Source of the DNA: Deltaproteobacteria bacterium
Lineage (GTDB): Bacteria; Myxococcota; Myxococcia; Myxococcales; 40CM-4-68-19
Direction: 5' to 3'
Assembly (NCBI GenBank): GCA_005879535.1
Contig: VBKI01000065.1
Span: 69,501-133,500, forward strand
Length of the DNA: 64,000 nucleotides
Both the position numbers and the translations under genes were made by a program. The notes under the pieces are model-generated. The model had not been told where the DNA came from. It did no database searches and was given only the letters and a program-made list of their open reading frames with translations. This document shows, piece after piece, positions 1 to 64,000 of the stretch (its first letter is position 1; the number at the start of each line of letters is the position of its first letter).

Positions 1-483
1 GACGGCCTCGCGTGCCCACTCGATCAGTTCGCGACCCGTCGGGCGCGTGCCGCCGTGGGAGCGGACCTCCCAACCGGGACGGCGCGCCTTTGCGTCGATG
101 GCCACCATCGCGCTCTGCGAGCCCAGAAGGCGCGCCACCGCGGTGATCAGCGCGGGGTCGGCGAGCGCGGCGCTGTTCATCGATACCTTGTCGGCTCCCG
201 CCCGGAGGAGCGTTTCTGCGTCGCCGACGTTGCGGACTCCGCCGCCCACGGCGAACGGAATGCTCAGCTCGCTCGCGACGTGCTCCACCAGTCGCACGAG
301 GGTACCGCGAGCTTCCAGCGACGCGCTGATGTCGAGGAAGCAAAGCTCGTCGGCGCCGGCAGCACCATAGGCGCGCGCCTGTTCGACGGGATCGCCGGCG
401 TCGCGCAGATCCTGGAAGCGGACGCCTTTCACCACCCGGCCGTCCTTGACGTCCAGGCAGGGGATGATCCGCCGGGTCAGCAT
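1..483 (-). CDS. hisF: Imidazole glycerol phosphate synthase cyclase subunit HisF (partial, C-terminus off left edge)
   Basis: HisF is the cyclase half of IGP synthase; with HisH it turns PRFAR plus ammonia into imidazole glycerol phosphate and AICAR. Translating the minus strand from the ATG at 483 gives 161 residues of a typical HisF barrel. The first strand carries [14 protein letters not shown], with the catalytic Asp. AVGGGVR forms a phosphate-binding loop, and the second catalytic Asp lies in VAIDAK. HisF is usually about 250 residues, so about 90 are missing beyond base 1. The ATG overlaps the hisA stop by 7 bases (ATGCTGA), so translation is probably coupled. It is the last visible gene of the his operon. 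Confidence 0.96.
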
Positions 484-1220
484 CCGCCCTCCAGCGCCGT
501 TTGGCCTTCCGCGATGGTGAACCGGCCTTCGTAGAGCGCGGTGCCGGCGATCGCGCCTGCAAGCGTGCGCAGCCCGGCGGCAGCGAGCGCGCGCAGATGC
601 GAAAGATAGCCCGCTCCGCCGGATGCGATCAGACGCGCCCGCGGCACGGCGGCTTCCACCTCGCGGAGCAATGCAAGATCGAATCCTTGCATCGTGCCGT
701 CGCGGGCCACCGCGGTCACGACGAACCAACGCACCCCGCCGCCGGCGAGATCCTTCGCCAGGCCGGCCGGGGAAGGGCCGCGCGTTTCCGTCCAACCCCG
801 CGTCGCCGCGCGCCCGTCCTTGACGTCGATTCCGCACGCCACCCGATCCTGGCCGAAGCGCTCGACGGCCGCCGCCGCCAGCGCGGGCTGCTCGATTGCG
901 GCAGTGCCGAGAATGATCCGGCCCGCGCCCGCGGCGAGCGTCTCCTCGCCGGCGCGCACGTCGCGGATGCCGCCGCCCACCTGCACCACCGCCGGCGCCG
1001 CAGCTTGCGCAATCCGGCCGATCAACTCGAGCTGCCTAGGGCCGCCGAACGCGGCATCCAGGTCGACGACGTGCAGGACCACGGCACCCTGCTGCACGAA
1101 CTCCCGCGCCTGTGCCGCCGGGTCCTGCGACCAGATGCGCGCCGTCTTCCGATCCCCCTGGTGCAACCGCACCGCGCGGCCTTCGAGCAGGTCGATCGCC
1201 GGGTACAACTGGGCCGTCAC
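477..1220 (-). CDS. hisA: ProFAR isomerase HisA
   Basis: This protein of 247 aa is the phosphoribosylformimino-AICAR-phosphate ribosyl isomerase of histidine synthesis, a (beta/alpha)8 barrel homologous to HisF. The N-terminal catalytic Asp is in [14 protein letters not shown] and the second in [10 protein letters not shown]. Phosphate-binding Gly motifs are QVGGGIRD and the late SGGAGYLS. Length is normal for the family. It starts with GTG, sharing bases with the hisH stop (GTGA overlap), and its own stop overlaps hisF by 7 bases. It therefore sits between its two IGP synthase partners in a coupled operon. Confidence 0.97.
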
Positions 1221-1816
1221 GGCGGTGCCTGGGGCAGGGCAAGGAATCTTTTCAGCAGCGCCTCTCCGTCGCCGGCGCTCTTCTCCGGGTGGTACTGGAC
1301 GCCGAAGAGCGTGCCTTGGCCGACGACGGCGGGAATCCGCACCCGCCCGTGCTCCGCGACCGCATGAGTGACGCTATCGGGCGCCTCGCAGCGATAGGAG
1401 TGAGCGAAGTAAGCCCAGCCGGACGGCTCGAGAGCGCTCGCCCCGGTCGGCCGCAGCTTCTGCCAGCCGATGTGGGGGACCTGCACGTCCTGCGGCAGCC
1501 GCGTCACGCGGCCTGGCAACAGTCCGAGTCCGGCGCGGCGGCCATCTTCGTCGCCCTCCTCGAAGAGGAGCTGCATGCCCAGGCAGATGCCGAGCACCGG
1601 CGCTCGCCGGCCCAGCGCCGTGCGCAGCGCCTGCTGGAAGGGCGCGGCGCGCTCCATGCCGAGCCCGAAGGCCGCAACTCCGGGCAGAATCACGCGAGGC
1701 GCGCGAGCGACGGAGGACGGGTCGGTCAGGAGCTGCGGGTCCCCGCCTGCGCGCCGCAGGGCGTGCAGCACCGATCCCAGGTTGCCCAGACCGAGATCGA
1801 CGACGGCGACGTTCAC
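1217..1816 (-). CDS. hisH: Imidazole glycerol phosphate synthase glutaminase subunit HisH
   Basis: This 199-aa protein is the class I glutamine amidotransferase that feeds ammonia to HisF. The nucleophile Cys is in GICLGMQLLFE and the catalytic His/Glu pair in YHPEKS near the C-terminus. The N-terminus VAVVDLGLGNLGS is the usual HisH first strand and glycine loop. I chose the GTG at 1816 because it gives the family N-terminus and overlaps the hisB TGA by 4 bases. The longer in-frame upstream reading is antisense-like hisB shadow. Confidence 0.95.
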   Translation of the reverse strand: MNVAVVDLGLGNLGSVLHALRRAGGDPQLLTDPSSVARAPRVILPGVAAFGLGMERAAPFQQALRTALGRRAPVLGICLGMQLLFEEGDEDGRRAGLGLLPGRVTRLPQDVQVPHIGWQKLRPTGASALEPSGWAYFAHSYRCEAPDSVTHAVAEHGRVRIPAVVGQGTLFGVQYHPEKSAGDGEALLKRFLALPQAPP

Positions 1817-2403
1817 AAGACTCCTTTGGTGCTGGGCACGGCCCCGGTCAGACGCGGGTCGACTGCAACGGCCTGCCGCAGCGCGCGCGCGAACGACTTG
1901 AACACGGCTTCGGCGCCGTGATGGAAGTCGCGGCCCGTCAACAGATCGATGTGGACGTTGGCGCGGGCATGGTCGGCGAACGCCTTGAAGAATCCCTCGA
2001 CGACCGAGAGATCCATGGCGCTGCGCGGACCCTGATCGACGGACACGTTCCAGTGCAAGTAGGCGCGTCCGGAGAGATCGATGACCGTGCGCGCCAGTGC
2101 CTCGTCGAGCGGGAAGTAGAAGCAGCCGGCGCGGGCGATCCCCTTCCGGTCCCCGAGCGCCTGGTCGACGGCGCCGCCGAGCGCGATCCCGGTGTCTTCG
2201 ACCGTGTGGTGCTGGTCGATGTGCAGGTCGCCCTTGCAGTTGATCTGCGCGTCGAACGCGGCGTGCTTGGCGAGCGTGTCCAGCATGTGGTCGAAGAACG
2301 GGATCCCGGTCGAGACCTGCGCGTCGCCGCGGCCGTCCAGGTCGATGGCGACCTCCAGCTCCGTCTCCCGGGTCTTGCGCGAGATCTTTCCCGTCCGGCT
2401 CAT
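1813..2403 (-). CDS. hisB: Imidazoleglycerol-phosphate dehydratase HisB (monofunctional)
   Basis: This 196-aa protein dehydrates IGP to imidazole acetol phosphate. Metal-binding His clusters are visible as DQHHTVEDTGI and FHHGAEAVFK, and FFDHML near residue 30 is typical. Only the dehydratase domain is present; the HAD-type histidinol phosphatase domain fused to it in Escherichia coli is absent. A separate HAD gene directly upstream could supply that activity. The ATG at 2403 overlaps the stop of the HAD gene (ATGA), and its TGA overlaps hisH (GTGA). Confidence 0.97.
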   Translation of the reverse strand: MSRTGKISRKTRETELEVAIDLDGRGDAQVSTGIPFFDHMLDTLAKHAAFDAQINCKGDLHIDQHHTVEDTGIALGGAVDQALGDRKGIARAGCFYFPLDEALARTVIDLSGRAYLHWNVSVDQGPRSAMDLSVVEGFFKAFADHARANVHIDLLTGRDFHHGAEAVFKSFARALRQAVAVDPRLTGAVPSTKGVL

Positions 2404-3257
2404 GCGTGGGCATCTCCCGTCTCGGCGAGCAGCCGCGAGAGCACCCGGCTGGTATCGCCGGGTGCCTCGACGTGAGCGTAGACGATCGGCGCGCCCGCGT
2501 CCTGGGCGGCGCGCGACGCCGCCCTGTCGTCCGCCGTGTCGCCGATGAACAGGACCTCGGACGCCCTTGGCGCTCCGCGCAGCAGCGCGTGCGTGAGCCA
2601 GAGCAGCCCTGCGGGATCCGGCTTGCGCGGCCGGTGTCCGTCGGCGACCCAGCAGAGCTCGTCCGGGATCTTCAAGCGGCAAAGCCGTTGCGCAAGGCGC
2701 GTCTCGCCCGGGTTCCGCCCCGTGTAGAGGGCGAGCGGAAACCGGGTGGCGACGGCAGCGAGCAGACGGGAGTCAGGGAGCACCTCCTCGTTTTCCCACA
2801 TCCCCCGCTCGGGCGCGTCGGGGAGCACGTCCTTGGCCTCGAATCCGAACAGGTCGCGGCACATCGGCCCGCCGTAGAGAGCTCCGCAGATCCGCGCGAC
2901 GGTCTCCTGCCGGATGGGGACGGGACGCTTCTCGTAGAGCGGGCGAACCCCGTGGCCCCCGGCCTCGGCGAGAAAGCGTCCAAGGTCTGGCGCCTCTTGT
3001 CGCGCGCGCAGGTAGAGCAGAAGGGCGATCGCGCGGGACATCTCCCAGTCGTCGTTGAAGCCGCCGGCGTTCTTGAACGCCGCGATCTCGACGTCGCGAT
3101 CGAACGGCGCCCCACGCGCGGGACCCTCGCCGACGAGCGGCACGATGGCGCGGCGGGCAGCTTCCTCCGCCACCGCGTGGTAGCTGGGGCGCGCATCGAG
3201 CAGGACTCCGTCCACGTCGAGGATCACGCCCCGGACAGCGCGCAGCGAAAAGCTCAC
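2400..3257 (-). CDS. HAD-superfamily hydrolase in the his operon, candidate histidinol-phosphate phosphatase
   Basis: This 285-aa protein has all four HAD motifs: ILDVDGVLLD (nucleophile DxD), ALYTGRN (motif II Thr), the Lys of RPRKPDP, and FIGDTADDR (motif IV acids). An internal helical cap lies at about residues 20-165, so it resembles subfamily I. It is embedded between hisC and hisB with 4-base overlaps on both sides (GTGA and ATGA). HolPase must follow HisC and precede HisD in the pathway, and HisB here lacks that domain, so histidinol-phosphate phosphatase is the likely role. That function is inferred from context; the family is a general phosphatase family. Confidence 0.8.
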   Translation of the reverse strand: MSFSLRAVRGVILDVDGVLLDARPSYHAVAEEAARRAIVPLVGEGPARGAPFDRDVEIAAFKNAGGFNDDWEMSRAIALLLYLRARQEAPDLGRFLAEAGGHGVRPLYEKRPVPIRQETVARICGALYGGPMCRDLFGFEAKDVLPDAPERGMWENEEVLPDSRLLAAVATRFPLALYTGRNPGETRLAQRLCRLKIPDELCWVADGHRPRKPDPAGLLWLTHALLRGAPRASEVLFIGDTADDRAASRAAQDAGAPIVYAHVEAPGDTSRVLSRLLAETGDAHA

Positions 3258-4330
3258 GGCGCGAGCTCCGTCCGGATCGCAGCGAGAAAGGCATCGTTGG
3301 CAGCAGGCGCACCGATGCTCACCCGCAGCGCGCGCTCCAGGCCCGGCCCCGACGAGACGTTCCGGATCAGCACGCCCCGGCGGAACAGGGCGGCGTGCAG
3401 CTCGCCCGCCGGCATCCGCGTTTGCTCGAAGAGGATGAAATTCGCTCCCGAGGGATGGACCGTGGTTCCAAGCTCGCGAAGAGCGCGGCCGACCCGTTCG
3501 CGCTCGCCGACCACGCGGCGAACGCGGTCGGCCACCAACTCGGGGCGAGCAATGAGCGCGCGCGCGATCAGCGAAGTGGAGGCGCTCAGGTTGTAGGGAA
3601 GCTGGACCTTGCGCAGCTCCGCGCAGAGGCTCGGCGCCGCCAGCATGCATCCGGCGCGCAGGCTGGCCGCGGCGAACGCTTTCGAAAACGTGCGGAAGAG
3701 CGCCAGCCGCGGATGCTGCGGCAGCAGCGGGGTGAAATCCTGCCCGCAGAACTCGCGATAAGCCTCGTCGATCCCCAGCAGACAGGGCACCGCGCGCGCG
3801 AGCAGCGACGCGTCCTCCACGGAGAGCGTGGTGCCCGTCGGGTTGTTCGGCGATCCCAGCAGCAGCAGCTTCGCTCCCTCTGCCGCGCGCACCAGCTCTT
3901 CGAGGGGGAAGCGGAATTCGCCGGAACCGCCGCGAAGCGGAACGGCGATGACGCTTGCGCCCAGCGCTTTCGCCTGCAGCGCATACAGTGCGAAGGACGG
4001 CGCGACCACGACCACCGTATCGCCGGGCTCGATGCAGGCGAAGAGGAGCAGCTGGAGCAGCTCGTTCGAACCGTTCCCCACCAGGACGCCGGCGCGATCG
4101 ACGCCGAAAGCCTGTGCGAGATCTGCCCCGAGCCGCGCGCCGTCGGTGATGGGGTACTTCGACCAGTCCATTGCCTCGAGCTGAGCGGACAGCTCCCGCT
4201 TCAGCTCCGGCTGGACGTCGTCGGGGCTCTCATTGAGATGCAGCGGCACCGGAGCCGGATCTCGCGGCGGCCCATAGGGCGCAAGCGGCCGCACGGTGCT
4301 GCGCACGAACTCCTCCGGGGCCCGGCTCAT
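3254..4330 (-). CDS. hisC: Histidinol-phosphate aminotransferase HisC
   Basis: This 358-aa fold-type I PLP enzyme converts imidazole acetol phosphate to L-histidinol phosphate. Visible features are VPLHLNESP at the N-terminus, the GNGSNELL cofactor loop, SPNNPTGT, GIDEAYREF, and the Schiff-base Lys in FRTFSKAFA. The C-terminal Arg region (RVSIGA) that contacts the substrate phosphate is also present. Length is typical. The ATG at 4330 overlaps the hisD stop (ATGA), and the stop overlaps the HAD start. Confidence 0.95.
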   Translation of the reverse strand: MSRAPEEFVRSTVRPLAPYGPPRDPAPVPLHLNESPDDVQPELKRELSAQLEAMDWSKYPITDGARLGADLAQAFGVDRAGVLVGNGSNELLQLLLFACIEPGDTVVVVAPSFALYALQAKALGASVIAVPLRGGSGEFRFPLEELVRAAEGAKLLLLGSPNNPTGTTLSVEDASLLARAVPCLLGIDEAYREFCGQDFTPLLPQHPRLALFRTFSKAFAAASLRAGCMLAAPSLCAELRKVQLPYNLSASTSLIARALIARPELVADRVRRVVGERERVGRALRELGTTVHPSGANFILFEQTRMPAGELHAALFRRGVLIRNVSSGPGLERALRVSIGAPAANDAFLAAIRTELAP

Positions 4331-5607
4331 TTGCGCCGCACCTCGATGGCGCGGGCGTGGCCGTGCAGGCCCTCGGCGCGCGCCAGCGATTCGATGGCGG
4401 CGGAATCTGCCGCGAGCTGCCCGGGGCCGTACTCGATGACGTTCTGCCGGCGAACGAAGTCGGCCGCGTTCAGCGGCGAAGCGAACCGCGCCGTGCCGCC
4501 GGTGGGCAGCGTGTGGTTGGGACCCGCGAGATAGTCGCCGACCGGTACGGGCGCGTAGTGACCGACGAACACCGCCGCGGCGCGCGGGACTTTTGGCAAC
4601 GCGGCTGCGGCGTCCCGCAGGAGGAGCTCGAGATGCTCGGGGGCCAGATCGTTCGCGAATGCCAGCGCCTCGTCCAGGTCGCGGGCGACCACCGCGGCGC
4701 CGCGGGCCGCCAGAGACTCGGCCGCGACGCGGTTCGGATGCCCGGCGAGCTCCGCCTTTACCGCCTCGACGGTCCGCTGCGCGAGCGATGCCTCGGGTGT
4801 GACCAGCACGCTCAACGCCAGCGGATCGTGCTCTCCCTGCGCCACGAGGTCGGCCGCGACTTGACGCGGATCCGCGCTGCCATCGGCGACGATGACGACC
4901 TCCGTCGGTCCGGCCAGCGAATCGATGCGCACGTCGCCCGAGAGCTGCCTCTTCGCTTCGGTGACGTACGCGTTTCCTGGCCCGACGATCACGTCGACTT
5001 TCGGGACCGTCGCCGTTCCCAGGGCGAGCGCCGCCACCGCCTGCGCTCCGCCCGCGAGCAGGATGCGCGTGGCTCCCGCGATTCGCGCCGCCGCCGCGAC
5101 CTCCGGAAGGATGCCGCCGTCGCGACGCGGCGGAGTCGCCACGATCACCTCGGGCACTCCCGCGAGCCTGGCGACGGCGGCCGTCATGATGACCGTGGAG
5201 GGGTACGCCGCGCGGCCGCCGGGCACGTAGCAAGCCGCCCGTTGCAAGGGAATGGTCAGGCAGCGCACGACTCCGCCGGCCTGGAGATGCACGGCGTACG
5301 AGGAAGGAATCTGGCGGGCATGGAAGTCGCGCACCCGCTCGTGCGCGGTGACGAGTGCCTGCCGGACCTGGGCAGGGCACTCGTCCGCCAGCGCGCTCCA
5401 GCGCGCATCGTCGATGAAGAATGACTCGAGGCGCGGTCCATCGAAGCGCTCGGTCAGCTCGCGGACGGCCGCGTCCCCACGGGCGCGGACGTCGGCGATG
5501 ATGGCGGCGACCGAAGCCGAGATCTGCGACCCGATCTGTGCGGTCGTGCGCAGCGAGATCGCCTGCAGACGATCCGCGGGATCCTCCAGACGCAGAATGC
5601 GGATCAT
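4327..5607 (-). CDS. hisD: Histidinol dehydrogenase HisD
   Basis: This 426-aa zinc, NAD-dependent enzyme carries out the last two oxidations of histidine synthesis. Landmarks are CYVPGGRAAYPST, GPGNAYVTEAKRQL, DSLAGPTEVV, QGEHDPLA (zinc and catalytic Glu/His region), DLAPEHLELL and AGPNHTLPTGGTARF. Length matches the family. The start ATG at 5607 overlaps the hisG stop (ATGA), which excludes the long in-frame upstream extension as coding. Confidence 0.97.
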   Translation of the reverse strand: MIRILRLEDPADRLQAISLRTTAQIGSQISASVAAIIADVRARGDAAVRELTERFDGPRLESFFIDDARWSALADECPAQVRQALVTAHERVRDFHARQIPSSYAVHLQAGGVVRCLTIPLQRAACYVPGGRAAYPSTVIMTAAVARLAGVPEVIVATPPRRDGGILPEVAAAARIAGATRILLAGGAQAVAALALGTATVPKVDVIVGPGNAYVTEAKRQLSGDVRIDSLAGPTEVVIVADGSADPRQVAADLVAQGEHDPLALSVLVTPEASLAQRTVEAVKAELAGHPNRVAAESLAARGAAVVARDLDEALAFANDLAPEHLELLLRDAAAALPKVPRAAAVFVGHYAPVPVGDYLAGPNHTLPTGGTARFASPLNAADFVRRQNVIEYGPGQLAADSAAIESLARAEGLHGHARAIEVRRK

Positions 5608-6215
5608 CCGAGCTTCTCCAGGAGCGGCAGCATCTCCTCCACCTTCAATCGATACGCGGCGCGGTTCACCACCAGCCGGGCGGTGACCTGCAGGATCTCG
5701 TCGACTACCACCAGACCGTTCTCTTCCAGCGTGCGACCGGTCTCCACCAGATCGACGATCGCGTCGGTGAGTCCGCTGACCGCCGCGAGCTCGACGGATC
5801 CGGCGAGGTGGACGAGGTCCACGGGCACTCCGCGACGGCCGAACCACTGCAGGGTGAGCCGGGGATACTTCGTGGCCACGCGGAGCGACCGGCCCAGCTC
5901 CGCCGTCACGCTCGATCCCCGCGGCGCCGCCAGGCAGAGCCGGCAACGGCCGAACCCGAAGTCGATCGGCGTCAGCAGATCGGCGGCCGACTCGAGCACC
6001 TGATCGAGCCCGCAGACGCCGAGATCCGCCGCGCCGCGCTCCACGTACAAGGGCACGTCGCCGTCCTTGAGGACCACGAAACGTGCCGAGGATCCCGCCG
6101 CGATGATCAGCTTTCGGGACGTGCCCGGCTCGTCTTCCGGCACGACTCCCGCGTGCGCGAACCGCTCGAGCGCGGGCCTTTGCAGCCGGCCCTTCGGCAG
6201 GGCGATGGTCAGCAT
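5604..6215 (-). CDS. hisG: ATP phosphoribosyltransferase catalytic subunit HisG, short form
   Basis: HisG catalyses the first step of histidine synthesis, ATP plus PRPP. At 203 aa this is the short form, which lacks the C-terminal regulatory ACT-like domain of long HisG. Short HisG needs HisZ, encoded immediately upstream. The N-terminus LTIALPKGRL is diagnostic. The PRPP-binding loop is seen in SGLTDAIVDLVETGRTL. Its ATG overlaps the hisZ stop by 7 bases (ATGCTGA), consistent with equal production of the two subunits. Confidence 0.95.
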   Translation of the reverse strand: MLTIALPKGRLQRPALERFAHAGVVPEDEPGTSRKLIIAAGSSARFVVLKDGDVPLYVERGAADLGVCGLDQVLESAADLLTPIDFGFGRCRLCLAAPRGSSVTAELGRSLRVATKYPRLTLQWFGRRGVPVDLVHLAGSVELAAVSGLTDAIVDLVETGRTLEENGLVVVDEILQVTARLVVNRAAYRLKVEEMLPLLEKLG

Positions 6216-7156
6216 GCGAGCGGCACCAGCGCGTCGAGATCGAGCGAGAACCCGACCGCGGGCCGGGGATCGCCGAAGCGGCCGAGCAGGGTGTCGTACC
6301 GGCCACCGCCGCCGACCGGACGGGGCGCGCCGGTCGCGTACAGATTGAAGACGATGCCGGTGTAGTAGCCCAGCCCGCGGACCTCTCCGAGATCGACCTC
6401 CAGCTCGGCTCCGAGGCTGCGAGCCGCGCCGAGCGCGGCGGAGATGCGCTGCAGGGCCTTCAGGGCATCCTCGGTGGGCGCCAGCGCCTCGGCCCTCGAG
6501 AGCAGCTCGCCCGCTTCCGTCTGCGGGCGCGGCGGCTGCGCCAGCAGCAGGAGCGCATCGCGCGCTTTTCCCGGAGTGACCTCGCGCTCGCACAGGCTCC
6601 GCAACGTCGGCAGGTCCTTGCGATCGATGGCGTCGTTGAGCGCGGCGGCGAGCCTGCCTCCGGCCCCCGCCGCGGCGGCAAGGGCGGAGAAATATCCGGT
6701 GCTGCCCAGGGAGATGCGACCGCGAATGCCGAGGGCGTGCAGCGAGGCGGCGGCAAGCGCGAGGATCTCGGCATCCGCTTCGGCGCCGGCGGCGCCCACC
6801 AATTCGCAACCCGCCTGCAGTCTCTCGTGTACGGGCCCGCTGTCGGGTGCCACCCGGCGCACGATGCTGCCGCGGTAATACAGTCGCAACGGAGACATGC
6901 CCGAGAGTCGCGTCGCCGCGATGCGGGCGACCTGGGCGGTGAAGTCCGCGCGCAGCGCGATCAGCCGCCCGCTGCGATCGAGCGCCCTGAACGCTTCCGG
7001 TCCGAACACGTCCGCCGCCTCGATCGCAGGCGGGATGACCTCCGCGTAGCCCTTGGCCTCGAAGCGCGCGCAGAGCGTCGCCTCGCAGCGACGCAGGCGC
7101 CGCGCCGCCTCGAAGAGGAGGTCCTGCGTTCCGGGAAGTGGCGTCGCCGGTTGCAC
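6209..7156 (-). CDS. hisZ: ATP phosphoribosyltransferase regulatory subunit HisZ
   Basis: This 315-aa protein is a histidyl-tRNA synthetase paralogue without tRNA-charging function. It forms the HisG/HisZ complex and mediates histidine feedback. Class II synthetase traces remain: LPGTQDLLF at the N-terminus, motif-2-like LRLYYRGSIVRR, and LGYYTGIVFNLY and GGGGRYD as in HisS. It is too short for HisS and has no anticodon-binding domain. It starts at GTG 7156 and is the first gene of the operon; the 65-bp divergent gap to pyrD must hold the his promoter. Confidence 0.93.
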   Translation of the reverse strand: MQPATPLPGTQDLLFEAARRLRRCEATLCARFEAKGYAEVIPPAIEAADVFGPEAFRALDRSGRLIALRADFTAQVARIAATRLSGMSPLRLYYRGSIVRRVAPDSGPVHERLQAGCELVGAAGAEADAEILALAAASLHALGIRGRISLGSTGYFSALAAAAGAGGRLAAALNDAIDRKDLPTLRSLCEREVTPGKARDALLLLAQPPRPQTEAGELLSRAEALAPTEDALKALQRISAALGAARSLGAELEVDLGEVRGLGYYTGIVFNLYATGAPRPVGGGGRYDTLLGRFGDPRPAVGFSLDLDALVPLAC

Positions 7157-7221
7157 GAAGGGGCGATTGTCGACGGCGGACGCCGACGGCGCAAGGGCGC
7201 GTGTTATAGGCTGCGCCGTCC
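7157..7221. promoter_or_regulatory. Divergent hisZ/pyrD promoter gap with possible extended -10 for pyrD
   Basis: This 65-bp space must drive both the his operon (minus) and pyrD (plus). On the plus strand TGTTATAGG at 7202-7210 fits an extended -10 (TGn followed by TATAGG), only 11 bases before the pyrD GTG. That would leave a leader of a few bases or none. I see no convincing -35 at proper spacing and no clear minus-strand promoter. Confidence 0.35.
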
Positions 7222-8256
7222 GTGTACTTCCTCGTGCGCCCGCTGCTCTTCATGCTCCAGCCGGAAACGGCGCACGGCCTGGCGGGCGTCCTGTTGCGCG
7301 TCCGCTCGGCCCCGCGCGCGATCCCCGGCGCCGATCCAGTGCTCCGGCAGACGTTGTCGGGGATCGATTTTCCGACCCCGCTCGGTCTGGCAGCCGGTAT
7401 GGACAAGGGCGACGTCCTTGCGCCGGGCTGGTTCCGCCTGGGGTTCGGCTGGGTGGAGATCGGAACGATTACCCCCCGACCCCAGGCGGGAAACGAACGG
7501 CCCCGCCTGTTCCGGCTCGTCGATCAGCGCGCGATCATCAACCGGATGGGCTTCAACAATGCCGGCGCGACGGCGGTGGCGGAGAAGCTCCGCCGGTTGC
7601 CGCCCCTTCCAGGGCCCGTCTGCATCAATGTCGGCCGCAACAAGGACACTCCGAACGAGCGTGCAGCCGAGGATTACGTCTCGGCGTTCCGCGTCCTGGC
7701 GCCGCATGCCGCGCTCGCCTCGATCAATGTCTCCAGCCCGAATACGCCTGGGCTCCGCGCGCTCCAGGCGGAGCTGGGAACGCTCGTCGCCGAAGTGGTC
7801 AAAGCGCGCAACGCGATGGCCCGCCGGATCCCGGTGCTGGTGAAGCTCTCTCCCGACGAGCCCGACGGCCGCCTGGTGGAGATGGCTCAGGCGGCACAGG
7901 CCGCGGGCGCGGACGGCATCATCGCGACCAACACGACGATCGATCGCGCTGCGGTGCGGGCCCATCCCCGAGCAGCGGAAGCGGGCGGCCTCTCCGGCGC
8001 GCCGCTGCGCGAGCGCGCATTGCACGTCTGCCGGCTACTGTATCGCAGCGTGTCCGTCCCCATCGTAGGAGTCGGCGGCATCTTCACCGCCGAGGATGCC
8101 TACGCGCGCATCCGCGCGGGCGCTTCTCTGATCCAGGTCTACACGGCGCTCGTCTACGAAGGACCGGGTCTACCGAAGCGGATCTCGCGCGGTCTCGCGG
8201 CGCTGCTGCGCCGCGACGGGCTCACGCTGCCCCAGGCGATCGGCAAGGACACGTAG
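7222..8256 (+). CDS. pyrD: Dihydroorotate dehydrogenase (quinone), class 2 PyrD
   Basis: This 344-aa FMN enzyme oxidises dihydroorotate to orotate in pyrimidine synthesis. The N-terminal hydrophobic helix (YFLVRPLLFML) is the class 2 membrane and quinone-binding extension. LGLAAGMDKG, FNNAGA, INVGRNKDT, NVSSPNTPGLR with the catalytic Ser, VKLSPDE, TNTT and GVGGIF line up with the flavin and substrate sites. The GTG at 7222 was chosen because it gives the full N-terminal helix. It converges on the FHA-lytic transglycosylase gene, with a repeat element between them. Confidence 0.95.
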   Translation: MYFLVRPLLFMLQPETAHGLAGVLLRVRSAPRAIPGADPVLRQTLSGIDFPTPLGLAAGMDKGDVLAPGWFRLGFGWVEIGTITPRPQAGNERPRLFRLVDQRAIINRMGFNNAGATAVAEKLRRLPPLPGPVCINVGRNKDTPNERAAEDYVSAFRVLAPHAALASINVSSPNTPGLRALQAELGTLVAEVVKARNAMARRIPVLVKLSPDEPDGRLVEMAQAAQAAGADGIIATNTTIDRAAVRAHPRAAEAGGLSGAPLRERALHVCRLLYRSVSVPIVGVGGIFTAEDAYARIRAGASLIQVYTALVYEGPGLPKRISRGLAALLRRDGLTLPQAIGKDT

Positions 8257-8259
8257 TGT

Positions 8260-8307
8260 AGTCTCAATCGTACCCGCAAAGCCGCACCTCGCGGTGCGGC
8301 GCGGCTA
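8260..8307. repeat. Double-stem palindromic element, copy A
   Basis: This roughly 48-bp element fills the gap between pyrD and the FHA-lytic transglycosylase. The inner stem is GCCGCACC (8281-8288) with GGTGCGGC (8293-8300) around a TCGC loop. The outer stem is 8271-8277 with GCGGCTA at 8301-8307 (one mismatch). AGTCTCA lies at 8260-8266. The TAG stop of the minus-strand gene is the edge of the outer stem. Copies B (48576-48622) and C (62912-62960) share sequence and structure. It may act as a bidirectional terminator. Confidence 0.8.
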
Positions 8308-9855
8308 ATCAGCTTCCTCGAGCCCGAGCTTCTTTGCCTGCCGCGAGACGATGGCCGCCGCCAGCACCTTGGGCACGTACTCGCGGGTCTCCTCCGGCAG
8401 CTTCTTCATCCGGTACAGGTGCCAGAAGTCGCGCTTCTCCTTGCGAAAGCCACCCGGCTCCTGCGCGATCTGGTGCAGGACGCGGCGGACTCCGGTCTCG
8501 CCGCGGTTGTAGGAAGCCATCGCCAGCATGAAGGAATCGCTGCCGTATTCGGCGAGCAGATTGGCGAGATGCCGCGCCGCCGCCCTCGTCTCGCGGTCGG
8601 CGTCGTACCGCTCGTCCACTTTCGCGTCGACGCGCAGGCCGTAGTTGTGGGCAGTGGTCGGCATCATCTGCCACATGCCGGCCGCCCCCGCACTGCTCTT
8701 CGCTTTGGGATCGAACTGCGTCTCCGCCCATGCCACGTACGCCATCTCCTCGGGAAGGCCGAGCGCGTTGAACTCGCGGCTGATCATCCCCCAGTACCGC
8801 TGCTTGCGCCGGTAGACGAACTTCAGATTCGGCGCCTTCGTCAGCTCGTCGATGTGGAACTTCAGCCGCTCCTTGAAGATGGGCGGCACCGCGTAGGTGT
8901 CGGCATCGAACTTGCGGAGGATGTCGCGGATCTGCCGGTCGATCTCGTCGCCGGACTCCGCCAGCGCCGCCGCTTTGCCCTTGTCGGACTTGCCGAGCGC
9001 GGCCAGCGTATTCCTGGCGTTGCCGGTGAGCGTGTTCAGCCGTTCTTCGAGCGCCGCGAGCCGCTCCGGATCGGACTCCTCGTTCATCTGTTGCTGGACC
9101 GCCTCGATGTCCCGGTCGAGGCGCTCCTTCTGCGTCACCAGCTCCTCGATCTGCCGCTTCTGCCGGGCGATCACGACTGCCATCGCCGCCACGACCATCG
9201 CGGCCACGGCGGCCACGACGGCGACGACCTTGACCCAGCGCCTGGCGGTCTTGGTCCGCGTGAAGCGCTGCACCTCCTTCAAGGTGGCGGCCATGATCAT
9301 CATGGTCTTTCCCGAAGGCATTCCACCCGCCTTCGCGCGCTCCTCGGCCACTTTTTTCGCCGCGAGCTCCGCCAGCCGCGCCGTCGCGGTGTCGGCGCTG
9401 CTCTTGAGGTCGCTGGAGATCCGGTTCATCTCCGAGGTTGCGTCGATGCGCGGCGGCGAGGAGCCGCGCCGCGCGGCCTCGGCGCGCTGGATCGCGCTGA
9501 TCGACGCCGCCTCCGTCTTCATCGCGCCGCCCATGCCTTCCTTGGCGTCGAACTCGACCTTCACCAGCGGTCCGCCGGCACCGAGCTGCACTTCCTCGCC
9601 CTGCCGCAGCCGATGCTTGGCGACGCGCCGGCCCTCGACCAGCGTGCCGTTGGTGCTGGCGGTGTCCACCACGAACCAGCAGCCGTCCTCGAGGAGGAAT
9701 TCGGCGTGGTGGTTGGAGACTTTCGGGTCGCGCTGCTTGTCGAAGCGGACGTCGCAGTCCGACGCGCGGCCCACGCGCAGGGTCGGTTTCGCCGACGTCG
9801 AAGTCTTGCCCTGCAGACTTCCCGACAGGTGTGTGATGCGGATCATGCGCGCCAC
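8305..9855 (-). CDS. FHA domain - transmembrane - SLT lytic transglycosylase fusion
   Basis: This 516-aa protein begins with a forkhead-associated domain (residues about 5-102). LRVGRASDCDVRF, SNHHAEF and TNGT are the phosphothreonine-binding loops. A single membrane helix follows at about 208-230, then a coiled coil to about 315. An SLT-type lytic transglycosylase domain spans about 355-500, with the catalytic Glu in AWAETQFDP and then GMWQMMPTTA and ASYNRGETGV. The FHA part should be cytoplasmic and the murein-cleaving part periplasmic, which suggests control of wall turnover by Ser/Thr kinases. The start may be residue 1 or the Met at residue 4. Confidence 0.88.
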   Translation of the reverse strand: MARMIRITHLSGSLQGKTSTSAKPTLRVGRASDCDVRFDKQRDPKVSNHHAEFLLEDGCWFVVDTASTNGTLVEGRRVAKHRLRQGEEVQLGAGGPLVKVEFDAKEGMGGAMKTEAASISAIQRAEAARRGSSPPRIDATSEMNRISSDLKSSADTATARLAELAAKKVAEERAKAGGMPSGKTMMIMAATLKEVQRFTRTKTARRWVKVVAVVAAVAAMVVAAMAVVIARQKRQIEELVTQKERLDRDIEAVQQQMNEESDPERLAALEERLNTLTGNARNTLAALGKSDKGKAAALAESGDEIDRQIRDILRKFDADTYAVPPIFKERLKFHIDELTKAPNLKFVYRRKQRYWGMISREFNALGLPEEMAYVAWAETQFDPKAKSSAGAAGMWQMMPTTAHNYGLRVDAKVDERYDADRETRAAARHLANLLAEYGSDSFMLAMASYNRGETGVRRVLHQIAQEPGGFRKEKRDFWHLYRMKKLPEETREYVPKVLAAAIVSRQAKKLGLEEAD

Positions 9856-9898
9856 TCCCCTTGCGGCGGCGAACGATTCTTCCTAACACGCTTGCCGC

Positions 9899-10855
9899 TC
9901 AGGTCCGAAGGGCGGCGAGATCGGGTTGGTCTTCTCCGGTCGCCGCGCGTCGCGGCTCCACGGCCCCGAACGCGGCGCGCACGACGGCCATCACCGCGAG
10001 CGCGATCGCGAGCCCGAGGAAAATGTCGAGCAGGTAGTGGTGGTTGAGGTAGACGGCAGCGAAGCAGACCAGCAGGAAGTACGGCGCAGCGATTCGCCGG
10101 AACCGGCGCAGGTGCCAGCCATAGATCATCGCCAGGAACGGATAGACGACGTGGAGGCTGGGGATGGCGCCGAACACGTCCGCGCTCTTGCCGTAGAACC
10201 CCTGCATGACGGGAATGCCGATCAGGTGATCGAACCGGATGGCTCCCGCCGGCGAAGCATGGACGGCGAGGTTCACGACGAATCCGTGATCGGAGACGTA
10301 CCACGGCGGCGCGGCCGGGTAGACGTAGTAGCAGGCGAAGCCGATGAAGTTGGAGATCACGAAGATCCAGGTGAACCGCTCCGCGCGCCGCACCTGGCCG
10401 TTGGCGATGAACCAGATGCTGAGCAGGATCGACTCCCCGATGAAGAACATCGGCGTGTAGGCCAGGCCGCAGAGGAAGTCGAGGACCGGGCTCGTGTGCC
10501 GCTGCAGCCACTCATTGGGGGTCAGCCCATGGATCCCGAACCAGCGCAGATCGAAGTCGTACGGCTCGTGCACGTGGATGACGGGCGAGCGGATGTAGTC
10601 CGCGTACCAGCGCATCGAATCGTACACCAGCGCGTAGAGCAGGTAGGGAAGTCCGATCAGCGCCAGCTTGCGGCTCTGGTCGTTCCAGAGCGAGAGCACG
10701 AGGGCGATGACGGCGGCCAGGAAATGCTCCGGGCCCGGACCGCCGAGCAGATGCAGCGCCGCCAGATACGCGATGGTGAGCGCGGGGATCCAGATGGTGA
10801 AGAAGGGATGCGCGTCCCGCAGCTGATCGGGGCGGGGCCGCAGGAAGGTGGGCAT
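9899..10855 (-). CDS. PAP2-superfamily membrane enzyme resembling Aur1-type inositol phosphorylceramide synthase
   Basis: This 318-aa polytopic protein has the lipid phosphotransferase signature in Aur1-like form: YPAAPPWY at 179-186, IPSLHVVYPF with His235, and NHHYLLDIFLG with His273 and Asp277. Several hydrophobic helices surround these. Aur1 relatives move a phospho-head group (for example inositol phosphate) from a phospholipid to another lipid at the outer membrane face; plain PAP2 phosphatases share the His/Asp core. The ATG lies 1 base after the stop of the RND gene, so it is in one operon with the exporter, aminotransferase and CDP-alcohol transferase. The substrate is not known. Confidence 0.8.
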   Translation of the reverse strand: MPTFLRPRPDQLRDAHPFFTIWIPALTIAYLAALHLLGGPGPEHFLAAVIALVLSLWNDQSRKLALIGLPYLLYALVYDSMRWYADYIRSPVIHVHEPYDFDLRWFGIHGLTPNEWLQRHTSPVLDFLCGLAYTPMFFIGESILLSIWFIANGQVRRAERFTWIFVISNFIGFACYYVYPAAPPWYVSDHGFVVNLAVHASPAGAIRFDHLIGIPVMQGFYGKSADVFGAIPSLHVVYPFLAMIYGWHLRRFRRIAAPYFLLVCFAAVYLNHHYLLDIFLGLAIALAVMAVVRAAFGAVEPRRAATGEDQPDLAALRT

Positions 10856-10856
10856 C

Positions 10857-13343
10857 CTATGCGGCCCCCTGCTGGGCGGCGTCGGCAGGAACGGCCGCGG
10901 TCCTTCTCCGGTCGCGGAGCGAAAGCACCGCCGGCAGCGCGAACAGCGCCGCCGTCAGGCAGGTCACCTCGCCGATCACCGCCGTCAGCCCGAAGCTCTG
11001 GATGGCCTGGTTGTCCGCGGTCACCAGCGTCGCATAGCCGATCATGGTGGTGACCGAGCAGAGCGCCACCGCGCCGCCCGAGGAGGAGAGCGCCTCCTCC
11101 ACGCTGCAGGTCTGCCGGTACCGCTGGTAGAGGTTGACGGCATAGTCCACGCCGATTCCGAAGGTGATGGGCAGGACGGCGAAGTTGACGAAGTTCAGCT
11201 TCAGCGAGAGAGCGGTCATCGCTCCCGCTCCCCAGAGAACCCCGAGCGAGAGCGAGGCGATCACCCACGCGCCGTCGCGAATGCTGCGCATCACCACCAC
11301 CGTGAGCAGGGCGACGGCGAAGAAGCTGAGCAGCGCGGTGAACCGGCCGTCGTCGGTGATCGCCTGGACGATGTCCGTCGTCAGCACGATCTGGCCGGCC
11401 ACCAGCGCGCTCCGATCTACCTTCAGCGCCGCCTCGCGCACGGTCCGGGCGTGCTGGATCTGCGCGCGGCCGTTCGAGCTGTCGGTGGCGAGGGTCGGGA
11501 ACACCAGGACGATCCGGCCGCGGTGCCCGTCCTTCTCCACGAACGCGCGCGTCAGCCGCTCTGGCACGTCCGAGAGCGAGACGGGCTCGAGCTTGGTCCG
11601 CTCGCGCAAGCGCCGGATCTCCGGGGGCAGCTCCGCTGCCGGCCGCTTGTCGAGGAGGCTGAAGATCTGCCGCAGGATCTCCAGCTTCTGCGTTTGGTCC
11701 TTTGGAATGAACTGCTGCAGCGTGACCACCGACTCGATGGTGCTGTTCGGTCCTTCCTGCTCCTTCTCCTTCTCGATCGCCGCGGCCACCGCCTGCGCTT
11801 CTTCCGGCGAACCGGTGAGCACCACCGTGGGAGTCTGGTACGACTGCAGGACCGCGTCGACGTGGCGGTCCCAGTAGCCCTGTCCGTGATTCTCGCTCGA
11901 CCGGCTCCCCAGCTTGGTGAAGTCGTACTGGATCGGCTCCTGCGCGAACAGGTAGCCGGCATACAGCGAGGCGCCGCCGAGAGCGACCGTGATCACCACC
12001 GGGATCAGCGGCCTTCTCACCACCAGCTGGGCGAAGGGGCCGGCGAGCCACCCGACCACCCGGCCACGCTTCGGCGGCGCGAGCTCGCCGTAGGGCCAGA
12101 ATTTCTCCTGGAGTGCGATCAAGGCCGGCATGAGCGCATAGGTGGTGAGCCAGCAGAGGGCCATCCCGAAGAAGCCCATGAAGGCGAACTGGTTGAACCC
12201 ACGGAAGCTCACTGCTCCCAGCGAACCGTAGCTCGCCGCCGCGGCGGCGCTCGCCGCGAACGTGGCGATCCAGGTGGCGCGCAGCGAGAGGGGAAGCGCC
12301 CTGGCGATGTCCGAGCCGTGCCTGCGCTCCTCGATGTACCGCGCGAGGAGGATGATTCCCGCGTTGATCCCATTGCCGATGATGATGCTGCCGAGGAACG
12401 CCGTGTTCGGATTGAGGTAGTGGATCACCTCGCGCGAGAGAGCGAAGGTGAGGGCGACGCCGGTGAAGAGCGGAAAGACCAGAAGCGGTACCGCCCGGAT
12501 GGTGCGGTAGTAGAGAATCAGCGCCAGACCGACGGCGGCGAGCGTGAGCGCGCTGGAGAGCGCGAGATCGCGGACCAGCGCTTCCTGCGCCTCGATCAGC
12601 CCCTTGATCTCGCCGCCGTAACCGATCTCGATGCTTGGATGGAAGCTCTTGGGATTGAGCTCTTTCACCTTGAAGTCGACGGCGCCGAAGATCCGCTGAT
12701 CGTCCTCGAGGCTCACCGCCGCGCCTGGAGGCGAGAGCAGCATCACCAGCGTGTGGCCACCTTCGCCCGCGAGGTACCCGTCGGGGTAGCGGTCGAGGCG
12801 CGCGTAGGCTGCCTTGATCCGGGCCACCGCCTCGTCGAGACTGACCGAAGGCGCGGTCTCCCCGTCGTCGGCGAGGTCGACGAGCAGTGGATTCGCCCGG
12901 GCAATCTGCGAGCGGAGCGCGTCGCGCGCGGCGATCAGATCCTTGAGATCGGCATAGAGCGCTCCGTGGCGGTCGAGGAACTCCTTCTCCGCGTCGACGC
13001 GCCAGTGCACCTGCGCCACCAGCGACGGCGGCAGTTGCTTCAGGCTTGCAGCCAGCGCGTCGACGAACCGTTCGCCGGCCTTCAGATCGTCGGTGCGCAC
13101 GACGATCGCGAGGTGCGAGAGGCCGCCGATGCGCCTCTCCAGCTCGGCGAGGGCCACCGCCGCCGGAGCGCCCTGCGGCAGGAGCTCACGAAGATCGGTG
13201 CGCAGATCGCCGTAGAGCCGCGCTGCGCCAGGGATGGAGGCGACGAACGCGAGGATCCCGAGGAGCACGATCAGCCTGGGCCGGCGGAGCGAGAGCGCCG
13301 CCCACCACTGCCAGAACCGCGCGGTCCGGGAGAGCTGCTCCAT
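10857..13343 (-). CDS. RND/MMPL-family exporter
   Basis: This 828-aa protein has two similar halves, each with a membrane helix, a large periplasmic loop and a five-helix bundle, as in MMPL/HpnN-type RND transporters that export lipids. The first helix (RLIVLLGILAFVASI) is followed by a long soluble region. Helices cluster again around 270-400 and 670-815. GIGVDYAVNLYQRY in the second half resembles the RND helix-4 motif with conserved Asp. It sits between the aminotransferase (10-base gap) and the PAP2 gene (1-base gap). A product of the neighbouring lipid enzymes is the likely cargo, by inference. Confidence 0.85.
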   Translation of the reverse strand: MEQLSRTARFWQWWAALSLRRPRLIVLLGILAFVASIPGAARLYGDLRTDLRELLPQGAPAAVALAELERRIGGLSHLAIVVRTDDLKAGERFVDALAASLKQLPPSLVAQVHWRVDAEKEFLDRHGALYADLKDLIAARDALRSQIARANPLLVDLADDGETAPSVSLDEAVARIKAAYARLDRYPDGYLAGEGGHTLVMLLSPPGAAVSLEDDQRIFGAVDFKVKELNPKSFHPSIEIGYGGEIKGLIEAQEALVRDLALSSALTLAAVGLALILYYRTIRAVPLLVFPLFTGVALTFALSREVIHYLNPNTAFLGSIIIGNGINAGIILLARYIEERRHGSDIARALPLSLRATWIATFAASAAAAASYGSLGAVSFRGFNQFAFMGFFGMALCWLTTYALMPALIALQEKFWPYGELAPPKRGRVVGWLAGPFAQLVVRRPLIPVVITVALGGASLYAGYLFAQEPIQYDFTKLGSRSSENHGQGYWDRHVDAVLQSYQTPTVVLTGSPEEAQAVAAAIEKEKEQEGPNSTIESVVTLQQFIPKDQTQKLEILRQIFSLLDKRPAAELPPEIRRLRERTKLEPVSLSDVPERLTRAFVEKDGHRGRIVLVFPTLATDSSNGRAQIQHARTVREAALKVDRSALVAGQIVLTTDIVQAITDDGRFTALLSFFAVALLTVVVMRSIRDGAWVIASLSLGVLWGAGAMTALSLKLNFVNFAVLPITFGIGVDYAVNLYQRYRQTCSVEEALSSSGGAVALCSVTTMIGYATLVTADNQAIQSFGLTAVIGEVTCLTAALFALPAVLSLRDRRRTAAVPADAAQQGAA

Positions 13344-13353
13344 CGCGTCAGTC

Positions 13354-14697
13354 CTACGCCGCGCCGTGCCTGCGCGCTACGGCCTCGATCGCCTCGCGCA
13401 GTAGCGACAGCCCGCTCAGCGCGGTGTCGCGGTCGATGGTCAGCGCCGGCTGCAGCCGGATCGCGTGGGTGTAGCTCATCGCCAGAAGTCCGCGGCGCAG
13501 CCCGTCCTGGAAGATCTCGCCGCAGATCTTCCTCGCCAGAGGCTCTTTCGTCTCCCGGTCGGAGACCAGCTCCACGCCGAGGAATAGTCCCTCTCCGCGG
13601 ACGTCGCCCACCCATCTCAGGCGGTCCGGCCAGGTGCGCAGCTCGTCCAGCATCGCCGCGCCGACCTCGCGTACGTTCTGCAGGACGTTGTCGCGATGGA
13701 GGATCTGGATGCTGGCCAGCGCCGCCGCCGCGGCCAGCGGGTTGCCGCCGTAGGAGGAGGAAGACCCGCTCGGATTCGCCCAGGGCTTTGCCTGCGCGAT
13801 CTCCCCTTTCGCGACCACGCCGCTGATCGGGAAGCCGCCGCCGAACGCCTTCCCGATGGTGATGATGTCCGGCGTCACGCCGCTCCGCTCGCACGCGAAC
13901 CAACGGCCGGTACGACCGAAACCCGTGATCATTTCGTCGGAGATGAACACCGCGCCGTGCTCCCTGGCGATCTCCTGTGCTCTCACCATGAACTCCGGCG
14001 GCGGAATCACGTTCCCCGCGGTCCCCTGGAGGGGTTCCATGATCACCGCCGCCACGCTGCCCGCCGTCTGGTGGCGCAGCTGGTCGCGCGCCAGATCCGC
14101 GCAGGCGATGCCGCAGCTCCGCGGCTCGAGCTTGAGCGGGCATCGATAGCAGTTCGCAAAGGGCAGCACGTGACCAGGTGGAATCGGCCCGTAGCTCTTC
14201 GCGTTGCCGGCGCCGTTCGCGGAAAGCGCCCGCGCCGTCTTGCCGTGAAAGCCACCCCAGAAGCCGACGACTTCCTGGTGGCCGGTGTGGTTCATCGCCA
14301 GGCGGAACGCGCTCTCCACCGCCTCGGCGCCGCTGGAGTAGAGCTGGACCTTGTCGACGCCCTTGGGCGTGACCTTCGCGACCTCGTTGATCAGGTCCGC
14401 GCGCGGCGCGCTGGTGAACGATCCGACGGTCACCTTGTCGAGCTGCTCGTGGAGAGCCTTCGTCCACGCGGGGTGGCGATGGCCGAGGCTGTTCACGCCG
14501 ATCCCGCCGATCAAGTCGACGTATCGGTTGCCGTCGACGTCCTCGATCACCGAGCCCTGCGCGCGTTCGACGGCGATGCCGGAGCTGAGCGCGAAGCCCT
14601 GCAGGCCGGGGGCAAGATGCCGCTGCTCGTGCTCCACCAGGCTGCGGGATCGCGGGCCAGGGATTTCCGTCTGGATGTGCGGGGCTTTGAGCGCCAT
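13354..14697 (-). CDS. Class III PLP-dependent aminotransferase
   Basis: This 447-aa fold-type I enzyme is of the class III group (4-aminobutyrate, ornithine and related omega-aminotransferases). DGNRYVDLIGGIGVNSLGH, SSGAEAVESAFRLA, FHGKTARALS, VIMEPLQGTAG and FISDEMITGFGRTG are typical, and the PLP Lys lies in ITIGKAFGGGFP. A short Cys-rich insert (NCYRCPL, then RSCGIAC) at about residues 180-198 may bind metal or simply be conserved. The substrate cannot be told from sequence. Its place in a lipid-like operon suggests it makes or removes an amino group on a head-group or lipid precursor. Confidence 0.88.
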   Translation of the reverse strand: MALKAPHIQTEIPGPRSRSLVEHEQRHLAPGLQGFALSSGIAVERAQGSVIEDVDGNRYVDLIGGIGVNSLGHRHPAWTKALHEQLDKVTVGSFTSAPRADLINEVAKVTPKGVDKVQLYSSGAEAVESAFRLAMNHTGHQEVVGFWGGFHGKTARALSANGAGNAKSYGPIPPGHVLPFANCYRCPLKLEPRSCGIACADLARDQLRHQTAGSVAAVIMEPLQGTAGNVIPPPEFMVRAQEIAREHGAVFISDEMITGFGRTGRWFACERSGVTPDIITIGKAFGGGFPISGVVAKGEIAQAKPWANPSGSSSSYGGNPLAAAAALASIQILHRDNVLQNVREVGAAMLDELRTWPDRLRWVGDVRGEGLFLGVELVSDRETKEPLARKICGEIFQDGLRRGLLAMSYTHAIRLQPALTIDRDTALSGLSLLREAIEAVARRHGAA

Positions 14698-14815
14698 TTC
14701 CCTCGCCTTCAGAAGCCGCAGCGGAGCGTTCGATTCCAGACCCGCTGCGCCGATGGGCGGGCACGTCTAGCACATGTGCCAGGCATCTGCAGGCGGGAAA
14801 AGGTCGGATGCCGTC

Positions 14816-17137
14816 TCAGAAGGCGGGCAGATTCGCGGGCTTGTTCGCGTAGGAAAATTCGGAGAGCGCCTGGCCGCTGCGCACTGTCGGCTCCTCGCCC
14901 GGCCTCTCGATTCGCAGCTCGTAATGGTTCTCGTAGGTGTAGGCCATTGGAGCAGCCCAGGTGCTCACCAGCAGCCGCGACAAGGGCCCCATCTCGTCGA
15001 GGAGATCCTGGCGGTAGAGCAGCTTCCGCGCCTGGACGTGCACGGTCACCGTCTCGCCGTCCACGCCCCGGGCCACGGCCGCAACGCGTTGCGGAACGTC
15101 GTACTCGAAATGCCCTCCCGGCTCGTGGCGCAGATCCTCGAATGCGATTTTGACGTCGGTGGATCGGACTTCCGTCTTTCCGTCGCGCGAGGTGTACATC
15201 CACCCCTGCGGCGGCAGCCGCGAGCCCCCCGGGGGAAAGAGGATCGCCAGCGCCGCGCTCGTTCCCTGCTCGCCGTCGAACGCCTGCATCCGGTACCAGA
15301 GCGAGGCGCTCTTGTAGGCCGGGACCGTGGAGTAGGACGTGTCGGCGTACGAGTAGCCACGCATCCGGCGGCTGCCGGTGCCTGCGCTCCACAGCGTTCC
15401 CTCGAACCTGCTGCGCAGGGCGAAGATGGTGTGGTCGAAGACTGCATGGCCGCTGGCGTCGAAGACGACGCGGCCCCCGCCGGGCCGGACCGGCTGCGTC
15501 TCGGGAAGGACGGTGGCGTCCACCACCAGCTTGCGGCCCGCGAAGTGGACGTGATGGCTCGCGTCCGGGCCCATCGTCAGGCGGGAGGTGCCCATCTCGA
15601 TGGCGCCTTCCGGCTGCACGGCCCACTCGCCGCTCTCGAACGCTTGCCCGTCCTCGATGGTCCTGCCGTCGGGCGCCACCACTACCGCGCGCACCGCGCC
15701 CTTGCCGTGCCCTTCGAGGCCGGCATTGCTGACGAGGAACTGCACGCGGGCGAACGACCCGTCGTCGGCGCTGAAGAGGAAGGAGTAGCTCTCCGAGTAG
15801 AACGCTTCGGAACGGAGCTTGGGGAGAAAGCTCTTCTGCGTCAGATTTGCCGTGTCGGGAAGCGCGCTGGAAAAGCCGTGCACCTGCTCCTCGGCGAACG
15901 GATTTCCGTACGAGACGAAGAGCACCGCCATGGCGGCGAATCCCGAGGCGACCGCGCCGATCAGCGCCAGCACCGGATGCGGGCGACCGGTCTGCTCGCG
16001 GAAGACGAAGATCCGGTGCAGCGGCAGGTTCCAGCAGAGCGACACGCCGAGCCCGACCACGGCGGCTGCCACGAGCGGGTTCCAGCGCAGTCCCTCGGTG
16101 AGGAGGATGACGCCGACCGTGTTGAGGAGCAGCGAGGTGAGGGAGATGGCCGCGTACCGCGGCACTTCCACCAGGACCGAATTGTCCTGCGTCTTGAAGG
16201 TGTAGATCTTGTTCACGGTGAAGTTGGTGATCGCTCCGAGCAGCGCCCCGAGGGCGCGCGAGCTCCCGGTGTAGATCCCGACTACCTCCACCAGGATCGT
16301 GAACGTGCCGTAGTCGACCGCCGTCGCGATCGCCGAGGCAATCCACGCGCGTTGAAACCATCCCGACAGCTCCTCCTCGCGGGTGGACGCGGCCGGGGCG
16401 GCACCCTCGCGTTTGCGCAGCTGACCGTGGATGTAGATGAAGCGCCGGATCGCGGTGACGTTCGCCATCACCGCGACCAGCAGCAGCGTGGCGAGCATCA
16501 GGTAGAACGCGGGGTGCGAGCCGCGAGGCTCGGCGAACTGCGCCAGATATGGCGAGAGCACGCCGGCCGAGCCGATGTACAGCGCGCGCTCGCCGCGGTT
16601 CATCGATCCCATCCGCGCGTCGATCCCGGAGATCTCGCCTTTGGCACGGGCGTAGGAGACGAGCAGTGCGCCGGCGAGCGAGGTGAGCGCGAGCCAGAAT
16701 CCCAGGGGATAGCTCCGGTAGTACGCCGCAATGCCGGCGAAGGTGGCGATCTCCGCGTAGCGATCGACGGCGGCGTCGAGGAGCTCGCCGGCGTCGGACG
16801 CCGTGCCGCGCGTGCGCGCCACCATCCCGTCGAGCGCGTCGAGGATCGCGCAAGCGATCACCAGCCAACCGCCGAGCGTGAAACGGCCGGTGGCGAACGC
16901 CGCGGCGCCGGCCACGCTGCAGCCGAGCGACCCGAGCGTGAGCTGATTCGGCGTGATCCGCAGGCGCAGGCAGAGCTTCTCGAGGGGCTCGAAGCACCAG
17001 TAGCCGAACTCGATGAAGAAGCGGCTCAGGAATACGCTTCCCGGCTCCTTCTTCACCCGCTCGGGCACGTACCGGCCCTTGACCAGCACGCGGAGCGAAT
17101 ACGCGCCGAGCAGCACGACAACGATCCCAATCGTCAC
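14816..17137 (-). CDS. CDP-alcohol phosphatidyltransferase - GtrA - C-terminal beta-rich (lipocalin-like?) fusion
   Basis: This 773-aa protein combines three parts. Residues about 40-240 form a CDP-alcohol phosphatidyltransferase with a perfect catalytic motif at 100-125 (DALDGMVAR, then G and two Asp in GELLDAAVDR). Residues about 260-385 are a four-helix GtrA-like domain (DYGTF, NFTVNKIYTF, WNLPLHRIFVF). Residues about 395-773 are soluble and beta-rich after one more helix. SYSFLFSADDG and ARVQFLVSNAG there faintly recall Svf1/AttH double-lipocalin lipid carriers, by memory only. It probably makes a phospholipid and moves it. The start is GTG 17137. Confidence 0.85.
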   Translation of the reverse strand: MTIGIVVVLLGAYSLRVLVKGRYVPERVKKEPGSVFLSRFFIEFGYWCFEPLEKLCLRLRITPNQLTLGSLGCSVAGAAAFATGRFTLGGWLVIACAILDALDGMVARTRGTASDAGELLDAAVDRYAEIATFAGIAAYYRSYPLGFWLALTSLAGALLVSYARAKGEISGIDARMGSMNRGERALYIGSAGVLSPYLAQFAEPRGSHPAFYLMLATLLLVAVMANVTAIRRFIYIHGQLRKREGAAPAASTREEELSGWFQRAWIASAIATAVDYGTFTILVEVVGIYTGSSRALGALLGAITNFTVNKIYTFKTQDNSVLVEVPRYAAISLTSLLLNTVGVILLTEGLRWNPLVAAAVVGLGVSLCWNLPLHRIFVFREQTGRPHPVLALIGAVASGFAAMAVLFVSYGNPFAEEQVHGFSSALPDTANLTQKSFLPKLRSEAFYSESYSFLFSADDGSFARVQFLVSNAGLEGHGKGAVRAVVVAPDGRTIEDGQAFESGEWAVQPEGAIEMGTSRLTMGPDASHHVHFAGRKLVVDATVLPETQPVRPGGGRVVFDASGHAVFDHTIFALRSRFEGTLWSAGTGSRRMRGYSYADTSYSTVPAYKSASLWYRMQAFDGEQGTSAALAILFPPGGSRLPPQGWMYTSRDGKTEVRSTDVKIAFEDLRHEPGGHFEYDVPQRVAAVARGVDGETVTVHVQARKLLYRQDLLDEMGPLSRLLVSTWAAPMAYTYENHYELRIERPGEEPTVRSGQALSEFSYANKPANLPAF

Positions 17138-17250
17138 CAGCAGAGACAGGCTTCACCTCGCGTTCACAACCCGACTCGGCTGCGCCTCGGGCGGACACAC
17201 GCCTACCCGCTCGATTCCATGCCCAAGTACCTTGTCTCAGGCAATTTTGC

Positions 17251-17270
17251 AACGAATGCGACTTTTCGTT
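17251..17270. promoter_or_regulatory. AT-rich inverted repeat between two minus-strand genes
   Basis: AACGAA and TTCGTT flank 8 bases, overlapping the stop of the phosphodiester-glycosidase gene. The 131-bp gap 17138-17268 is unusually AT-rich here and separates that gene from the lipid cluster. It could be a weak terminator or an operator for the downstream operon. No strong promoter boxes are visible. Confidence 0.3.
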
Positions 17271-18072
17271 ACCTGCCCATGACAATCAACACGATCGGCA
17301 GGCCGACGCCCAGGCCACCGATGGCGTCCTCGGTGGGCTCGTCTTTCACGGAGAGCGTGGCCTCGGGGCCGCCGTCGAGGTTCATAGCGTCGACGACGCC
17401 CACCTGTTCCGCCAACCATTTTCCAACGCTGCGCCGAATCGCCGGCCACTGGGAGGCGAAGAGGAGAATGCGCCCGTCCTTGAGCTGCGCGATCGCGGCG
17501 GTACGCGACGACTCGGCGCAGTAATTCGGTCCTGCGCACGCGGCGGCTCCATTGCGCACCAGGGCGGGAAAGCTCTTCATCGCTTCCGTCCATTGCTCCG
17601 CGCGGAACTCGGAGGGAGCGAGAAACCGCGGGGACAGGGCGGAGGCGGGCTCGCGGCTCACCATCGGCGTCGAGGCGGAATCGGGGGGCCGCGGGACGGA
17701 CCCGAAGTACAGGGCATCCTGCCGTTGGCATCCCGCACCGCGGACGCGCAAGCCGTCGGAGACGAGCTCGCATGTCGGCCGCACTTCAGCGCCGTCCTTC
17801 GAATAGAACGACCCGTTCACGATCGCGATGGCGTTCGGGAACCGCTTCCGCCATTCCGTAAGCGTCGGGCGCGTCGCGTCGTAACGGACGAGAAGGCGCG
17901 TCTTGGCGAGATCGGCGAGCACCACGCGGGCGGACCAGGCGGGATCGCCTCCCAGCTCGGCTGCCGGCGCGGTTTCGACGCCCGGCGCCACGCGCTTCCA
18001 CGGCGTGGACAGCGACACTCCGGCAATCAGGAGCAGCGCGTAAATCACTCTCCTGAGACTGTACACGCGCAC
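17269..18072 (-). CDS. Phosphodiester glycosidase (NAGPA-like) family exported protein
   Basis: This 267-aa protein has an N-terminal signal or anchor helix (VIYALLLIAGVSL). The rest matches the phosphodiester glycosidase/DUF2233 family related to mammalian uncovering enzyme: IVNGSFYS, SSRTAAIAQLKDGRILLF and the hallmark MNLDGGPEATL near residue 230. Such proteins remove sugar phosphodiesters or act in exopolysaccharide and envelope chemistry. The start is GTG 18072; an in-frame GTG 6 bases later is an alternative. It lies upstream of the lipid cluster on the same strand, possibly with its own transcript. Confidence 0.82.
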   Translation of the reverse strand: MRVYSLRRVIYALLLIAGVSLSTPWKRVAPGVETAPAAELGGDPAWSARVVLADLAKTRLLVRYDATRPTLTEWRKRFPNAIAIVNGSFYSKDGAEVRPTCELVSDGLRVRGAGCQRQDALYFGSVPRPPDSASTPMVSREPASALSPRFLAPSEFRAEQWTEAMKSFPALVRNGAAACAGPNYCAESSRTAAIAQLKDGRILLFASQWPAIRRSVGKWLAEQVGVVDAMNLDGGPEATLSVKDEPTEDAIGGLGVGLPIVLIVMGR

Positions 18073-18141
18073 AGGGACCTTGACAATCCGACGCGACGCG
18101 TTACAAGCTCCGCGTCACGGAATAACGAAAGAGGGAATGAC

Positions 18142-18444
18142 ATGACCGAGTTCCAGACCAGGATCCATGAGGCCTTCCAGCAGGCACAGACGAGGGCCGC
18201 CAGCCGCGCCCGTGAGTTCGAGCAGGAGGCGCGCAAGGTCCTCGAGACGCTGGGCGATCGCGCCCAGGCGGAGCTGCGGACGCTGCTGCAGAACGCCGCG
18301 AAGGGATCGCGCGAGCAGATCGCCGCCCTGGGTACTGAGCTGGAGAAGCTCGGCAAGAAGCTGCAGGACATCGCCGCGCGCAGCGCCGTGAAGGCCGAGG
18401 CGAACGGCGCAGCCAAGCCGGACGACACGCCCTCTCCGAACTGA
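18142..18444 (+). CDS. Small helical phasin-like protein
   Basis: This 100-aa protein is almost wholly alpha-helical, rich in Ala, Glu, Gln and Arg, with heptad character (ARVKLE-type helices, LGTELEKLGKKLQDIA) and a short disordered tail. It looks like phasin or PHA-granule-associated proteins or a generic coiled-coil protein; the assignment is by composition, not by a firm motif. The ATG at 18142 has GAGGG just upstream. A terminator-like hairpin follows at once, so it is probably a single-gene unit divergent from the phosphodiester-glycosidase gene. Confidence 0.65.
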   Translation: MTEFQTRIHEAFQQAQTRAASRAREFEQEARKVLETLGDRAQAELRTLLQNAAKGSREQIAALGTELEKLGKKLQDIAARSAVKAEANGAAKPDDTPSPN

Positions 18445-18445
18445 C

Positions 18446-18467
18446 GGGGGCCTTCGGCCTCCCGATT
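18446..18467 (+). terminator. Hairpin terminator after the phasin-like gene
   Basis: GGGGGCC, TTC loop, GGCCTCCC (one G-T wobble) starts two bases after the stop codon and is followed by GATTT. The short T-run makes it a plausible intrinsic terminator in a G+C-rich genome. Confidence 0.55.
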
Positions 18468-18516
18468 TGGCTTGGGTGCTGCGCGAGGGTCGCGCCCCGG
18501 GAGGCCGTCGGGATTG

Positions 18517-18535
18517 AGTACCGCTACACAGTACT
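18517..18535. promoter_or_regulatory. Inverted repeat AGTAC-N9-GTACT upstream of a lytic transglycosylase gene
   Basis: The 193-bp gap 18445-18637 holds the terminator hairpin and this perfect 5-bp inverted repeat, followed by ACTTTTCC. It lies about 100 bp before the next start codon, so it could be an operator. No matching regulator is evident; it may be chance. Confidence 0.25.
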
Positions 18536-18637
18536 TTTCCGCACATTTCACGCCGCGCGCGCCTTGTCCGCCAAAGCGGCCGGTTGCTAGCCTTCGACGT
18601 CTTGCCGGTTTTGCCGGGCGTTCCCGGCCGGAGGGGC

Positions 18638-19303
18638 ATGACCGCAAGAGGCGCCAAGGTGGCTGCAATCGCGGGTGTGTGCGCTGCCGTCGCCTTGGCT
18701 GGCGTGGGGGCGGTTCTGTATCTCGTTCCCCGGGCTGTCCCCATCTTCCAGAGAACGCTGGGCAATTTTTCCTCGGGCAGGATGGGGCAGGCCGGGATGG
18801 AGGCGCTGCTGGAACGCGTTGCCAAGCGCCTCGACCCCGAGCTGCGAACGAAGCTTGCGCAGGCGGTGCTCACCGAGTCGGAGCGCGCCGGCTATGACCC
18901 GCTGTTCATCCTCGGGCTCGTTTCGGTGGAAAGCGGCTTCCGCCCGCACGTTTCCAGCGAGCGAGGAGCCTACGGCCTCATGCAGCTCAAGCCCTCGACT
19001 TTCGCTTGGATTGCGGGCCGCAACCCCGACATCGGCGACGGCGCCGCGGTGAGCGAAGACCCCGTGATCGACGTGCGCCTGGCCATCCGATACTTCGGTT
19101 GGCTCGAGCGGAGCTTCCACCGGCGCGAGGAGGCGCTCATGGCCTACAACGCCGGACCCGGACGTATGCGGCACTACAAGCGCGTGGGAATCCCTCCCGC
19201 GGTTCGAGCCTATCCGCGCAAGGTGATGCGGGAGTACGAGCGATTCGCGAGGCTTGCAGGACGTCAGGATCCTCGCGATGTGATGCTCGCTCGGGCAAAC
19301 TGA
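18638..19303 (+). CDS. Membrane-anchored SLT-type lytic transglycosylase
   Basis: This 221-aa protein has an N-terminal hydrophobic helix at residues 7-31 and a family 1 lytic transglycosylase domain after residue 75. The catalytic Glu98 is in LVSVESGFRP, followed by RGAYGLMQLKPSTF and AYNAGPGRM. It cleaves murein glycan strands in the periplasm. GAGGGG lies 2-7 bases before the ATG, which fixes the start. It is followed after 4 bases by an exported protein of unknown function. Confidence 0.9.
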   Translation: MTARGAKVAAIAGVCAAVALAGVGAVLYLVPRAVPIFQRTLGNFSSGRMGQAGMEALLERVAKRLDPELRTKLAQAVLTESERAGYDPLFILGLVSVESGFRPHVSSERGAYGLMQLKPSTFAWIAGRNPDIGDGAAVSEDPVIDVRLAIRYFGWLERSFHRREEALMAYNAGPGRMRHYKRVGIPPAVRAYPRKVMREYERFARLAGRQDPRDVMLARAN

Positions 19304-19307
19304 ACCG

Positions 19308-20162
19308 GTGGGTCTTCTCCTCTGGCTGCTGCTGTCGGCCACGCAGCCGGCGATCGTCGAGGGCCGCGTCGGCGAGCGCGGTGCGGCAGGTGCGGCATTC
19401 GCGCAGGTGACGCTCGCCCAGGGCGATCGCAGCCAGGTGGTCAGGACGGGGCCCGACGGAAAGTTCCGATTCCGCGCCTTCGATGGCGGCGGCACGCTGA
19501 CGGTCAAGCTGCCACAGGGATGGATCTCCTCGGAGCCCCTTTCGAAGACGATCGCCCCGGCGTTGCACGGCGATACGATCCGCAACGATTTCACGGTGAT
19601 GGCGCGGCGAGTGCTGCGGGGGAGGCTGATGCTCGCCGGCGCGCCGCTCGCCGATGCGCAGGTCACGGCCGGGACCATCGCCGGTTCCACCGACGGCCAG
19701 GGATGGTTCGTGCTCGATCATCTTCCACCGGGCGTGATCGAGGTGAAGGTCGACGCGCCACCGCTTGCTGGCCGCGTCGAGCTGCCGGCGGCGCCCTGCG
19801 ACCTCTCTCGCGACGTGACGCTCTTCGCACCGGATTTTGCCACCTTGCAACTCGAACGCGTGCCCCAGGGTGGCGCGGAGCGGACCATCGCGGACTGGCT
19901 GTCCTCGAAACGGCTCGGGGAGCAGGACGCGGCGCGGCTCGAGCGGCTCGCAGCGCTGGTCGCTCTCGCGCCCGACTTCCGGCTGACCATGGTCGTCCCA
20001 CCCCGTGAAGTCCCGTCCGGAGCGAGGGCCGCGGCGCTGCTGCAGCGCTATCTCACGGGGCCGGCGCTGGTCCCCCGCGAACGGCTGATCTTCGCCGTCG
20101 CGGAATTCGCAAGACCCGGGCATCTGGGGCTAATCTTGACGAGACTCCAGGAGCCCCGTTGA
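19308..20162 (+). CDS. Exported protein with carboxypeptidase-regulatory-like beta domains
   Basis: This 284-aa protein starts with a short signal sequence (LLLWLLLSATQ). It then has two tandem beta-sandwich modules of the CarboxypepD_reg type, recognisable by GPDGKFRFRAF and TDGQGWFVLDHLPPG followed by EVKVDAP. The C-terminal third is helical and of unknown function. The start is GTG 19308. The TGA stop overlaps the TTG start of the pseudokinase-TPR gene, so the two are probably translated together. Confidence 0.6.
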   Translation: MGLLLWLLLSATQPAIVEGRVGERGAAGAAFAQVTLAQGDRSQVVRTGPDGKFRFRAFDGGGTLTVKLPQGWISSEPLSKTIAPALHGDTIRNDFTVMARRVLRGRLMLAGAPLADAQVTAGTIAGSTDGQGWFVLDHLPPGVIEVKVDAPPLAGRVELPAAPCDLSRDVTLFAPDFATLQLERVPQGGAERTIADWLSSKRLGEQDAARLERLAALVALAPDFRLTMVVPPREVPSGARAAALLQRYLTGPALVPRERLIFAVAEFARPGHLGLILTRLQEPR

Positions 20163-22006
20163 CCGCATCGGTCGCGTCGTTTCTCGCGCAGGCGCAGAAG
20201 AAGGGCGCGGAGCCCTCGGCGGCCCTCTCCGGCGCGTTGCTGCTCGCGGCCGTCCGGCTCTCGGAAAGCAAGATGCAGGCAGTGAGGCCGTACCAGCTTC
20301 TCGTCGACGACGACGGCGCGCTCGATCTGCTCACCGGCGATCCTCCTACGGGTGACGGATATGCAGCGCCGGAGCTGCGCAACGGCGCCGTGCTGCCCGA
20401 GGATCCGCGGGTGCTGGTGTACGCCGTGGGCGCTCTCGGCTACGAGCTGAGCACACTGACGCCGCCGCGGGTCGGCCAGGGGAAAAGCGCCGAGCTGACC
20501 GGGCCGCTGGCTCCGGTGATCCGCAAGGCGATGTCCGAGCGGCAGCAGCGCTACAAGTCGCTCGGCGACATGGCGCGGGCCATCGAGCGGATCCAGCGCC
20601 GCCCCTCGCGCGAGGAGGAGCGGCTCATCCTCGCTGCCATCGCGGCCAGCACGCCGCTACCGCCGGCGCAGAAGCTGGCGAAGATCGAGCTCGGAAGGAC
20701 CGCCTCGCCCGACGATGTCCAGCAGGCGCCCGTGGCGGCGACGGAGCCGCAGCCGGTCTTCACGCAGGTCTGGGACCCGCTCGAGCCGCAGGCGCAACCC
20801 GCGCTCGCGGCGCCACCGCCGGTGGAGCAGCGGCCTGATCCGGCGCCGGCGCCCGATTCCCTGCGCGCCGAGCTGGACGCGGAAAAGAGGGCGCGGCGGG
20901 ACCTGACCACGGTGATCGAGTCGCGGAACCAGGACCTGGCCCAGCTCGGGATGCGCCTCGCCCTTCTCGAGGAGCAGGTCCGCTCCTCGCTGCCGCCGCC
21001 GCTTTCCCCTGCTGCGTCGCTTGCCCGCGACGTCATGCAGCTTCTGGAGCAGCGGCGTTTCGCCGAGGCGGAGCGGGTGCTGCTGGATTCGCGCGTCCAC
21101 GGCGACGCCGTGCTTCAGTTCGCCCTTGCTCAGACGCTTTCCGCGTTGCCCGATCCCGACGGTTCGCGACTCTCGCGCGCGGAGACCGCCTTCCGCCGGG
21201 CGGCCGAACTCGATGCGACGTGGGCGCAGCCGAGAGCGCGGCTCGGCGCCTTGCTCTGGCGGCAGGGGAAGCGGGCAGAAGCGCGTACGCAGTTCGATGC
21301 CGCGTTGAAGCTCGATCCCACGTGCCCCGAAGCCTTGGCTGTCCTCTCCGCTCCTCGTCCACGAGCGCCCGCATTCGCGGTCTCGGCCGCGGTCAGCGTC
21401 CTCGCAGCGGCGGCGGTGGTCCTCGCCTTCCGCCCATCCCAGCGCGCCAAAGCGCCGAGCGACGCTCCGGCGATTTCGGCGGCGTCCGTTGCGCCGGCGC
21501 CGCAGGCCCCACGCCCGACGGCAGCTCCGGCATCGCGGCCCCCGGCAGCGGCGGCGGTGGCGCTCCGGCTCCCCGAACCCTCGCCGGTCGCGGCGACTGC
21601 GCCTCCACCGAGGCCCACAACTGCACCTGCGCCCGCGCCGAAGACCCAATCGCGGACCGCTGACCGCACACCCGAACCCGACGTCGAACGCGAACCGGAA
21701 CCAGCACCCCGCACGGAACCCCGGAAGAAGAAGGTCGCCGCAGCCTCCGGAAGCAGGGCGGCAGCCGAAGCCGAGTCTGCACGCGGCGACAAGTCGCTGC
21801 GCGCGTTCGATACGAAAGGCGCCGAGACCGCCTTCGCCGCTGCGCTGCAGCTCGACCCGACGCTCCCTTCCGCGCACCGCGGCATGGGCATGGTCTACGT
21901 CCTCCTCGGCCGCAACAGCGAAGCGAAATCGGAGTACTCGCGGTATCTCCAGCTCGCCCCGGACGCTCCCGACAGAGAGCAGATCGCGCGCCTTCTCGCG
22001 CGGTAA
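20159..22006 (+). CDS. Degenerate Ser/Thr kinase C-lobe fused to TPRs and a membrane helix
   Basis: This 615-aa protein starts with what looks like a remnant kinase C-lobe. AVRPYQLLVDDDGALDLL aligns with the catalytic-loop region but lacks HRD and DFG. GYAAPE at 67-72 matches the APE motif. VYAVGALGYELSTL resembles the F-helix, and SERQQRYKSLGDMARAIE resembles subdomain XI. There is no N-lobe, so it cannot be an active kinase. A coiled coil follows (about 225-275), then TPR-like repeats (about 285-395), a membrane helix (about 405-425), a long Pro/Ala linker and a C-terminal TPR. The TTG start overlaps the previous stop. Confidence 0.75.
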   Translation: MTASVASFLAQAQKKGAEPSAALSGALLLAAVRLSESKMQAVRPYQLLVDDDGALDLLTGDPPTGDGYAAPELRNGAVLPEDPRVLVYAVGALGYELSTLTPPRVGQGKSAELTGPLAPVIRKAMSERQQRYKSLGDMARAIERIQRRPSREEERLILAAIAASTPLPPAQKLAKIELGRTASPDDVQQAPVAATEPQPVFTQVWDPLEPQAQPALAAPPPVEQRPDPAPAPDSLRAELDAEKRARRDLTTVIESRNQDLAQLGMRLALLEEQVRSSLPPPLSPAASLARDVMQLLEQRRFAEAERVLLDSRVHGDAVLQFALAQTLSALPDPDGSRLSRAETAFRRAAELDATWAQPRARLGALLWRQGKRAEARTQFDAALKLDPTCPEALAVLSAPRPRAPAFAVSAAVSVLAAAAVVLAFRPSQRAKAPSDAPAISAASVAPAPQAPRPTAAPASRPPAAAAVALRLPEPSPVAATAPPPRPTTAPAPAPKTQSRTADRTPEPDVEREPEPAPRTEPRKKKVAAASGSRAAAEAESARGDKSLRAFDTKGAETAFAAALQLDPTLPSAHRGMGMVYVLLGRNSEAKSEYSRYLQLAPDAPDREQIARLLAR

Positions 22007-22022
22007 TACACTCCGCGTTTCC

Positions 22023-23807
22023 ATGAACGCGTACACCTTCCGAATCCAGCAGCCCGAGGTCCGCCGCGTGGAGGTGGAGCTGCAGGTCGAATCGCGCGGA
22101 GCCGACGCGCTCGACGTGCGCCTGCCGGTCTGGACGCCAGGGAGCTATCTCGTCCGCGAACACCAGCGGCACGTCGACGGCCTGCGGGCATCGGGGGACG
22201 GGCGCGAGCTTTCGGTGGAGAAGATCGACAAGCACACCTGGCGCGTCGGGACGGGTGCCGCGCCGACGGTACGCATCTCGTACCGCCTGCACTGCTTCGA
22301 GCTGACGGTGCGGACGAACCACGTGGACGCCACGCACGCGTTCCTGAATCCGAGCGCCGCGGCTGCGTTCGTCGTCGGACGCGAAAGCGAGCCGTGCGCG
22401 GTGCGGCTGCAGCTGCCGGCGGGGTGGCGCGCCTGGAACGCGCTCCCCTTCGAGGACGGCGCGTTCAAGGCGCAGGACTACGACGAGCTCGCCGACAGCC
22501 CGTTCGAGTGCGGGGCGGAGGGGTCGCATTCCGCCCATCCCTTCGTCGCCCAGGGCGTCCAGCACGAGCTCGTGGTGTGGGGACGCGGCGACTTCGATGC
22601 CCGCCGCGTGGTGCCCGATCTGGTGAAGATCGTCGACGCCGAAGCGGCGATCTTCGGAGGGCTCCCTTATTCCGACCGCTACCTCTTCATCCTCCATCTC
22701 AACGACAAGGCGCGCGGCGGTCTCGAGCATCGCCGCAGCTGCGCGCTGATCGTCCCTCGCTTCTCCTTCGTGCAGAAGAATGCGTACGAGGACTTCCTGC
22801 TGCTGGTGGCCCACGAGTTCTTCCACCTCTGGAATGTGAAGCGCGTGCGGCCTTCGGCGTTCACGCCGTACGACTGGACGCGCGAGAACCACACCCGCCT
22901 GCTCTGGGCGATGGAGGGATTGACCTCGACGTACGAAGTCTTCGCCCTTCTCCGCGCGAAGCTGATCACGCCGCAGCGCTTCCTCGAGATCTGGGCCGAG
23001 CGCAACACCCAGCTCCTGCGCACGCCGGGCCGCCTGCGCACCTCACTCGCGCAGGCGTCGTTCGACGCCTGGATCAAGCACTATCGGCCGGACGAGAGCA
23101 CCGCGAACACCACCGTCTCGTACTACCTGAAAGGGAGCATCGTCGGATTCCTGCTCGATCTCGAGCTGCGCCGGCGCAGCGGGGGTACCCGATCGCTCGA
23201 CGACCTCGTGCGCGCCCTGTTCGAGAAGCACGGCCGCCCTCCCGGCCTTCCCGAAGACGGAGTGGAGAAGGCGGCCATCGAGCTGATCGGGGATAGGACG
23301 CTCCACGAGTGGTTCGAGCGTGCGGTGTACTCGACGCAGGAACTGCAGCTCGAGGAGGCGCTTTCCGGAGTAGGGATCCAGGCGATGATGGCGCCGGCCT
23401 CGGGCGCCGACGACAAGGGCGGCGCAGAGGGGGGGCCGGAAAAAGGGTCCGTCGCCGACGCGCGCCCGCGCAGTTGGCTGGGTGCGACGTTTCGGGAGAA
23501 GGGCAGCGCGTTGGAGATCACCTCGGTTGCGGAAGGCTCGCCCGCGCAAGCCGCGGGCTTGGCCGCGGGCGACGAAATTGCCGCTGCCGACGGGTTCCGC
23601 ACCGACTTGAAGCAGCGGCTCGGCCGGACGCAGCCGGGGCAGACGCTGCGCTTGTCGCTCTTCCGGATGGACGAGCTTCTCGAAGTGGGCTTGCAGGTCG
23701 CCGCACCGCCGCGCGACACGGTCACGTTCAAGCCGGATCCGAAGGCGACTTCCGAGCAGCTCGCCGCGAGGGAGCGCTGGCTGGGCGCTCGCTGGCCCGA
23801 CGAGTGA
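22023..23807 (+). CDS. M61 (glycyl aminopeptidase) family metallopeptidase with PDZ domain
   Basis: This 594-aa protein has the M61 layout: an N-terminal beta domain, a thermolysin-like catalytic domain and a C-terminal PDZ domain. Zinc ligands are in VAHEFFHLWNVKRVRP (HExxH), and WAMEGLTSTYE supplies the downstream Glu. GGLEHRRS is the substrate-side motif. The PDZ (about 480-570) shows WLGATF and EGSPAQAAGLAAGDEI. No obvious signal peptide is present, so it may be cytoplasmic. The ATG at 22023 was chosen because it opens directly into the beta domain, 16 bases after the previous stop. Confidence 0.9.
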   Translation: MNAYTFRIQQPEVRRVEVELQVESRGADALDVRLPVWTPGSYLVREHQRHVDGLRASGDGRELSVEKIDKHTWRVGTGAAPTVRISYRLHCFELTVRTNHVDATHAFLNPSAAAAFVVGRESEPCAVRLQLPAGWRAWNALPFEDGAFKAQDYDELADSPFECGAEGSHSAHPFVAQGVQHELVVWGRGDFDARRVVPDLVKIVDAEAAIFGGLPYSDRYLFILHLNDKARGGLEHRRSCALIVPRFSFVQKNAYEDFLLLVAHEFFHLWNVKRVRPSAFTPYDWTRENHTRLLWAMEGLTSTYEVFALLRAKLITPQRFLEIWAERNTQLLRTPGRLRTSLAQASFDAWIKHYRPDESTANTTVSYYLKGSIVGFLLDLELRRRSGGTRSLDDLVRALFEKHGRPPGLPEDGVEKAAIELIGDRTLHEWFERAVYSTQELQLEEALSGVGIQAMMAPASGADDKGGAEGGPEKGSVADARPRSWLGATFREKGSALEITSVAEGSPAQAAGLAAGDEIAAADGFRTDLKQRLGRTQPGQTLRLSLFRMDELLEVGLQVAAPPRDTVTFKPDPKATSEQLAARERWLGARWPDE

Positions 23808-23843
23808 TTGCGCGCCGCGCCGCCCGCAGGTAAACACCCGCGC

Positions 23844-24473
23844 GTGCGGGTCACGGAGATCTTCTACAGCATCCAGGGGGAATCGACGCTCGCGGGAGAG
23901 CCCACGGTCTTCGTGCGCTTTACCGGCTGCGACCTGAGATGCCAGTACTGCGATACCGAGTACGCCTTCTACGGCGGGCGTCCGATGTCGCGCGCCGAGA
24001 TTTTGGCGGAGGTCACGCGGTACCCGGCGCGCTTCGTCTGCCTGACGGGCGGCGAACCGACGCTGCAGAAGGAGCTGCCCGAGCTCGCGCAGGATTTGCT
24101 CGACCGCGGATACCAGGTGTCGTTGGAGACGCACGGCCAGCGGCCGCTGGGCGCGGTGCCGCGGGGAGTGCGCAAGATCGTCGACCTGAAGACGCCCGGC
24201 TCCGCGGAGCCGCACACGGAGTTCGGCGTCTTTCGCGAGCTGTCGCCCGGCGACGAGGTGAAGGTCGTGGTCTGCTCGCGGGACGACTTCGAGTGGGCGG
24301 TCCGCAAGCTCGACGAGCTGGAGGTGTGGGGCAAGGTCCCGGTGCTGTTCTCGCCCTCGTACGGCCGGGTTGCGCCGGCCGACCTCGCCGCCTGGGTGCT
24401 CGGGAGCGGGAAGCCCGGCCGGCTGCAGCTGCAGCTGCACAAGGTGATCTGGGGCGAGAAGAGGGGCGTCTAG
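23844..24473 (+). CDS. queE: 7-carboxy-7-deazaguanine synthase QueE
   Basis: This 209-aa radical SAM enzyme contracts 6-carboxy-tetrahydropterin to CDG on the way to preQ0 and queuosine. The cluster Cys residues are C29, C33 and C36 in FTGCDLRCQYCDTEY (CX3CX2C). FYSIQGES at the N-terminus is diagnostic, and LTGGEPTLQ is the SAM-binding GGE motif. The start is GTG 23844. Its stop TAG is immediately followed by the phzF ATG. FolE2 and QueD, the enzymes for earlier steps, are also encoded in this window. Confidence 0.95.
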   Translation: MRVTEIFYSIQGESTLAGEPTVFVRFTGCDLRCQYCDTEYAFYGGRPMSRAEILAEVTRYPARFVCLTGGEPTLQKELPELAQDLLDRGYQVSLETHGQRPLGAVPRGVRKIVDLKTPGSAEPHTEFGVFRELSPGDEVKVVVCSRDDFEWAVRKLDELEVWGKVPVLFSPSYGRVAPADLAAWVLGSGKPGRLQLQLHKVIWGEKRGV

Positions 24474-25330
24474 ATGCGCAGGCCATGCTACGTCGTCGAT
24501 TCGTTCGCAGCACAGGCGCTGGCGGGAAACCCGGCCGGCGTCCTGCTCGACGGTGCGGACCTCGACTCCAGGTCGATGCAGCGCATCGCCGGCGAGCTGA
24601 AGCACAGCGAGACTGCGTTTCCGCTTCCGGCGCGAGAGCCGACGGCGGCCCTGCATCTGCGCTGGTTCACGCCGGAATCGGAGGTGGCGTTCTGCGGCCA
24701 CGCGACGCTGGCCGCCTTCCACGTGCTGGTGGAAGAAGCGAGGCGGATCCGCGTGCCCGACGGCGGCGTGACGCGGACCGCATTCACCTGCAAGAGCGGC
24801 AAGCTCAACGTCGAGCTTTCGCGCCGCGAAGGGAAGCTCCGCATCCTGATCGAGACGCCCGCCAGCCGATTCGAGCCGGCGTGCCCGAAGCGCTCGATCC
24901 GGAGCTGCCGCCGCAGAAGAGCGCCATCCTGGAGGGGAACCTCTACGTCAAGGTCCGGGATCGGGAGACGCTCGCTCGCTGCCGTCCCGATGCCGCGGCT
25001 CTGGAGGTGCTCGGAAAACAGCTCGGGGTCGCGGGCCTCGTCGTCTATGCGCTGCGTCCCGTGGCTGGCGTCGATGCCGCCATGCGGTGCTTCTTCCCGG
25101 GCTACGGAATCCTCGAGGATCCGGTGACGGGCAGCGCGGCCGGGCAGCTCGGCGCGCTGATCCAGCTGCTGCAGCCAGCGGAGCTGCCGCGGCGTTTCGT
25201 GTTCACGCAAGGCGACGAGATGGGGCGCCCCGGGCGCATCGACGTCGAGGTGCGTGCGGACGCAGCCAGTGTGCGGGGCTGGATCGGCGGCAACGCGGTG
25301 ACGATCCTCCGCGGGGAGCTCGAGCTGTGA
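24474..25330 (+). pseudogene. PhzF-family isomerase gene with a single-base frameshift
   Basis: The gene encodes a PhzF-like (phenazine biosynthesis/diaminopimelate epimerase-fold) isomerase of about 285 aa, but in two frames. The first (from ATG 24474) gives VVDSFAAQALAGNPAGV, the catalytic Glu in KHSETAF, and FCGHATLAA, and reads to ETPASRFEP. Sense then continues in the preceding frame as VPEALDPELPPQ to the late GILEDPVTGSAAG. The switch is at 24879-24881 and is explained by loss of one base in a GC run. It is either a real pseudogene or a sequencing error. The substrate of intact relatives is usually unknown. Confidence 0.85.
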
Positions 25331-26151
25331 AGTCGCGCCGGGCTCCCAGGACGGAGGCGCCGCTCCGCCGCACCGTGCCCGCGCTCCGCGACGTCCACAG
25401 CGAAAGGGACTCGCGCAGGCTTGCGCTCGATCGGGCGGGGGTGAAGGGCCTGCGCTATCCGATCTGCGTGCTCGATCGGGCCTGCGGCGTCCAGCACACC
25501 GTCGCCGAGATCGACATGAGCGTATCGGTCCCGCACAAGCGCAAGGGCGCGCACATGAGCCGCTTCGTCGAGCTGCTCAACCGGCACCGGCGCGAGATCG
25601 ACATCCGCAAGTTTCGCGGCCTCTGCGCGGAGCTGCGCCGCGACCACGACGCGGACGCCGCGCACGTGCAGGTCCGGTTTCCGTACTTCATCGAGAAGAA
25701 AGCCCCGGTGACGGGCGCGGTAGGCCTTCTCGACTACTCCTGCACCTTCGGTGCGAGCGTCACGCGCGACGACTACGACCTCTGGGTGGCGCTCGAGGTT
25801 CCCGTCACCACTCTCTGCCCGTGCAGCAAGGCGATCAGCGCGCACGGTGCTCACAACCAGCGCAGCCTGGTGGCCGTCCGGGTCTGGTTCGAGAAGTTCT
25901 TCTGGATCGAGGACCTGATCGCGCTGGTGGAGGAGTCGGCGAGCTGCGATCTGTACGCGCTGCTCAAGCGGCCCGACGAGAAGTACGTGACCGAGCGCGC
26001 CTGGGAGCGTCCGCGCTTCGTCGAGGATCTGGTCCGCGAAGTGGGAACGAGGCTGCGCCGCGACCCGAACTTCACCCGTTGGGAAGTGGAGGCGGAGAGC
26101 TTCGAGTCGATCCACGCCCACAGCGCCTACGCCGCGCTGAAACATCCTTGA
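25327..26151 (+). CDS. folE2: GTP cyclohydrolase FolE2 (type IB)
   Basis: This 274-aa tunnelling-fold enzyme makes dihydroneopterin triphosphate from GTP, the entry to both folate and queuosine. It is FolE2, not FolE: EVPVTTLCPCSKAIS with its metal-binding Cys and GAHNQRS are IB hallmarks, and HMSRFVELLN is typical. FolE2 enzymes can use metals other than zinc. The GTG start overlaps the phzF stop by 4 bases (GTGA). The close link to queE suggests it feeds preQ0 synthesis. Confidence 0.93.
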   Translation: MKSRRAPRTEAPLRRTVPALRDVHSERDSRRLALDRAGVKGLRYPICVLDRACGVQHTVAEIDMSVSVPHKRKGAHMSRFVELLNRHRREIDIRKFRGLCAELRRDHDADAAHVQVRFPYFIEKKAPVTGAVGLLDYSCTFGASVTRDDYDLWVALEVPVTTLCPCSKAISAHGAHNQRSLVAVRVWFEKFFWIEDLIALVEESASCDLYALLKRPDEKYVTERAWERPRFVEDLVREVGTRLRRDPNFTRWEVEAESFESIHAHSAYAALKHP

Positions 26152-26183
26152 CCCGATGCGGGGTTACGGGGGACGCTTCGGGC

Positions 26184-26756
26184 ATGCTGATGCTGCTTCT
26201 CGCCTCGGTCTTCCTGAACGGGGTGAACATCGACGCGCTCCGCTCGCAGAAGTTCGACAAGTGCAAGACCGTCCGCATCGACGACCGCGGCGACGTGTAC
26301 CTCGATTGTCCGGGATATCAGGTCGAGCGGCCGGCGGGCGCGGTGTCCGCGTCGACGGCGAATCCTGCCCTCGCTCCGCTGTTGCCCTCGGCGGTGGCCG
26401 CCGCGCTGACCAAGCGGTACTGGCTGGTCAGCGAGGAGAAGGACGGCGCGCAGTTCGACGTGGACGTGTTCGTGAACGCGAGGTTCATCCGGAAGATCCG
26501 CGCGGGCGAACCGCAGGTGGTGCTGGAGATCACCCGCTACCTCCATCCCGGCGCGAACAAGGTGCTCTTCGCCGCCACCAAGCGCGCGGACGCAGCGCGC
26601 AAGAGCGCGTCGCCCATCAGCTTCACCAAGCTGGTGGTTGGCGAAGGCGACGCCGGGGGAAATACGGTCACCATCGACAACCCGCTGATCGAGTCGAAAC
26701 GGACGGCGGCGGAGACCGAGAACGTGAACGAAGAGTTCACGCTTCAGGGCCGCTGA
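26184..26756 (+). CDS. Exported protein of unknown function
   Basis: This 190-aa protein has a short hydrophobic N-terminus (MLMLLLASVFLNG) that could be a signal peptide. The body is a compact domain with mixed beta strands and two Cys (near residues 28 and 43). I do not recognise the family. Its TGA overlaps the ATG of the Tgl-like gene (TGATG), so it is probably translated with it and may take part in pilus or outer-membrane assembly by association only. Confidence 0.6.
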   Translation: MLMLLLASVFLNGVNIDALRSQKFDKCKTVRIDDRGDVYLDCPGYQVERPAGAVSASTANPALAPLLPSAVAAALTKRYWLVSEEKDGAQFDVDVFVNARFIRKIRAGEPQVVLEITRYLHPGANKVLFAATKRADAARKSASPISFTKLVVGEGDAGGNTVTIDNPLIESKRTAAETENVNEEFTLQGR

Positions 26757-27940
26757 TGCTCCAGGAGGACGCGAGCCAGACGCACGTCCCGGCCGAGCCG
26801 CAGCTCATCGCCGCCCTCTATGTGGCGACGAACCAGCCCGTGGTCCAGCCCATCGGGCGGCCGGCGCAGGCGGCACAGGCGGCGGTCGTGGCCGTCCGGG
26901 AAGGGGCGACCTTCCACGTGATCGTGGCGCTGACCCTGGCCGAGAGCGGCGAGAACGTCATCTACACCGGCGAGCCGGTGGCGCAGCAAGACGTGCAGCA
27001 GGCGCTGGAAGAAGCGCTCAACTTCGCGGAGAGCATGGGATTCATTCTCGACGGGACGGGCTGGGCGAACCTGGACGACGAGCACCGCGCCGAGCTGCTC
27101 GAGCGAACGCCGGCGTTCTGGCCTCCGGCCGACGTGGAGGAAGGGCCGCGGGAGCGGCCGAAGTCGGACGATCCCCTGCAGGCGGTGGCGCGACTGTTCG
27201 CGGCGTTCTGCGCGCTGCTCCTCGTCTCCTGCTCCGGCATGTCCGCCGAGCAGCGCATCCAGGCGGCCGAAATCCACCAGCAGCTCGGCGACAACCTGCT
27301 GCACCAGGGCGACGCGCAGGGTGCGCTGAAGGAATATCTGATGTCGGTGGACTTCGAGGAGACGCCAGAGGCGCGCCTCGGTCTCGGCGTGATCTACACC
27401 TGGTCGCTCGGGCGGCCGCAGGACGGCGAGAGGGAGTTCAAGCGCGCGCTGGAGATGAGGCCCGACTACAGCGAGGCGATGACCAACCTGGGCGCGCTGT
27501 ACATCCAGAAGGGTCGCTTCGCCGAGGCGGTGCCTCCGCTGGACAAGGCGGCGCGCGATCCGCTCTACAAGTCGAGGGTGCTGGCGCAAAGCAATCTTGG
27601 CTGGGCCCTGTACAAGGCGGGTCAGCCCGAGAAGGGCATCGGCGAGATCCGAGGCGCGTTGGCGGTCGCGCCCAAGTACTGCCTGGGATGGCGGCAGCTG
27701 GGGACGATCTTCTCCGAGCAGGGCAGGCTGGACGAGGCGAGCAAGTCGTTCGGGCGCTATGTCGAGGAGTGCCCCGACGTGGGCGACGCGCATCTGCTCC
27801 TGGGGAAGGTGCTCGCACGGCAGCAGCGGGCGAAGGAGGCGCGGCTCGAGTTCGAACGCTGCGCAATCGCGAAGGACGAGCGGGACAAGCCGGTGGCTTC
27901 GGAGTGTGCGCGGTTCCTCAAGGAGCTCGGCACGCCCTGA
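26756..27940 (+). CDS. Unknown N-terminal domain in frame with a PilF/Tgl-like TPR lipoprotein
   Basis: The 394-codon frame has two parts. Residues 1-143 are a soluble domain I do not recognise. Residues 144-394 look like a complete PilF/Tgl lipoprotein: a hydrophobic stretch with a lipobox ending at Cys159 (ALLLVSC), then about six TPRs, including DPLYKSRVLAQSNLGWAL, which matches PilF. PilF/Tgl assembles the type IV pilus secretin. A GTG at 27185 (codon 144) could start the lipoprotein alone, about 251 aa, close to Tgl length, although no good ribosome site precedes it. There is no stop between the parts. Confidence 0.75.
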   Translation: MLQEDASQTHVPAEPQLIAALYVATNQPVVQPIGRPAQAAQAAVVAVREGATFHVIVALTLAESGENVIYTGEPVAQQDVQQALEEALNFAESMGFILDGTGWANLDDEHRAELLERTPAFWPPADVEEGPRERPKSDDPLQAVARLFAAFCALLLVSCSGMSAEQRIQAAEIHQQLGDNLLHQGDAQGALKEYLMSVDFEETPEARLGLGVIYTWSLGRPQDGEREFKRALEMRPDYSEAMTNLGALYIQKGRFAEAVPPLDKAARDPLYKSRVLAQSNLGWALYKAGQPEKGIGEIRGALAVAPKYCLGWRQLGTIFSEQGRLDEASKSFGRYVEECPDVGDAHLLLGKVLARQQRAKEARLEFERCAIAKDERDKPVASECARFLKELGTP

Positions 27941-27959
27941 CACCGCTCGCTTCGCGGTG
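27941..27959 (+). terminator. Short hairpin after the Tgl-like gene
   Basis: CACCGC and GCGGTG flank a 7-base loop immediately after the stop codon. No T-run follows, so it may attenuate or stabilise message ends and is not a strong terminator. Confidence 0.3.
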
Positions 27960-27972
27960 GTAGATTCCGTCC

Positions 27973-28491
27973 ATGGACCTTTTCGGGATGTTGTCGGGCA
28001 CGCCGGCGATCCTGGCGCGCATCGCGGCGCAGGTGCCGGCGGAGCTGGTGCGCGTCCGCAGTGGACCGTTCGCGCTCGTCGAGCACGTCTGGCACATGGC
28101 AGATCTGGAACGCGAGTTCGCCGAGCGGATCCGGCGCCTGCTCGGCGAGGCGGATCCGTTCTTGCCCGATTTCGACGGAGAGCGCGTTGCGAAGGAGCGG
28201 CAGTACCTCACGCTCGACCTCGCGGCGGGCCTCACGGCGTTTGCGGCCGCGCGGGAGGAGACGTTGCGATTCCTGGGTGCTGTTGCGTCCGAGGCATGGG
28301 CCCGTTGCGGGCGGCAGGAAGGGGTCGGCGCCGTCTCGCTCGCCGAGATGCCGGGGCGGATCGTCGATCACGACCGTGCGCACCTGAACGAGATCTCCGA
28401 CCTGCTCGCGGATCTGGTGCCGGCGCACCCGATGATCGCCGAGCTGCGAGCCCTGGCGCAGGGCGGGCCGAAGAGCTCGAAGGCCGCCTGA
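27973..28491 (+). CDS. DinB-like four-helix metal-binding protein
   Basis: This 172-aa protein fits the DinB/YfiT superfamily, which binds a metal with three His. EHVWHMADLE (first ligand region) and DHDRAHLNEI (later pair) sit at the expected helix positions. Some relatives are thiol transferases, but many have no known reaction, so the role stays open. It lies 3 bases before recO on the same strand, suggesting co-transcription. Confidence 0.7.
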   Translation: MDLFGMLSGTPAILARIAAQVPAELVRVRSGPFALVEHVWHMADLEREFAERIRRLLGEADPFLPDFDGERVAKERQYLTLDLAAGLTAFAAAREETLRFLGAVASEAWARCGRQEGVGAVSLAEMPGRIVDHDRAHLNEISDLLADLVPAHPMIAELRALAQGGPKSSKAA

Positions 28492-28494
28492 TCG

Positions 28495-29301
28495 GTGGAC
28501 CTGCGCGCCCATCGCGTCGACGCTCTCGTGCTTCGCGCCATCGCGTATGGCGAAGCCGACGCGGTGGTCCACCTGCTGGTGCGGGGGAGGGGACGGATCT
28601 CCGCGTTCGCGCGGGGCGCGCGCAGCTCGCGCAAGCGATTCGGCGGCGCGCTCGAGCCGTTCCAGCGCGTCGAAGCGCTGGTCGCGGAGCGCGAGGGGCA
28701 GGAGCTGTGGGCGCTTCGCGAGGCGCGGGTGGTGGAAGCGCATCCCCGCCTGAGGGACGATCTCCACCGCATCGCGCACGCGGGTTATGCGGCGGAGCTG
28801 ATCCACGAGCTGACGCGCGCGGGCCAGCCCGCCGACGCGCTCTTCGCGCTGATGGAGGATTTCCTCACGCGCCTGGAAGCGGGCGTGGCGAGCAGCGCGC
28901 GGCTGCGGGCGCTCGAGCTGCTCGCGCTCGAATCGGCGGGGTTCGCGCCGGAGCTCGGGGCGTGCGCGCGGTGCGGCTCCGAAGTTCCTCCCGGGCGCGC
29001 GGGATTCGATCCCGACGCCGGCGGCGTCGTCTGCTCGAGGTGCACCGGTGCAGCGCGGACGGGCACGCCCCTGACCCTGACCCATGGCGCCCGGGCGGCG
29101 CTGCTGCAGCTGCGGACCGGCGGCCTCGCGGCGGCGGACGCGCCGCAGTCGGCGGACGGATCGGGCCGTCCGGCGGATGCGCGCGGCTTCGACGACGCCT
29201 GCGCGCAGGCGCAGCGGCCGCTGCGCCTGTTCCTGCAGCACCATGTCGGTCGGACGCTGCGCAGCGTCGACTTCCTCGCCCAGGTCGGTGCGCCTCAGTA
29301 G
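28495..29301 (+). CDS. recO: DNA repair protein RecO
   Basis: This 268-aa protein loads RecA in the RecFOR pathway. It has an N-terminal OB fold (DALVLRAIAYGEADAVVHLL, then a basic ARGARSSRKRFGG strand), a helical middle and a zinc site (CARCG, then CSRC). Length is normal. The GTG at 28495 is chosen because the OB strand starts at once. Its TAG lies inside the last codons of the convergent thiE/tenI gene, giving a 7-base tail-to-tail overlap. Confidence 0.93.
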   Translation: MDLRAHRVDALVLRAIAYGEADAVVHLLVRGRGRISAFARGARSSRKRFGGALEPFQRVEALVAEREGQELWALREARVVEAHPRLRDDLHRIAHAGYAAELIHELTRAGQPADALFALMEDFLTRLEAGVASSARLRALELLALESAGFAPELGACARCGSEVPPGRAGFDPDAGGVVCSRCTGAARTGTPLTLTHGARAALLQLRTGGLAAADAPQSADGSGRPADARGFDDACAQAQRPLRLFLQHHVGRTLRSVDFLAQVGAPQ

Positions 29302-29891
29302 GAGGCCATCGACTTCCACAAGCCGATGGCGGCGGCAGCAGGGTCGGCCGCGCCGAGCACGCTGCGGATGCATGCGACGCCGCGCGCGCCGGCCGCGAGG
29401 CAGCGGAAGGCGTTGTTCTCGTCGACACCGCCGAGCGCGAGCACCGGGATCGGGGCGGCTCGGCAGGCCTCCGCCAGCGCGGCTTCGCCGCGCGCCGGCT
29501 TTCCCGGCGTCTCGTAGACTGGCGCGAAGACAGCGAAGTCGGCGCCGTCGCGCGACGCGCGCGCCACGTCGTCGGGAGAGTGGACGCTCACACCGACGAG
29601 GCGGAGCCCGAGGGAGCGCGCGTCGCCGGGGGGCAGGCCGCGCGCGGGCAGATGCACGCCGTCCGCGCCGGCGGCGAGCGCGACGTCGGCGCGGTCGTTG
29701 ACGAGGAGCGGCGCCGCGAACCGGTCGCAGATCCGGCGAAGAGCGCGCGCCCTCTCCAGGAGCTCGCGGGGAGCGATTGCAGGTTGCCGGAGCTGCACGG
29801 CCGCGCCGCCACGCGGGAGCACGGACAATGCGGCGGCGACCGGCTGGGCCGGATCGGCGGAAGGCGGAGTGATCAGGTACAGCCGGATCAC
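29295..29891 (-). CDS. ThiE/TenI-family thiamine protein
   Basis: This 198-aa TIM barrel belongs to the family of thiamine-phosphate synthase (ThiE) and thiazole tautomerase (TenI). [31 protein letters not shown] and ALGGVDENN are shared by both. The ThiE diphosphate motif QLRxK reads QLRQP here, with Pro in place of Lys. This, plus the operon with thiG, makes TenI a real alternative. The GTG start overlaps the thiG stop (GTGA). No second thiE copy is in the window. Confidence 0.85.
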
Positions 29892-30670
29892 GCGGTGCCG
29901 ATCACTCCGGCGAGCGGACTCGAGGCGCTCCCGTAGAGCTTCTTCGGGATGCGTCCCGCGAGGTAGGCCAGCCGGCCGGCCTCCGTCGCGAGCTTCATCG
30001 CGCGGGCCATCGTGACGGGATCCTTGGCTCCGGCGATGGCCGTGTTGATCAGCAGGCCGGAAACACCCAGCTCCATGCACAAGGCGCAGTCCGAGGCGGT
30101 GCCGACGCCGGCGTCGACGATCACCGGGACCTTCGCCTGGTCGAGGATCATCTGCAGCGAGTAGGGGTTGCGCAGGCCCAGGCCGCTGCCGATGGGCGCG
30201 CCGAGCGGCATCACCGCGACGCAGCCGGCGTCCTCGAGCTTCTTGGCGGCAATGGGATCGTCGTTGATGTACGGCAGCACACGGAATCCTTCGGCGACGA
30301 GCTGCTTCGCCGCCCGGATCGTTTCCTCGGCGTCGGGCAGCAGCGTCTTCGGGTCGGAGAGGACCTCGAGTTTCACCAGCGGATTCTCGCCGCCGAGCTG
30401 CAGCTCGCGCGCGAGTCGGCAGGTGCGCACCGCGTCCTCGGCGGTGAAGCAGCCCGCGGTGTTGGGGAGCAGCACCATGTCCTTGGGAAGCCAGTGCAGC
30501 AGCGAGGCCTCGCCCTTCGCCTGCAGATCGAGCCTGCGCACGGCGACGGTGACCATCTGCGCGCCGCTCGCCTCGAGCGCCGCCTTCATCGTGGCAAAGT
30601 CCTTGTACTTGCCGGTGCCGACCACCAGCCTCGAAGTGAAGCGGTGGCCGCCCAGAACCAGCTCGTCCAT
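29888..30670 (-). CDS. thiG: Thiazole synthase ThiG
   Basis: This 260-aa TIM barrel forms the thiazole phosphate of thiamine from deoxyxylulose phosphate, dehydroglycine and ThiS thiocarboxylate. The Schiff-base Lys is in [16 protein letters not shown] at the N-terminus, [10 protein letters not shown] and [17 protein letters not shown] are diagnostic. It is the middle gene of thiS-thiG-thiE/tenI, 2 bases after thiS. Confidence 0.96.
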
Positions 30671-30672
30671 GT

Positions 30673-30873
30673 TCAGCCTCCACCCACGAAGGTGACGATC
30701 TCCAGCACGTCGCCGGAGGCGAGCCTCTGCTCGCCGTGGCGCGCCTTCTTCACCACCTCTCCGTTGCGCTCCACCGCGACCCGATCGCCGCGGACGCCGA
30801 GGTGCTGCAGCAGCGCCGACACGGTGAGGCCGTCGGGCAGCTCCATCATCTCGCCGTTGACCGTCGCTTGCAT
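30673..30873 (-). CDS. thiS: Sulfur carrier protein ThiS
   Basis: This 66-aa ubiquitin-like protein carries sulfur as a C-terminal thiocarboxylate for ThiG. The N-terminus [18 protein letters not shown] is typical, and it ends FVGGG, giving the required Gly-Gly tail. It is first in the thiamine operon. A 6-bp hairpin sits just before its ATG. Confidence 0.92.
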
Positions 30874-30875
30874 GT

Positions 30876-30894
30876 CTCGGGTCTTAGGCCCGAG
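30876..30894 (-). promoter_or_regulatory. Hairpin covering the thiS ribosome-binding region
   Basis: CTCGGG and CCCGAG surround a 7-base loop, starting 3 bases upstream of the thiS ATG. It would mask the only purine-rich stretch (GAG) before the start. I cannot find the conserved elements of a TPP riboswitch in the leader, so the hairpin may be a simple translational brake or incidental. Confidence 0.3.
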
Positions 30895-30967
30895 GCCCGG
30901 TGGGGTCAAGCAGCGCTTGTCTCGGTGGACCCGATGGGCGAGACTCGGAAATCCACCCGGAGCGTCC

Positions 30968-31651
30968 TTGGACAACACCGACCTGCTGCGGCAGGTATCC
31001 ATCTTCCGCGAGCTGCCGCAGCAGACGCTCGCCGATCTGGCGGGCCGGGTCTGGCACAAGCAGGCCGAGGCGGGATCCGTCATCGTCAGCCAGGAGGAGG
31101 CCGGAGACGCGCTGTTCGTCATCGCCAGCGGCAAGGTGAAGGTCGTGCTCTACGGCGAGACGGGCCGCGAGATCATCCTCAGCATTCTGCACGCCGGCGA
31201 TTTCTTCGGCGAGATGGCGCTCCTCGACCGGCAACCCCGCTCCGCCAACGTGGTGGCGCTCGAGAATTCGGAGCTGCTCGGCCTGGACCGGGAAGCCTTC
31301 CAGACGCACCTCACGGCGCACCCGATCACGGCCATGGCCATCCTGGCCGAGATGTCGCGCCGCCTGCGCCACGCCGACGAGGTGATCGGCAACCTGGCGC
31401 TGCTCGACGTCTACGGTCGCGTGGCTCGGGTCATCCGGGACCTCGCGCAGAAGGAAGGCGAGCCGGCGGACGGCGGCTTGCTGATCAAGGAGCGGCCGAC
31501 GCAGCAGGAGATCGCGGGCCTGATCGGGACCTCGCGCGAGACGGTTTCCCGGGCCCTCAATGACTTCACCCGGCGCGGACTTCTGGAAATGCAGGGAAAG
31601 CAGATCCTGGTCCGCTGGGGGTTCTTGCAGAAGGTGGAGGACGCGGCGTAG
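30968..31651 (+). CDS. Crp/Fnr-family transcription regulator
   Basis: This 227-aa protein has an N-terminal cyclic-nucleotide-binding-type beta roll (residues about 15-130, with GDFFGEMALLDRQPRSANVVAL) and a C-terminal winged helix (PTQQEIAGLIGTSRETVSRAL). No N-terminal Cys cluster is present, so it is not a classical iron-sulfur FNR. GEMAL and RSA-type residues suggest it may bind cyclic nucleotide. The start is TTG 30968 with GGAG 6 bases upstream; no in-frame ATG or GTG is available. It lies 14 bases before queD. Confidence 0.88.
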   Translation: MDNTDLLRQVSIFRELPQQTLADLAGRVWHKQAEAGSVIVSQEEAGDALFVIASGKVKVVLYGETGREIILSILHAGDFFGEMALLDRQPRSANVVALENSELLGLDREAFQTHLTAHPITAMAILAEMSRRLRHADEVIGNLALLDVYGRVARVIRDLAQKEGEPADGGLLIKERPTQQEIAGLIGTSRETVSRALNDFTRRGLLEMQGKQILVRWGFLQKVEDAA

Positions 31652-31665
31652 AAACGCACGCCTGC

Positions 31666-32040
31666 ATGTACCGTGTCTCCAAGCAGCTCTGGTTCTGCGC
31701 CGCGCACCAGGTGCGCCTCTCGGAAACGCAATGCGAGGCGCTGCACGGGCACAACTACCGCATCCTCGTCCACGCCGAGGCGAAGGAGCTGGACCGGACG
31801 AGCTACGTCCTGGACTTCGCGGAGCTGAAGAAGGCCGCCGTGGAGATCTCCGGTCGATTCGATCACCTGAACCTGAACGACGTCGAGCCGTTCCGCGAGG
31901 GCGAGCGCAACCCCACCGCAGAGGAGCTGGCGCGTTATCTCTGCGAGCAGCTCGGCCGCCGGTTCGACGACGCGCGCGTCCGGATCTGCAGGGTCGAAGT
32001 GTGGGAGACGGACAACAACCGCGCGGAGTACGCCCCGTGA
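31666..32040 (+). CDS. queD: 6-carboxy-5,6,7,8-tetrahydropterin synthase QueD
   Basis: This 124-aa tunnelling-fold enzyme converts dihydroneopterin triphosphate to 6-carboxy-tetrahydropterin in preQ0 synthesis. Zinc ligands His14, His27 and His29 (CAAHQ, LHGHNY) and the catalytic Cys23 are present. LNDVEPFREGERNPTAEELA and VEVWET are typical. It completes the set with FolE2 and QueE encoded about 6 kb upstream. Its TGA overlaps the next GTG. Confidence 0.93.
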   Translation: MYRVSKQLWFCAAHQVRLSETQCEALHGHNYRILVHAEAKELDRTSYVLDFAELKKAAVEISGRFDHLNLNDVEPFREGERNPTAEELARYLCEQLGRRFDDARVRICRVEVWETDNNRAEYAP

Positions 32041-32795
32041 AGAATGGCGTCGGCAGACAGCACGCCGATTTCACTCCCTGGTTCTGGAGCTACCGGCTGG
32101 CCGCGAAGATCGAGGCCGTGGTGGTGGTCTGCGTGATCGCCGGCGTCATCGCCATCCTCGCGCTCCTCTTCCGCATGCCGGGGCCGCTCGTCGTCCACCT
32201 CCAGGACGAGAAGAAGGACCCGATCATGGGCGCCCGCGTCCGTTGCACGTCGCCGGATGGCCAGACCTCGCATGCCGGCAGCACGGACGTGTTCGGCGAG
32301 GCGAAATGGCCCGGCCTCGCGCGCGGACCGTGGACCTGCGAGGTGACGCCGCCAGACCGCTTCCACGCGCCGGTGCAGACCGGCGTGGTCGTCGTCGTTC
32401 CGCGAAAGCCGGCGATGTGGACGACGGTGGTCGAGCGGCCAGCCCGCATCCTCGTCGAGATCCTGCGCCCGCAAGGCCAACCGCGGGCGAAAGTCGCCGT
32501 ACGCGCTGTCTGTGGAAGCGACACCTGGGAGTCACGGGCGGGCCTCGTCGACGGCCTCGCCACGCTCTTCGTGCCGCACGGCAAGCCGTGCAGGGTGGGC
32601 CTCGTTCGTCCGGAGCTTGCCGGCGACGGTCCCGTCTCGCAGGCGCGGCTGGAGTGCTCTTCCGCGCCGTGCAGCGAGGAGTTGATCGGCGGCGTCGGCG
32701 AGAGCCGGACCGTCGTGCTGAAGCCCACCTCCGAGCAATGGGCCGCGGTGCGCCCCGCCCCGGAACCGGAAACGGCAGCCGAAGCCAGGCCGTAA
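32037..32795 (+). CDS. Single-span membrane protein with a beta-sandwich outer part
   Basis: This 252-aa protein has a short cytoplasmic start, one strong membrane helix (about residues 24-46, EAVVVVCVIAGVIAILALLF) and an exported region with carboxypeptidase-regulatory-like features (MGARVRCTSPDGQ, STDVFGEAKWPGL). I do not recognise a specific family. Four Cys in the second half (near 160, 183, 208 and 213) could form disulfides. The GTG start overlaps the queD stop. It converges on the aldolase gene with a 14-base gap. Confidence 0.6.
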   Translation: MKNGVGRQHADFTPWFWSYRLAAKIEAVVVVCVIAGVIAILALLFRMPGPLVVHLQDEKKDPIMGARVRCTSPDGQTSHAGSTDVFGEAKWPGLARGPWTCEVTPPDRFHAPVQTGVVVVVPRKPAMWTTVVERPARILVEILRPQGQPRAKVAVRAVCGSDTWESRAGLVDGLATLFVPHGKPCRVGLVRPELAGDGPVSQARLECSSAPCSEELIGGVGESRTVVLKPTSEQWAAVRPAPEPETAAEARP

Positions 32796-32809
32796 TTGCA
32801 GGGGCGCGC

Positions 32810-33736
32810 TTACTTCCCCTGATAGATGTCCATGATCTGCCGCAGCAGCTGGATGGCTTCCTCTCGCGGTCGCTGGAACGCATTGCGGCCCACGATCGAC
32901 CCGAATGCGCCGCCTTCGCGGAGACCGCGGATCTCGGTGAGGATGTCCTCGGTGCCCTTCGCCTCGCCGCCCGAGAAGATGACGATGCGCTTGCCGTTGA
33001 AGCAGCTCTGCACTACGTGGCGCGTCCGGTCCGCCAGCGTCTTCCAGGGAATGTTGTACTTCTCGAACACCTTCTGGGCCTCGGGCTGATAGATGAAGTC
33101 GCCCGGCGGCTTCACCTTCACCACGTGCGACCCGAGCTGGCACGCGATCTGGGCGGCGTAACCCGCGACGTCCACCGCCGTCTCGCCCTTCTTGTCGGTG
33201 ATGCCTTCCCCGCGGGGATACGACCAGGTCACGACCGCAAGGCCGTGCCCCTTCGCCTCCTCTCCCAGCGCGCGCAGATTCTCGTATTGATGATTGCGGG
33301 ACGCCGACCCGGGATAGATGGTGTAGCCGATGGCGACGCAGCCAAGCCGGATCGCGTCTTTCACGGAGCCCGTGACGGCGCTCTCGGGCGAATGGCCCTT
33401 GCTCAGAGTGTCGCTGTTGTTGAGCTTGAGAATGAGAGGAATCTGGCCTGCGTACTTTCCCGCCACCGCCTCGATGAATCCGAGCGGCGCCGCATAGGCG
33501 TTGCAACCCGCGTCGATGGCGAGCTGCACGTGGTATTCGGGGTCGTATCCGGGCGGATTGGGCGCAAAAGAGCGCGCCGGGCCGTGCTCGAAGCCCTGGT
33601 CGACGGGCAGGATCACCAGCTTGCCGGTGCCGGCGAGGCGGCCGTGCATGAGGAGCCGATAGAGGTTGGCGAGCGTGCCCGGGCTGTCGGACGGGTACCA
33701 GCTCAGGATCTCGCGAACGCGCGAAGTCGTTTCCAT
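32810..33736 (-). CDS. Class I fructose-bisphosphate aldolase, DhnA/FbaB type
   Basis: This 308-aa Schiff-base aldolase belongs to the archaeal/FbaB-like class I group. VILPVDQGFEHGP near the N-terminus, the Schiff-base Lys in SHVVKVKPPG, and IVIFSGGEAKG and FGSIVGRNAFQRP (phosphate loops) are diagnostic. It acts in glycolysis and gluconeogenesis. Length fits. It stands alone between a convergent membrane-protein gene and plsB on the same strand. Confidence 0.92.
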   Translation of the reverse strand: METTSRVREILSWYPSDSPGTLANLYRLLMHGRLAGTGKLVILPVDQGFEHGPARSFAPNPPGYDPEYHVQLAIDAGCNAYAAPLGFIEAVAGKYAGQIPLILKLNNSDTLSKGHSPESAVTGSVKDAIRLGCVAIGYTIYPGSASRNHQYENLRALGEEAKGHGLAVVTWSYPRGEGITDKKGETAVDVAGYAAQIACQLGSHVVKVKPPGDFIYQPEAQKVFEKYNIPWKTLADRTRHVVQSCFNGKRIVIFSGGEAKGTEDILTEIRGLREGGAFGSIVGRNAFQRPREEAIQLLRQIMDIYQGK

Positions 33737-33817
33737 GGGCGCAACCTAGAACGCCCCCTGCCGCCTTTCAAGAATGCGGTCGCCGGCGGTTGAAGTTCCT
33801 CACACGGAAGGCGACGG

Positions 33818-36364
33818 CTACCGCAGGAACAGATCGACCTCGTCCGCCAGCGCGGCGATCTTCTCCTTCGACGCCCAGTCCGGCGTGAGCTGGATCTTCG
33901 CCCCCACCACCGCTCCGCGATCGCGAAGCATCTGGAGCGCATTCTCCAGCGTCGGCTTGGTGAGCGCCTCCAGTCGGAGGATCCGCCCCGCGAGATACGC
34001 CGCCCGCCCGCGGTCGAGCGTCTGCCGCATCCACTCCCGTCCCGGCAAGGGGCCGCCGAGGAGAAGCTTCAGGCCGTCCGCCGCTACCCAGGCCGCCTCG
34101 CCGAATGGCCGCAGCAGCTCCGCCAGCAGCGACAGCATCCGCAGCCCGCGTGCGGCCGGCTGGACGGCGTCGCCGGCGCGCTCCACGAGCCCCCAGCGCA
34201 GGAGCAGCGCGAACGTCTCGTCCACCGTCGACTCCAGGCTCTTGCCGGGCGGAAAGATGAATTCGTACTTGACGAGCCGCGACGCTTCCCGGGCGCGTCG
34301 CAGCAGGTCGGCGTGGGGCGCCGCCTGCCCGCGGAAGGAGCGGAGCGCTGCCGAGAGGATCGCGGGAGCCACGAGAAAATGGAGGATCCCGTTCTTGTGG
34401 TAGTCGAGCGCGATCCGCCGCTCTTCCGGGACCGCGTAGAAGCGCTCTCCACCGGCTTCGTGCGGGACGAGCGTCCCGTCCGCGCAGAGAGATTCGACAG
34501 CGTTTCGCACCACATCGCGAATCGAATCGCTCGAGCCATGCGCGCCCGCATCCAGGGCCGCCGTGTGGAGGAACTCGGCGCGGTCGAGGATCTCGGTCTC
34601 GCTGAGCGCGCGGCGGTCGTGACTGAGCAGGACCGCGGCGGCCAGGCCGGTCGGGGCGAGTGGAGCGGCGGCGTTGATCCCCGCGGCGATGCGCAGGCCG
34701 AGTTGCTGCACCAGCTTCTTCTTCTCGTCGGCAGTGACGGTCTTCGGATCGACGCCGCGCTCGCGGAAGAGCTGGGCGAGCGAAATCGGCTCTCCCGGAC
34801 GGATGGTGATCCGTCCGTATCGGCGGCGCAGCACCTTCGTCGCCGAGAGAAGGGCCTTCGCGTCCTCCTTCTGCTTCTCGCCGCCCAGCAGCTCGTGCTG
34901 GTAGCTGCGCGCTTCGACGATCCGCTCGTACGACAGGCTGATCGGGGCGAACCAGGCATCCGACTTCACGCCGGTGAGCCAGGCATCCACCTCCAGCGTG
35001 AGCATTCCGAACTTCGGCGGCAGCAGCTTGCCCGTGCGGGACCGTCCTCCCTCGATGAAGAACTCCTGCGTGAAGCCGTCCTGCAGCAGCCGCTTCACGT
35101 AGGCGCCCATGGTGGCGGAGTAGATGCGGTCTCCCCGGAAGCTGCGGCGGATGAAGAATGCGCCGCCCGCGCGCAGGAGCCTCCCCACCGGCCAGAAGTT
35201 CAGGTTGTCGCCCGCGGCGACGTGAGGCGGCTGCAGGCCGTAGTCGTCGCAGATCATCGACAGGATCATGTAGTCGATGTGCGATTTGTGGCACGGACAG
35301 AGGATCAGCGGCCCCTTCTTGCTCGCCTCGACCAGCCGCTTCATGCCCTCTTCGTCGACGTCGACGCCGTCGTAGATGCGGTGGAAGACGAAGTCGAGCA
35401 GGCGCTTGAGAATGTCGACGACGAGCGGCTTGTACCGCGCGGCGATCTCGCGCAGGTCCTTGCGCGCCTCGCGCTCCACGCTCTCGTCCGAGCGGCCGCG
35501 CTCGCGCGCGATCTCGGCGAGCGCGCGCCGCAGCAAAAGGTCGCGCAGCGTCTCGTCGATCACCCGATCCGCGGTCTTGAGCGGTGGTCCGGTCACCACC
35601 CGCGTCTCGCGCGCCAGGTGCTGGTGGAGCCAACCGCGCACCCGCCGCGCCACCCGGGCCGGTTCTGCCCCGGCGTTCATCGCATTCACGTCGGCGAGCG
35701 ACACCGTCTCGCCGACCGTCACGTAGCCGTTCCGCCGATTGAGGAGGTAACCGAGGAACGTGCGGATGGCGCCCGGCGCCTCCGGTTCGCCGAAGAGCGC
35801 ATCGCGCCACGACCCACCCAGCTTCTTCGGCCGTTTTCGCCAGAGGAAGGTGAGCGGCACCAGCGCGATGGGACGCGACTGGTTGCGCTGCAGCTCGATC
35901 AGCGTCGGGAACGGATCCGGCAGCGTGGTCACCGCCGAGGGAAGCGTCCGCGGCGCGCGCAGGAAGACCATGGCGGCTTCGCCGCGGCGCACCGCCTCGG
36001 AGACGTTCGCGATCTCGCCTCCCTCGTTGGCCCGCACCTGGGTTCCGCCGAGGTACCAGCGGGCGAACGGGGCGAAGATCCGGTAGCCGAGCCCGGTCGC
36101 GGCCCGCGCGAGGGGAAGCCCCAGGCTGGAAAATCTCCAGTTGAAGAAGAGCAGATGGAGCAGCGAGCTCGAGCGCAGGACGTAGACGAGCGTCGCCTCC
36201 TGGGCGAGCTTCTGCAGCGGCGCGACGGCGTCCGCGGGAAAGGGAACCGGACCGAACAGCTTCCGCAGCAGCCAGCGGGCGAAGGGGCCGTAGCGCCCGC
36301 TCCGCCGTGGCGTCATGGCGCGGGGCGCGGAAACGACCTGCGTGCCGGGCGCCGAGTCCGCCAT
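33818..36364 (-). CDS. plsB: Glycerol-3-phosphate 1-O-acyltransferase PlsB
   Basis: This 848-aa protein is the large PlsB type that acylates glycerol-3-phosphate at sn-1, the first step of phospholipid synthesis, at the inner membrane. Acyltransferase blocks are CPCHKSHIDYM (HX4D), GAFFIRRSFRGD, FFIEGGRSRTGK and the later IRPGEPISL. A long helical N-terminal region and C-terminal region flank the catalytic domain, as in E. coli PlsB (about 800 aa). It follows the 134-aa protein gene by 28 bases on the same strand. Confidence 0.93.
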   Translation of the reverse strand: MADSAPGTQVVSAPRAMTPRRSGRYGPFARWLLRKLFGPVPFPADAVAPLQKLAQEATLVYVLRSSSLLHLLFFNWRFSSLGLPLARAATGLGYRIFAPFARWYLGGTQVRANEGGEIANVSEAVRRGEAAMVFLRAPRTLPSAVTTLPDPFPTLIELQRNQSRPIALVPLTFLWRKRPKKLGGSWRDALFGEPEAPGAIRTFLGYLLNRRNGYVTVGETVSLADVNAMNAGAEPARVARRVRGWLHQHLARETRVVTGPPLKTADRVIDETLRDLLLRRALAEIARERGRSDESVEREARKDLREIAARYKPLVVDILKRLLDFVFHRIYDGVDVDEEGMKRLVEASKKGPLILCPCHKSHIDYMILSMICDDYGLQPPHVAAGDNLNFWPVGRLLRAGGAFFIRRSFRGDRIYSATMGAYVKRLLQDGFTQEFFIEGGRSRTGKLLPPKFGMLTLEVDAWLTGVKSDAWFAPISLSYERIVEARSYQHELLGGEKQKEDAKALLSATKVLRRRYGRITIRPGEPISLAQLFRERGVDPKTVTADEKKKLVQQLGLRIAAGINAAAPLAPTGLAAAVLLSHDRRALSETEILDRAEFLHTAALDAGAHGSSDSIRDVVRNAVESLCADGTLVPHEAGGERFYAVPEERRIALDYHKNGILHFLVAPAILSAALRSFRGQAAPHADLLRRAREASRLVKYEFIFPPGKSLESTVDETFALLLRWGLVERAGDAVQPAARGLRMLSLLAELLRPFGEAAWVAADGLKLLLGGPLPGREWMRQTLDRGRAAYLAGRILRLEALTKPTLENALQMLRDRGAVVGAKIQLTPDWASKEKIAALADEVDLFLR

Positions 36365-36392
36365 GGCGCCACTCTACTCCGAGCACCGCATC

Positions 36393-36797
36393 TCAGCGCG
36401 TGGAGCAACCGGGGGACCCGCCGAGCCCTGCCAGCTCGGCGACCGCCCTGCCGGGTTCGCCGGCGAGCGCGCGCGCCAGGCGCTCCAGCCGTGCGGCCGC
36501 ACCCGGCGTTGCCCGAAGCCACGCGACGCACGCGGCACTGCCGGAGCGCTCCAGCTTTTCGGTGGCTCCACGGGCTTCGCGAACCTCGCTCAGCCAGAGA
36601 TCGCCTGCGGCGCGCTCCAGCGCATCGAGCAGCCCGCGCCGCTCCGCGAGCTGGCCGGCAACGTCGACCTCCGCCTCCTCTTCGGTGAGACCGTCGGCCT
36701 GCGCGCGGGAGCAGAGCGCCTCGAAGAGGCCGGGCTCGTCCTCGACTTCGGCGCGGACCCACTGCACCAGGAACGCCGGATCGAGTTGGGCGGCCAT
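36393..36797 (-). CDS. Small helical protein of unknown function
   Basis: This 134-aa Ala/Leu/Glu-rich protein is predicted wholly helical and cytoplasmic, with no signal sequence. I do not recognise the family. The ATG at 36797 overlaps the TGA of the cupredoxin gene (TGATG), and plsB follows closely, so the three form a likely operon. Coding is supported by this coupling and by low-shadow composition, not by homology. Confidence 0.55.
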   Translation of the reverse strand: MAAQLDPAFLVQWVRAEVEDEPGLFEALCSRAQADGLTEEEAEVDVAGQLAERRGLLDALERAAGDLWLSEVREARGATEKLERSGSAACVAWLRATPGAAARLERLARALAGEPGRAVAELAGLGGSPGCSTR

Positions 36798-37450
36798 CAG
36801 CGCGGATTGTACTGGACGTCGTGGGTGGCGGTCTGGTCGGCCTGGATTTCGATCTGCGCGTCGCGTTCGCCGAGGCGCTCGTGCCAGATGCGGACCATGT
36901 GCCGTCCTGACGGCACGCCGCCGATCTTGTAAGTGCCGTCCTCGCCGGTGATGGCGAACGCGGCCGTCGGCAGCACCAGGAGCCACCCCCGCATCCAGGG
37001 ATGCACGTCGCAGCTCACCTTGAAGATGCCTTCTTTCTTGAGCTTCGTCGGGACGACGTGGCCCGGGATGGGCATTGCGTAGTTCATCAGCTTCACTTCG
37101 CCGGCCTGCGCCCGCACGTTGTGCAGCGCCTTGTCGCTGTTCACCACGTCGACGGTCGTCCCGATCGGCGCGGCGAGAACGTGAGGGACGAAGACGCACT
37201 GTTGTTGATCGAGCTTCTCCTTTCCGGGCTTGAAGTCCCTGGGAAGCGGCACGTCGGTGAACCAGATGACGGCGTTCTTGACGGTCCCTCCCTCGGAGAT
37301 GGCGAGCGACTCGTCCGGCTTGTTGTTGCCGCACGTCTTCATGTCGCGGGTCACGGGCAGGTTGGCGAGCTTGGGGGCAAGCCCGCTCAGGGTCACCTTG
37401 CCGGCGAGCGTGCCGGTCTGGGCGGCGAGCACGAGCGAGAGGAGGATCAT
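36797..37450 (-). CDS. Exported cupredoxin-like protein with carboxypeptidase-regulatory-like tail
   Basis: This 217-aa protein has a short signal sequence (ILLSLVLAAQTG), then a plastocyanin/azurin-like beta sandwich. Putative type 1 copper ligands are the His of ALHNVRA, and the Cys, His and Met of SCDVHPWMRG. The last 50 residues form a small beta domain (TGEDGTYKIGGVPSGRH). Such proteins occur next to periplasmic electron-transfer systems, but none is encoded nearby. It is the first gene of the operon with the 134-aa protein and plsB. Confidence 0.8.
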   Translation of the reverse strand: MILLSLVLAAQTGTLAGKVTLSGLAPKLANLPVTRDMKTCGNNKPDESLAISEGGTVKNAVIWFTDVPLPRDFKPGKEKLDQQQCVFVPHVLAAPIGTTVDVVNSDKALHNVRAQAGEVKLMNYAMPIPGHVVPTKLKKEGIFKVSCDVHPWMRGWLLVLPTAAFAITGEDGTYKIGGVPSGRHMVRIWHERLGERDAQIEIQADQTATHDVQYNPR

Positions 37451-37462
37451 CGGCGCGGTTGA

Positions 37463-39247
<1,785 letters not shown>

Positions 39248-39271
39248 TTTTGGTCGTTGCCGGCTGCTTTC

Positions 39272-39305
39272 GAGGGGCGCGTCCGCGGGGGCGCGCCTCT
39301 CGCGT
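39272..39305 (+). terminator. Terminator hairpin after groEL
   Basis: A 9-bp stem (AGGGGCGCG with CGCGCCTCT, one wobble) and a short loop, then GCGTTT, lie about 25 bases after the groEL stop. It is a plausible intrinsic terminator separating groEL from the response-regulator gene. Confidence 0.55.
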
Positions 39306-39414
39306 TTCGGGCGCGAAAATGCGAGAGAACGAGGCGATTTCGCGGGGTTTCGAAAGCTTGCCTCGACCCCTGTAACCTTGTACTCCTTTGGCATCCGCGG
39401 TGGAGGCCGCGCGC

Positions 39415-40476
39415 ATGCCCAAGACCCTGCTCCTCGCCGACGATTCCAGGACCATCCAGCAGGCGGTCAACATGACGTTTGCGGGCGAGGACGTGAAGCT
39501 GATCACGGCAAGCGACGGAGAAGCGGCGCTCCAGGCGGCGAAGCAGTCGAAACCTGACCTCATTCTCGCCGACGTCACGATGCCGAAGCTCAGCGGGTAC
39601 GAGCTCTGTCAGCGCGTGCGCGGCGAGGCTTCGTTGAAGGACGTCCCGGTGCTGCTGCTCGGCGGGCCGGCGCCCATCGACCCAGCCAAGGCGATGGCGG
39701 TGGGCGCGAACGGGCATATGCCGAAGCCGTTCGACAGCGCGAAGCTCATCGAGCACGTCAAGACCATCCTGGCGAATCCAAAGGCAAAACCGGTCATGGC
39801 GCCCGCTTTTTCGGCGCCGTCGAAGCCGCCGGCGCCTCCAGCGCGCAATTCGAATCCGCCGCAGCCGGTGCCGAGGCCTGCCATCTCCGCGCCTGCCGTA
39901 TCGCCGGGCGCCGGGAGCACGATGGTGATGGCGCGGCCGCCCATGCCTGCGGGCGCCACCCCGAAAGCTCCTTTCTCGACGCCGACGTCGAACCCGCCTC
40001 GTCCGCCGGCCGTCCCGAGGCCCGCCCCATCCGCTCCGCCGCCGGCACCGAGACCGCCGCCGCCCCCCGCGAAACCGCCCGTGCCGGGCGCGCCCGTTGC
40101 CAGGCCCACCGCGCCCCCGGCGTCGAAGCCGCCGCCTCCGCCGCCGCGGCCGTCGCAGCCTCCGGCCGCCTCGCGTCCGCCCCCTCCGGCGGCGCAAGCC
40201 TTCGACGACGAGGACATACCGCTCGACGAGGAAGTGGTCGAAGAGACTGCAACGCCGACACCGACGCCGCTGCGGCCCGTACCCTCGGCGGCGCACAAGC
40301 CTGCTCTCAGCGTGGTTCCTCCTCCGGGTGACGGAGGCGAGGCGCTGCTCCGCGAAGCGCTGTCCCGGGCGAGTCGGGAAGTCATCGAAAAGATCGCCTG
40401 GGAAGTCGTGCCGGAGCTGGCGGAGACCATCATCCGCGAAGAGCTCGAGCGGCTGATCAAGGAGCGGGGCGCGTAG
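39415..40476 (+). CDS. CheY-like receiver protein with Pro-rich linker and helical tail
   Basis: This 353-aa protein starts with a receiver domain (1-120) with Asp9/Asp10, phospho-acceptor Asp53 (LILADVTMP) and Lys104 (MPKPF). The Ser/Thr switch position reads Gly (LLLGG), so signalling may be atypical. A low-complexity Pro/Ala linker of about 180 residues follows. The last 50 residues form an amphipathic helix pair (IEKIAWEVVPELAETIIREE). No DNA-binding domain is present. TGGAGG precedes the ATG. The partner kinase is not encoded nearby. Confidence 0.85.
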   Translation: MPKTLLLADDSRTIQQAVNMTFAGEDVKLITASDGEAALQAAKQSKPDLILADVTMPKLSGYELCQRVRGEASLKDVPVLLLGGPAPIDPAKAMAVGANGHMPKPFDSAKLIEHVKTILANPKAKPVMAPAFSAPSKPPAPPARNSNPPQPVPRPAISAPAVSPGAGSTMVMARPPMPAGATPKAPFSTPTSNPPRPPAVPRPAPSAPPPAPRPPPPPAKPPVPGAPVARPTAPPASKPPPPPPRPSQPPAASRPPPPAAQAFDDEDIPLDEEVVEETATPTPTPLRPVPSAAHKPALSVVPPPGDGGEALLREALSRASREVIEKIAWEVVPELAETIIREELERLIKERGA

Positions 40477-40544
40477 AGTCTCTCCTTGCGCGGCTTGCGG
40501 CTCCGCTGCCTGGCTCGGTCTGATGTGGTATCTACCCGCGCGCC

Positions 40545-43500
40545 ATGAGCGAGCGGCGGGTGGAAAGCGATCTCGACAAGGCATACGAGCCCGCGAGAGT
40601 CGAGCTGCATTGGGCCCGCTGGTGGGAGGAGCAAGGCTTTTTTCGCTCCGAGGACGTCAGCGACAAGCCGCAGTTCTCGATGGTGCTTCCGCCGCCCAAC
40701 GTCACCGGCTCGCTGCACCTCGGGCACGCGCTGACCGCCACCATCGAGGACGCGCTCGCGCGCTACAAGCGCATGAACGGGTTCAACGTCTGCTGGATGC
40801 CCGGAATCGATCACGCGGGCATCGCCACGCAGATGGTGGTCGAGCGCGAGCTGCAGAAGAAGGAGGGGAAGTCGCGCCACGATCTCGGTCGCGAGGAATT
40901 CCTGCGGCGCGTGTGGGAGTGGAAGGAGGAGTCGGGGAACCGCATCGCGCTGCAGCACCGCGCGCTGGGGGCTTCGCTCGACTGGGACCGCGAGCGGTTC
41001 ACCATGGACGAGCACTCCTCGCGGGCGGTGCGGGAGGCCTTCGTCCGCCTCTACGAGGAGCGCCTGCTCTACCGCGCGGAGCGGCTGATCAACTGGTGCG
41101 TCAGGGACGGCACCGCGCTCAGCGATCTGGAAGTCGATCACGAGGAGGCCGTGAAGAGCGAGCTGTACAAGTTCGCTTATCCGCTCGCCGACGGGTCCGG
41201 CGAGATCGTCGTCGCCACCACCCGTCCGGAGACGATGCTCGGCGACACCGCCATCGCGGTGCATCCCGAGGACGAGCGCTACAAGGCAATGATCGGCCGG
41301 AACGTGCGCCACCCCATCACCGGCCGCGAGTTCCCCATCATTGCCGATGCGGAGCTCGTCGATCCGAAGTTCGGCACCGGCGCCGTCAAGGTCACGCCGG
41401 CGCACAGTTTCGAGGACTTCGAATCCGGCAGGCGGCACCGGCTGCAGTTCATCAACATCCTCAATCCCGACGGGACGCTGAACGAAAACGCCGGACCGTT
41501 CCGGGGACAGGACCGGATCAAGGCGCGAGGACCCTTGAAGGCACGGCTCGCGGAGCTCGGTCTCGAGCGTGGGACCGAGCCGCACACCATGGCGCTCGGC
41601 CGTTGCCAGCGATGCAACAGCATCGTCGAGCCGCTCATGTCCAAGCAGTGGTTCGTCAGGACCAAACCGCTGGCGGCGGCGGTGGTCGCCAGGGTCGACG
41701 ACTTGCGGTTCGTGCCGGCGGTCTGGCGCGCGGAGTTCCTGCGCTGGCTGAACAACATCCATGACTGGTGCATCTCGCGCCAGCTCTGGTGGGGCCACCA
41801 GATCCCGGCCTGGTACTGCGATTCCGGTCACGTCACCGTGGCGCGCGAGCAGCCGGCGCAATGCGGCGAGTGTCGTTCCAGTCGCCTGAGGCAGGATCCG
41901 GACGTCCTCGACACCTGGTTCTCGTCCGGGCTGTGGCCGTTCTCGACGTTCGGCTGGCCGGACCAGACGCCCGCGCTGAAGACGTTCTATCCGAACTCCG
42001 TGATGGAGACCGGGTTCGACATCCTCTTCTTCTGGGTCGCGCGCATGGCAATGCTGGGCGTCCACTTCATGGGCCAGGTGCCGTTCCGCGTGGTGTTCCT
42101 GCACGCGATGGTGCGCGACAAGGACGGCGAGAAGATGTCGAAGACGCGCGGGAACGTGATCGACCCGCTCGACATCACCACCAGGCACGGCGCGGATGCG
42201 CTGCGCTTCACACTCGCATCGATGGCGGGGCAGGGCCGCGACATCAAGCTCGACGAGAAACGCATCGAGGGGTACCGCGCCTTCGCGAACAAGATCTGGA
42301 ATGCAGCCCGATTCGTGCTGATGAACGCCGACGGCTACGACCCGCGCGCGAAGCCCGCGAGCGTCTACGATCGCTGGATCCTCAGCCGCCTCCACCGCTG
42401 TACGGCCGAGACGCGCGGCGCGCTCGACGAATTCCAGCTCAGCGACGCGGCGAACGGCATCTACCGCTTCATCTGGAACGAGCTGTGCGACTGGGCGATC
42501 GAGCTGAGCAAGCCGGCGCTCTACGGAGAGAAGACGCCTCGAGAGCGCGCCGGAGCGCAGAACGCGCTCCTGACGGCGATGGAGGGCGCGCTGCGGCTGC
42601 TGCATCCGGTCATGCCTTTCGTGACCGAGGAGATCTGGCAGCGCCTTCCCAACCGCAGCGGCACCACCATCATGCTCGCGCCTTTTCCGGCTCCCGGCGC
42701 CCGCGACGAGGACGCCGAGCGGGAGATGGACGTGATCTCGCGCGCCATCGACGGCGCGCGCTCCGTGCGCGGCGAGGTGAACCTTCCCCCGAACCAGCGC
42801 GTGCCGCTGGTCCTTTTCGCCAAGGATCCCGCGGTCTTCGCGAGGCACCAGCGCGCGTTCCAGCACCTCGCCAACGCCGGCGAGGTGACGCTGAACACTT
42901 TTGACGCGCCGCGCCCACGGCAGGCCGCGGTCCACGTGGAGCCGGAGGTCGAGGTCCATCTCCCCCTCGCGGGCCTGATCGACTTCGCGGCGGAGAGGGC
43001 TCGTGTCGAGAAGGAGATCGCACGCGCCGAGTCGGAGTTGCAGGGATTGCGCAAGCGACTCGACAATGCGGGGTTCGTCGAGCGCGCTCCGAAGGAAGTG
43101 GTGGAGAAGGACCGCGCCCGGGCCGAAGAGCTCGCCGGAAAGCGGGAGAAGCTCGCGCGTCACCTGGCGCGCGTCACCGGTGTGGAGGGAACGATGGAAG
43201 ACAAGAAGCCACAGCAGCCGCAGGGCGACGGCACATCGGCGGAGCAGGGCAGCCGCAACCTCGATCAGCTCGGAACGCACGGCGGTCCGGGCTCGGGAAC
43301 GCCGGGTCAGCCGTCGAGGCCGCCGCAGTCCAGACCGCCGTCCAGGCCACCGCCGTCGAAGCCGCCCGAGTCCAGGCCACCGCCGTCGAGGCCGCCCGAG
43401 CCCAGGCCGTCACAATCCAGACCGCCGCCGCAGCAGTCTGGAGCCGGAGAAGAAGCGGGAGCGGGCGAGGAAGTGATGGGCACCGCGCGCTCCGGGGGCG

Positions 43501-44003
43501 AGGGGATGCAGGCGAGCGACGAGGACGAAGCGGAAGGGCTCGCCGCCCGCGCGATCTCGAGGGTGAAGTCCATCGCGCGCGGGATCATGGAAAAGGTGCC
43601 GGGCTCCGACGAGCACCGGGGCCCCGTCCCGGAGGAAGAGGAGAACGAGGAGCGGGCGGAGATCGCCCAGGCGAAGTCGTCGGAGCGCGCCGTGGCGCGC
43701 AGCCGTCCGAAGACGCACAAGGCGAAGGCGGGTGCGAAGAGCGTTCGCGGCGGCCGCAACAAGGCCGACAAGGCCGGGAAGGTGGGCCTCGGGCGAAAGG
43801 CGGGCCGCGCCGCAGCGGCGCGCGGAGCGAAGAAGGGAACGCGCGGCGCCGGCGGCAAGATGAAGAAGCAGAGCAAGCGCCCGATGCGGACGCAGTCGCG
43901 CGCCGACGTGCGCGGCAAGGGCCAGGGGCGCGGCGCGCAGAAGGGCGCGCGCGGCAAGAGCGGCGGAAAGCGCCGCCCGTCGCCGCGCAAGGGCACGAAG
44001 TAG
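40545..44003 (+). CDS. valS: Valyl-tRNA synthetase with an in-frame histone-like C-terminal tail
   Basis: Residues 1 to about 883 are a complete ValRS: NVTGSLHLGHALT (HIGH), the CP1 editing domain (ATTRPETMLGDTAIAVHPED), DGEKMSKTRGN (KMSKS), the helical anticodon domain and the C-terminal coiled coil ending ARHLARVTG. The frame then runs on without a stop for about 269 residues. This part has Arg/Pro/Ser repeats (SRPPPSKPPESRPPPSRPP), an acidic stretch and a Lys/Arg/Gly/Ala-rich tail like histone H1. ATG 43194 has GGAGGG 4 bases upstream, so the tail may also be made as a separate protein. Confidence 0.93.
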   Translation: MSERRVESDLDKAYEPARVELHWARWWEEQGFFRSEDVSDKPQFSMVLPPPNVTGSLHLGHALTATIEDALARYKRMNGFNVCWMPGIDHAGIATQMVVERELQKKEGKSRHDLGREEFLRRVWEWKEESGNRIALQHRALGASLDWDRERFTMDEHSSRAVREAFVRLYEERLLYRAERLINWCVRDGTALSDLEVDHEEAVKSELYKFAYPLADGSGEIVVATTRPETMLGDTAIAVHPEDERYKAMIGRNVRHPITGREFPIIADAELVDPKFGTGAVKVTPAHSFEDFESGRRHRLQFINILNPDGTLNENAGPFRGQDRIKARGPLKARLAELGLERGTEPHTMALGRCQRCNSIVEPLMSKQWFVRTKPLAAAVVARVDDLRFVPAVWRAEFLRWLNNIHDWCISRQLWWGHQIPAWYCDSGHVTVAREQPAQCGECRSSRLRQDPDVLDTWFSSGLWPFSTFGWPDQTPALKTFYPNSVMETGFDILFFWVARMAMLGVHFMGQVPFRVVFLHAMVRDKDGEKMSKTRGNVIDPLDITTRHGADALRFTLASMAGQGRDIKLDEKRIEGYRAFANKIWNAARFVLMNADGYDPRAKPASVYDRWILSRLHRCTAETRGALDEFQLSDAANGIYRFIWNELCDWAIELSKPALYGEKTPRERAGAQNALLTAMEGALRLLHPVMPFVTEEIWQRLPNRSGTTIMLAPFPAPGARDEDAEREMDVISRAIDGARSVRGEVNLPPNQRVPLVLFAKDPAVFARHQRAFQHLANAGEVTLNTFDAPRPRQAAVHVEPEVEVHLPLAGLIDFAAERARVEKEIARAESELQGLRKRLDNAGFVERAPKEVVEKDRARAEELAGKREKLARHLARVTGVEGTMEDKKPQQPQGDGTSAEQGSRNLDQLGTHGGPGSGTPGQPSRPPQSRPPSRPPPSKPPESRPPPSRPPEPRPSQSRPPPQQSGAGEEAGAGEEVMGTARSGGEGMQASDEDEAEGLAARAISRVKSIARGIMEKVPGSDEHRGPVPEEEENEERAEIAQAKSSERAVARSRPKTHKAKAGAKSVRGGRNKADKAGKVGLGRKAGRAAAARGAKKGTRGAGGKMKKQSKRPMRTQSRADVRGKGQGRGAQKGARGKSGGKRRPSPRKGTK
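43184..43196 (+). promoter_or_regulatory. Internal Shine-Dalgarno and ATG inside the valS frame
   Basis: GGAGGG at 43184-43189 lies 4 bases before an in-frame ATG (43194), exactly where ValRS homology ends. It is the strongest ribosome site in the valS region and would give a separate basic, disordered protein of 269 aa. Confidence 0.55.
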
Positions 44004-44005
44004 GG

Positions 44006-44887
44006 ATGCCGCGTTCCGGCCCGCAGGGCAGGCCGGAGCTCGATCCGGGACGTCCCGACGACGCCGTCGGGCGGCTGATCGCGCTTGCGCTCGAGGAGGA
44101 CGTGGGCCCCGGCGACCGCACCGCCGAGGCCTGCGTCCCCGCAGCCGCCCGCGGAAGCGCGCTGATCTTCGCCAAGGAGACGCTGGTAGTGTCCGGCGTC
44201 TCCGCCGCCGCGCGAGTCTTCCGCGCGCTCGATCCGACGTGCGAGCTGGAGGCGCTGAGAGGGGAAGGCGACGCGGCCGCTGCCGGCGATGGCGTCCTGC
44301 GCGTCCGCGGTTCGCTTCGTGCCGTCCTCACCGGCGAGCGCACCGCGCTGAATCTGCTGATGAGGCTCTGCGGCATCGCGACGCTCACCCGGCGCTACGC
44401 GCAGGCGCTGGCGGGAACGAAGACGCGGCTGCTCGATACGCGCAAGACGACTCCGGGAATGCGCATGTTGGAGAAGGCTGCCGTCCGCGCGGGCGGGGGC
44501 CTGAACCACCGCGGCGCCCTGTTCGACGGCATCCTGGTGAAGGACAACCACGCCGCCGCCGCCGGCGGAATCGGGGAGGCGGTCCGGCGGGCCCGCGCCC
44601 ATGCGCACCCGCTGCTCAAGGTCGAAGCGGAGGTCAGCACGCTGGCGCAGATCGACGAGGCGCTGCAAGCCGGCGCCGACATGCTTCTGCTCGACAACCT
44701 CGGCGACGACGACCTGCGCCGAGCCGTCCAGCATGTCCGCGGACGTGTGCCGCTGGAGGCAAGCGGGGGGATGACGCTCGATCGGCTCCCGCGCGTGGCC
44801 GCCGCCGGGGTAGACTACGTATCCGTGGGCGCCCTGACGCACTCCGCTCCTGCGGTCGACCTCAGCCTGATGGTGGAGGGCGCTTGA
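44006..44887 (+). CDS. nadC: Nicotinate-nucleotide pyrophosphorylase NadC
   Basis: This 293-aa enzyme joins quinolinate and PRPP to give nicotinate mononucleotide in NAD synthesis. EEDVGPGDRTAEA at the N-terminus, ERTALNLLMRLCGIATLTRRY, LLDTRKTTPGMRMLEKAAVRAGGGLNHR (quoted here as separate motifs: DTRKTTPG and GGGLNHR), ILVKDNH, EAEVSTLAQ and LEASGGM are the family blocks. The ATG lies 2 bases after the valS frame stop. TGATG links it to birA. Confidence 0.95.
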   Translation: MPRSGPQGRPELDPGRPDDAVGRLIALALEEDVGPGDRTAEACVPAAARGSALIFAKETLVVSGVSAAARVFRALDPTCELEALRGEGDAAAAGDGVLRVRGSLRAVLTGERTALNLLMRLCGIATLTRRYAQALAGTKTRLLDTRKTTPGMRMLEKAAVRAGGGLNHRGALFDGILVKDNHAAAAGGIGEAVRRARAHAHPLLKVEAEVSTLAQIDEALQAGADMLLLDNLGDDDLRRAVQHVRGRVPLEASGGMTLDRLPRVAAAGVDYVSVGALTHSAPAVDLSLMVEGA

Positions 44888-45915
44888 TGCCCGCTTCCCT
44901 CGCACCGGCTAGCGAGGGGCATTGGACCGATGTGCGGCAGGATGCCATCGTCCTCGGGCTGCTCCTCGAGTGCGCCGACGACTTCGTCTCGGGCGGAGTC
45001 CTCTGCGACAAGCTCGACGTTCCCCGCGCCGAGCTGCTCAAGCGCATCGATTCGCTGCGCGCCCGCGGATACGTCATCCATACCCGCGGCGGCGTCGGGT
45101 ACCGGCTGGTCGAAGTGCCGGATCACCCCGGCGAGGCACAGATCGGACCTCTGCTCGCGAGCGGCGAGCTCGGCCGGCGGATCCACCACTTCGAGGAAGT
45201 GGACTCGACGAACGACGAGGCGCTCCGCCTCGCCGATGCTGGCGCCCTGCACGGCGAGGTCGTGATCGGTGACTTCCAGAAGCACGGCCGTGGCCGGCGC
45301 GGCAGGGCCTGGGTAGCGCCGCGCGGGAAGGCGGCGACGTTCTCGGTGATCCTCCGCCCAGCGATCGGACCCACGCGCGCCCCGGAGATCACGCTCGCCG
45401 CGGCCGTCGCCGTTGCCGAGGCGGCGCGAGAGCTGGGGGCCCAGAGCGCGCGCATCAAGTGGCCGAACGACATCGAATGCAAGGGCCGCAAGATCGCGGG
45501 CCTGCTCACCGAGCTGCGCGCGGAGACCGACCGCATCCGCCACGCCGTGCTCGGGGTGGGCTTCAACGTCACGCTGCAGATGCACGACTTTCCCGAGGAG
45601 CTGCGGCCGGTCGCCACCAGCCTGCTGCTCGAGAGCGGGGAGCGGCAGCCGCGCCCGCTCGTGTGCGCGCGCCTCCTCGAGCACCTCGAGGAGTGGCTCA
45701 GCCTGCACGAAACCGAGGGCTTCGGCCCGGTGGCCGATCGCTGGCGCGAGCTCTCCAGCACGCTCGGCCGCAAGGTGCGCATCACCGGCGACGAGCGGCC
45801 GATCGAAGGGGACGCGGTGGACCTGGCGGACGACGGAGCGCTGCTCGTACGCGCGGCCCGCGGGGCCCTTGTGCGCGTCGTGGCGGGCGACGTGGAGCAC
45901 TGCGAGACTCTGTAG
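44887..45915 (+). CDS. birA: Bifunctional biotin ligase/repressor BirA
   Basis: This 342-aa protein has an N-terminal winged helix (about 15-75, FVSGGVLCDKLDVPRAELL) that suggests it also represses biotin genes. The ligase core follows: EVDSTNDEALRLA, HGRGRRGRAWVAP (biotinyl-AMP loop), IKWPNDIECKGRKIAGLL with the catalytic Lys, and GVGFNV. A small SH3-like C-terminal domain ends the protein. The ATG overlaps the nadC TGA (TGATG). It is followed by coaX, a common gene pair. Confidence 0.93.
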   Translation: MPASLAPASEGHWTDVRQDAIVLGLLLECADDFVSGGVLCDKLDVPRAELLKRIDSLRARGYVIHTRGGVGYRLVEVPDHPGEAQIGPLLASGELGRRIHHFEEVDSTNDEALRLADAGALHGEVVIGDFQKHGRGRRGRAWVAPRGKAATFSVILRPAIGPTRAPEITLAAAVAVAEAARELGAQSARIKWPNDIECKGRKIAGLLTELRAETDRIRHAVLGVGFNVTLQMHDFPEELRPVATSLLLESGERQPRPLVCARLLEHLEEWLSLHETEGFGPVADRWRELSSTLGRKVRITGDERPIEGDAVDLADDGALLVRAARGALVRVVAGDVEHCETL

Positions 45916-45974
45916 GTCGCCGTCGGTGCAAGGAAGATTGACGCCAGCTTGAAACGCTCCCGATACTGCACCGG

Positions 45975-46748
45975 ATGCTGCTCGCGATCGACGTCGGAAA
46001 CACCAACACCGTGCTGGGAGTCTTCGACGCGAACAGGCTGCGCGATTCCTTCCGCGTGCAGACGGAAAAGGATCGCACCGGCGACGAGTACGGGCTGCAG
46101 ATCAAGTCTCTCTTCGATTTCGCGGGGCTGCGCATCTCCGACGTGCACGACGTGATCGTCTCCAGCGTCGTGCCGCCCATGGTGTTTTCCCTCGAGCAGA
46201 TGTCGAAGCGCTTCTTCGGGCGCAAGCCGCTCTTCGTCGGGCCCGGCGTGAAGACGGGAATGCCGGTCCTCTACGACAATCCCCGCGAGGTGGGCGCCGA
46301 CCGCATCGTCAACGCGGTTGCGGCCTACGACAAATGGCCGCAGGGCCTGGTGATCGTCGACTTCGGCACCGCCACCACCTTCGACGCGGTCACGCCCAAG
46401 GGCGAGTATCTCGGCGGCGCCATCGCCCCTGGAATCGCCATCTCGATGGAGGCCCTGTTCCACCGGGCTTCCAAGCTGCCGCGCGTGGGCTTCGAGAGGC
46501 CGGAGCACGTCGTCGGGCGCAATACCGTCGCGTCGATGCAGAGCGGCCTGGTCTACGGATACGTGGGATTGGTCGACGGCATCTGCGCCCGGATGAAGGA
46601 CGAGCTGGGCTTCCCGGTGAAGGTCGTCGCCACCGGCGGGCTGGCTCCGCTGATCGGATCGGTGTCCCGGCAGATCGAGGTGGTGGACGACCAGCTGACG
46701 CTCGATGGCCTGAGGATCATCTATCAGCGCAACGCGGGCGACCGGTGA
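45975..46748 (+). CDS. coaX: Type III pantothenate kinase CoaX
   Basis: This 257-aa ASKHA-fold kinase catalyses the first step of CoA synthesis. [17 protein letters not shown] is the phosphate-1 motif, [17 protein letters not shown] the pantothenate region, [14 protein letters not shown] the phosphate-2 motif and GGAIAPGI the third block. VVATGGLA is the adenosine motif. Type III enzymes need a monovalent cation and resist CoA feedback. Its TGA overlaps the next ATG (TGATG). Confidence 0.95.
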
Positions 46749-47389
46749 TGCCGGAGAACGACGACGACAGGCCGGAGCTGCCGCGCGCCGGCGCCACTCC
46801 TTCCGAGCTGGACGCGCTTCGGGCCACCGTTCGGGTGACGCCGCGCGCACAGCCGGTCACGAACGCCAGTCGGCCGGTGGTGGCGCCTCCCCCTCCGTCG
46901 ACGGCGCTGGTCCACCGTGGCGACGTGGACAAGATCCTCGACGAGGGCCGCTCGCTGCTCGATCTGGATCCGCGCGCGGCCCACGAGATCTTCGAGCGGG
47001 CCTGGCGGCGAAACCTCAACGACCCGCGCGTGCTCTCCAACTACGGGCTCACGCTGGTGCTGGTCGAGGGCGATCGCCAGCGCGGAATCCGGTTCTGCGA
47101 GGAAGCGCTGCGCCGAGGTCTGCAGACCACGGAGACGCTGGTCAACCTGGCGCGCGCGCTGGTGGTGACGCGGAACAAGGAGCAGGCAGTGCGCGCGCTG
47201 CGCAAGGCGATGGAGCTGTCGCCCGACGACCCACGGGTGACGGCCGAGTTCGCCGCCCTGGGCCTGCGCAGGCCGCCGCCCATCCCCTGGCTGCCGCGAA
47301 GCTTCTTCCTCAACAAGTGGATCGGCAAGCTCACCTGGAAGTTCTCCAGGCGCGCCCAACTGGATCCTCTCGCCCAGGTCGAGGGCTGA
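46748..47389 (+). CDS. TPR-repeat protein
   Basis: This 213-aa cytoplasmic protein has a disordered Pro-rich first 55 residues and then about three tetratricopeptide repeats (DLDPRAAHEIFERAWRRN, then EGDRQRGIRFCEEALRRG, then NKEQAVRALRKAMELSPDD). The tail is basic (WIGKLTWKFSRRAQ). It is probably a scaffold; partners are unknown. ATG 46748 overlaps the coaX stop; GTG 46745 in frame is an alternative. It is co-directional with the following unknown gene. Confidence 0.7.
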   Translation: MPENDDDRPELPRAGATPSELDALRATVRVTPRAQPVTNASRPVVAPPPPSTALVHRGDVDKILDEGRSLLDLDPRAAHEIFERAWRRNLNDPRVLSNYGLTLVLVEGDRQRGIRFCEEALRRGLQTTETLVNLARALVVTRNKEQAVRALRKAMELSPDDPRVTAEFAALGLRRPPPIPWLPRSFFLNKWIGKLTWKFSRRAQLDPLAQVEG

Positions 47390-47402
47390 CGGAGCAGCGC
47401 TG

Positions 47403-48578
47403 ATGAGCGAAGCCCAAGCCCCCGACGCACCGTCTTGCCCCGTTCCACTCTCCGCGCTCCCGGCGAACTTCCAAAAGCACGTCGATCCGAAGGCGCCGGC
47501 GCCGCTGCGGATGATGGGAGCCAAGGCGTTGGTCCCCATGGGACCGAAGGAGATGGCGACGGCGCTCTACATGCTCACGTTCGATCCGGATACCGCCGTG
47601 CGCGAGACGGCGGCGAAGAGTGCCGCCGGTCTGCCCGACCGGATCCTCTCGGTCGCGCTGCGCGACGAGACGATCGATCCGCCCGTGCTGGACCATTACG
47701 CGGACGTCTTCGGCGCCAAGGACGAGTACGTGGAGATGCTGGTGCTGAATGCCAGCACTCCCGATGAGACCGTGCAGCGGATCACCGCCCGGGCCAGCGA
47801 GCGGATCCTCGAGATCGTCGCCCAGAACCAGCTGCGCATCCTGCGCCACGCCGACATCGTGCGGGCGTTGGCCAGCAACCCGGCTACGCGGCCGAGCACG
47901 GTCGATAACGTCTGCGACTTCTGCGTCCGGTCGGGCTTGTCCATCGAAGACCTGCCCGCGTTCCGCGCAGCGCGGCGCCGGATCCACGGTGGCACCGAGC
48001 AGGACGAGGAGCTGGCCCGCAAGGTCGCCGCGCAGCAGCACGTCGCGGAAGCCCAGGCCGAAGCGGCGCTGGAGCAGATCGGGGCCACCGGACCCGACGG
48101 CGAGGAAATGGCCGTCGCTCCGGGAAGCGCGGAGGAGCGCGCCCAGGAGGAGAAGAAGCTCTCCATCACCCAGCAGATGATGAAGCTGAGCGTGGCCAAG
48201 AAGATCGAGTGGGCGAACAAGAAGGGAAATCGCGAGGTGCGCACCATCCTGCTGCGCGATCCGAACAAGCTCGTCCAACTGGCGGTGATCCAGTCCTCGC
48301 GCATCACCGAGGGCGAGATCGCGAAGGTGGCTCTCTCGCGCACCGCCCCTCAGGAAGTGCTGCAATATATTTACAATAATCGGCAGCTGATGAAGAACTA
48401 CCAGATCAAATTGAACCTCATCAACAACCCGAAGACGCCGGTGGGCGTCTCCATGCGCTTCCTCTCCACGCTGCGGATGGCGGAAGTGAAGGCGGTGGCG
48501 AAGAACAAGAACGTGCCCCAGGGGCTCGCCACGCAGGCAAAGAAGATGGTCGAGAAAAAAGGCGGAAGCGACGCTTAG
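47403..48578 (+). CDS. Conserved helical-repeat protein of unknown function
   Basis: This 391-aa soluble protein has an alpha-helical N-terminal half (residues 25-190) that looks like HEAT-type or leucine-rich-variant repeats. An acidic, Gln-rich linker follows, then a second helical block (about 255-375) with regular spacing (RDPNKLVQLAVIQSSRITE, then YIYNNRQLMKNYQIKLNL). I do not know the family or role. Its TAG is the first codon of repeat element copy B. Confidence 0.65.
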   Translation: MSEAQAPDAPSCPVPLSALPANFQKHVDPKAPAPLRMMGAKALVPMGPKEMATALYMLTFDPDTAVRETAAKSAAGLPDRILSVALRDETIDPPVLDHYADVFGAKDEYVEMLVLNASTPDETVQRITARASERILEIVAQNQLRILRHADIVRALASNPATRPSTVDNVCDFCVRSGLSIEDLPAFRAARRRIHGGTEQDEELARKVAAQQHVAEAQAEAALEQIGATGPDGEEMAVAPGSAEERAQEEKKLSITQQMMKLSVAKKIEWANKKGNREVRTILLRDPNKLVQLAVIQSSRITEGEIAKVALSRTAPQEVLQYIYNNRQLMKNYQIKLNLINNPKTPVGVSMRFLSTLRMAEVKAVAKNKNVPQGLATQAKKMVEKKGGSDA

Positions 48579-48622
48579 CCGCTGCCGCGCCGAAGCGCGG
48601 CTGTGCGGCTACGTTTGAGACT
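48576..48622. repeat. Double-stem palindromic element, copy B
   Basis: The outer stem is TAGCCGC (48576-48582) with GCGGCTA (48605-48611). The inner stem is GCCGCGC (48584-48590) with GCGCGGC (48595-48601) around CGAA. It ends TGAGACT (48616-48622). It fills the convergent gap between the helical-repeat gene and the FrzS-like gene, and the TAG is the stop of the former. The inner stem differs from copies A and C by paired changes, which supports a conserved structure. Confidence 0.85.
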
Positions 48623-48631
48623 GGCGGCACG

Positions 48632-49906
48632 TCAGGCGGATTTCTCCGACTCGTCGTCTTCGTGCTCGGCCGCCGTCTCGAGAAGCTGCAGCGCGATCTC
48701 CAGCGCCTTGCGCGCCTTCTCCCGGAGCTTCTCGTCGTTCTTGATCTTCGCGTAGGCTTTCACCGCGCGGTCCTCGTTCTGCCCGGCGCTGGCCTGCGCT
48801 TCCTCGAGCTGCTTCTTCAGCTCGTCGCGCTCTTCGGCGAGCAGGTCCTTCTCGCCGCGCGCCTGCTCCAGCTGCTTCTCCAGCTGCTTGACGCGCGTCT
48901 TGAAGTCGTCCGATCCGCCCTTTTCGCGCTCCAGCTTCTTCGCCGCGACGGCGAGCGCGTCAGCGCGCTGCTGCAACGCTTTCGCCGCGGCTTCCCGCTT
49001 GATGGCCTCGTCCTTGAGCTCCCGCGCGTGGTCGTTGAGCTCCAGCAGCTGCTCGTCCTTCGCCTTCAGCTCCTGCTTCAGCCTCGCGAGGTCCTTGTCC
49101 GGCTTGACGTCCTTCCCGCGCGCCCGCGCAGGAACGGGTTCGCCATCTCCCTGCGTCAGCGAGCGGAGCACGGCGTCGTCGTCCGGCGCGGTCAACTCGG
49201 TGGGCTCCTTCGGCGCCTTCTCCGGTGACGTCGCGAGCCCCTCCGCGAAGCGCCTGGTGGGCCCGGTGACCACCTGCCCACCGGCGGAGCCGAGCGAATC
49301 GAAGGCCTTGTCGAACATCTCGAGCTCGTCGTCACCGCCGCGATCCCCTTCGGAGACTTCGACGACCTCTTCCACCTCGTCGACGACCAGCGGCTCTTCC
49401 GTCAGCGCGCTGCGCGCTTCCGCGACGTCCGCGGCCGAGAGCGAGATCGGTTCCTCGTCGCTCTCCAACAAGTCGCCGAGAGCGAGAGAGTCGTCGTCAC
49501 CGCGCTCATCCTGGCCGTCCTCCGCCGGCAGCTTGACGCCGAGCAGCTGCGAGGCCTTCTCCAGCATCGCCTGGGGCGCGAAGGGCTTGATCAGGTACTC
49601 CTCGGCCCGCGTCTTCAGCTTCTTGTGCTTCTCGAAGCTGTCCGGAGTCGCGTTGGCGGAGGTGAGGATGACGGGGATGTCCTTGAGCTGATCGTCCTTC
49701 TTCAGCCGCGTGCAGAGCATGTAGCCGTTGGTGGGCTGCGCCTCGACACAGACGACGATCAGATCGGGATTGTGCTTCTTCGCGAGCGACATCCCCTGCT
49801 CGCTGTCGGTGGCCAGCGCCGCGGCAAATCCCCGCGCCTTGATGGCCTTCGTGAGACCCTGCGCGAAACCTTCGTCGGAATCGATGAGCAGGATTCTCTT
49901 GGACAC
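48632..49906 (-). CDS. FrzS-like pseudo-receiver with long coiled coil
   Basis: This 424-aa protein pairs an N-terminal receiver fold (1-125) with an acidic linker and a coiled coil (about 275-410). The receiver resembles Myxococcus FrzS, a polar protein of type IV pilus motility: NGYMLCTRLKKDDQLKDIPV and KLKTRAEEYLIKPF. The phospho-acceptor position is Cys53 (IVVCVEAQ), not Asp; Asp9, Asp11 and Lys107 remain. It therefore probably does not take phosphate and works by protein contacts. It starts at GTG 49906. Confidence 0.82.
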   Translation of the reverse strand: MSKRILLIDSDEGFAQGLTKAIKARGFAAALATDSEQGMSLAKKHNPDLIVVCVEAQPTNGYMLCTRLKKDDQLKDIPVILTSANATPDSFEKHKKLKTRAEEYLIKPFAPQAMLEKASQLLGVKLPAEDGQDERGDDDSLALGDLLESDEEPISLSAADVAEARSALTEEPLVVDEVEEVVEVSEGDRGGDDELEMFDKAFDSLGSAGGQVVTGPTRRFAEGLATSPEKAPKEPTELTAPDDDAVLRSLTQGDGEPVPARARGKDVKPDKDLARLKQELKAKDEQLLELNDHARELKDEAIKREAAAKALQQRADALAVAAKKLEREKGGSDDFKTRVKQLEKQLEQARGEKDLLAEERDELKKQLEEAQASAGQNEDRAVKAYAKIKNDEKLREKARKALEIALQLLETAAEHEDDESEKSA

Positions 49907-50003
49907 GGGGACCTGGAATTGGACAGCAAAAGTTTAAGGGTCCCCCGAGAGAGGTGTCAACGAAACGCCCGGATTCCCGAAGGGTAGGACGAGGTACGCG
50001 CGC

Positions 50004-50783
50004 TCAGCGCATTTCCGCCGACTGCACCAGCGCCAGCACGTCCTTCTCGTCGAGGTCGGAGATCAGCGAATAGACGATCTCGTCATTGCGCCAGGAGGCG
50101 ATGTTGAAGCCCTTGGCCCGCGAAAGCCACACCTCGCGGTCGGCGATGCGCCGCGCCGCGCCGGGGAGCTGCGGCTCGGGGTCGTCGACGATCAGCAGCG
50201 AAACGCGGCGCCCGTCGGCCTGCGGCAACGAGTACGTGACCACCGCCGCCTGACGCTGATGCACGCTGGAAAGGCGCACGCCCTGCAGGCGGGGACCCTG
50301 GGCGAAGCGCGGCAAGCGAACGCCGAAGTCCAGCTTCCCTTCCAGCCACTTCTGCGCGGAGCGCGGATCGCTCGCGGAGTAGTCGAGCGGCAGCGCGCGG
50401 GCGTGAATTGCGACGCCGTCCTCGATGAGCGAGTGGCGCGAAAGCAGCGGATGCGAGAGGCCGCCGGCGAGGAACCAGATGGCGGCGCCGGCGCAGGCGG
50501 CGGCGATCGCGATCGCGCTCGGCCGCTGGAACGCGCGGGCCCAGCGGCCGTGCACCGGCTGGTCCATCAGGTGGTCGCGGACGTCCTCGTAGACCAGGTG
50601 CGGCGCGGCGACGTTGGCGCGCAGCATCGCCGCCTTGTAGCTCTGGTGCAGGCGGACCGCATGCGTGCACTCCGCGCACTCGGCAAGGTGGGCCTGGACC
50701 TCCGCGCTCTCCTCGGCCCCGAACTCCCCGTCCACGTAGGCGTGGAGGAAGGTCTCCTCGAGCTTGCGGCACTCGTGCGTCAA
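50004..50783 (-). CDS. Membrane anti-sigma factor with zinc (ZAS) domain
   Basis: This 259-aa protein has an N-terminal anti-sigma zinc finger (HAYVDGEF and [10 protein letters not shown]3CX2C), one membrane helix (about 93-112, [18 protein letters not shown]) and a periplasmic domain. It should hold the adjacent ECF sigma factor inactive until a signal, perhaps redox or envelope stress. The TTG start overlaps the sigma TGA (TTGA), a usual sigma/anti-sigma arrangement. Confidence 0.88.
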
Positions 50784-51433
50784 GCGCGCCTCTTGAACTC
50801 GAGCACTTCCAGCGCTTCCTCTTCCTCGACGGCAACGCTGATCTCCAGCGCCTGCTTGCCCTGCACCACGCCGGAAGCGACGGCGTATCCGAGCAGGTTC
50901 TTCTGCAGCAGTTTCCGGCCGCGGTAGAGGCGGCTCATCACCGTTCCCACCGGGCAGTCGAGGATCTCGGCGATCTCCTTGTAGGAGAACTCCTGCAGGT
51001 CGGCGAGGATCACCACCAGGCGGAAGTCGATGGGAAGCTGGTCGATGCTGCGGATCACGTCGTCCGAGAGCAGCTTGTCGAAGAAGTACTGCTCGGGGTC
51101 TGCGGAGCTCTCGGTCGGCTCGCGGGTGACGAAACGCTCGTTCCCCGCCTCGCGGGCGGCGCCCTCGACGACCGTGCGCTCCTTCACCCGCCGGCGATAC
51201 TTGTTGATGAAAGTGTTGGTGAGGATCTTGAAGAGCCACGCCTTCATGTTCGTGCCGCGCTCGAACTTGTCGAAGAAGCGGAACGCGCGCAGGAACGTGT
51301 CCTGCACCAGGTCCTCGGCGTCGCGCTCGTTCTTCGTCAGGCGCAGCCCGGCGGAGTAGAGCGCGTCGAGGTGCTCGAGGGAGAGACCTTCGAACTCCCG
51401 CCGCGTCCTGTCGGTGTGCTTGAAGTCCAGCAT
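50780..51433 (-). CDS. ECF RNA polymerase sigma factor
   Basis: This 217-aa protein has sigma region 2 ([20 protein letters not shown], then [16 protein letters not shown]) and region 4 ([41 protein letters not shown]). The region 2-4 linker is long and charged. It has the SigR/RpoE-like pattern that goes with ZAS anti-sigmas. A 30-residue C-terminal extension is acidic. It is the first gene of the pair; the 150-bp upstream gap to ald likely holds its promoter. Confidence 0.9.
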
Positions 51434-51478
51434 CCCTCTCCCGCGTGCCTGGTCTGCCGAAGCTGAATCTAACTGGCT

Positions 51479-51498
51479 CGGGTTACGGTGAGAACCCG
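51479..51498. promoter_or_regulatory. Inverted repeat upstream of the ECF sigma gene
   Basis: CGGGTT-N8-AACCCG is a perfect 6-bp inverted repeat 46-65 bases upstream of the sigma start. The arm GAACCC resembles ECF -35 cores, so autoregulation is possible, but I cannot place a matching -10. Confidence 0.35.
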
Positions 51499-51583
51499 GT
51501 GAAGTCCTTGAGCATTCCTCTGCACCGACCGCTCGCCCGGCACACTTGCACGACCGCTAAAAAATGCAAGCAAGACCGAGCCG

Positions 51584-52708
51584 TTACCTGCGCGTTGCGA
51601 GGGCCTTCTCCAGCGGCGTGTAGTCGAGGTCGTGGGCCTCGGCAACGGCCTTGTACGTGCAGTGGCCGTTGAAGGTATTGACGCCGAGCGCGAGGGCGCG
51701 GTCCCGCTTGACCGCTTCGACGACACCCAGATCGGCGAGCCGCAGCCCGTAGCCGATGGTGGCGTTGGTGAGCGCGAACGTGCTGGTCTGCGCCACCGCG
51801 CCAGGCATGTTCGCCACGCAGTAGTGGACGACGCCGTGGACCAGGTACGTCGGGTGATCGTGCGTCGTCGGATGGCAGGTCTCGATGCAGCCGCCCTGGT
51901 CGACCGCGACGTCGACGACCACGCTCCCTTCCTGCATCTCGCTGACGAGCTTCTCGCTGACGAGCTTGGGTGCCTTGGCGCCAGGGATGAGCACGCCTCC
52001 GATCACGAGGTCCGCCTCGCGCACGTAGCGGGCGATCTGCGCCGGATCCGAATAGACCGGCGTGATCCTCGAGCCGAAGATGTCGTCGAGGTACGCGAGC
52101 CTGTTGTTGCTCACGTCGAGCACCACCGTGTCCGCCCCCATCCCCGAGGCGAGCTTCGCGCTGTTGGTGCCGACGGTTCCGCCGCCGAGGATGACCACCT
52201 TGCCGCGGCGCACGCCGGGAACGCCCGAGAGCAGTACCCCCTTGCCGCCGTGCTCCTTCTCCAGCTGCACCGCACCAACCTGCACCGCCATGCGGCCGGC
52301 GACCTCGCTCATCGGCTTCAGGAGCGGAAGCTGTCCATCGTCGGTCTGGATGGTCTCATACGCGACCGCGGCGACCTTCCGCTCGAGGAGCGCCTTGCTC
52401 AGCGGCTTGTCCGCCGCGAGATGAAAATAGGTGTAGACGGTCTGACCTTCGCGCATCAGCGCGTACTCGGCGGCGATGGGCTCCTTCACCTTGACGATCA
52501 TTTCCGCGCGCGCCCAGACTTCGGTCGACTTCTCGACGAGCTTGGCACCCGCCACCTCGTACGCGGCGTCGGCGATGCCGCTGCCCAGACCGGCGCCCTT
52601 TTCCATCAGCACCTGGTGCCCGCGCCCGGTCAGCGCCGTGACGCCGCCTGGAACCAGGCCCACCCGGTACTCGCGGGTTTTGACCTCTTTCGGGCAACCG
52701 ATGATCAT
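51584..52708 (-). CDS. ald: Alanine dehydrogenase
   Basis: This 374-aa NAD enzyme reversibly deaminates L-alanine to pyruvate. The catalytic Lys in VKVKEP and His in [10 protein letters not shown] are present, with the Rossmann motif [17 protein letters not shown] and the late [35 protein letters not shown] at the N-terminus is typical. Length is normal. It is transcribed alone, divergently from the radical SAM gene (84-base gap). Confidence 0.96.
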
Positions 52709-52792
52709 CGTCTCTCCGGTCGTTTCGCCTTGCGGAAAAGGGCGGCGGAAGATAGCAGGCACCCGCGTCGGGTCAAGCTGCGACGTGTCGAA

Positions 52793-54073
52793 ATGCTGAA
52801 GCTTCTCTTCGCCGATTCCTCGGGTCGGGTTTACGAGCACCCGGAGCTGCTCGCGCTGGCGCGCGATGGCCGGCCGCTCGAAGAGCCCGCGCCAGTGCCG
52901 CCCCATAGCACGCTGGCGGCGCTTCCCGGACGCCGCCCGGTCGGGCTCGATCCCTCCAGCGGGCGCGTGATCGAGCTCTCGGAGGTCCGCATCGGACGGC
53001 GCGTCGTGCGCCCAAGCGCGGTCGCGGCGGTGCTTCCGCCGGGGTGGACGCGCACCGAGCTGCCGGCCTTCCGGAAGTCGGCGCTCGCGCCGGTCCTGCC
53101 GCAGTGGGCGTACACGGCGGCGGCCTGGGACGATCGACGCGGCTGTCACGTCGCCTGGGCTTTGCACACCGACCGGCGCCGTCATTGGGACCCCGCCACC
53201 CACTCGACCCCGGACCTCCCGGGGCGGATCGAGGCGCGCCTCGCGGCTGACGACAACCCGCTGTTGCGCCAGCTCGCGAAGTGCGCGCTCACGTACCGCT
53301 GCTTTACCGCGCAGAACACCTTCTATGAGCGCGACGAAGGCGCAATTCCCGCCAGCTCGGGGTGCAATGCCCGCTGCGTGGGTTGCATCTCTGAACAGCC
53401 GGAGGAAGGTCCGCCCGCGTCGCACGAACGGATCGAACGCGCTCCCGACGCGGTGGCCATGGCCGCGATTGGAATCGCCCACCTGTCGCGGGCGCCGGGT
53501 CGGACGATGGTGTCGTTCGGGCAAGGCTGCGAAGGCGAGCCGCTCACGCGCGCCCGCGAGATCGCCGAGGCCATCCGGCGCATGCGCGCGGCATCGCTGC
53601 GCGGCTCGATCAACGTCAACACCAACGGATCGTTGCCCGACCATCTCGAGCTGCTGATCGATGCGGGGCTCGATTCGTGCCGGATCAGCCTGAACAGCGC
53701 GCACAAGCCGCTCTACGAGGCGTATTACCAGCCCATCGGTTACGGCTGGGAAGACGTCGAGGAATCGATCCGGCTTGCCCGGCGCCGCGGCGCCTACACG
53801 GCGATCAACTTGCTCACGTTCCCCGGTGTGACGGATCAGGAGGGCGAAGCCGACGCGCTTTGCGCCCTCGTCTCGAGAGCGCGCGTGGATCAAGTCCAGG
53901 CGCGCAGCCTCGCCATCGACCCGGACGCGTACGCCGCCATCGCAGCGCGATACGCGGCGGGCGGCCGCCGGATTGGAATCTCTGGCCTGATCGACCGGCT
54001 GAAGCGGGCGCGAAAGGGGCTCGCGATCGGAAACTTCGCGCGCGCACTGAACGAGCGGCACACCCTAAGCTGA
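52793..54073 (+). CDS. Radical SAM protein of unknown function
   Basis: This 426-aa protein has about 185 residues of unrecognised N-terminal domain (LFADSSGRVYEHPEL), then a radical SAM core with Cys191, Cys195 and Cys198 (SSGCNARCVGC). FGQGCEGEPL resembles the GGE region, and INVNTNGS and RISLNSA are typical barrel strands. There is no extra cluster motif that I can place. It is divergent from ald and shows no operon partner, so the substrate is unknown. Confidence 0.8.
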   Translation: MLKLLFADSSGRVYEHPELLALARDGRPLEEPAPVPPHSTLAALPGRRPVGLDPSSGRVIELSEVRIGRRVVRPSAVAAVLPPGWTRTELPAFRKSALAPVLPQWAYTAAAWDDRRGCHVAWALHTDRRRHWDPATHSTPDLPGRIEARLAADDNPLLRQLAKCALTYRCFTAQNTFYERDEGAIPASSGCNARCVGCISEQPEEGPPASHERIERAPDAVAMAAIGIAHLSRAPGRTMVSFGQGCEGEPLTRAREIAEAIRRMRAASLRGSINVNTNGSLPDHLELLIDAGLDSCRISLNSAHKPLYEAYYQPIGYGWEDVEESIRLARRRGAYTAINLLTFPGVTDQEGEADALCALVSRARVDQVQARSLAIDPDAYAAIAARYAAGGRRIGISGLIDRLKRARKGLAIGNFARALNERHTLS

Positions 54074-54169
54074 CACCGGCGTCGCGACCGGCGCTCCCTG
54101 CTCAATTGCAAGTGCGCGGAATCCGGGCCCTTCGGAGAGCGGCATGGCGGTTGCTCCAGGTCTGATGGC

Positions 54170-55105
54170 ATGGATCGGGGGATGCTCCGCCGCCTATTCG
54201 CCTTGCGCGCCGCAATCCTGCTCGCTGCTATTCCCGCGCTCGCCCAGGAGCGCGCCGATGCCGTGCTGGTCCTCGCGGACGACGGGGCGCTCGACGCGCC
54301 GGCGGTGCACGCGATCCGGAACGTCGCCGCAAGCGAGCTCCGCAAGCGAGGGATCGCGCTCGCCGAGGATCGGAGGACCTCCGGCGTCCATCGGCTCGAC
54401 GAGGATCTCTCGACGCTCGCGCTCGATCTTGGCGCCCACCGCCTGTTCGCGCTCCGCATCGGCGGCCGCCTCGGGCAGAAGATCCCCATCAGCCTCGACG
54501 AGCTCTCCGCGGACACGCTCGCTCCGGTGCACTCGGCCTCGCTGACCGCTACGGGACTCGAGGAATGTGACGTGGTGACCGCGCGCCTGGTCGACGCCGT
54601 CCTGGGCGGGCGGAGCGCCGAGAGCACCGCGCAGATGACGACGGTCACCGCGACCGAGTCGAAGCCGTTCGCGAAGAAGCCCGGCGAACGCTTCTGGTTC
54701 ATCGGGCTCCCTGTCGCTCTTTACAACGCGGGCAGCACGCCCACGGGGTTCTCGCTCGGCTACGGCTACGAGGCGGAGAACTTTCGCATCTCCGTCACCG
54801 GCGCGGGTTATTCGCGGGGCAGCGACGGCGTCGTGTACCTCGTCATGGAGGCGGCCTGGATTCCGTTTGCTACGGAGGTCTCTCCCTATATCGGCGGCGG
54901 CTTCGGCTACATGGGCGCCGGCGGCCACGGCGCCCTCGGCGGCGTGGTCGAAGGCGGTTTCGAGGCATTCCGGCTGCACGGCGTGCGCGGGCTCATCGGC
55001 GTGCAGCTGACGATCCCCTTCTTCGACACGCAGGAGAGCTCGGCGCCCACCGTGACGGCGCACCGCAATGTGTACCCGGCCGGGTTCGTCCGTCTCGCCT
55101 TCTAG
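54170..55105 (+). CDS. Exported protein, probable outer-membrane or periplasmic
   Basis: This 311-aa protein has a signal peptide (LRAAILLAAIPALAQ, cleavage near residue 26). A Rossmann-like or GNA1162-like N-terminal domain follows (ADAVLVLADDGALD). The C-terminal 140 residues are rich in Gly/Tyr/Phe strands (FSLGYGYEAENFRISVTGAG, then PYIGGGFGYMG), suggestive of a beta-barrel ending in a hydrophobic residue (VRLAF). The start may be ATG 54170 or 54182. It converges directly on the next beta-barrel gene. Confidence 0.65.
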   Translation: MDRGMLRRLFALRAAILLAAIPALAQERADAVLVLADDGALDAPAVHAIRNVAASELRKRGIALAEDRRTSGVHRLDEDLSTLALDLGAHRLFALRIGGRLGQKIPISLDELSADTLAPVHSASLTATGLEECDVVTARLVDAVLGGRSAESTAQMTTVTATESKPFAKKPGERFWFIGLPVALYNAGSTPTGFSLGYGYEAENFRISVTGAGYSRGSDGVVYLVMEAAWIPFATEVSPYIGGGFGYMGAGGHGALGGVVEGGFEAFRLHGVRGLIGVQLTIPFFDTQESSAPTVTAHRNVYPAGFVRLAF

Positions 55106-55106
55106 A

Positions 55107-55682
55107 TCAGCGGAACGATGCGCCCAGGTCGACCGTGGCGCTCCAGAAATCGGAGTTGCCACCCTTGTTGACCGAGATGGTGTTGCCGCCGGTGTTGATG
55201 TTGCTGAAGAGATAGTTGTACTGGAAGCGGCCACCGAGCTTGAACGCGCCGATATTTCCCTCGACGCCACCGCCGAAGGGCAGCGTGCTGGTCGAGCTGT
55301 TGGGCACGCCCGACGCCGCCGCGCCATTGACCCAGGTGTAGCCGTACCCGCCGAACACGTACGGCGTGACTTCGCCCGGAAGGATGTTCAGACGCACGTC
55401 GGCGTACCCTTCGTTCGTCTTCAGGGTGCTCGCCTGACGGCCTTCGCTCAGGCTCTGGTTGATGTTGTTCTGCGTCCCCAGGTAGCCGACCTCGACCCCG
55501 AGCATTGGCGTCGGCAGTATCCCCAGGCGAGCGCCGTAAGCGGCCCCGATATCCGACCCGCTCAGCGACTGGTTGTACTTCGTCGCGCCGCCCTGCAGCA
55601 CGATGCTGAACTCGCTGTCCGCCATCGCGGCTGCGGGGAGCACCAGGGCGCCCAGTGCGAGAGCGACAAGAAGTCCCTTCAT
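55107..55682 (-). CDS. Small outer-membrane beta-barrel protein
   Basis: This 191-aa protein has a clear signal peptide (KGLLVALALGALVLPAAAMA) followed by about eight amphipathic strands (FSIVLQGGATKYNQS, LGVEVGYLG, PYVFGGYGYTWV, FGGGVEGNIGAFKLGGRFQY). It ends in VDLGASFR; a terminal Phe-Arg is close to the usual aromatic end. Its size fits an OmpA/OmpX-like eight-stranded barrel. GGAG lies before the ATG. Confidence 0.8.
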   Translation of the reverse strand: MKGLLVALALGALVLPAAAMADSEFSIVLQGGATKYNQSLSGSDIGAAYGARLGILPTPMLGVEVGYLGTQNNINQSLSEGRQASTLKTNEGYADVRLNILPGEVTPYVFGGYGYTWVNGAAASGVPNSSTSTLPFGGGVEGNIGAFKLGGRFQYNYLFSNINTGGNTISVNKGGNSDFWSATVDLGASFR

Positions 55683-55802
55683 GACGTTCTCCTCTCGAAA
55701 GACAGTCCCGTAAATTCCGCGGCATCGTCCGCGCGCGGTGATACACACGGTAGGGATGCGGCGGATAAAAGGCCTGCCTGGCCTGTCGCGCGGGGAGCGG
55801 TC

Positions 55803-57014
55803 TTGGGCCCGGTAAGGCTCGAGCTGCAGAAGGACCTGGTCCGGCACCTGCGAGCAGGGCACCCCTGGATCTACAAGCGCGCGGTCGAACGTCCTCCGTC
55901 CGGGCTCGACGCGGGCGCCGTGGTCGATGTCGTGTCCGGGGGGAAGTTCGTCGCCCGCGGGTACTTCGATCCGGCGAGCGCGGTTCGCGTCCGCGTGCTG
56001 ACGCGCGATCCCGCGGAAGCGATCGGTCCGCTTTTCTGGCGCCGCCGCATCGCGAAGGCGGTGGCGCTTCGGCGCGCGTACGTCCTCTCGCCGGAGACGG
56101 ACTGTGCGCGCCTCGTCCACGGCGAGGGCGACGGCCTGCCGGGCGTGGTCATCGATCTGTATGGCGCATTCGCGGTGCTGAAGCTCTATAGCGCGGGCCT
56201 CGCCGCGCACCGCTCGGCCATCGTCGATGCCCTCCGCGGCGAGGTCGCGCTCGCGGGGATCTACGGCAGGGACGAGGAGATCGGCCGCTCCGACGAAGAA
56301 GATGAGCTGAGCGACCGCGACTCGCCGCCCGCGAGAGGGCGTCCGCTCTGGGGTACCGAGCCGCCCGTGGAGGTGATCGTCCGCGAGCAGGGCATGCGCA
56401 TCGCCGTGGATCTGCGCGCCGGCCAGAAGACCGGATATTTCCTCGACCAGCGGGAGAACCGGTTCGCGCTCCGGCGGTTCGCGCGCGGGCGGTCGCGGGC
56501 TGCGAACTGCTTCGCTTATTCGGGCGGTTTCTCGGTCAGCGCCGCGCTGGGCGGAGCGCGCGAAGTGATCGCGATCGACCGCGACGGCGGCGCGTTGCAA
56601 CTGGCGCGTCGCAACTTCGAGCTGAACGGCATCGATCCGGCCGCCCACGGCTTCGTCGCCGGCGACGTCCTGGAATTCCTGCGCGGCGAAAAGAAGCCGT
56701 TCGATCTGATCGTGCTCGATCCACCCGCCTTCGCGAAGTCCCAGAAGGCGGTGCCTGCGGCCCTCGACGGGTATGCGTCGTTGCACCGCGCTGCGTTCCA
56801 GGCGCTCGCGCCCGGCGGCATTCTCGCCACCGGCTCCTGCTCGGCGCGCGTCTCCGCCGAACAGTTCGTGGGCGCAATCCGCGAAGCAGCGTCGAAGACG
56901 CACACCGACCTGCAGCTCCTCGAGGAGAAGCGGCAGCCTCCGGATCACCCGGCACTGCTCTCGTTCCCGGAGGGCAAGTACCTGAAGTTCTTCGTCTTTC
57001 GAAAGGGGGGATGA
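55803..57014 (+). CDS. RlmI-like class I rRNA methyltransferase
   Basis: This 403-aa protein resembles 23S rRNA m5C methyltransferase RlmI/RlmCD. It has an N-terminal PUA-like part (GHPWIYKRAVE), a central domain (VHGEGDGLPGVVIDLYG) and a Rossmann methyltransferase (KTGYFLDQRENR, NCFAYSGGFSVSAALGGA, FDLIVLDPPAFAKS, TGSCSARVS with a candidate catalytic Cys). A charged insert (about 158-182, GRSDEEDELSDRDSPP) is unusual. The TTG start at 55803 has GGGAG upstream; no other start fits. Confidence 0.88.
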   Translation: MGPVRLELQKDLVRHLRAGHPWIYKRAVERPPSGLDAGAVVDVVSGGKFVARGYFDPASAVRVRVLTRDPAEAIGPLFWRRRIAKAVALRRAYVLSPETDCARLVHGEGDGLPGVVIDLYGAFAVLKLYSAGLAAHRSAIVDALRGEVALAGIYGRDEEIGRSDEEDELSDRDSPPARGRPLWGTEPPVEVIVREQGMRIAVDLRAGQKTGYFLDQRENRFALRRFARGRSRAANCFAYSGGFSVSAALGGAREVIAIDRDGGALQLARRNFELNGIDPAAHGFVAGDVLEFLRGEKKPFDLIVLDPPAFAKSQKAVPAALDGYASLHRAAFQALAPGGILATGSCSARVSAEQFVGAIREAASKTHTDLQLLEEKRQPPDHPALLSFPEGKYLKFFVFRKGG

Positions 57015-57021
57015 GAGCTCC

Positions 57022-57684
57022 ATGGTGCTGGCGGGCCAGTTTCTCGAGCGCAGCGTCGTGATCGGCGACCTCGACGCGCTCTATCACCGCGGCACGCGCG
57101 ATCCGCCCTGCGCCATCGCGGCGCCGCATCCGGCGGTCGGCGGCAGCATGCTTTCCCCCGTCGTCGCCGAGCTTGCCTGGGCGCTGACGAGGGCAGGTCA
57201 TCCGACGATGCGTTTCGACTACCGCGGCGTCGGTGCTTCGCGCGGCGTCTCGCGACATCCCGCCGGCGGCCAGAAGATTGCGGAGCTGCAGGACGAGGTC
57301 GCGGATCTGCACCAGGCCTGCGATCAGCTGCTCGCGACCAGCGGCATGGTCTCGGCGTGCGCGGTCGGGTACAGCTTCGGAGCGGCGGTGGCGCTCGAGG
57401 CGGCGTCGGATGCGCGGATCGGCCGGCTGATCCTGATTGCGCCGCCAACGCGGTTGTACGAGTTCGCGATGGTCGCCGAAGTACGCAAGCCGCTCCTGAT
57501 CGTCTGCGCGCACCACGATTCCTGGTGCGATCGCGCCAGCCTGCCTGTGCCGCCGGACGCACGGCTGGAAGTGATCCCGCACTCGGACCACTTCTTCTCG
57601 CGCGGGCTCACCGAGGTGGGCAAGACGGTCGCCGGCTGGCTGCGCGACGGCGACCCGTGCGGGCTCGATGCAGATCCGGAATGA
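57022..57684 (+). CDS. Alpha/beta hydrolase
   Basis: This 220-aa protein is a small alpha/beta hydrolase. MRFDYRGVGASRG is the oxyanion-side loop, VGYSFGAAVALE carries the nucleophile Ser (GxSxG), and the late HSDHFFSRG supplies the catalytic His. It resembles the CocE/YheT-like or OsmC-associated phospho-bond family with a C-terminal WCDR. The natural substrate is unknown. It starts 7 bases after the methyltransferase stop, probably in the same operon. Confidence 0.85.
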   Translation: MVLAGQFLERSVVIGDLDALYHRGTRDPPCAIAAPHPAVGGSMLSPVVAELAWALTRAGHPTMRFDYRGVGASRGVSRHPAGGQKIAELQDEVADLHQACDQLLATSGMVSACAVGYSFGAAVALEAASDARIGRLILIAPPTRLYEFAMVAEVRKPLLIVCAHHDSWCDRASLPVPPDARLEVIPHSDHFFSRGLTEVGKTVAGWLRDGDPCGLDADPE

Positions 57685-57733
57685 TCCCCGGGCGTTCAGC
57701 GAAATAACGCGGCCGGCGTCGCGTTGGTGAGGG

Positions 57734-59518
57734 GTGGAGGCTATGCTGCCAAGGATGTCCGGGGGCACTCTCGGCGCGCGTCCGGCCCTGCGCGAGCGGC
57801 TGGCGGTCGCTGCGATCACCATCGTGGCGGTGCTCCTGTTCGGGCTCGCCGGCTGTTCACGGACGCCGGCGCCGATCATGGAGATGAGCGCCGATGCGGT
57901 GCCCGGGTTGATCGAGGTCGAGCTGCGCGCGCGCGCCGCCGTGCCCGGCAAGGTGATCGACGAGGAGGCGCAGGAAGACGATCTGTACGGCGACGTCTTC
58001 TCGCCCGAGTACGACGTCGAGCTGCAGGTCGAACCGGGCACCGAGGCGGAGGTGCTTGCGCAGCTCCGCGCGCGCTCCGACGTGATCTGGGCGGAGCCGG
58101 TGGTCAGCTACAACGCCCTCTGGATCCCAGACGACCCGGACTTCTCGAAACAATGGCATCTCAAGGCTGTCGGGGCGGAGAGTGCGTGGGACGCCACCCG
58201 CGGCGAGGGTGTGACCGTCGCCGTCATCGACACCGGCATCTATCCCGTCGACGATCTCGATCCGGAGCGCCTGGTCAAAGGGTGGAACTTTGTCGGCCAC
58301 AACGACGATGCGCGCGACGATCATGCGCACGGGACCCACGTCGCCGGCACCGTCGCGCAGAGCACCGGCAACGGAAAAGGCGTCGCCGGCATGGCGCCCG
58401 CGGCGCGTCTGATGCCGGTCAAAGTGCTGTCCGCCTTCGGGAGCGGCACCTCGCACGACATCGCCGAGGGGATCCGCTGGGCCGTCGACCACGGCGCGCG
58501 CGTCCTCAACCTGTCTCTCGGCGGAGGGGCACGATCCTTGGCGATGGAATCCGCGGTGGCGTATGCCCGCCGCCGGGGCGCGGTGGTCGTCTGCGCCGCG
58601 GGAAACGGCGGGTCGCGCGGAGTTTCGTATCCGGCCGCCTATCCGGACGCGTTCGCGATCAGCGCTGTGGGACCGCGCGGCCGGCTTGCTCCCTACAGCT
58701 CGTTCGGGCCGCAGATCGCCATTGCGGCGCCCGGCGGAGACAAGTCGCAAGGGGAAGAATCCGGCGTACTGCAGCAGACGCTCGCGGATGGAAGCACCAC
58801 GGAAGCGGCCTACCGCTGGTTCCAGGGGACCAGCATGGCCACCCCGCACGTCGCCGGCGCGGCGGCGCTCGTCATGTCGCTCGGCGTCTCGGCGCCGGGC
58901 GCGGTCGAGGGTCTGCTGCGCAGCACCGCGCAGGATCCGCCTGAGAGCAGCAGCGAGCGCTATGGGTCGGGGCTCCTCGACGCCGCCGCGGCAGTGCGCC
59001 AGGCGACACTGTGGTGGGGACTGTGGCGTCTTGCGTTCGCGGTCCTCGGTGCCTGGTTCGCGCTCCGCCATGCCCGCGCGCTGGACCAGATTCGCGCGAC
59101 AGAGAAGCCCGGTCCGGCGTTCTGGGCGGGACTCGCCCTCGGTTCGGGCGCTCTGGCGATGCTCGCCCCGGCTTTTGGCGAGCGGATCCCGCTGATGTCG
59201 TTCCTCGCACTGCCGCCGGCTGCCTGGCCGCAGCGATTCCTGACGCCTTGGGCCGGCTACGCCGGTTGGAGCGCGCTGGTTCCTTTCATCCTCGCGCTCC
59301 TGGCGCGGCTTTCGGCGCGTCCGCTGCAGAATGCGTTCGGTGCGGCGGTCGCAGGCCTCGCCTTCGGCTGGGCGGGGACGCTGCTGCACGCGGCGCTCTG
59401 GCGGACGGTCGCTTTGCCGTGGATGCCTTCCCTGCTGATGCCGTTCTGGTTGCTGGCGAGCGCGCTGGTGGCCTGGGTCGCTGGGCGGGGCCTGCTCGCG
59501 CGGGAGTCGCTGCGGTGA
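57734..59518 (+). CDS. Subtilisin-like (S8) lipoprotein peptidase with C-terminal membrane domain
   Basis: This 594-aa protein has an N-terminal hydrophobic stretch with lipobox ending at Cys41 (LLFGLAGC), a propeptide-like domain and an S8 peptidase. The triad is Asp166 (VAVIDTGIYP), His199 (DDHAHGTHVAGT) and Ser in QGTSMATPHVAG. The last 150 residues contain about four membrane helices and Pro/Trp-rich turns. A lipid anchor plus C-terminal helices is an odd pairing. Start codon choice is uncertain (GTG 57734 or ATG 57743 or 57755). Confidence 0.85.
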   Translation: MEAMLPRMSGGTLGARPALRERLAVAAITIVAVLLFGLAGCSRTPAPIMEMSADAVPGLIEVELRARAAVPGKVIDEEAQEDDLYGDVFSPEYDVELQVEPGTEAEVLAQLRARSDVIWAEPVVSYNALWIPDDPDFSKQWHLKAVGAESAWDATRGEGVTVAVIDTGIYPVDDLDPERLVKGWNFVGHNDDARDDHAHGTHVAGTVAQSTGNGKGVAGMAPAARLMPVKVLSAFGSGTSHDIAEGIRWAVDHGARVLNLSLGGGARSLAMESAVAYARRRGAVVVCAAGNGGSRGVSYPAAYPDAFAISAVGPRGRLAPYSSFGPQIAIAAPGGDKSQGEESGVLQQTLADGSTTEAAYRWFQGTSMATPHVAGAAALVMSLGVSAPGAVEGLLRSTAQDPPESSSERYGSGLLDAAAAVRQATLWWGLWRLAFAVLGAWFALRHARALDQIRATEKPGPAFWAGLALGSGALAMLAPAFGERIPLMSFLALPPAAWPQRFLTPWAGYAGWSALVPFILALLARLSARPLQNAFGAAVAGLAFGWAGTLLHAALWRTVALPWMPSLLMPFWLLASALVAWVAGRGLLARESLR

Positions 59519-59730
59519 AGATCACCGGCACCGTCGAATTCGTCGACCTCGAAGGCGGGCTCTGGCGGCTGACGGCCGACGACGGCAAGCGGTACACGCT
59601 GATCGGCGCGAGGGGCGACCTCAAGTCCGCCAAAGGCGCGCGGGTGGAGGTCGAAGGCGCCCTCGACGAAGGATTCGGAATCGGAATGTCGGGGCCGCAA
59701 TTGCGCGTCGCGCGCATCCGCAAGATTTAG
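59515..59730 (+). CDS. Small OB-like protein of unknown function
   Basis: This 71-aa protein has five beta strands (TGTVEFVDLEGGLWRLTADD, KRYTLIG, ARVEVEGAL, SGPQLRVARIRK), which fits an OB-like or DUF5818-type fold. The GTG start overlaps the subtilisin stop (GTGA), so the pair is coupled. Its TAG overlaps the convergent CPBP stop by 3 bases. The role is unknown. Confidence 0.6.
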   Translation: MKITGTVEFVDLEGGLWRLTADDGKRYTLIGARGDLKSAKGARVEVEGALDEGFGIGMSGPQLRVARIRKI

Positions 59731-60641
59731 GACCGCAGCGCGAACACCACCTGCAATCCCCAGATCACCGCGACGACCCAGGTGAGCCCCAGAGCAGCGG
59801 CGGCGCCGCGCCCCGGACCGCCGGCGATCTCCGCTGCATCGTCCGGCACGGATCGGCGCAAGAGCCGCGCGAGCTCCCACAGCCCGAGGATGAACAGCGT
59901 CGCGCCCAGGGCGAGCACCCATGCCGGCGGTGGCACGTCGGGATCCTCCCAGCCGAGCAGGAACGCGCCGCCCGCGATGCCGTTGTTGACCGCGTGCCCG
60001 ATCATCGCCGCCCACAGCGACCCGCTCCACCAGCGCAGGGCACCGAGCAGCATTCCGATCTCCAGCAGGCCGATGAACCCGACGGCGTCCATGTGCAAGA
60101 GCGAGAAGAGAGCGCCGCTCACCACCAGGGCCGCCAAAGGGCCCCAGCTGCGCCGCAGAGCCGGCAAAGCGAATCCGCGGAAGAACAGCTCCTCTCCGAG
60201 CGGCGCCGCGAGGGTGACAGTGATCAGCATCGGCATCGCGTTCATCCGGAACACGGTGTCGAGCATGCGCTGCTTGGCGTCGAAGTCCTCCACCACGCCG
60301 CGGGGCAGTACGTTGTGGGCAATCCAGGTGAGAAACGAGACGACGGGCTGATTGACTGCCGCGACCGCCGCCGCGACGAGCGCATGTCGGAGGGAAAGGC
60401 GTCGCAGTCCCAGCCAGGGCGCGAATTGGATCCCGGCGAAGCCGAGCACGAACGCCGCCGGCAGCGCGATGGCCAGCGCTTCGGTGATCCAGAGGCCGCT
60501 GACGATGCCCCGCTGCTGCGCCGGAGCGCCGATCACCAGCATGCCGAAGAGGAGCGCGACGTACGCAGCCATGGCGCTTCCCGCTCCCAGCTTGCCCGGC
60601 GGCGACATGAGGCGCGCCCCATACCACGTCGGGTCTGTCAT
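59727..60641 (-). CDS. CPBP-family intramembrane metalloprotease
   Basis: This 304-aa polytopic protein belongs to the CAAX-prenyl-protease/bacteriocin-processing family. Catalytic motifs are APLGEELFFRGF (EExxxR), ALFSLLHMD (FxxxH) and GHAVNN. About eight hydrophobic helices are visible. Bacterial members cleave membrane substrates or give bacteriocin immunity, but the target here is unknown. The ATG at 60641 was chosen; a Met 12 codons later also fits. Confidence 0.85.
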   Translation of the reverse strand: MTDPTWYGARLMSPPGKLGAGSAMAAYVALLFGMLVIGAPAQQRGIVSGLWITEALAIALPAAFVLGFAGIQFAPWLGLRRLSLRHALVAAAVAAVNQPVVSFLTWIAHNVLPRGVVEDFDAKQRMLDTVFRMNAMPMLITVTLAAPLGEELFFRGFALPALRRSWGPLAALVVSGALFSLLHMDAVGFIGLLEIGMLLGALRWWSGSLWAAMIGHAVNNGIAGGAFLLGWEDPDVPPPAWVLALGATLFILGLWELARLLRRSVPDDAAEIAGGPGRGAAAALGLTWVVAVIWGLQVVFALRS

Positions 60642-60709
60642 TTCACGCTGCCGGCTTAGCGGATGCGGGTGGGCCGTTCCGCCATTACGCTGCAAGCAGA
60701 TGGCCGACG

Positions 60710-61711
<1,002 letters not shown>

Positions 61712-61718
<7 letters not shown>

Positions 61719-62902
61719 AGCCTGCGGCAGTGGATCGCCCGCAGCAGCTCGTCGACAAGCCGGAACAGCTCGCCGCCTGCGTGGACGATGTCTCCCGCAG
61801 CTCCCGCGTCGGCCTCGATACCGAGAGCAACGGATTCCACGCGTACTTCGAGAAGGTCTGCCTCCTGCAGGTCGCGACGCCCGACGCCGATTGGGCGATC
61901 GATACCCTGGCCCTGCCGATCTCGCCGCTTCTCCCCCTGCTCGCGGATCCGCGCCGCGAGTGCATCCTGCACGCCGCGGAGTACGACGTGCTCTGCATGA
62001 AGCGCGATTACGGACTCTCGTTCGGGCGCATCTTCGACACGCATGCTGCTGCGAAGACGCTGGGCCTGGAGAAGTTCGGCTTGCACGACCTGCTCGCGGA
62101 GCAGCTCGGCGTTGCGCTCGCCATCGACGAGCAGCGGAGCGACTGGGGAAAGCGACCACTCTCGGCCGAGCAGCTCGAATATGCGTTCGCGGACGTTCGC
62201 TATCTCTTGCCGCTTCGGGAGAAGCTGGGCGACGAGCTCGCCTCGCGAAGCCTGATCACGGAGGCGGAGGCGGAGTTCGGGCGCCTGGTCGCGAAGGAGC
62301 CGCGAGCGCGCGAGTTCGATCCCGAGGGGTGGCAGAGAATGAAGGCGGCGCGCATCCTGGACGGCCGCGGCCGGGCCGTCCTGCGCGAGCTCTACCTGTT
62401 GCGCGATCAGCGCGCCAGGGAATTGAACCGGCCCGCCTTCAAGGTGCTCTCCGATCTCTTCCTCGCCGAGACGGCGCGGCGGCTCCCGAAGAGCGAGGAC
62501 GAGCTGGTCCGCATTCCGGGGACGTCGCCGATGGCGTTGAAAAAGATTGGCGCGCAGGTCCTCGCCGCGGTGCGCGCAGGAATGGCAGCGGAGCCGCTGG
62601 CGCGCCCACGGCCTGGCGGAGACGGGCGCTGGCGGAAGGGCGCGCCGCAAGCTCCTTCACCGGAAGTAGAGGATCGATACGAGCGGCTGCGCGCATGGCG
62701 GCGGGTGCGGGCGGAGGCGCGGAAGGTGGAGGTCCAGGTGATCGCGCCGAACGCCGTCCTGTGGGCCATCGCGCGAGCAAATCCCCCGGACCTCGACGCG
62801 CTCTCGCGCGTGGAGGGTATGGATCCGTTTCGCCTCGAGCAGTACGGCCCATCGATCCTGGAAGCGCTGCAATCCGGCTCGGGGCAGCAGAAGCTCATCT
62901 GA
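61712..62902 (+). CDS. rnd: Ribonuclease D-like 3'-5' exonuclease
   Basis: This protein of about 390-396 aa has the DEDD exonuclease core: GLDTESNGF (DxE), ILHAAEYDVLCM, and the late YAFADVRYLLPL with Tyr and Asp. Two HRDC-like helical domains follow (about 205-280 and 310-390). It trims tRNA 3' ends. Starts GTG 61712 and GTG 61730 are both in frame; the first overlaps the UbiB stop. The apparent fusion with UbiB results from the frameshift. It converges on a lytic transglycosylase gene. Confidence 0.88.
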
Positions 62903-62911
62903 AAACCGTAC

Positions 62912-62960
62912 AGTCTCAGGCGTAGCCGCAAAGTCGCACCCTTCGGTGCGGCAGCGGCTA
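62912..62960. repeat. Double-stem palindromic element, copy C
   Basis: The outer stem is TAGCCGC (62923-62929) with GCGGCTA (62954-62960), and the inner stem is GTCGCACC (62933-62940) with GGTGCGGC (62945-62952) around CTTC. AGTCTCA (62912-62918) is the distal tag. It fills the convergent gap between rnd and the lytic transglycosylase gene, whose TAG stop is read from GCGGCTA on the minus strand. It is the best-preserved of the three copies. Confidence 0.85.
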
Positions 62961-64000
62961 AAAATTCGCACCCGATTTCGGCGCCGGCACCGTCTCCGAG
63001 AGCCGCGGCGGAGCACCTCCAGCGAGGATCCGATACGCGCTCCACGCGCCCATCACCGCTTTCACGTACCTGCGCGTCTCGCGATACGGCAAACTCTCGA
63101 CCCATTCGTCGAGCTGCTGCTCGGCGCCGCGCGCCGCCCAGGGAACTGCCACCCGCGGCCCGGCGTTGTACGCCGCCAGCGCCACCGCGGGCTCTCCGAA
63201 CCGTCCGACCAGCTCCGACAGATACCAGCCTCCCAGGTCGATGGCCATTCCGGGATCGACGAGTTGCTCCTCCCGCAGCGGCGGCCGTCCGAGGACCACG
63301 GCCGCCCGCCGGGCGGTGGCGGGAAGAAGCTGCAAGAGTCCCACGGCGCCGGCGGGGCTGCGGACGTCGGCCCTGAACAGGCTCTCCCGCCGCATCACCG
63401 CCAGCAGCAGATAAGGATCGAGGCGCGTCCGCTCCGCCGCGCGAGCCACCTGGTCGGGAAAGGCCGGGGGATACGCGCCCTCGAGCACGGCCGCCGGTGC
63501 GCGAGGACCGCGATCGCCGAGAAGGGCGATGGCGAGAAGCACCGCGCGGTCGGCCCTGCCAACACGTTCATAGATGGGTAGCGCGGCAGCCCCGGCGTCT
63601 CCTGCGTGCCGCTGCACGAACCAGTCCGCCTCCGCCGCTGCCTCCTGCAAGAAGCCGAGTTTCGTCAGCTCGGCCGCGACCGCCAGCTGCTCCGGGACGG
63701 CGCCCAGAGTCCCGGCGCGCGGAGGCGGGAAGGGCGCGCGCGCGTCGCTCACGTCGCCCAGACGCTCCCGGGCGAGCAGTCCGTACCAGCCGATCGGGTC
63801 GAGCTCCGCGGCGCGTCGGAACAGAGGCGCAGCCGCGGACGGTTTTCCTGCGCGAGCCTGCCAGTAAAGCCCCTGCGCGCGCTCCTCGTCGCCGGCAGCG
63901 CTGGCGGCGAACTCGGCGAAGCGCTCCGCCGCGTCGTGGAGATCGTCCTGGTACGACATCCAGGCGAGGGTCCAGCGCGCCAGCGAGGCGTTCGAGCCGC
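62958..64000 (-). CDS. Soluble lytic transglycosylase, Slt70-like (partial, N-terminus off right edge)
   Basis: The minus-strand frame is open to the window end and gives at least 347 residues of a periplasmic Slt-type enzyme. TPR-like helices come first (LYWQARAGKPSAAAPLFRRA), then the SLT domain with catalytic Glu in VMRRESLFRADV, GLLQLLPATARR and AYNAGPRVAVPW. It ends VPAPKSGANF. The Met at 63959 is not the start because coding sequence (ASLARWTLAW) continues upstream of it. It is the third lytic transglycosylase in this window. Confidence 0.9.
   Translation of the reverse strand, partial: GSNASLARWTLAWMSYQDDLHDAAERFAEFAASAAGDEERAQGLYWQARAGKPSAAAPLFRRAAELDPIGWYGLLARERLGDVSDARAPFPPPRAGTLGAVPEQLAVAAELTKLGFLQEAAAEADWFVQRHAGDAGAAALPIYERVGRADRAVLLAIALLGDRGPRAPAAVLEGAYPPAFPDQVARAAERTRLDPYLLLAVMRRESLFRADVRSPAGAVGLLQLLPATARRAAVVLGRPPLREEQLVDPGMAIDLGGWYLSELVGRFGEPAVALAAYNAGPRVAVPWAARGAEQQLDEWVESLPYRETRRYVKAVMGAWSAYRILAGGAPPRLSETVPAPKSGANF

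Follow-up and report, generated by a model that had tools for sequence, protein, structure and literature searches.

Organization and conservation of the cluster

An open reading frame and Pfam survey of the window, by which we mean the whole 64,000-nucleotide stretch of a soil myxobacterium analysed here, revealed four contiguous minus-strand genes within positions 9899-17137 (Table 1). They encode a multidomain fusion protein, a class III aminotransferase, an RND/MMPL protein and a PAP2 protein, as described in the first-pass annotation of this DNA. The gaps between them are 118 nt (fusion/aminotransferase), 10 nt (aminotransferase/MMPL) and 1 nt (MMPL/PAP2). Promoter and terminator scans of the locus yielded results at chance level.

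Table 1. Genes, domains and neighbouring feature of the cluster, in coordinates of the window.
Feature	Position	Strand	Size or residues	Evidence
PIP synthase - GtrA - TM - tandem lipocalin fusion	14816..17137	-	773 aa	
Domain 1, phosphatidylinositol-phosphate (PIP) synthase-like CDP-alcohol phosphotransferase	16388..17137	-	aa 1-250	CDP-AP motif and inositol-phosphate pocket
Domain 2, GtrA/DPMS transmembrane domain, candidate PI flippase	15980..16366	-	aa 258-386	PF04138 2.9e-18
Extra TM helix (predicted)	15917..15973	-	aa 389-407	hydropathy, positive-inside rule
Domain 3, tandem lipocalin-like (AttH/CrtC/Svf1-type), candidate periplasmic lipid carrier	14816..15847	-	aa 431-773	AlphaFold, Foldseek, Pfam
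Class III PLP aminotransferase	13354..14697	-	447 aa	PF00202 (Aminotran_3) 1.1e-97
MMPL/RND exporter, HpnN-like (candidate)	10857..13343	-	828 aa	PF03176 5.7e-31, TIGR03480 6e-66
PAP2_3 protein, candidate inositol phosphoceramide (PI-ceramide) synthase	9899..10855	-	318 aa	PAP2_3 2.9e-23, NF052609 5.4e-53
NAGPA-type phosphodiester glycosidase, upstream neighbour	17269..18072	-		PF09992 7.8e-14 and synteny

The fusion is present, whole or broken by contig ends, in 11 of 12 genomes examined from the window's family, and the intact copies of relatives share about 62-91% identity with it. Gene order, including the upstream phosphodiester glycosidase, is kept at the loci of eight relatives as far as their contigs extend. 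The first-pass annotation had named absence of the cluster from relatives as evidence against its hypothesis; the opposite was seen. The cluster is real, and is neither a chance arrangement nor an artefact of gene calling.

The same parts recur in other Myxococcota. Seven Myxococcaceae-like loci carry, in order, myo-inositol-phosphate synthase (MIPS), PAP2, a PIPS-GtrA protein, a secreted lipocalin and a DSP-type phosphatase, without the aminotransferase. One genome (G029) has MIPS, PAP2, a three-part fusion and an RND protein; another (G039) has PAP2, lipocalin, HAD phosphatase, GtrA, PIP synthase, aminotransferase and RND genes, followed by genes for serine palmitoyltransferase (SPT) and for CerS-like and CerR-like proteins. 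In a third (G157), SPT lies about 11 kb from the cluster, and the Sorangium and Polyangium loci pair PIP synthase with PAP2 alone. Parts of the window's fusion are adjacent genes elsewhere in the phylum, which is Rosetta-stone evidence for the pathway proposed below.

Domains of the fusion protein

The CDP-OH_P_transf match of domain 1 lies at residues 61-170 (7.6e-13), and the CDP-AP motif, DxxDGxxAR(x8)GxxxDxxxD, is complete (D100-D103-G104..A107-R108..G117..D121..D125) and invariant in 17 homologues. The closest solved structure is the M. tuberculosis PIP synthase (3e-14). Residues R126, S161, R164, K166, R181, R184 and R232 correspond to R94, S132, K135, R137, R152, R155 and R195 of that enzyme, with conservative swaps of K135 to R and R137 to K; the roles of these residues in the inositol-phosphate pocket come from earlier work (PMC4634129, PMC6506517). 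Across 17 Myxococcota homologues there is no variation at the equivalents of R94, S132, K135 (as R), R137 (as K), R152 and R155; for R195 this holds in 12. The genome's own PgsA and PssA have no arginine after the last aspartate (the R94 equivalent) and form a branch apart from domain 1. Matches to NCBIfam models include archaetidylinositol-P synthase (1.2e-34; 119.8 bits, below the equivalog cut-off of 180), PIPSynth (1.3e-28; 100 bits, below the cut-off of 170) and the BT_1523 model (5.6e-26). Non-myxobacterial loci retrieved with domain 1 are remote CDP-AP matches, and HMM searches detected no PAP2, GtrA or lipocalin neighbours in them. Judged by its residues, domain 1 retains the inositol-phosphate pocket of PIP synthase, and inositol phosphate would be its substrate.

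The intact pocket bears on an alternative in which an inosose or some other polyol phosphate would receive an amino group from the class III aminotransferase before the CDP-alcohol enzyme attaches it to lipid. The aminotransferase gene directly follows that for PIP synthase at two further loci even without a nearby PAP2 (L048, L054), and is close to it in G039 (L134), a genome that has SPT as well, as this alternative would predict. Its nearest solved relatives nonetheless act on amino acids or GABA, and the Myxococcaceae-like clusters do without it; together with the pocket, these facts make an amino-polyol headgroup unlikely. The first-pass annotation had proposed an inositol- or amino-headed phospho(sphingo)lipid: the inositol half is supported by the PIP synthase pocket and by MIPS, but nothing shows an amino headgroup.

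The GtrA match spans residues 267-379 and scores 66.6 bits, above the Pfam gathering cut-off of 26.1. The additional helix that follows is predicted to place the C-terminus of the fusion in the periplasm, which is supported by stand-alone homologues of the C-terminal domain that are secreted, with signal peptides.

A first AlphaFold run on domain 3 that used nine close homologues gave a pLDDT of 55.6; after the addition of 19 stand-alone or distant relatives the model reached a pLDDT of 86.8 and a pTM of 0.85. It consists of two lipocalin-like barrels in one chain, and Foldseek matched it over its full length to 7e5t, 2ich, 6kbc and 7a0q, with E values to 8e-14 and TM scores of about 0.65-0.70 against AttH, CrtC and fungal Diels-Alderases. 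Solved proteins are matched in structure but not in sequence: searches of PDB sequences with C-terminal profiles gave nothing credible (no relative in one search, one at E 0.9 in another). The first-pass annotation had said that an unrelated fold of the C-terminus would refute its hypothesis; the model instead resembles AttH and further proteins of tandem lipocalin type. The annotation had also suggested, as a weak reading, a resemblance to yeast Svf1, a tandem lipocalin that carries ceramide and is cytosolic or attached to the Golgi. This holds for the fold, and Svf1_C is the sole Pfam match of domain 3 (residues 663-763, 4.5e-4), but at 22.3 bits it is below the cut-off of 25. Svf1_C matches 15 of 27 family members at E<=1 (best 6.7e-6), and CrtC matches also occur among them.

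Tandem-lipocalin folds also comprise enzymes (pericyclases, a hydratase, a lyase), and the closest solved folds of domain 3 include Fsa2, Phm7, CghA, kievitone hydratase and 25-phosphosteroid lyase. Domain 3 may, then, be a lyase, hydratase or isomerase acting on a lipid, a reading compatible with the pathway proposed below. We think a carrier the better candidate, considering that only four columns are invariant across the 27 members (E19, N41, G43, P300), that the domain is constantly paired with a flippase-like domain and often with an exporter as well, and that Svf1_C is the commonest Pfam match in the family.

The PAP2 protein and the supply of ceramide and inositol

The sole NCBIfam match of the PAP2 protein is the phosphoinositol dihydroceramide synthase model NF052609, at 180 bits against an equivalog cut-off of 480; the model had matches in none of 14 control genomes. 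The predicted catalytic residues, H235 (IPSLH), H273 and D277 (HHYLLD), are invariant in seven homologues. The first-pass annotation had seen an Aur1-like enzyme here as opposed to a simple phosphatase, and the sub-threshold NF052609 match agrees with that view. The substrate cannot be read from this score by itself, since NF052609 gives 187 bits to a paralogue (G000:C60) whose neighbours include squalene/phytoene synthase and an HpnA-like reductase. The cluster protein groups with the copy in the SPT-linked cluster of G039, apart from the squalene-locus paralogues, and is genomically linked to PIPS and GtrA in the family and at other Myxococcota loci. These features make it a candidate inositol phosphoceramide (IPC) synthase.

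The paralogue raises the question of whether the cluster is part of the metabolism of hopanoids or terpenoids, as do the class III aminotransferase and the MMPL protein, whose best NCBIfam match is HpnN (TIGR03480). We rejected this explanation as very improbable. The HpnN match is far below the cut-off (223 against 752 bits), no role in hopanoid synthesis is known for PIP synthase, GtrA or MIPS, and the grouping of the PAP2 protein with the SPT-linked copy points elsewhere.

A search of the genome for MIPS, suggested in the first-pass annotation, found the gene outside the cluster. The companion search for serine palmitoyltransferase had a different outcome: by profile score (cut-off 640), no canonical stand-alone SPT was found in the window's genome or family. 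The window's genome reached 312 bits at best, Myxococcaceae-like genomes about 515 and G039 480, all of them short of 640. The genome does encode a CerS-like protein, and a CerR-like reductase gene is divergent from that of a PKS-oxoamine synthase (PKS-AOS); CerS-like and CerR-like genes were found in all nine window-family genomes searched. The PKS-oxoamine synthase may replace SPT in the window's family, although its AOS domain has a higher score for BioF (350) than for SPT (311). Two other oxoamine synthases were rejected as SPT: a KBL-like protein on contig C6, which scores higher as glycine C-acetyltransferase (317) than as SPT (232), and one on C48, which is BioF. The idea that the aminotransferase itself replaces SPT is disfavoured because G039 carries both. 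No PIP phosphatase was found within the cluster; the search for this step brought up a PgpA-like gene and a HAD-like gene, neither of which was identified as the enzyme.

The supply of ceramide also decides how much weight to give a phosphoinositol lipid built on some other amino- or hydroxy-lipid acceptor, or a pathway that makes PI only, with PAP2 acting on a different acceptor. Such a product would fit the want of a canonical SPT in the window's family, a PKS-AOS whose amino acid substrate is not established, and the Sorangium and Polyangium loci with PAP2 as sole partner. It is hard to square with the SPT, CerS-like and CerR-like genes that adjoin the cluster in G039, the nearby SPT of G157, and the CerS-like and CerR-like genes throughout the family, and we regard it as improbable.

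A proposed pathway and its relation to known systems

We conclude, with a probability of roughly 0.7, that the cluster synthesises and moves an inositol phosphosphingolipid, either IPC or a near relative. Most likely it is a Myxococcota version of the known inositol-phosphoceramide pathway, the new elements being the fusion and the candidate flippase, carrier and exporter. Inositol phosphate would come from the MIPS encoded elsewhere in the genome, and domain 1 would couple it to CDP-diacylglycerol at the cytoplasmic face, giving phosphatidylinositol phosphate, which a phosphatase encoded outside the cluster would convert to PI. The attached GtrA domain would move PI to the periplasmic leaflet, where the PAP2 protein, its active site facing the periplasm, would transfer phosphoinositol to ceramide, producing IPC and diacylglycerol. 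In the window's family, ceramide may be supplied by the PKS-oxoamine synthase and the CerS-like and CerR-like proteins. The tethered tandem lipocalin would then act as a periplasmic binding protein for ceramide or IPC, and the MMPL protein would drive onward transport to the outer membrane. A fusion of this kind would link synthesis of the lipid with its flipping and carriage. These steps leave the class III aminotransferase unexplained.

A bolder and more doubtful version treats the fusion as a self-contained machine that makes, flips and carries its lipid, with GtrA as PI flippase, a lipocalin homologous to Svf1 as periplasmic ceramide or IPC carrier, the MMPL protein finishing transport, and the PKS-oxoamine synthase providing the ceramide base instead of SPT. 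If it were true, the flippase would explain the phenotype of the Bacteroides BT1524 mutant, and a bacterial set of PI synthase, Aur1-like enzyme and Svf1-like carrier would predate or parallel the eukaryotic one.

No bacterial sphingolipid inter-membrane flippase or transporter had yet been identified by the authors of PMC11087976, by their own statement. The locus offers three candidates for such movement, the GtrA domain, the tandem lipocalin and the MMPL protein, all joined to or beside synthesis enzymes. Because they adjoin these enzymes and occur in Myxococcaceae-like relatives of a culturable group, the transport question becomes directly testable. The findings also offer a gene-level basis for the ceramide phosphoinositol of Myxococcus xanthus, as cited in PMC9246714, and point to what GtrA may do in the Bacteroides pathway.

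Several known systems share parts with the cluster. Domain 1 has the CDP-AP motif and pocket residues of the mycobacterial and Renibacterium PIP synthases (PDB 6h53, 5d91), but differs in the R/K pair at K135/R137, the fused GtrA and lipocalin domains and an additional N-terminal hydrophobic helix. The MMPL protein shares its architecture with HpnN and other MMPL lipid exporters, whereas its genomic context is that of an inositol lipid and not of a hopanoid. The PKS, the alpha-oxoamine synthase and a ketosphinganine-reductase-like partner recall the PKS-derived sphingolipids of Pseudomonas SgaAB (PMC12134224), a likeness of gene composition; here PKS and AOS form one polypeptide. Domain 3 shares the tandem lipocalin fold of AttH (NE1406, 2ich), CrtC and the fungal Diels-Alderases at an identity of 10-15%. 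With yeast Svf1, Aur1 and Pis1 the cluster has in common the fold, the sub-threshold Svf1_C match and a similar pathway context, but domain 3 is membrane-tethered and predicted to be periplasmic, and the likeness lies at the level of the AttH/CrtC/Svf1 superfamily. The first-pass annotation had drawn its parallel with yeast PI synthase, Aur1 and Svf1; candidates for the three kinds of function do occur in one cluster, but the closest experimental precedent is in Bacteroides thetaiotaomicron. There, BT_1522 to BT_1526 encode IPC synthase, PIPS, GtrA, a phosphatase and MIPS (PMC9246714, PMC8791184). In a BT1524 (GtrA) mutant, inositol phosphoceramide was reduced and PI increased (PMC8791184), while the inositol lipids of one BT_1524 deletion looked normal by TLC (PMC9246714). 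Both systems bring together a known or candidate PAP2 IPC synthase, PIP synthase and GtrA, the GtrA domain of the fusion being the counterpart of BT_1524, and the Myxococcaceae-like relatives add MIPS. The window differs from Bacteroides in the fusion of PIP synthase, GtrA and tandem lipocalin into a single polypeptide, in having an exporter and an aminotransferase besides, and in a cluster that lacks PIP phosphatase and MIPS; its proteins also score far under the cut-offs of the BT models.

Organization and conservation of the cluster

The four close-set minus-strand genes described in the first-pass annotation were borne out as open reading frames for the fusion (773 aa), an aminotransferase, an MMPL/RND protein and a PAP2 protein, in a source genome of 5.16 Mb in 118 contigs. 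The fusion is present in 11 of 12 genomes examined from the window's family, with all four genera represented, and the order NAGPA, fusion, aminotransferase, RND, PAP2 is conserved in relatives on every sufficiently long contig. A NAGPA-type gene adjoins the fusion upstream in all relatives examined. Named relatives carrying the fusion are metagenome-assembled delta-proteobacteria or Myxococcales, the majority assigned to Myxococcota. Elsewhere in the window, frames resembling histidine biosynthesis genes and a neighbouring dihydroorotate dehydrogenase (3254-8256) appeared ordinary by eye, and an ARAGORN tRNA-Ser call (22418-22502, minus strand), antisense within a long protein-coding frame, is probably a false positive.

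Positions of the cluster genes and related features in the source genome (G000)
Feature	Position	Strand	Remark
Fusion	14816-17137	-	ORF
Aminotransferase	13354-14697	-	ORF
MMPL/RND	10857-13343	-	ORF
PAP2	9899-10855	-	ORF
NAGPA-type phosphodiester glycosidase	17269-18072	-	directly upstream of fusion, same strand
PKS-AOS, 2258 aa, KS-AT-ACP-KR-DH-AOS	contig C53, L034:3154-11032		divergent from CerR-like reductase
Second IPC-synthase-like PAP2	contig C60, L208:5724-11956		beside squalene/phytoene synthase and HpnA-like reductase

Domains of the fusion protein

Several sequence-based tests identify domain 1 as a predicted phosphatidylinositol-phosphate (PIP) synthase. Its top NCBIfam models are archaetidylinositol-phosphate synthase, PIP synthase and BT_1523, all below their curated cut-offs, and its closest solved structure is the PIP synthase of M. 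tuberculosis, in which R94, S132, K135, R137, R152, R155 and R195 hold inositol phosphate (PMC4634129, PMC6506517). The counterparts R126, S161, R164, K166, R181 and R184 are invariant across 17 Myxococcota homologues, and R232, also a pocket counterpart, in 12 of the same 17. PgsA and PssA of the source genome carry K or V, without R, following the last catalytic Asp, and branch elsewhere in the tree. A search of the genome for myo-inositol-phosphate synthase (MIPS) found it. Domain 2 is a genuine GtrA domain.

An AlphaFold prediction of domain 3 from nine close homologues gave a poor model; one from 27 sequences reached a pLDDT of 86.8 and a pTM of 0.85. Its confident Foldseek matches (Fsa2, Phm7, CghA, AttH NE1406, kievitone hydratase and 25-phosphosteroid lyase) are all tandem lipocalin-like. 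Svf1_C is the sole Pfam match of the window's domain, below its cut-off, and is matched at least weakly by 15 of the 27 members; CrtC is matched by four, one far over its cut-off. As far as fold and superfamily are concerned, the Svf1-like reading, initially offered as weak, therefore holds. Yeast lacking Svf1, a proposed ceramide carrier, has more ceramide and smaller amounts of complex sphingolipids (PMC10583516). In profile searches, 62 of 195 Myxococcota genomes, including the window's family, had relatives of domain 3, mostly as separate genes. Several of these relatives start with an ordinary signal peptide, which would place domain 3 in the periplasm; the extra transmembrane helix (aa 389-407), preceded by basic residues, agrees with this location.

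The PAP2 protein and the possible ceramide source

The catalytic residues of the PAP2 protein are invariant among homologues, and its sole NCBIfam match is the phosphoinositol dihydroceramide synthase model NF052609, which matched nothing in 14 control genomes. The paralogue on contig C60 equals it in NF052609 score; the cluster protein groups with the cluster copy of another genome, G039, apart from that paralogue (96/94 support). Assignment as an inositol phosphoceramide (IPC) synthase is carried by context rather than score. A terpenoid role is possible for the paralogue's subfamily. Near its counterpart in genome G010 (L211) lies an HpnH-like radical SAM gene.

The search for serine palmitoyltransferase (SPT) found none of the myxobacterial kind in the window's family. 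A CerS-like protein occurs in all nine family genomes searched. The best CerR-like reductase adjoins, divergently, a large PKS joined to an oxoamine synthase (AOS), an arrangement shared by three or more genera. In Pseudomonas, a PKS and an AOS were shown to produce sphingolipids (PMC12134224), and we infer that the sphingoid base here comes from the PKS-AOS. Against this route, the AOS domain scores slightly higher as BioF than as SPT, and G030, a genome with neither a CerS-like gene nor any NF052609 match, likewise has a large open frame that includes an AOS. The PKS-AOS/CerR-like pair, kept across a family without canonical SPT, is a candidate for PKS-based synthesis of sphingoid bases in Myxococcota.

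Separate parts in other Myxococcota and known pathways

The fusion serves as a Rosetta stone for parts encoded separately elsewhere. Seven Myxococcaceae-like loci, from genomes of 9-13 Mb in the same taxonomic order, carry MIPS, PAP2, PIP synthase, GtrA, lipocalin and a DSP-type phosphatase, in that order; G157 has MIPS, PIP synthase, GtrA, lipocalin and RND together, and in Sorangium and Polyangium PAP2 directly follows PIP synthase. At locus L137, PIP synthase and GtrA are already a single protein; a DSP-type phosphatase follows the lipocalin gene there too (10561-11139). G029 belongs to a different family in the phylum and encodes MIPS, PAP2, a three-part fusion and RND. Because this fusion groups with the Myxococcaceae type, in a tree with some unresolved forks, the three-part architecture may have originated on two occasions.

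G039 encodes PAP2, lipocalin, a HAD phosphatase, GtrA, PIP synthase, aminotransferase and RND separately, directly followed by SPT, a GNAT protein and an epimerase-type reductase. Judged by gene order next to SPT and by fold class, the latter two resemble bacterial ceramide synthase and CerR; G130 has the SPT, CerS-like and CerR-like trio at a locus of its own. The aminotransferase accompanies PIP synthase in several lineages (the window's family, G039, L048 and L054) and is absent from Myxococcaceae-like clusters. At L048 (4461-8193), in another Myxococcales MAG, PIP synthase, aminotransferase, a radical SAM/SPASM protein and GtrA are consecutive.

The Bacteroides IPC operon comprises BT_1522 (IPC synthase), BT_1523 (PIP synthase), BT_1524 (GtrA), BT_1525 (PIP phosphatase) and BT_1526 (MIPS) (PMC9246714, PMC8791184). 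The DSP-type phosphatase is a candidate PIP phosphatase of Myxococcaceae-like clusters in place of the PgpA-like BT_1525; candidates in the window's family are a PgpA-like gene on contig C64 and a HAD gene on the window's contig. In a BT1524 mutant IPC falls and PI accumulates (Sartorio et al., PMC8791184), as expected, on our own reading of the phenotype, if GtrA were a PI flippase supplying a periplasmic IPC synthase; Heaver et al. reported unchanged TLC on BT_1524 deletion (PMC9246714). For the window's cluster, we infer the product, flipping, carriage and export. A non-exhaustive literature search found no published gene assignment for this cluster. We judge it to be a Myxococcota form of a known kind of pathway, new in its architecture and its set of candidate transport parts.

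Follow-up and report, generated by a model that had tools for sequence, protein, structure and literature searches.

A conserved gene fusion of a PIP-synthase-like enzyme, a GtrA module and a predicted periplasmic tandem lipocalin in Myxococcota

In Bacteroides thetaiotaomicron, the BT_1522-BT_1526 cluster places genes for an AUR1-like synthase, a phosphatidylinositol-phosphate (PIP) synthase (PIPS), a GtrA protein, a phosphatase and myo-inositol-phosphate synthase (MIPS) side by side (PMC9246714), an arrangement comparable to clusters in relatives of the soil bacterium of Myxococcota described here. The PIP synthase PgsA1 (6h53, 5d91; Mycobacterium/Renibacterium) is a stand-alone protein of about 220 residues. 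In yeast, a role in bringing ceramide to the Golgi has been proposed for the tandem lipocalin Svf1 (review PMC10583516). The gene that we describe shares parts with each of these systems. Whereas the Bacteroides genes are separate (PMC9246714), here they are fused, with an added lipocalin and an MMPL transporter, and unlike the Bacteroides cluster the window itself (the whole stretch of 64,000 nucleotides that was analysed) has no MIPS gene or known phosphatase gene nearby. Within the collection and terms covered, our literature search turned up neither the three-part fusion nor any bacterial inositol-lipid cluster described as including a lipocalin, and the word lipocalin has 0 occurrences in the text of PMC9246714 on the Bacteroides cluster. 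As far as the literature was searched, novelty lies in the fusion and in the lipocalin member; the Bacteroides cluster, the mycobacterial PIP synthase and yeast Svf1 were known before.

The fused gene and its conservation

The fused gene, which encodes a PIP-synthase-like domain, a GtrA domain and a predicted periplasmic tandem lipocalin, lies at 14816..17137 on the minus strand, a strand that the sequence-only reading had left unstated. That reading had described a single chain of about 770 aa in which three domains follow one another without a break in frame, and this description holds: the open reading frame has 773 codons, a GTG start and no internal stops. A Pfam scan of the 773-aa protein placed CDP-OH_P_transf at residues 61-170 (7.6e-13) and GtrA_DPMS_TM at residues 267-379 (2.9e-18), both above cut-off, and the sole match in the beta-rich part was a sub-threshold Svf1_C at residues 663-763.

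Our genome sample comprised 195 genomes of the phylum, 12 of which belong to the window's family. The three-part fusion was found in 11 of these 12 with the window's own genome counted; a single open frame runs over all three parts in nine of the 12, and contig ends truncate the fusion in two (G020 and G023). The one family genome with no fusion match, G025, is 88% complete. Seven other family members with an end-to-end match are 68-91% identical to the window, and the fusion of G026 was matched in two pieces at 59-65% identity. When the window was compared pairwise with five relatives, each domain gave a dN/dS of 0.06-0.22, and values were mostly greater in the first linker. Purifying selection acts on all three domains of the fused gene.

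These results dispose of an artefact, that is, separate genes joined through a lost stop or a misassembly, for which only the unusual length of the protein speaks. The presence of the fusion in 11/12 family genomes and the low dN/dS throughout rule it out, and we give it practically no weight. The sequence-only reading had itself raised the prospect of separate genes in close relatives and a stop lost here. Separate genes do exist, in relatives outside the family; no stop was lost in the window gene, whose fused state is shared across the family, and a second, independent fusion occurs in another lineage.

Outside the family, a PIPS-GtrA fusion of about 420 aa may be followed by a lipocalin gene (for example L039, L041, L042, L071 and L078), and at L045 the PIPS, GtrA and lipocalin parts are three separate genes. 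The second three-part fusion, in G018 (L051), is a 744-aa frame with 32% identity. The two fusions fall in different, supported clades of both the synthase-domain tree (19 rows) and the lipocalin tree (17 rows), in the latter of which L051 sits on a long branch. Since they occupy different clades in both trees, the three parts were most likely joined on at least two occasions, in distant lineages.

This bears on an ordinary account in which neighbouring operon genes were joined for stoichiometry and the domains do not pass lipid to one another. In many relatives the parts are adjacent genes that presumably work unfused, as such an account would have it, but the same three parts were fused at least twice in distant lineages and PIPS-GtrA fusions without a lipocalin also occur in many genomes. 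We regard simple operon joining as unlikely.

Synthase domain, GtrA module and membrane topology

The CDP-alcohol phosphotransferase domain, which is of the PIP-synthase type, covers residues 46-243 (16409..17002, minus strand). Its catalytic motif had been called complete from the letters alone, and the alignment of homologues confirms this: the residues of D100-x2-D103-G104-x2-A107-R108-x8-G117-x3-D121-x3-D125 (16763..16840, minus strand) are identical in 19/19 aligned homologues. With the full motif and a PF01066 score of 49.5 bits against a cut-off of 22, the domain classifies as a class I CDP-alcohol phosphotransferase. The closest NCBIfam models describe synthases that use inositol phosphate (archaetidylinositol-phosphate synthase, PIP synthase and BT_1523-type; 1.2e-34, 1.3e-28 and 5.6e-26), all of them at scores under the curated cut-offs (119.8 vs 180 for NF040950, 100 vs 170 for NF045883 and 91.7 vs 350 for NF052561). 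With the family profile, the best PDB match was Mycobacterium PgsA1 (6h53, 7.6e-33).

The domain resembles PgsA1 in its catalytic motif, in its six-helix fold by homology and in the residues that bind the phosphate of inositol phosphate. The acceptor residues of Mycobacterium PgsA1 are S132, K135, R137, R152, R155 and R195 (PMC4634129, PMC6506517), and these correspond to S161, R164, K166, R181, R184 and R232 of the window protein. R181, R184 and R232 are identical in 19/19 homologues, whereas Arg and Lys are swapped relative to PgsA1 at the places of K135 and R137. By alignment, then, the inositol-phosphate-binding residues of a PIP synthase are present, and the domain very probably carries out a PIP-synthase-type reaction. 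The window protein further differs from PgsA1 in adding an N-terminal helix, the GtrA domain and the lipocalin.

The GtrA domain, at residues 251-379 (16001..16387, minus strand), is assigned to its family by PF04138 (66.6 bits vs 26.1) and by four transmembrane helices at 251-377 in a low-confidence full-length structure model (pLDDT 47, pTM 0.29), which served solely to order the helices and strands. Hydropathy and this model together give a helix at 2-20, an amphipathic-looking stretch, six helices (63-243), the four GtrA helices, a helix at 388-410 and then nearly all strands. An extra N-terminal transmembrane helix (residues 1-20; 17078..17137, minus strand) precedes the six-helix CDP-alcohol fold, and the last transmembrane helix (residues 388-410; 15908..15976, minus strand) is signal-peptide-like and is predicted to lead to the periplasm.

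On which side of the membrane the C-terminal domain lies was a point that the sequence-only reading had left to topology prediction. In PgsA1 the acceptor pocket is reported to open towards the cytoplasm (PMC4634129 / PMC6506517), and a cytoplasmic catalytic side together with the helix count would therefore put the lipocalin in the periplasm. Stand-alone lipocalin genes open with hydrophobic segments that look signal-peptide-like by eye, an independent sign of the same side. Hydropathy, the low-confidence model and these starts agree, and we consider it highly probable that the lipocalin domain is periplasmic, outside the inner membrane.

What the GtrA module contributes is harder to say, as GtrA function is disputed even for well-studied members (PMC7389260). 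Listeria GtcA needs R95 and N132 (PMC7389260); Arg327 and Asn370, at similar places matched only by eye, are kept in 9/9 fused proteins. Deletion of BT_1524, the GtrA gene beside the Bacteroides PIP synthase gene, caused no change in inositol lipids on TLC (PMC9246714). To the sequence-only reading, synthesis and transport appeared joined in one chain; both this idea and the three-part architecture fit our evidence, while transport itself is something we infer, given the dispute over GtrA and the BT_1524 result.

The tandem lipocalin domain

Residues 441-773 (14819..15817, minus strand) had been described as a soluble beta-rich domain, and fold comparison refines this to a tandem lipocalin of the AttH/CrtC/Svf1 superfamily. 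The placement comes from fold comparison alone because a sequence search of the PDB with the lipocalin family profile gave nothing significant (best E 0.045). A structure model built from nine aligned family sequences, of low confidence (pLDDT 55, pTM 0.55), has two successive barrels as in that superfamily. Using Foldseek and a second aligner, we found that this model matches AttH, kievitone hydratase, Diels-Alderases and 25-phosphosteroid lyase with Z of 13.6-17.8, compared with 8.1 for the next unrelated fold. The best match has Z 17.8, rmsd 5.0 and 280 aligned residues, and Foldseek gave E 1.7e-10 against AttH (2ich). The window domain thus shares the tandem-lipocalin fold of AttH (DUF2006) but is only 7-11% identical to 2ich within the aligned parts. 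The Svf1_C score, 20.5 bits over the whole protein and 22.0 for the domain, is under the cut-off of 25; among 17 lipocalin family members searched against Pfam with matches accepted at E up to 0.1, six gave Svf1_C and two CrtC. The Pfam family PF08622 we take to be Svf1. AttH was linked by its authors to PF08622 and to PF07143 (CrtC) (PMC2954199).

The superfamily contains both enzymes and carriers. The domain might be a periplasmic hydratase-, lyase- or cyclase-like enzyme, and no carrier, with the inositol lipid or its acyl chain as the part that it modifies. Its best structural matches do include kievitone hydratase, the Fsa2/Phm7/CghA pericyclases and 25-phosphosteroid lyase. Moreover, the catalytic tetrad of the carotenoid hydratase CrtC includes Tyr266 and Asp268 as a Tyr-x-Asp pair (PMC4717167), and Tyr-x-Asp is found in 15/17 lipocalin members. 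However, His-x-Trp, the other half of the tetrad, occurs in 0/17 when 40 residues upstream are examined, which rules out a CrtC-type hydratase identity. The genes that accompany the lipocalin, namely those for lipid synthases and for the lipid transporters MMPL, MlaC and TolC, also argue against an enzyme, as does the AttH paper, whose authors used genome context to argue for a role in lipid transport (PMC2954199). An enzymatic role is unlikely in our estimation, and we lean towards the lipocalin being a lipid carrier for the inositol-lipid pathway.

Genome context in the phylum is consistent with a lipid carrier. The lipocalin profile matches 88/195 genomes, and the linkage count used the 82 with a lipocalin of at least 170 bits, six under 170 having been dropped (G010, G067, G070, G107, G146 and G188). 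By hand-copied coordinates, the lipocalin lies within 10 kb of a PIPS-like gene in 68 of the 82 genomes (in 65 of these on the same strand and less than 200 bp apart, fusions included), and within 10 kb of an AUR1-like gene in 64; in 14, a point against such a role, it lies away from any PIPS-like gene entered. MIPS, likewise from hand-copied coordinates, is within 10 kb of a PIPS-like gene in 63/92 genomes entered; weaker or second MIPS rows were dropped, including that of G018 (8.7e-23), although the G018 MIPS gene adjoins its fusion. Weaker CDP-only rows after G055 were dropped as well, except G156 and G085 (dropped rows include G030, G031, G033-G038, G051, G054 and G190). After AUR1-like matches under 100 bits were removed (10/88 genomes), 69 genomes had both lipocalin and AUR1-like genes, 13 had the lipocalin alone, nine had the AUR1-like gene alone and 104 had neither; the genomes are related, hence a Fisher value for this co-occurrence is no independent test. 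The overlap list also includes G094-G097, G099 and G120, where matches of two genes overlap and there is no fusion.

The recurrent partners of the cluster in relatives are MIPS, AUR1-like enzymes, DSP or HAD phosphatases, MMPL, MlaC and TolC. In two genomes of another family, the lipocalin stands beside a CDP-OH enzyme and MMPL (L074 and L075); at L074 there are also an NTP-transferase and a membrane protein that is LPG-synthase-like, and at L075 a MIPS. By analogy, this context resembles an alternative CDP-inositol route, a cluster for which was proposed in Bacteroidetes (PMC9246714).

Neighbouring genes, the lipid acceptor and a proposed mechanism

All neighbours of the fused gene described here are on the minus strand. 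A class III aminotransferase gene (13354..14697), a conserved neighbour, begins 118 bp downstream; it has no specific NCBIfam assignment, its best score being 352 bits against a cut-off of 552. After 10 bp follows a gene for an MMPL/HpnN-like RND lipid transporter (10857..13343). Its NCBIfam matches, HpnN (6.3e-66) and BstA (7.2e-35), liken it to the HpnN/BstA-type lipid RND transporters, from which it differs in scoring under both model cut-offs and in having no hopanoid gene among its named neighbours. Another 1 bp on lies a gene for an AUR1-like PAP2 enzyme that is inositol-phosphoceramide synthase-like (9899..10855). This protein scores 83.1 bits against PF14378 (PAP2_3; cut-off 27) and matches AUR1 in the PDB (9vj3, E 3.2e-16) with GA(I/F)PSLH and HHY..D aligned, so that it combines the PAP2_3 domain and the AUR1 similarity of an inositol-phosphoceramide synthase. 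Its top NCBIfam model is phosphoinositol dihydroceramide synthase (5.4e-53); its score of 180.4 for NF052609 is under the cut-off of 480, which 0/195 phylum genomes pass. The FHA and lytic transglycosylase (SLT) gene that follows (8305..9855) is probably unrelated to the lipid cluster. Upstream of the fused gene is a NAGPA (phosphodiester glycosidase) family gene (17269..18072) that is conserved in the window's family. No phosphatase for PIP was found near the window, candidate genes being seen in relatives only (DSP at L039; HAD at L045 and, by cluster, at L049). MIPS is likewise away from the window, on another contig of the genome and contiguous with MlaC and TolC genes. Judged by its gene content, the neighbourhood of the fused gene is a predicted inositol-lipid synthesis and export cluster.

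The yeast counterpart of the AUR1-like enzyme uses ceramide. A canonical serine palmitoyltransferase (SPT) was not found in the window's genome, the window's family or G018: the best matches reach about 310-334 bits in the family compared with 450-530 in relatives, and the best match in G018 has E 1.3e-94. Because canonical SPT is missing where the three-part fusion occurs, the acceptor is perhaps no ordinary ceramide. The same absence would suit a product that is solely glycerol-based phosphatidylinositol(-phosphate), exported by MMPL with no sphingolipid role, the AUR1-like enzyme then using another acceptor or being a phosphatase. Set against this are the matches of that enzyme to phosphoinositol dihydroceramide synthase and AUR1, and the presence in G039, G040, G041, G042 and G048 of an SPT-like gene on the same contig, no more than about 10 kb from the PIPS-like gene (454-483 bits, model cut-off 640). 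In the window's genome, the best SPT candidate is an oxoamine synthase that ends a 2258-aa polyketide-synthase-like protein and could supply a long-chain base in this organism. In addition, Myxococcus xanthus was reported to contain ceramide phosphoinositol (as cited in PMC9246714). We find an exclusively glycerol-based product doubtful.

Taken together, these results favour an inositol-lipid synthase that is physically coupled to a periplasmic lipid carrier serving the AUR1-like enzyme, the MMPL exporter or both, a reading to which we assign a probability of roughly 55%. At the cytoplasmic face, domain 1 would convert CDP-diacylglycerol and inositol phosphate to PIP, from which a phosphatase would remove the phosphate. 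The GtrA domain may help the inositol lipid, or its partner, over the inner membrane, or may anchor partners. At the periplasmic face, the lipocalin would bind a lipid, either ceramide or the inositol lipid, and hand it to the AUR1-like enzyme and/or to the MMPL transporter for the outer membrane. The fusion would turn synthase and carrier into one membrane unit. Synthesis and membrane side are well supported, and we infer lipid hand-over as the best explanation of domain 3.

Yeast Svf1 offers the nearest parallel to such a carrier in that it is a tandem lipocalin, the window domain has a distant Svf1_C match and an AUR1-like enzyme is encoded nearby. Svf1 is, in contrast, cytosolic or Golgi-bound and separate, whereas the window domain is predicted to be periplasmic and tethered to a lipid synthase, with a score under the Pfam cut-off. 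That ceramide is the ligand here, as in yeast, is a tentative suggestion by analogy. Going further, and more speculatively still, the system may be a bacterial version of the yeast Svf1-Aur1 relay: a periplasmic tandem-lipocalin carrier of ceramide (or inositol lipid) that at least two lineages have linked covalently to an inositol-lipid synthase and GtrA. Such a one-chain machine would make, flip and hand over lipid, and would supply an AUR1-like synthase as well as an MMPL exporter. The fused lineages lack canonical SPT, and their acceptor might then be a long-chain base of an unusual kind, which in the window's family perhaps comes from the polyketide-synthase-fused oxoamine synthase.

To our knowledge, it is an open question by what route inositol lipids and sphingolipids, which bacteria make at the inner membrane, reach the outer membrane. 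A fusion that most likely arose at least twice and its conserved neighbourhood name concrete players, namely PIPS-GtrA, the tandem lipocalin, the AUR1-like enzyme, MMPL, MlaC and TolC. The question becomes testable in Myxococcus-type laboratory strains, in which the lipocalin is a separate, deletable gene. If the proposed hand-over is true, it would provide a bacterial parallel to the yeast ceramide carrier Svf1.

Genes adjoining the cluster in the window

Two further genes of the window were noted beside the inositol-lipid genes. The first, on the minus strand at 13354-14697, encodes a class III aminotransferase, a recurrent neighbour that regularly adjoins the inositol-lipid clusters of one clade (the window and the relatives' loci L045, L046, L047, L049, L050, and L052). 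One guess is that it serves to make an amino-inositol head group. In L047, L049, L050, and L052, a Gfo/Idh/MocA oxidoreductase gene (c27) lies beside it. The second, at 8305-9855 (minus strand), comes immediately after the AUR1-like gene and encodes an FHA domain and a lytic transglycosylase in a single protein.

Further loci elsewhere in the genome

A contiguous minus-strand run of MIPS, TolC-like, and MlaC genes on another contig of the same genome (L104 6210-9809, G000:C84) is a second piece of the window's inositol-lipid pathway. The plus strand of a further contig (L102 2256-9029, G000:C53) encodes a polyketide-synthase-like protein of 2258 aa with an oxoamine synthase (BioF/SPT-like) domain at its end; this protein might provide a long-chain base in the absence of canonical serine palmitoyltransferase. 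We also found a second AUR1-like PAP2_3 gene (L103 8937-9953, plus strand, G000:C60), with a squalene/phytoene synthase gene close by and a weak Omp85-like match adjoining it.

The lipocalin in a different gene context

In two loci from relatives, L074 and L075, the lipocalin gene is grouped with those for a CDP-OH enzyme, a Kelch protein, and MMPL, joined by an NTP-transferase gene in L074 and by MIPS in L075. This group lies away from every PIPS-GtrA gene entered in the analysis, and the arrangement suggests that the lipocalin has a role common to two inositol-lipid routes.
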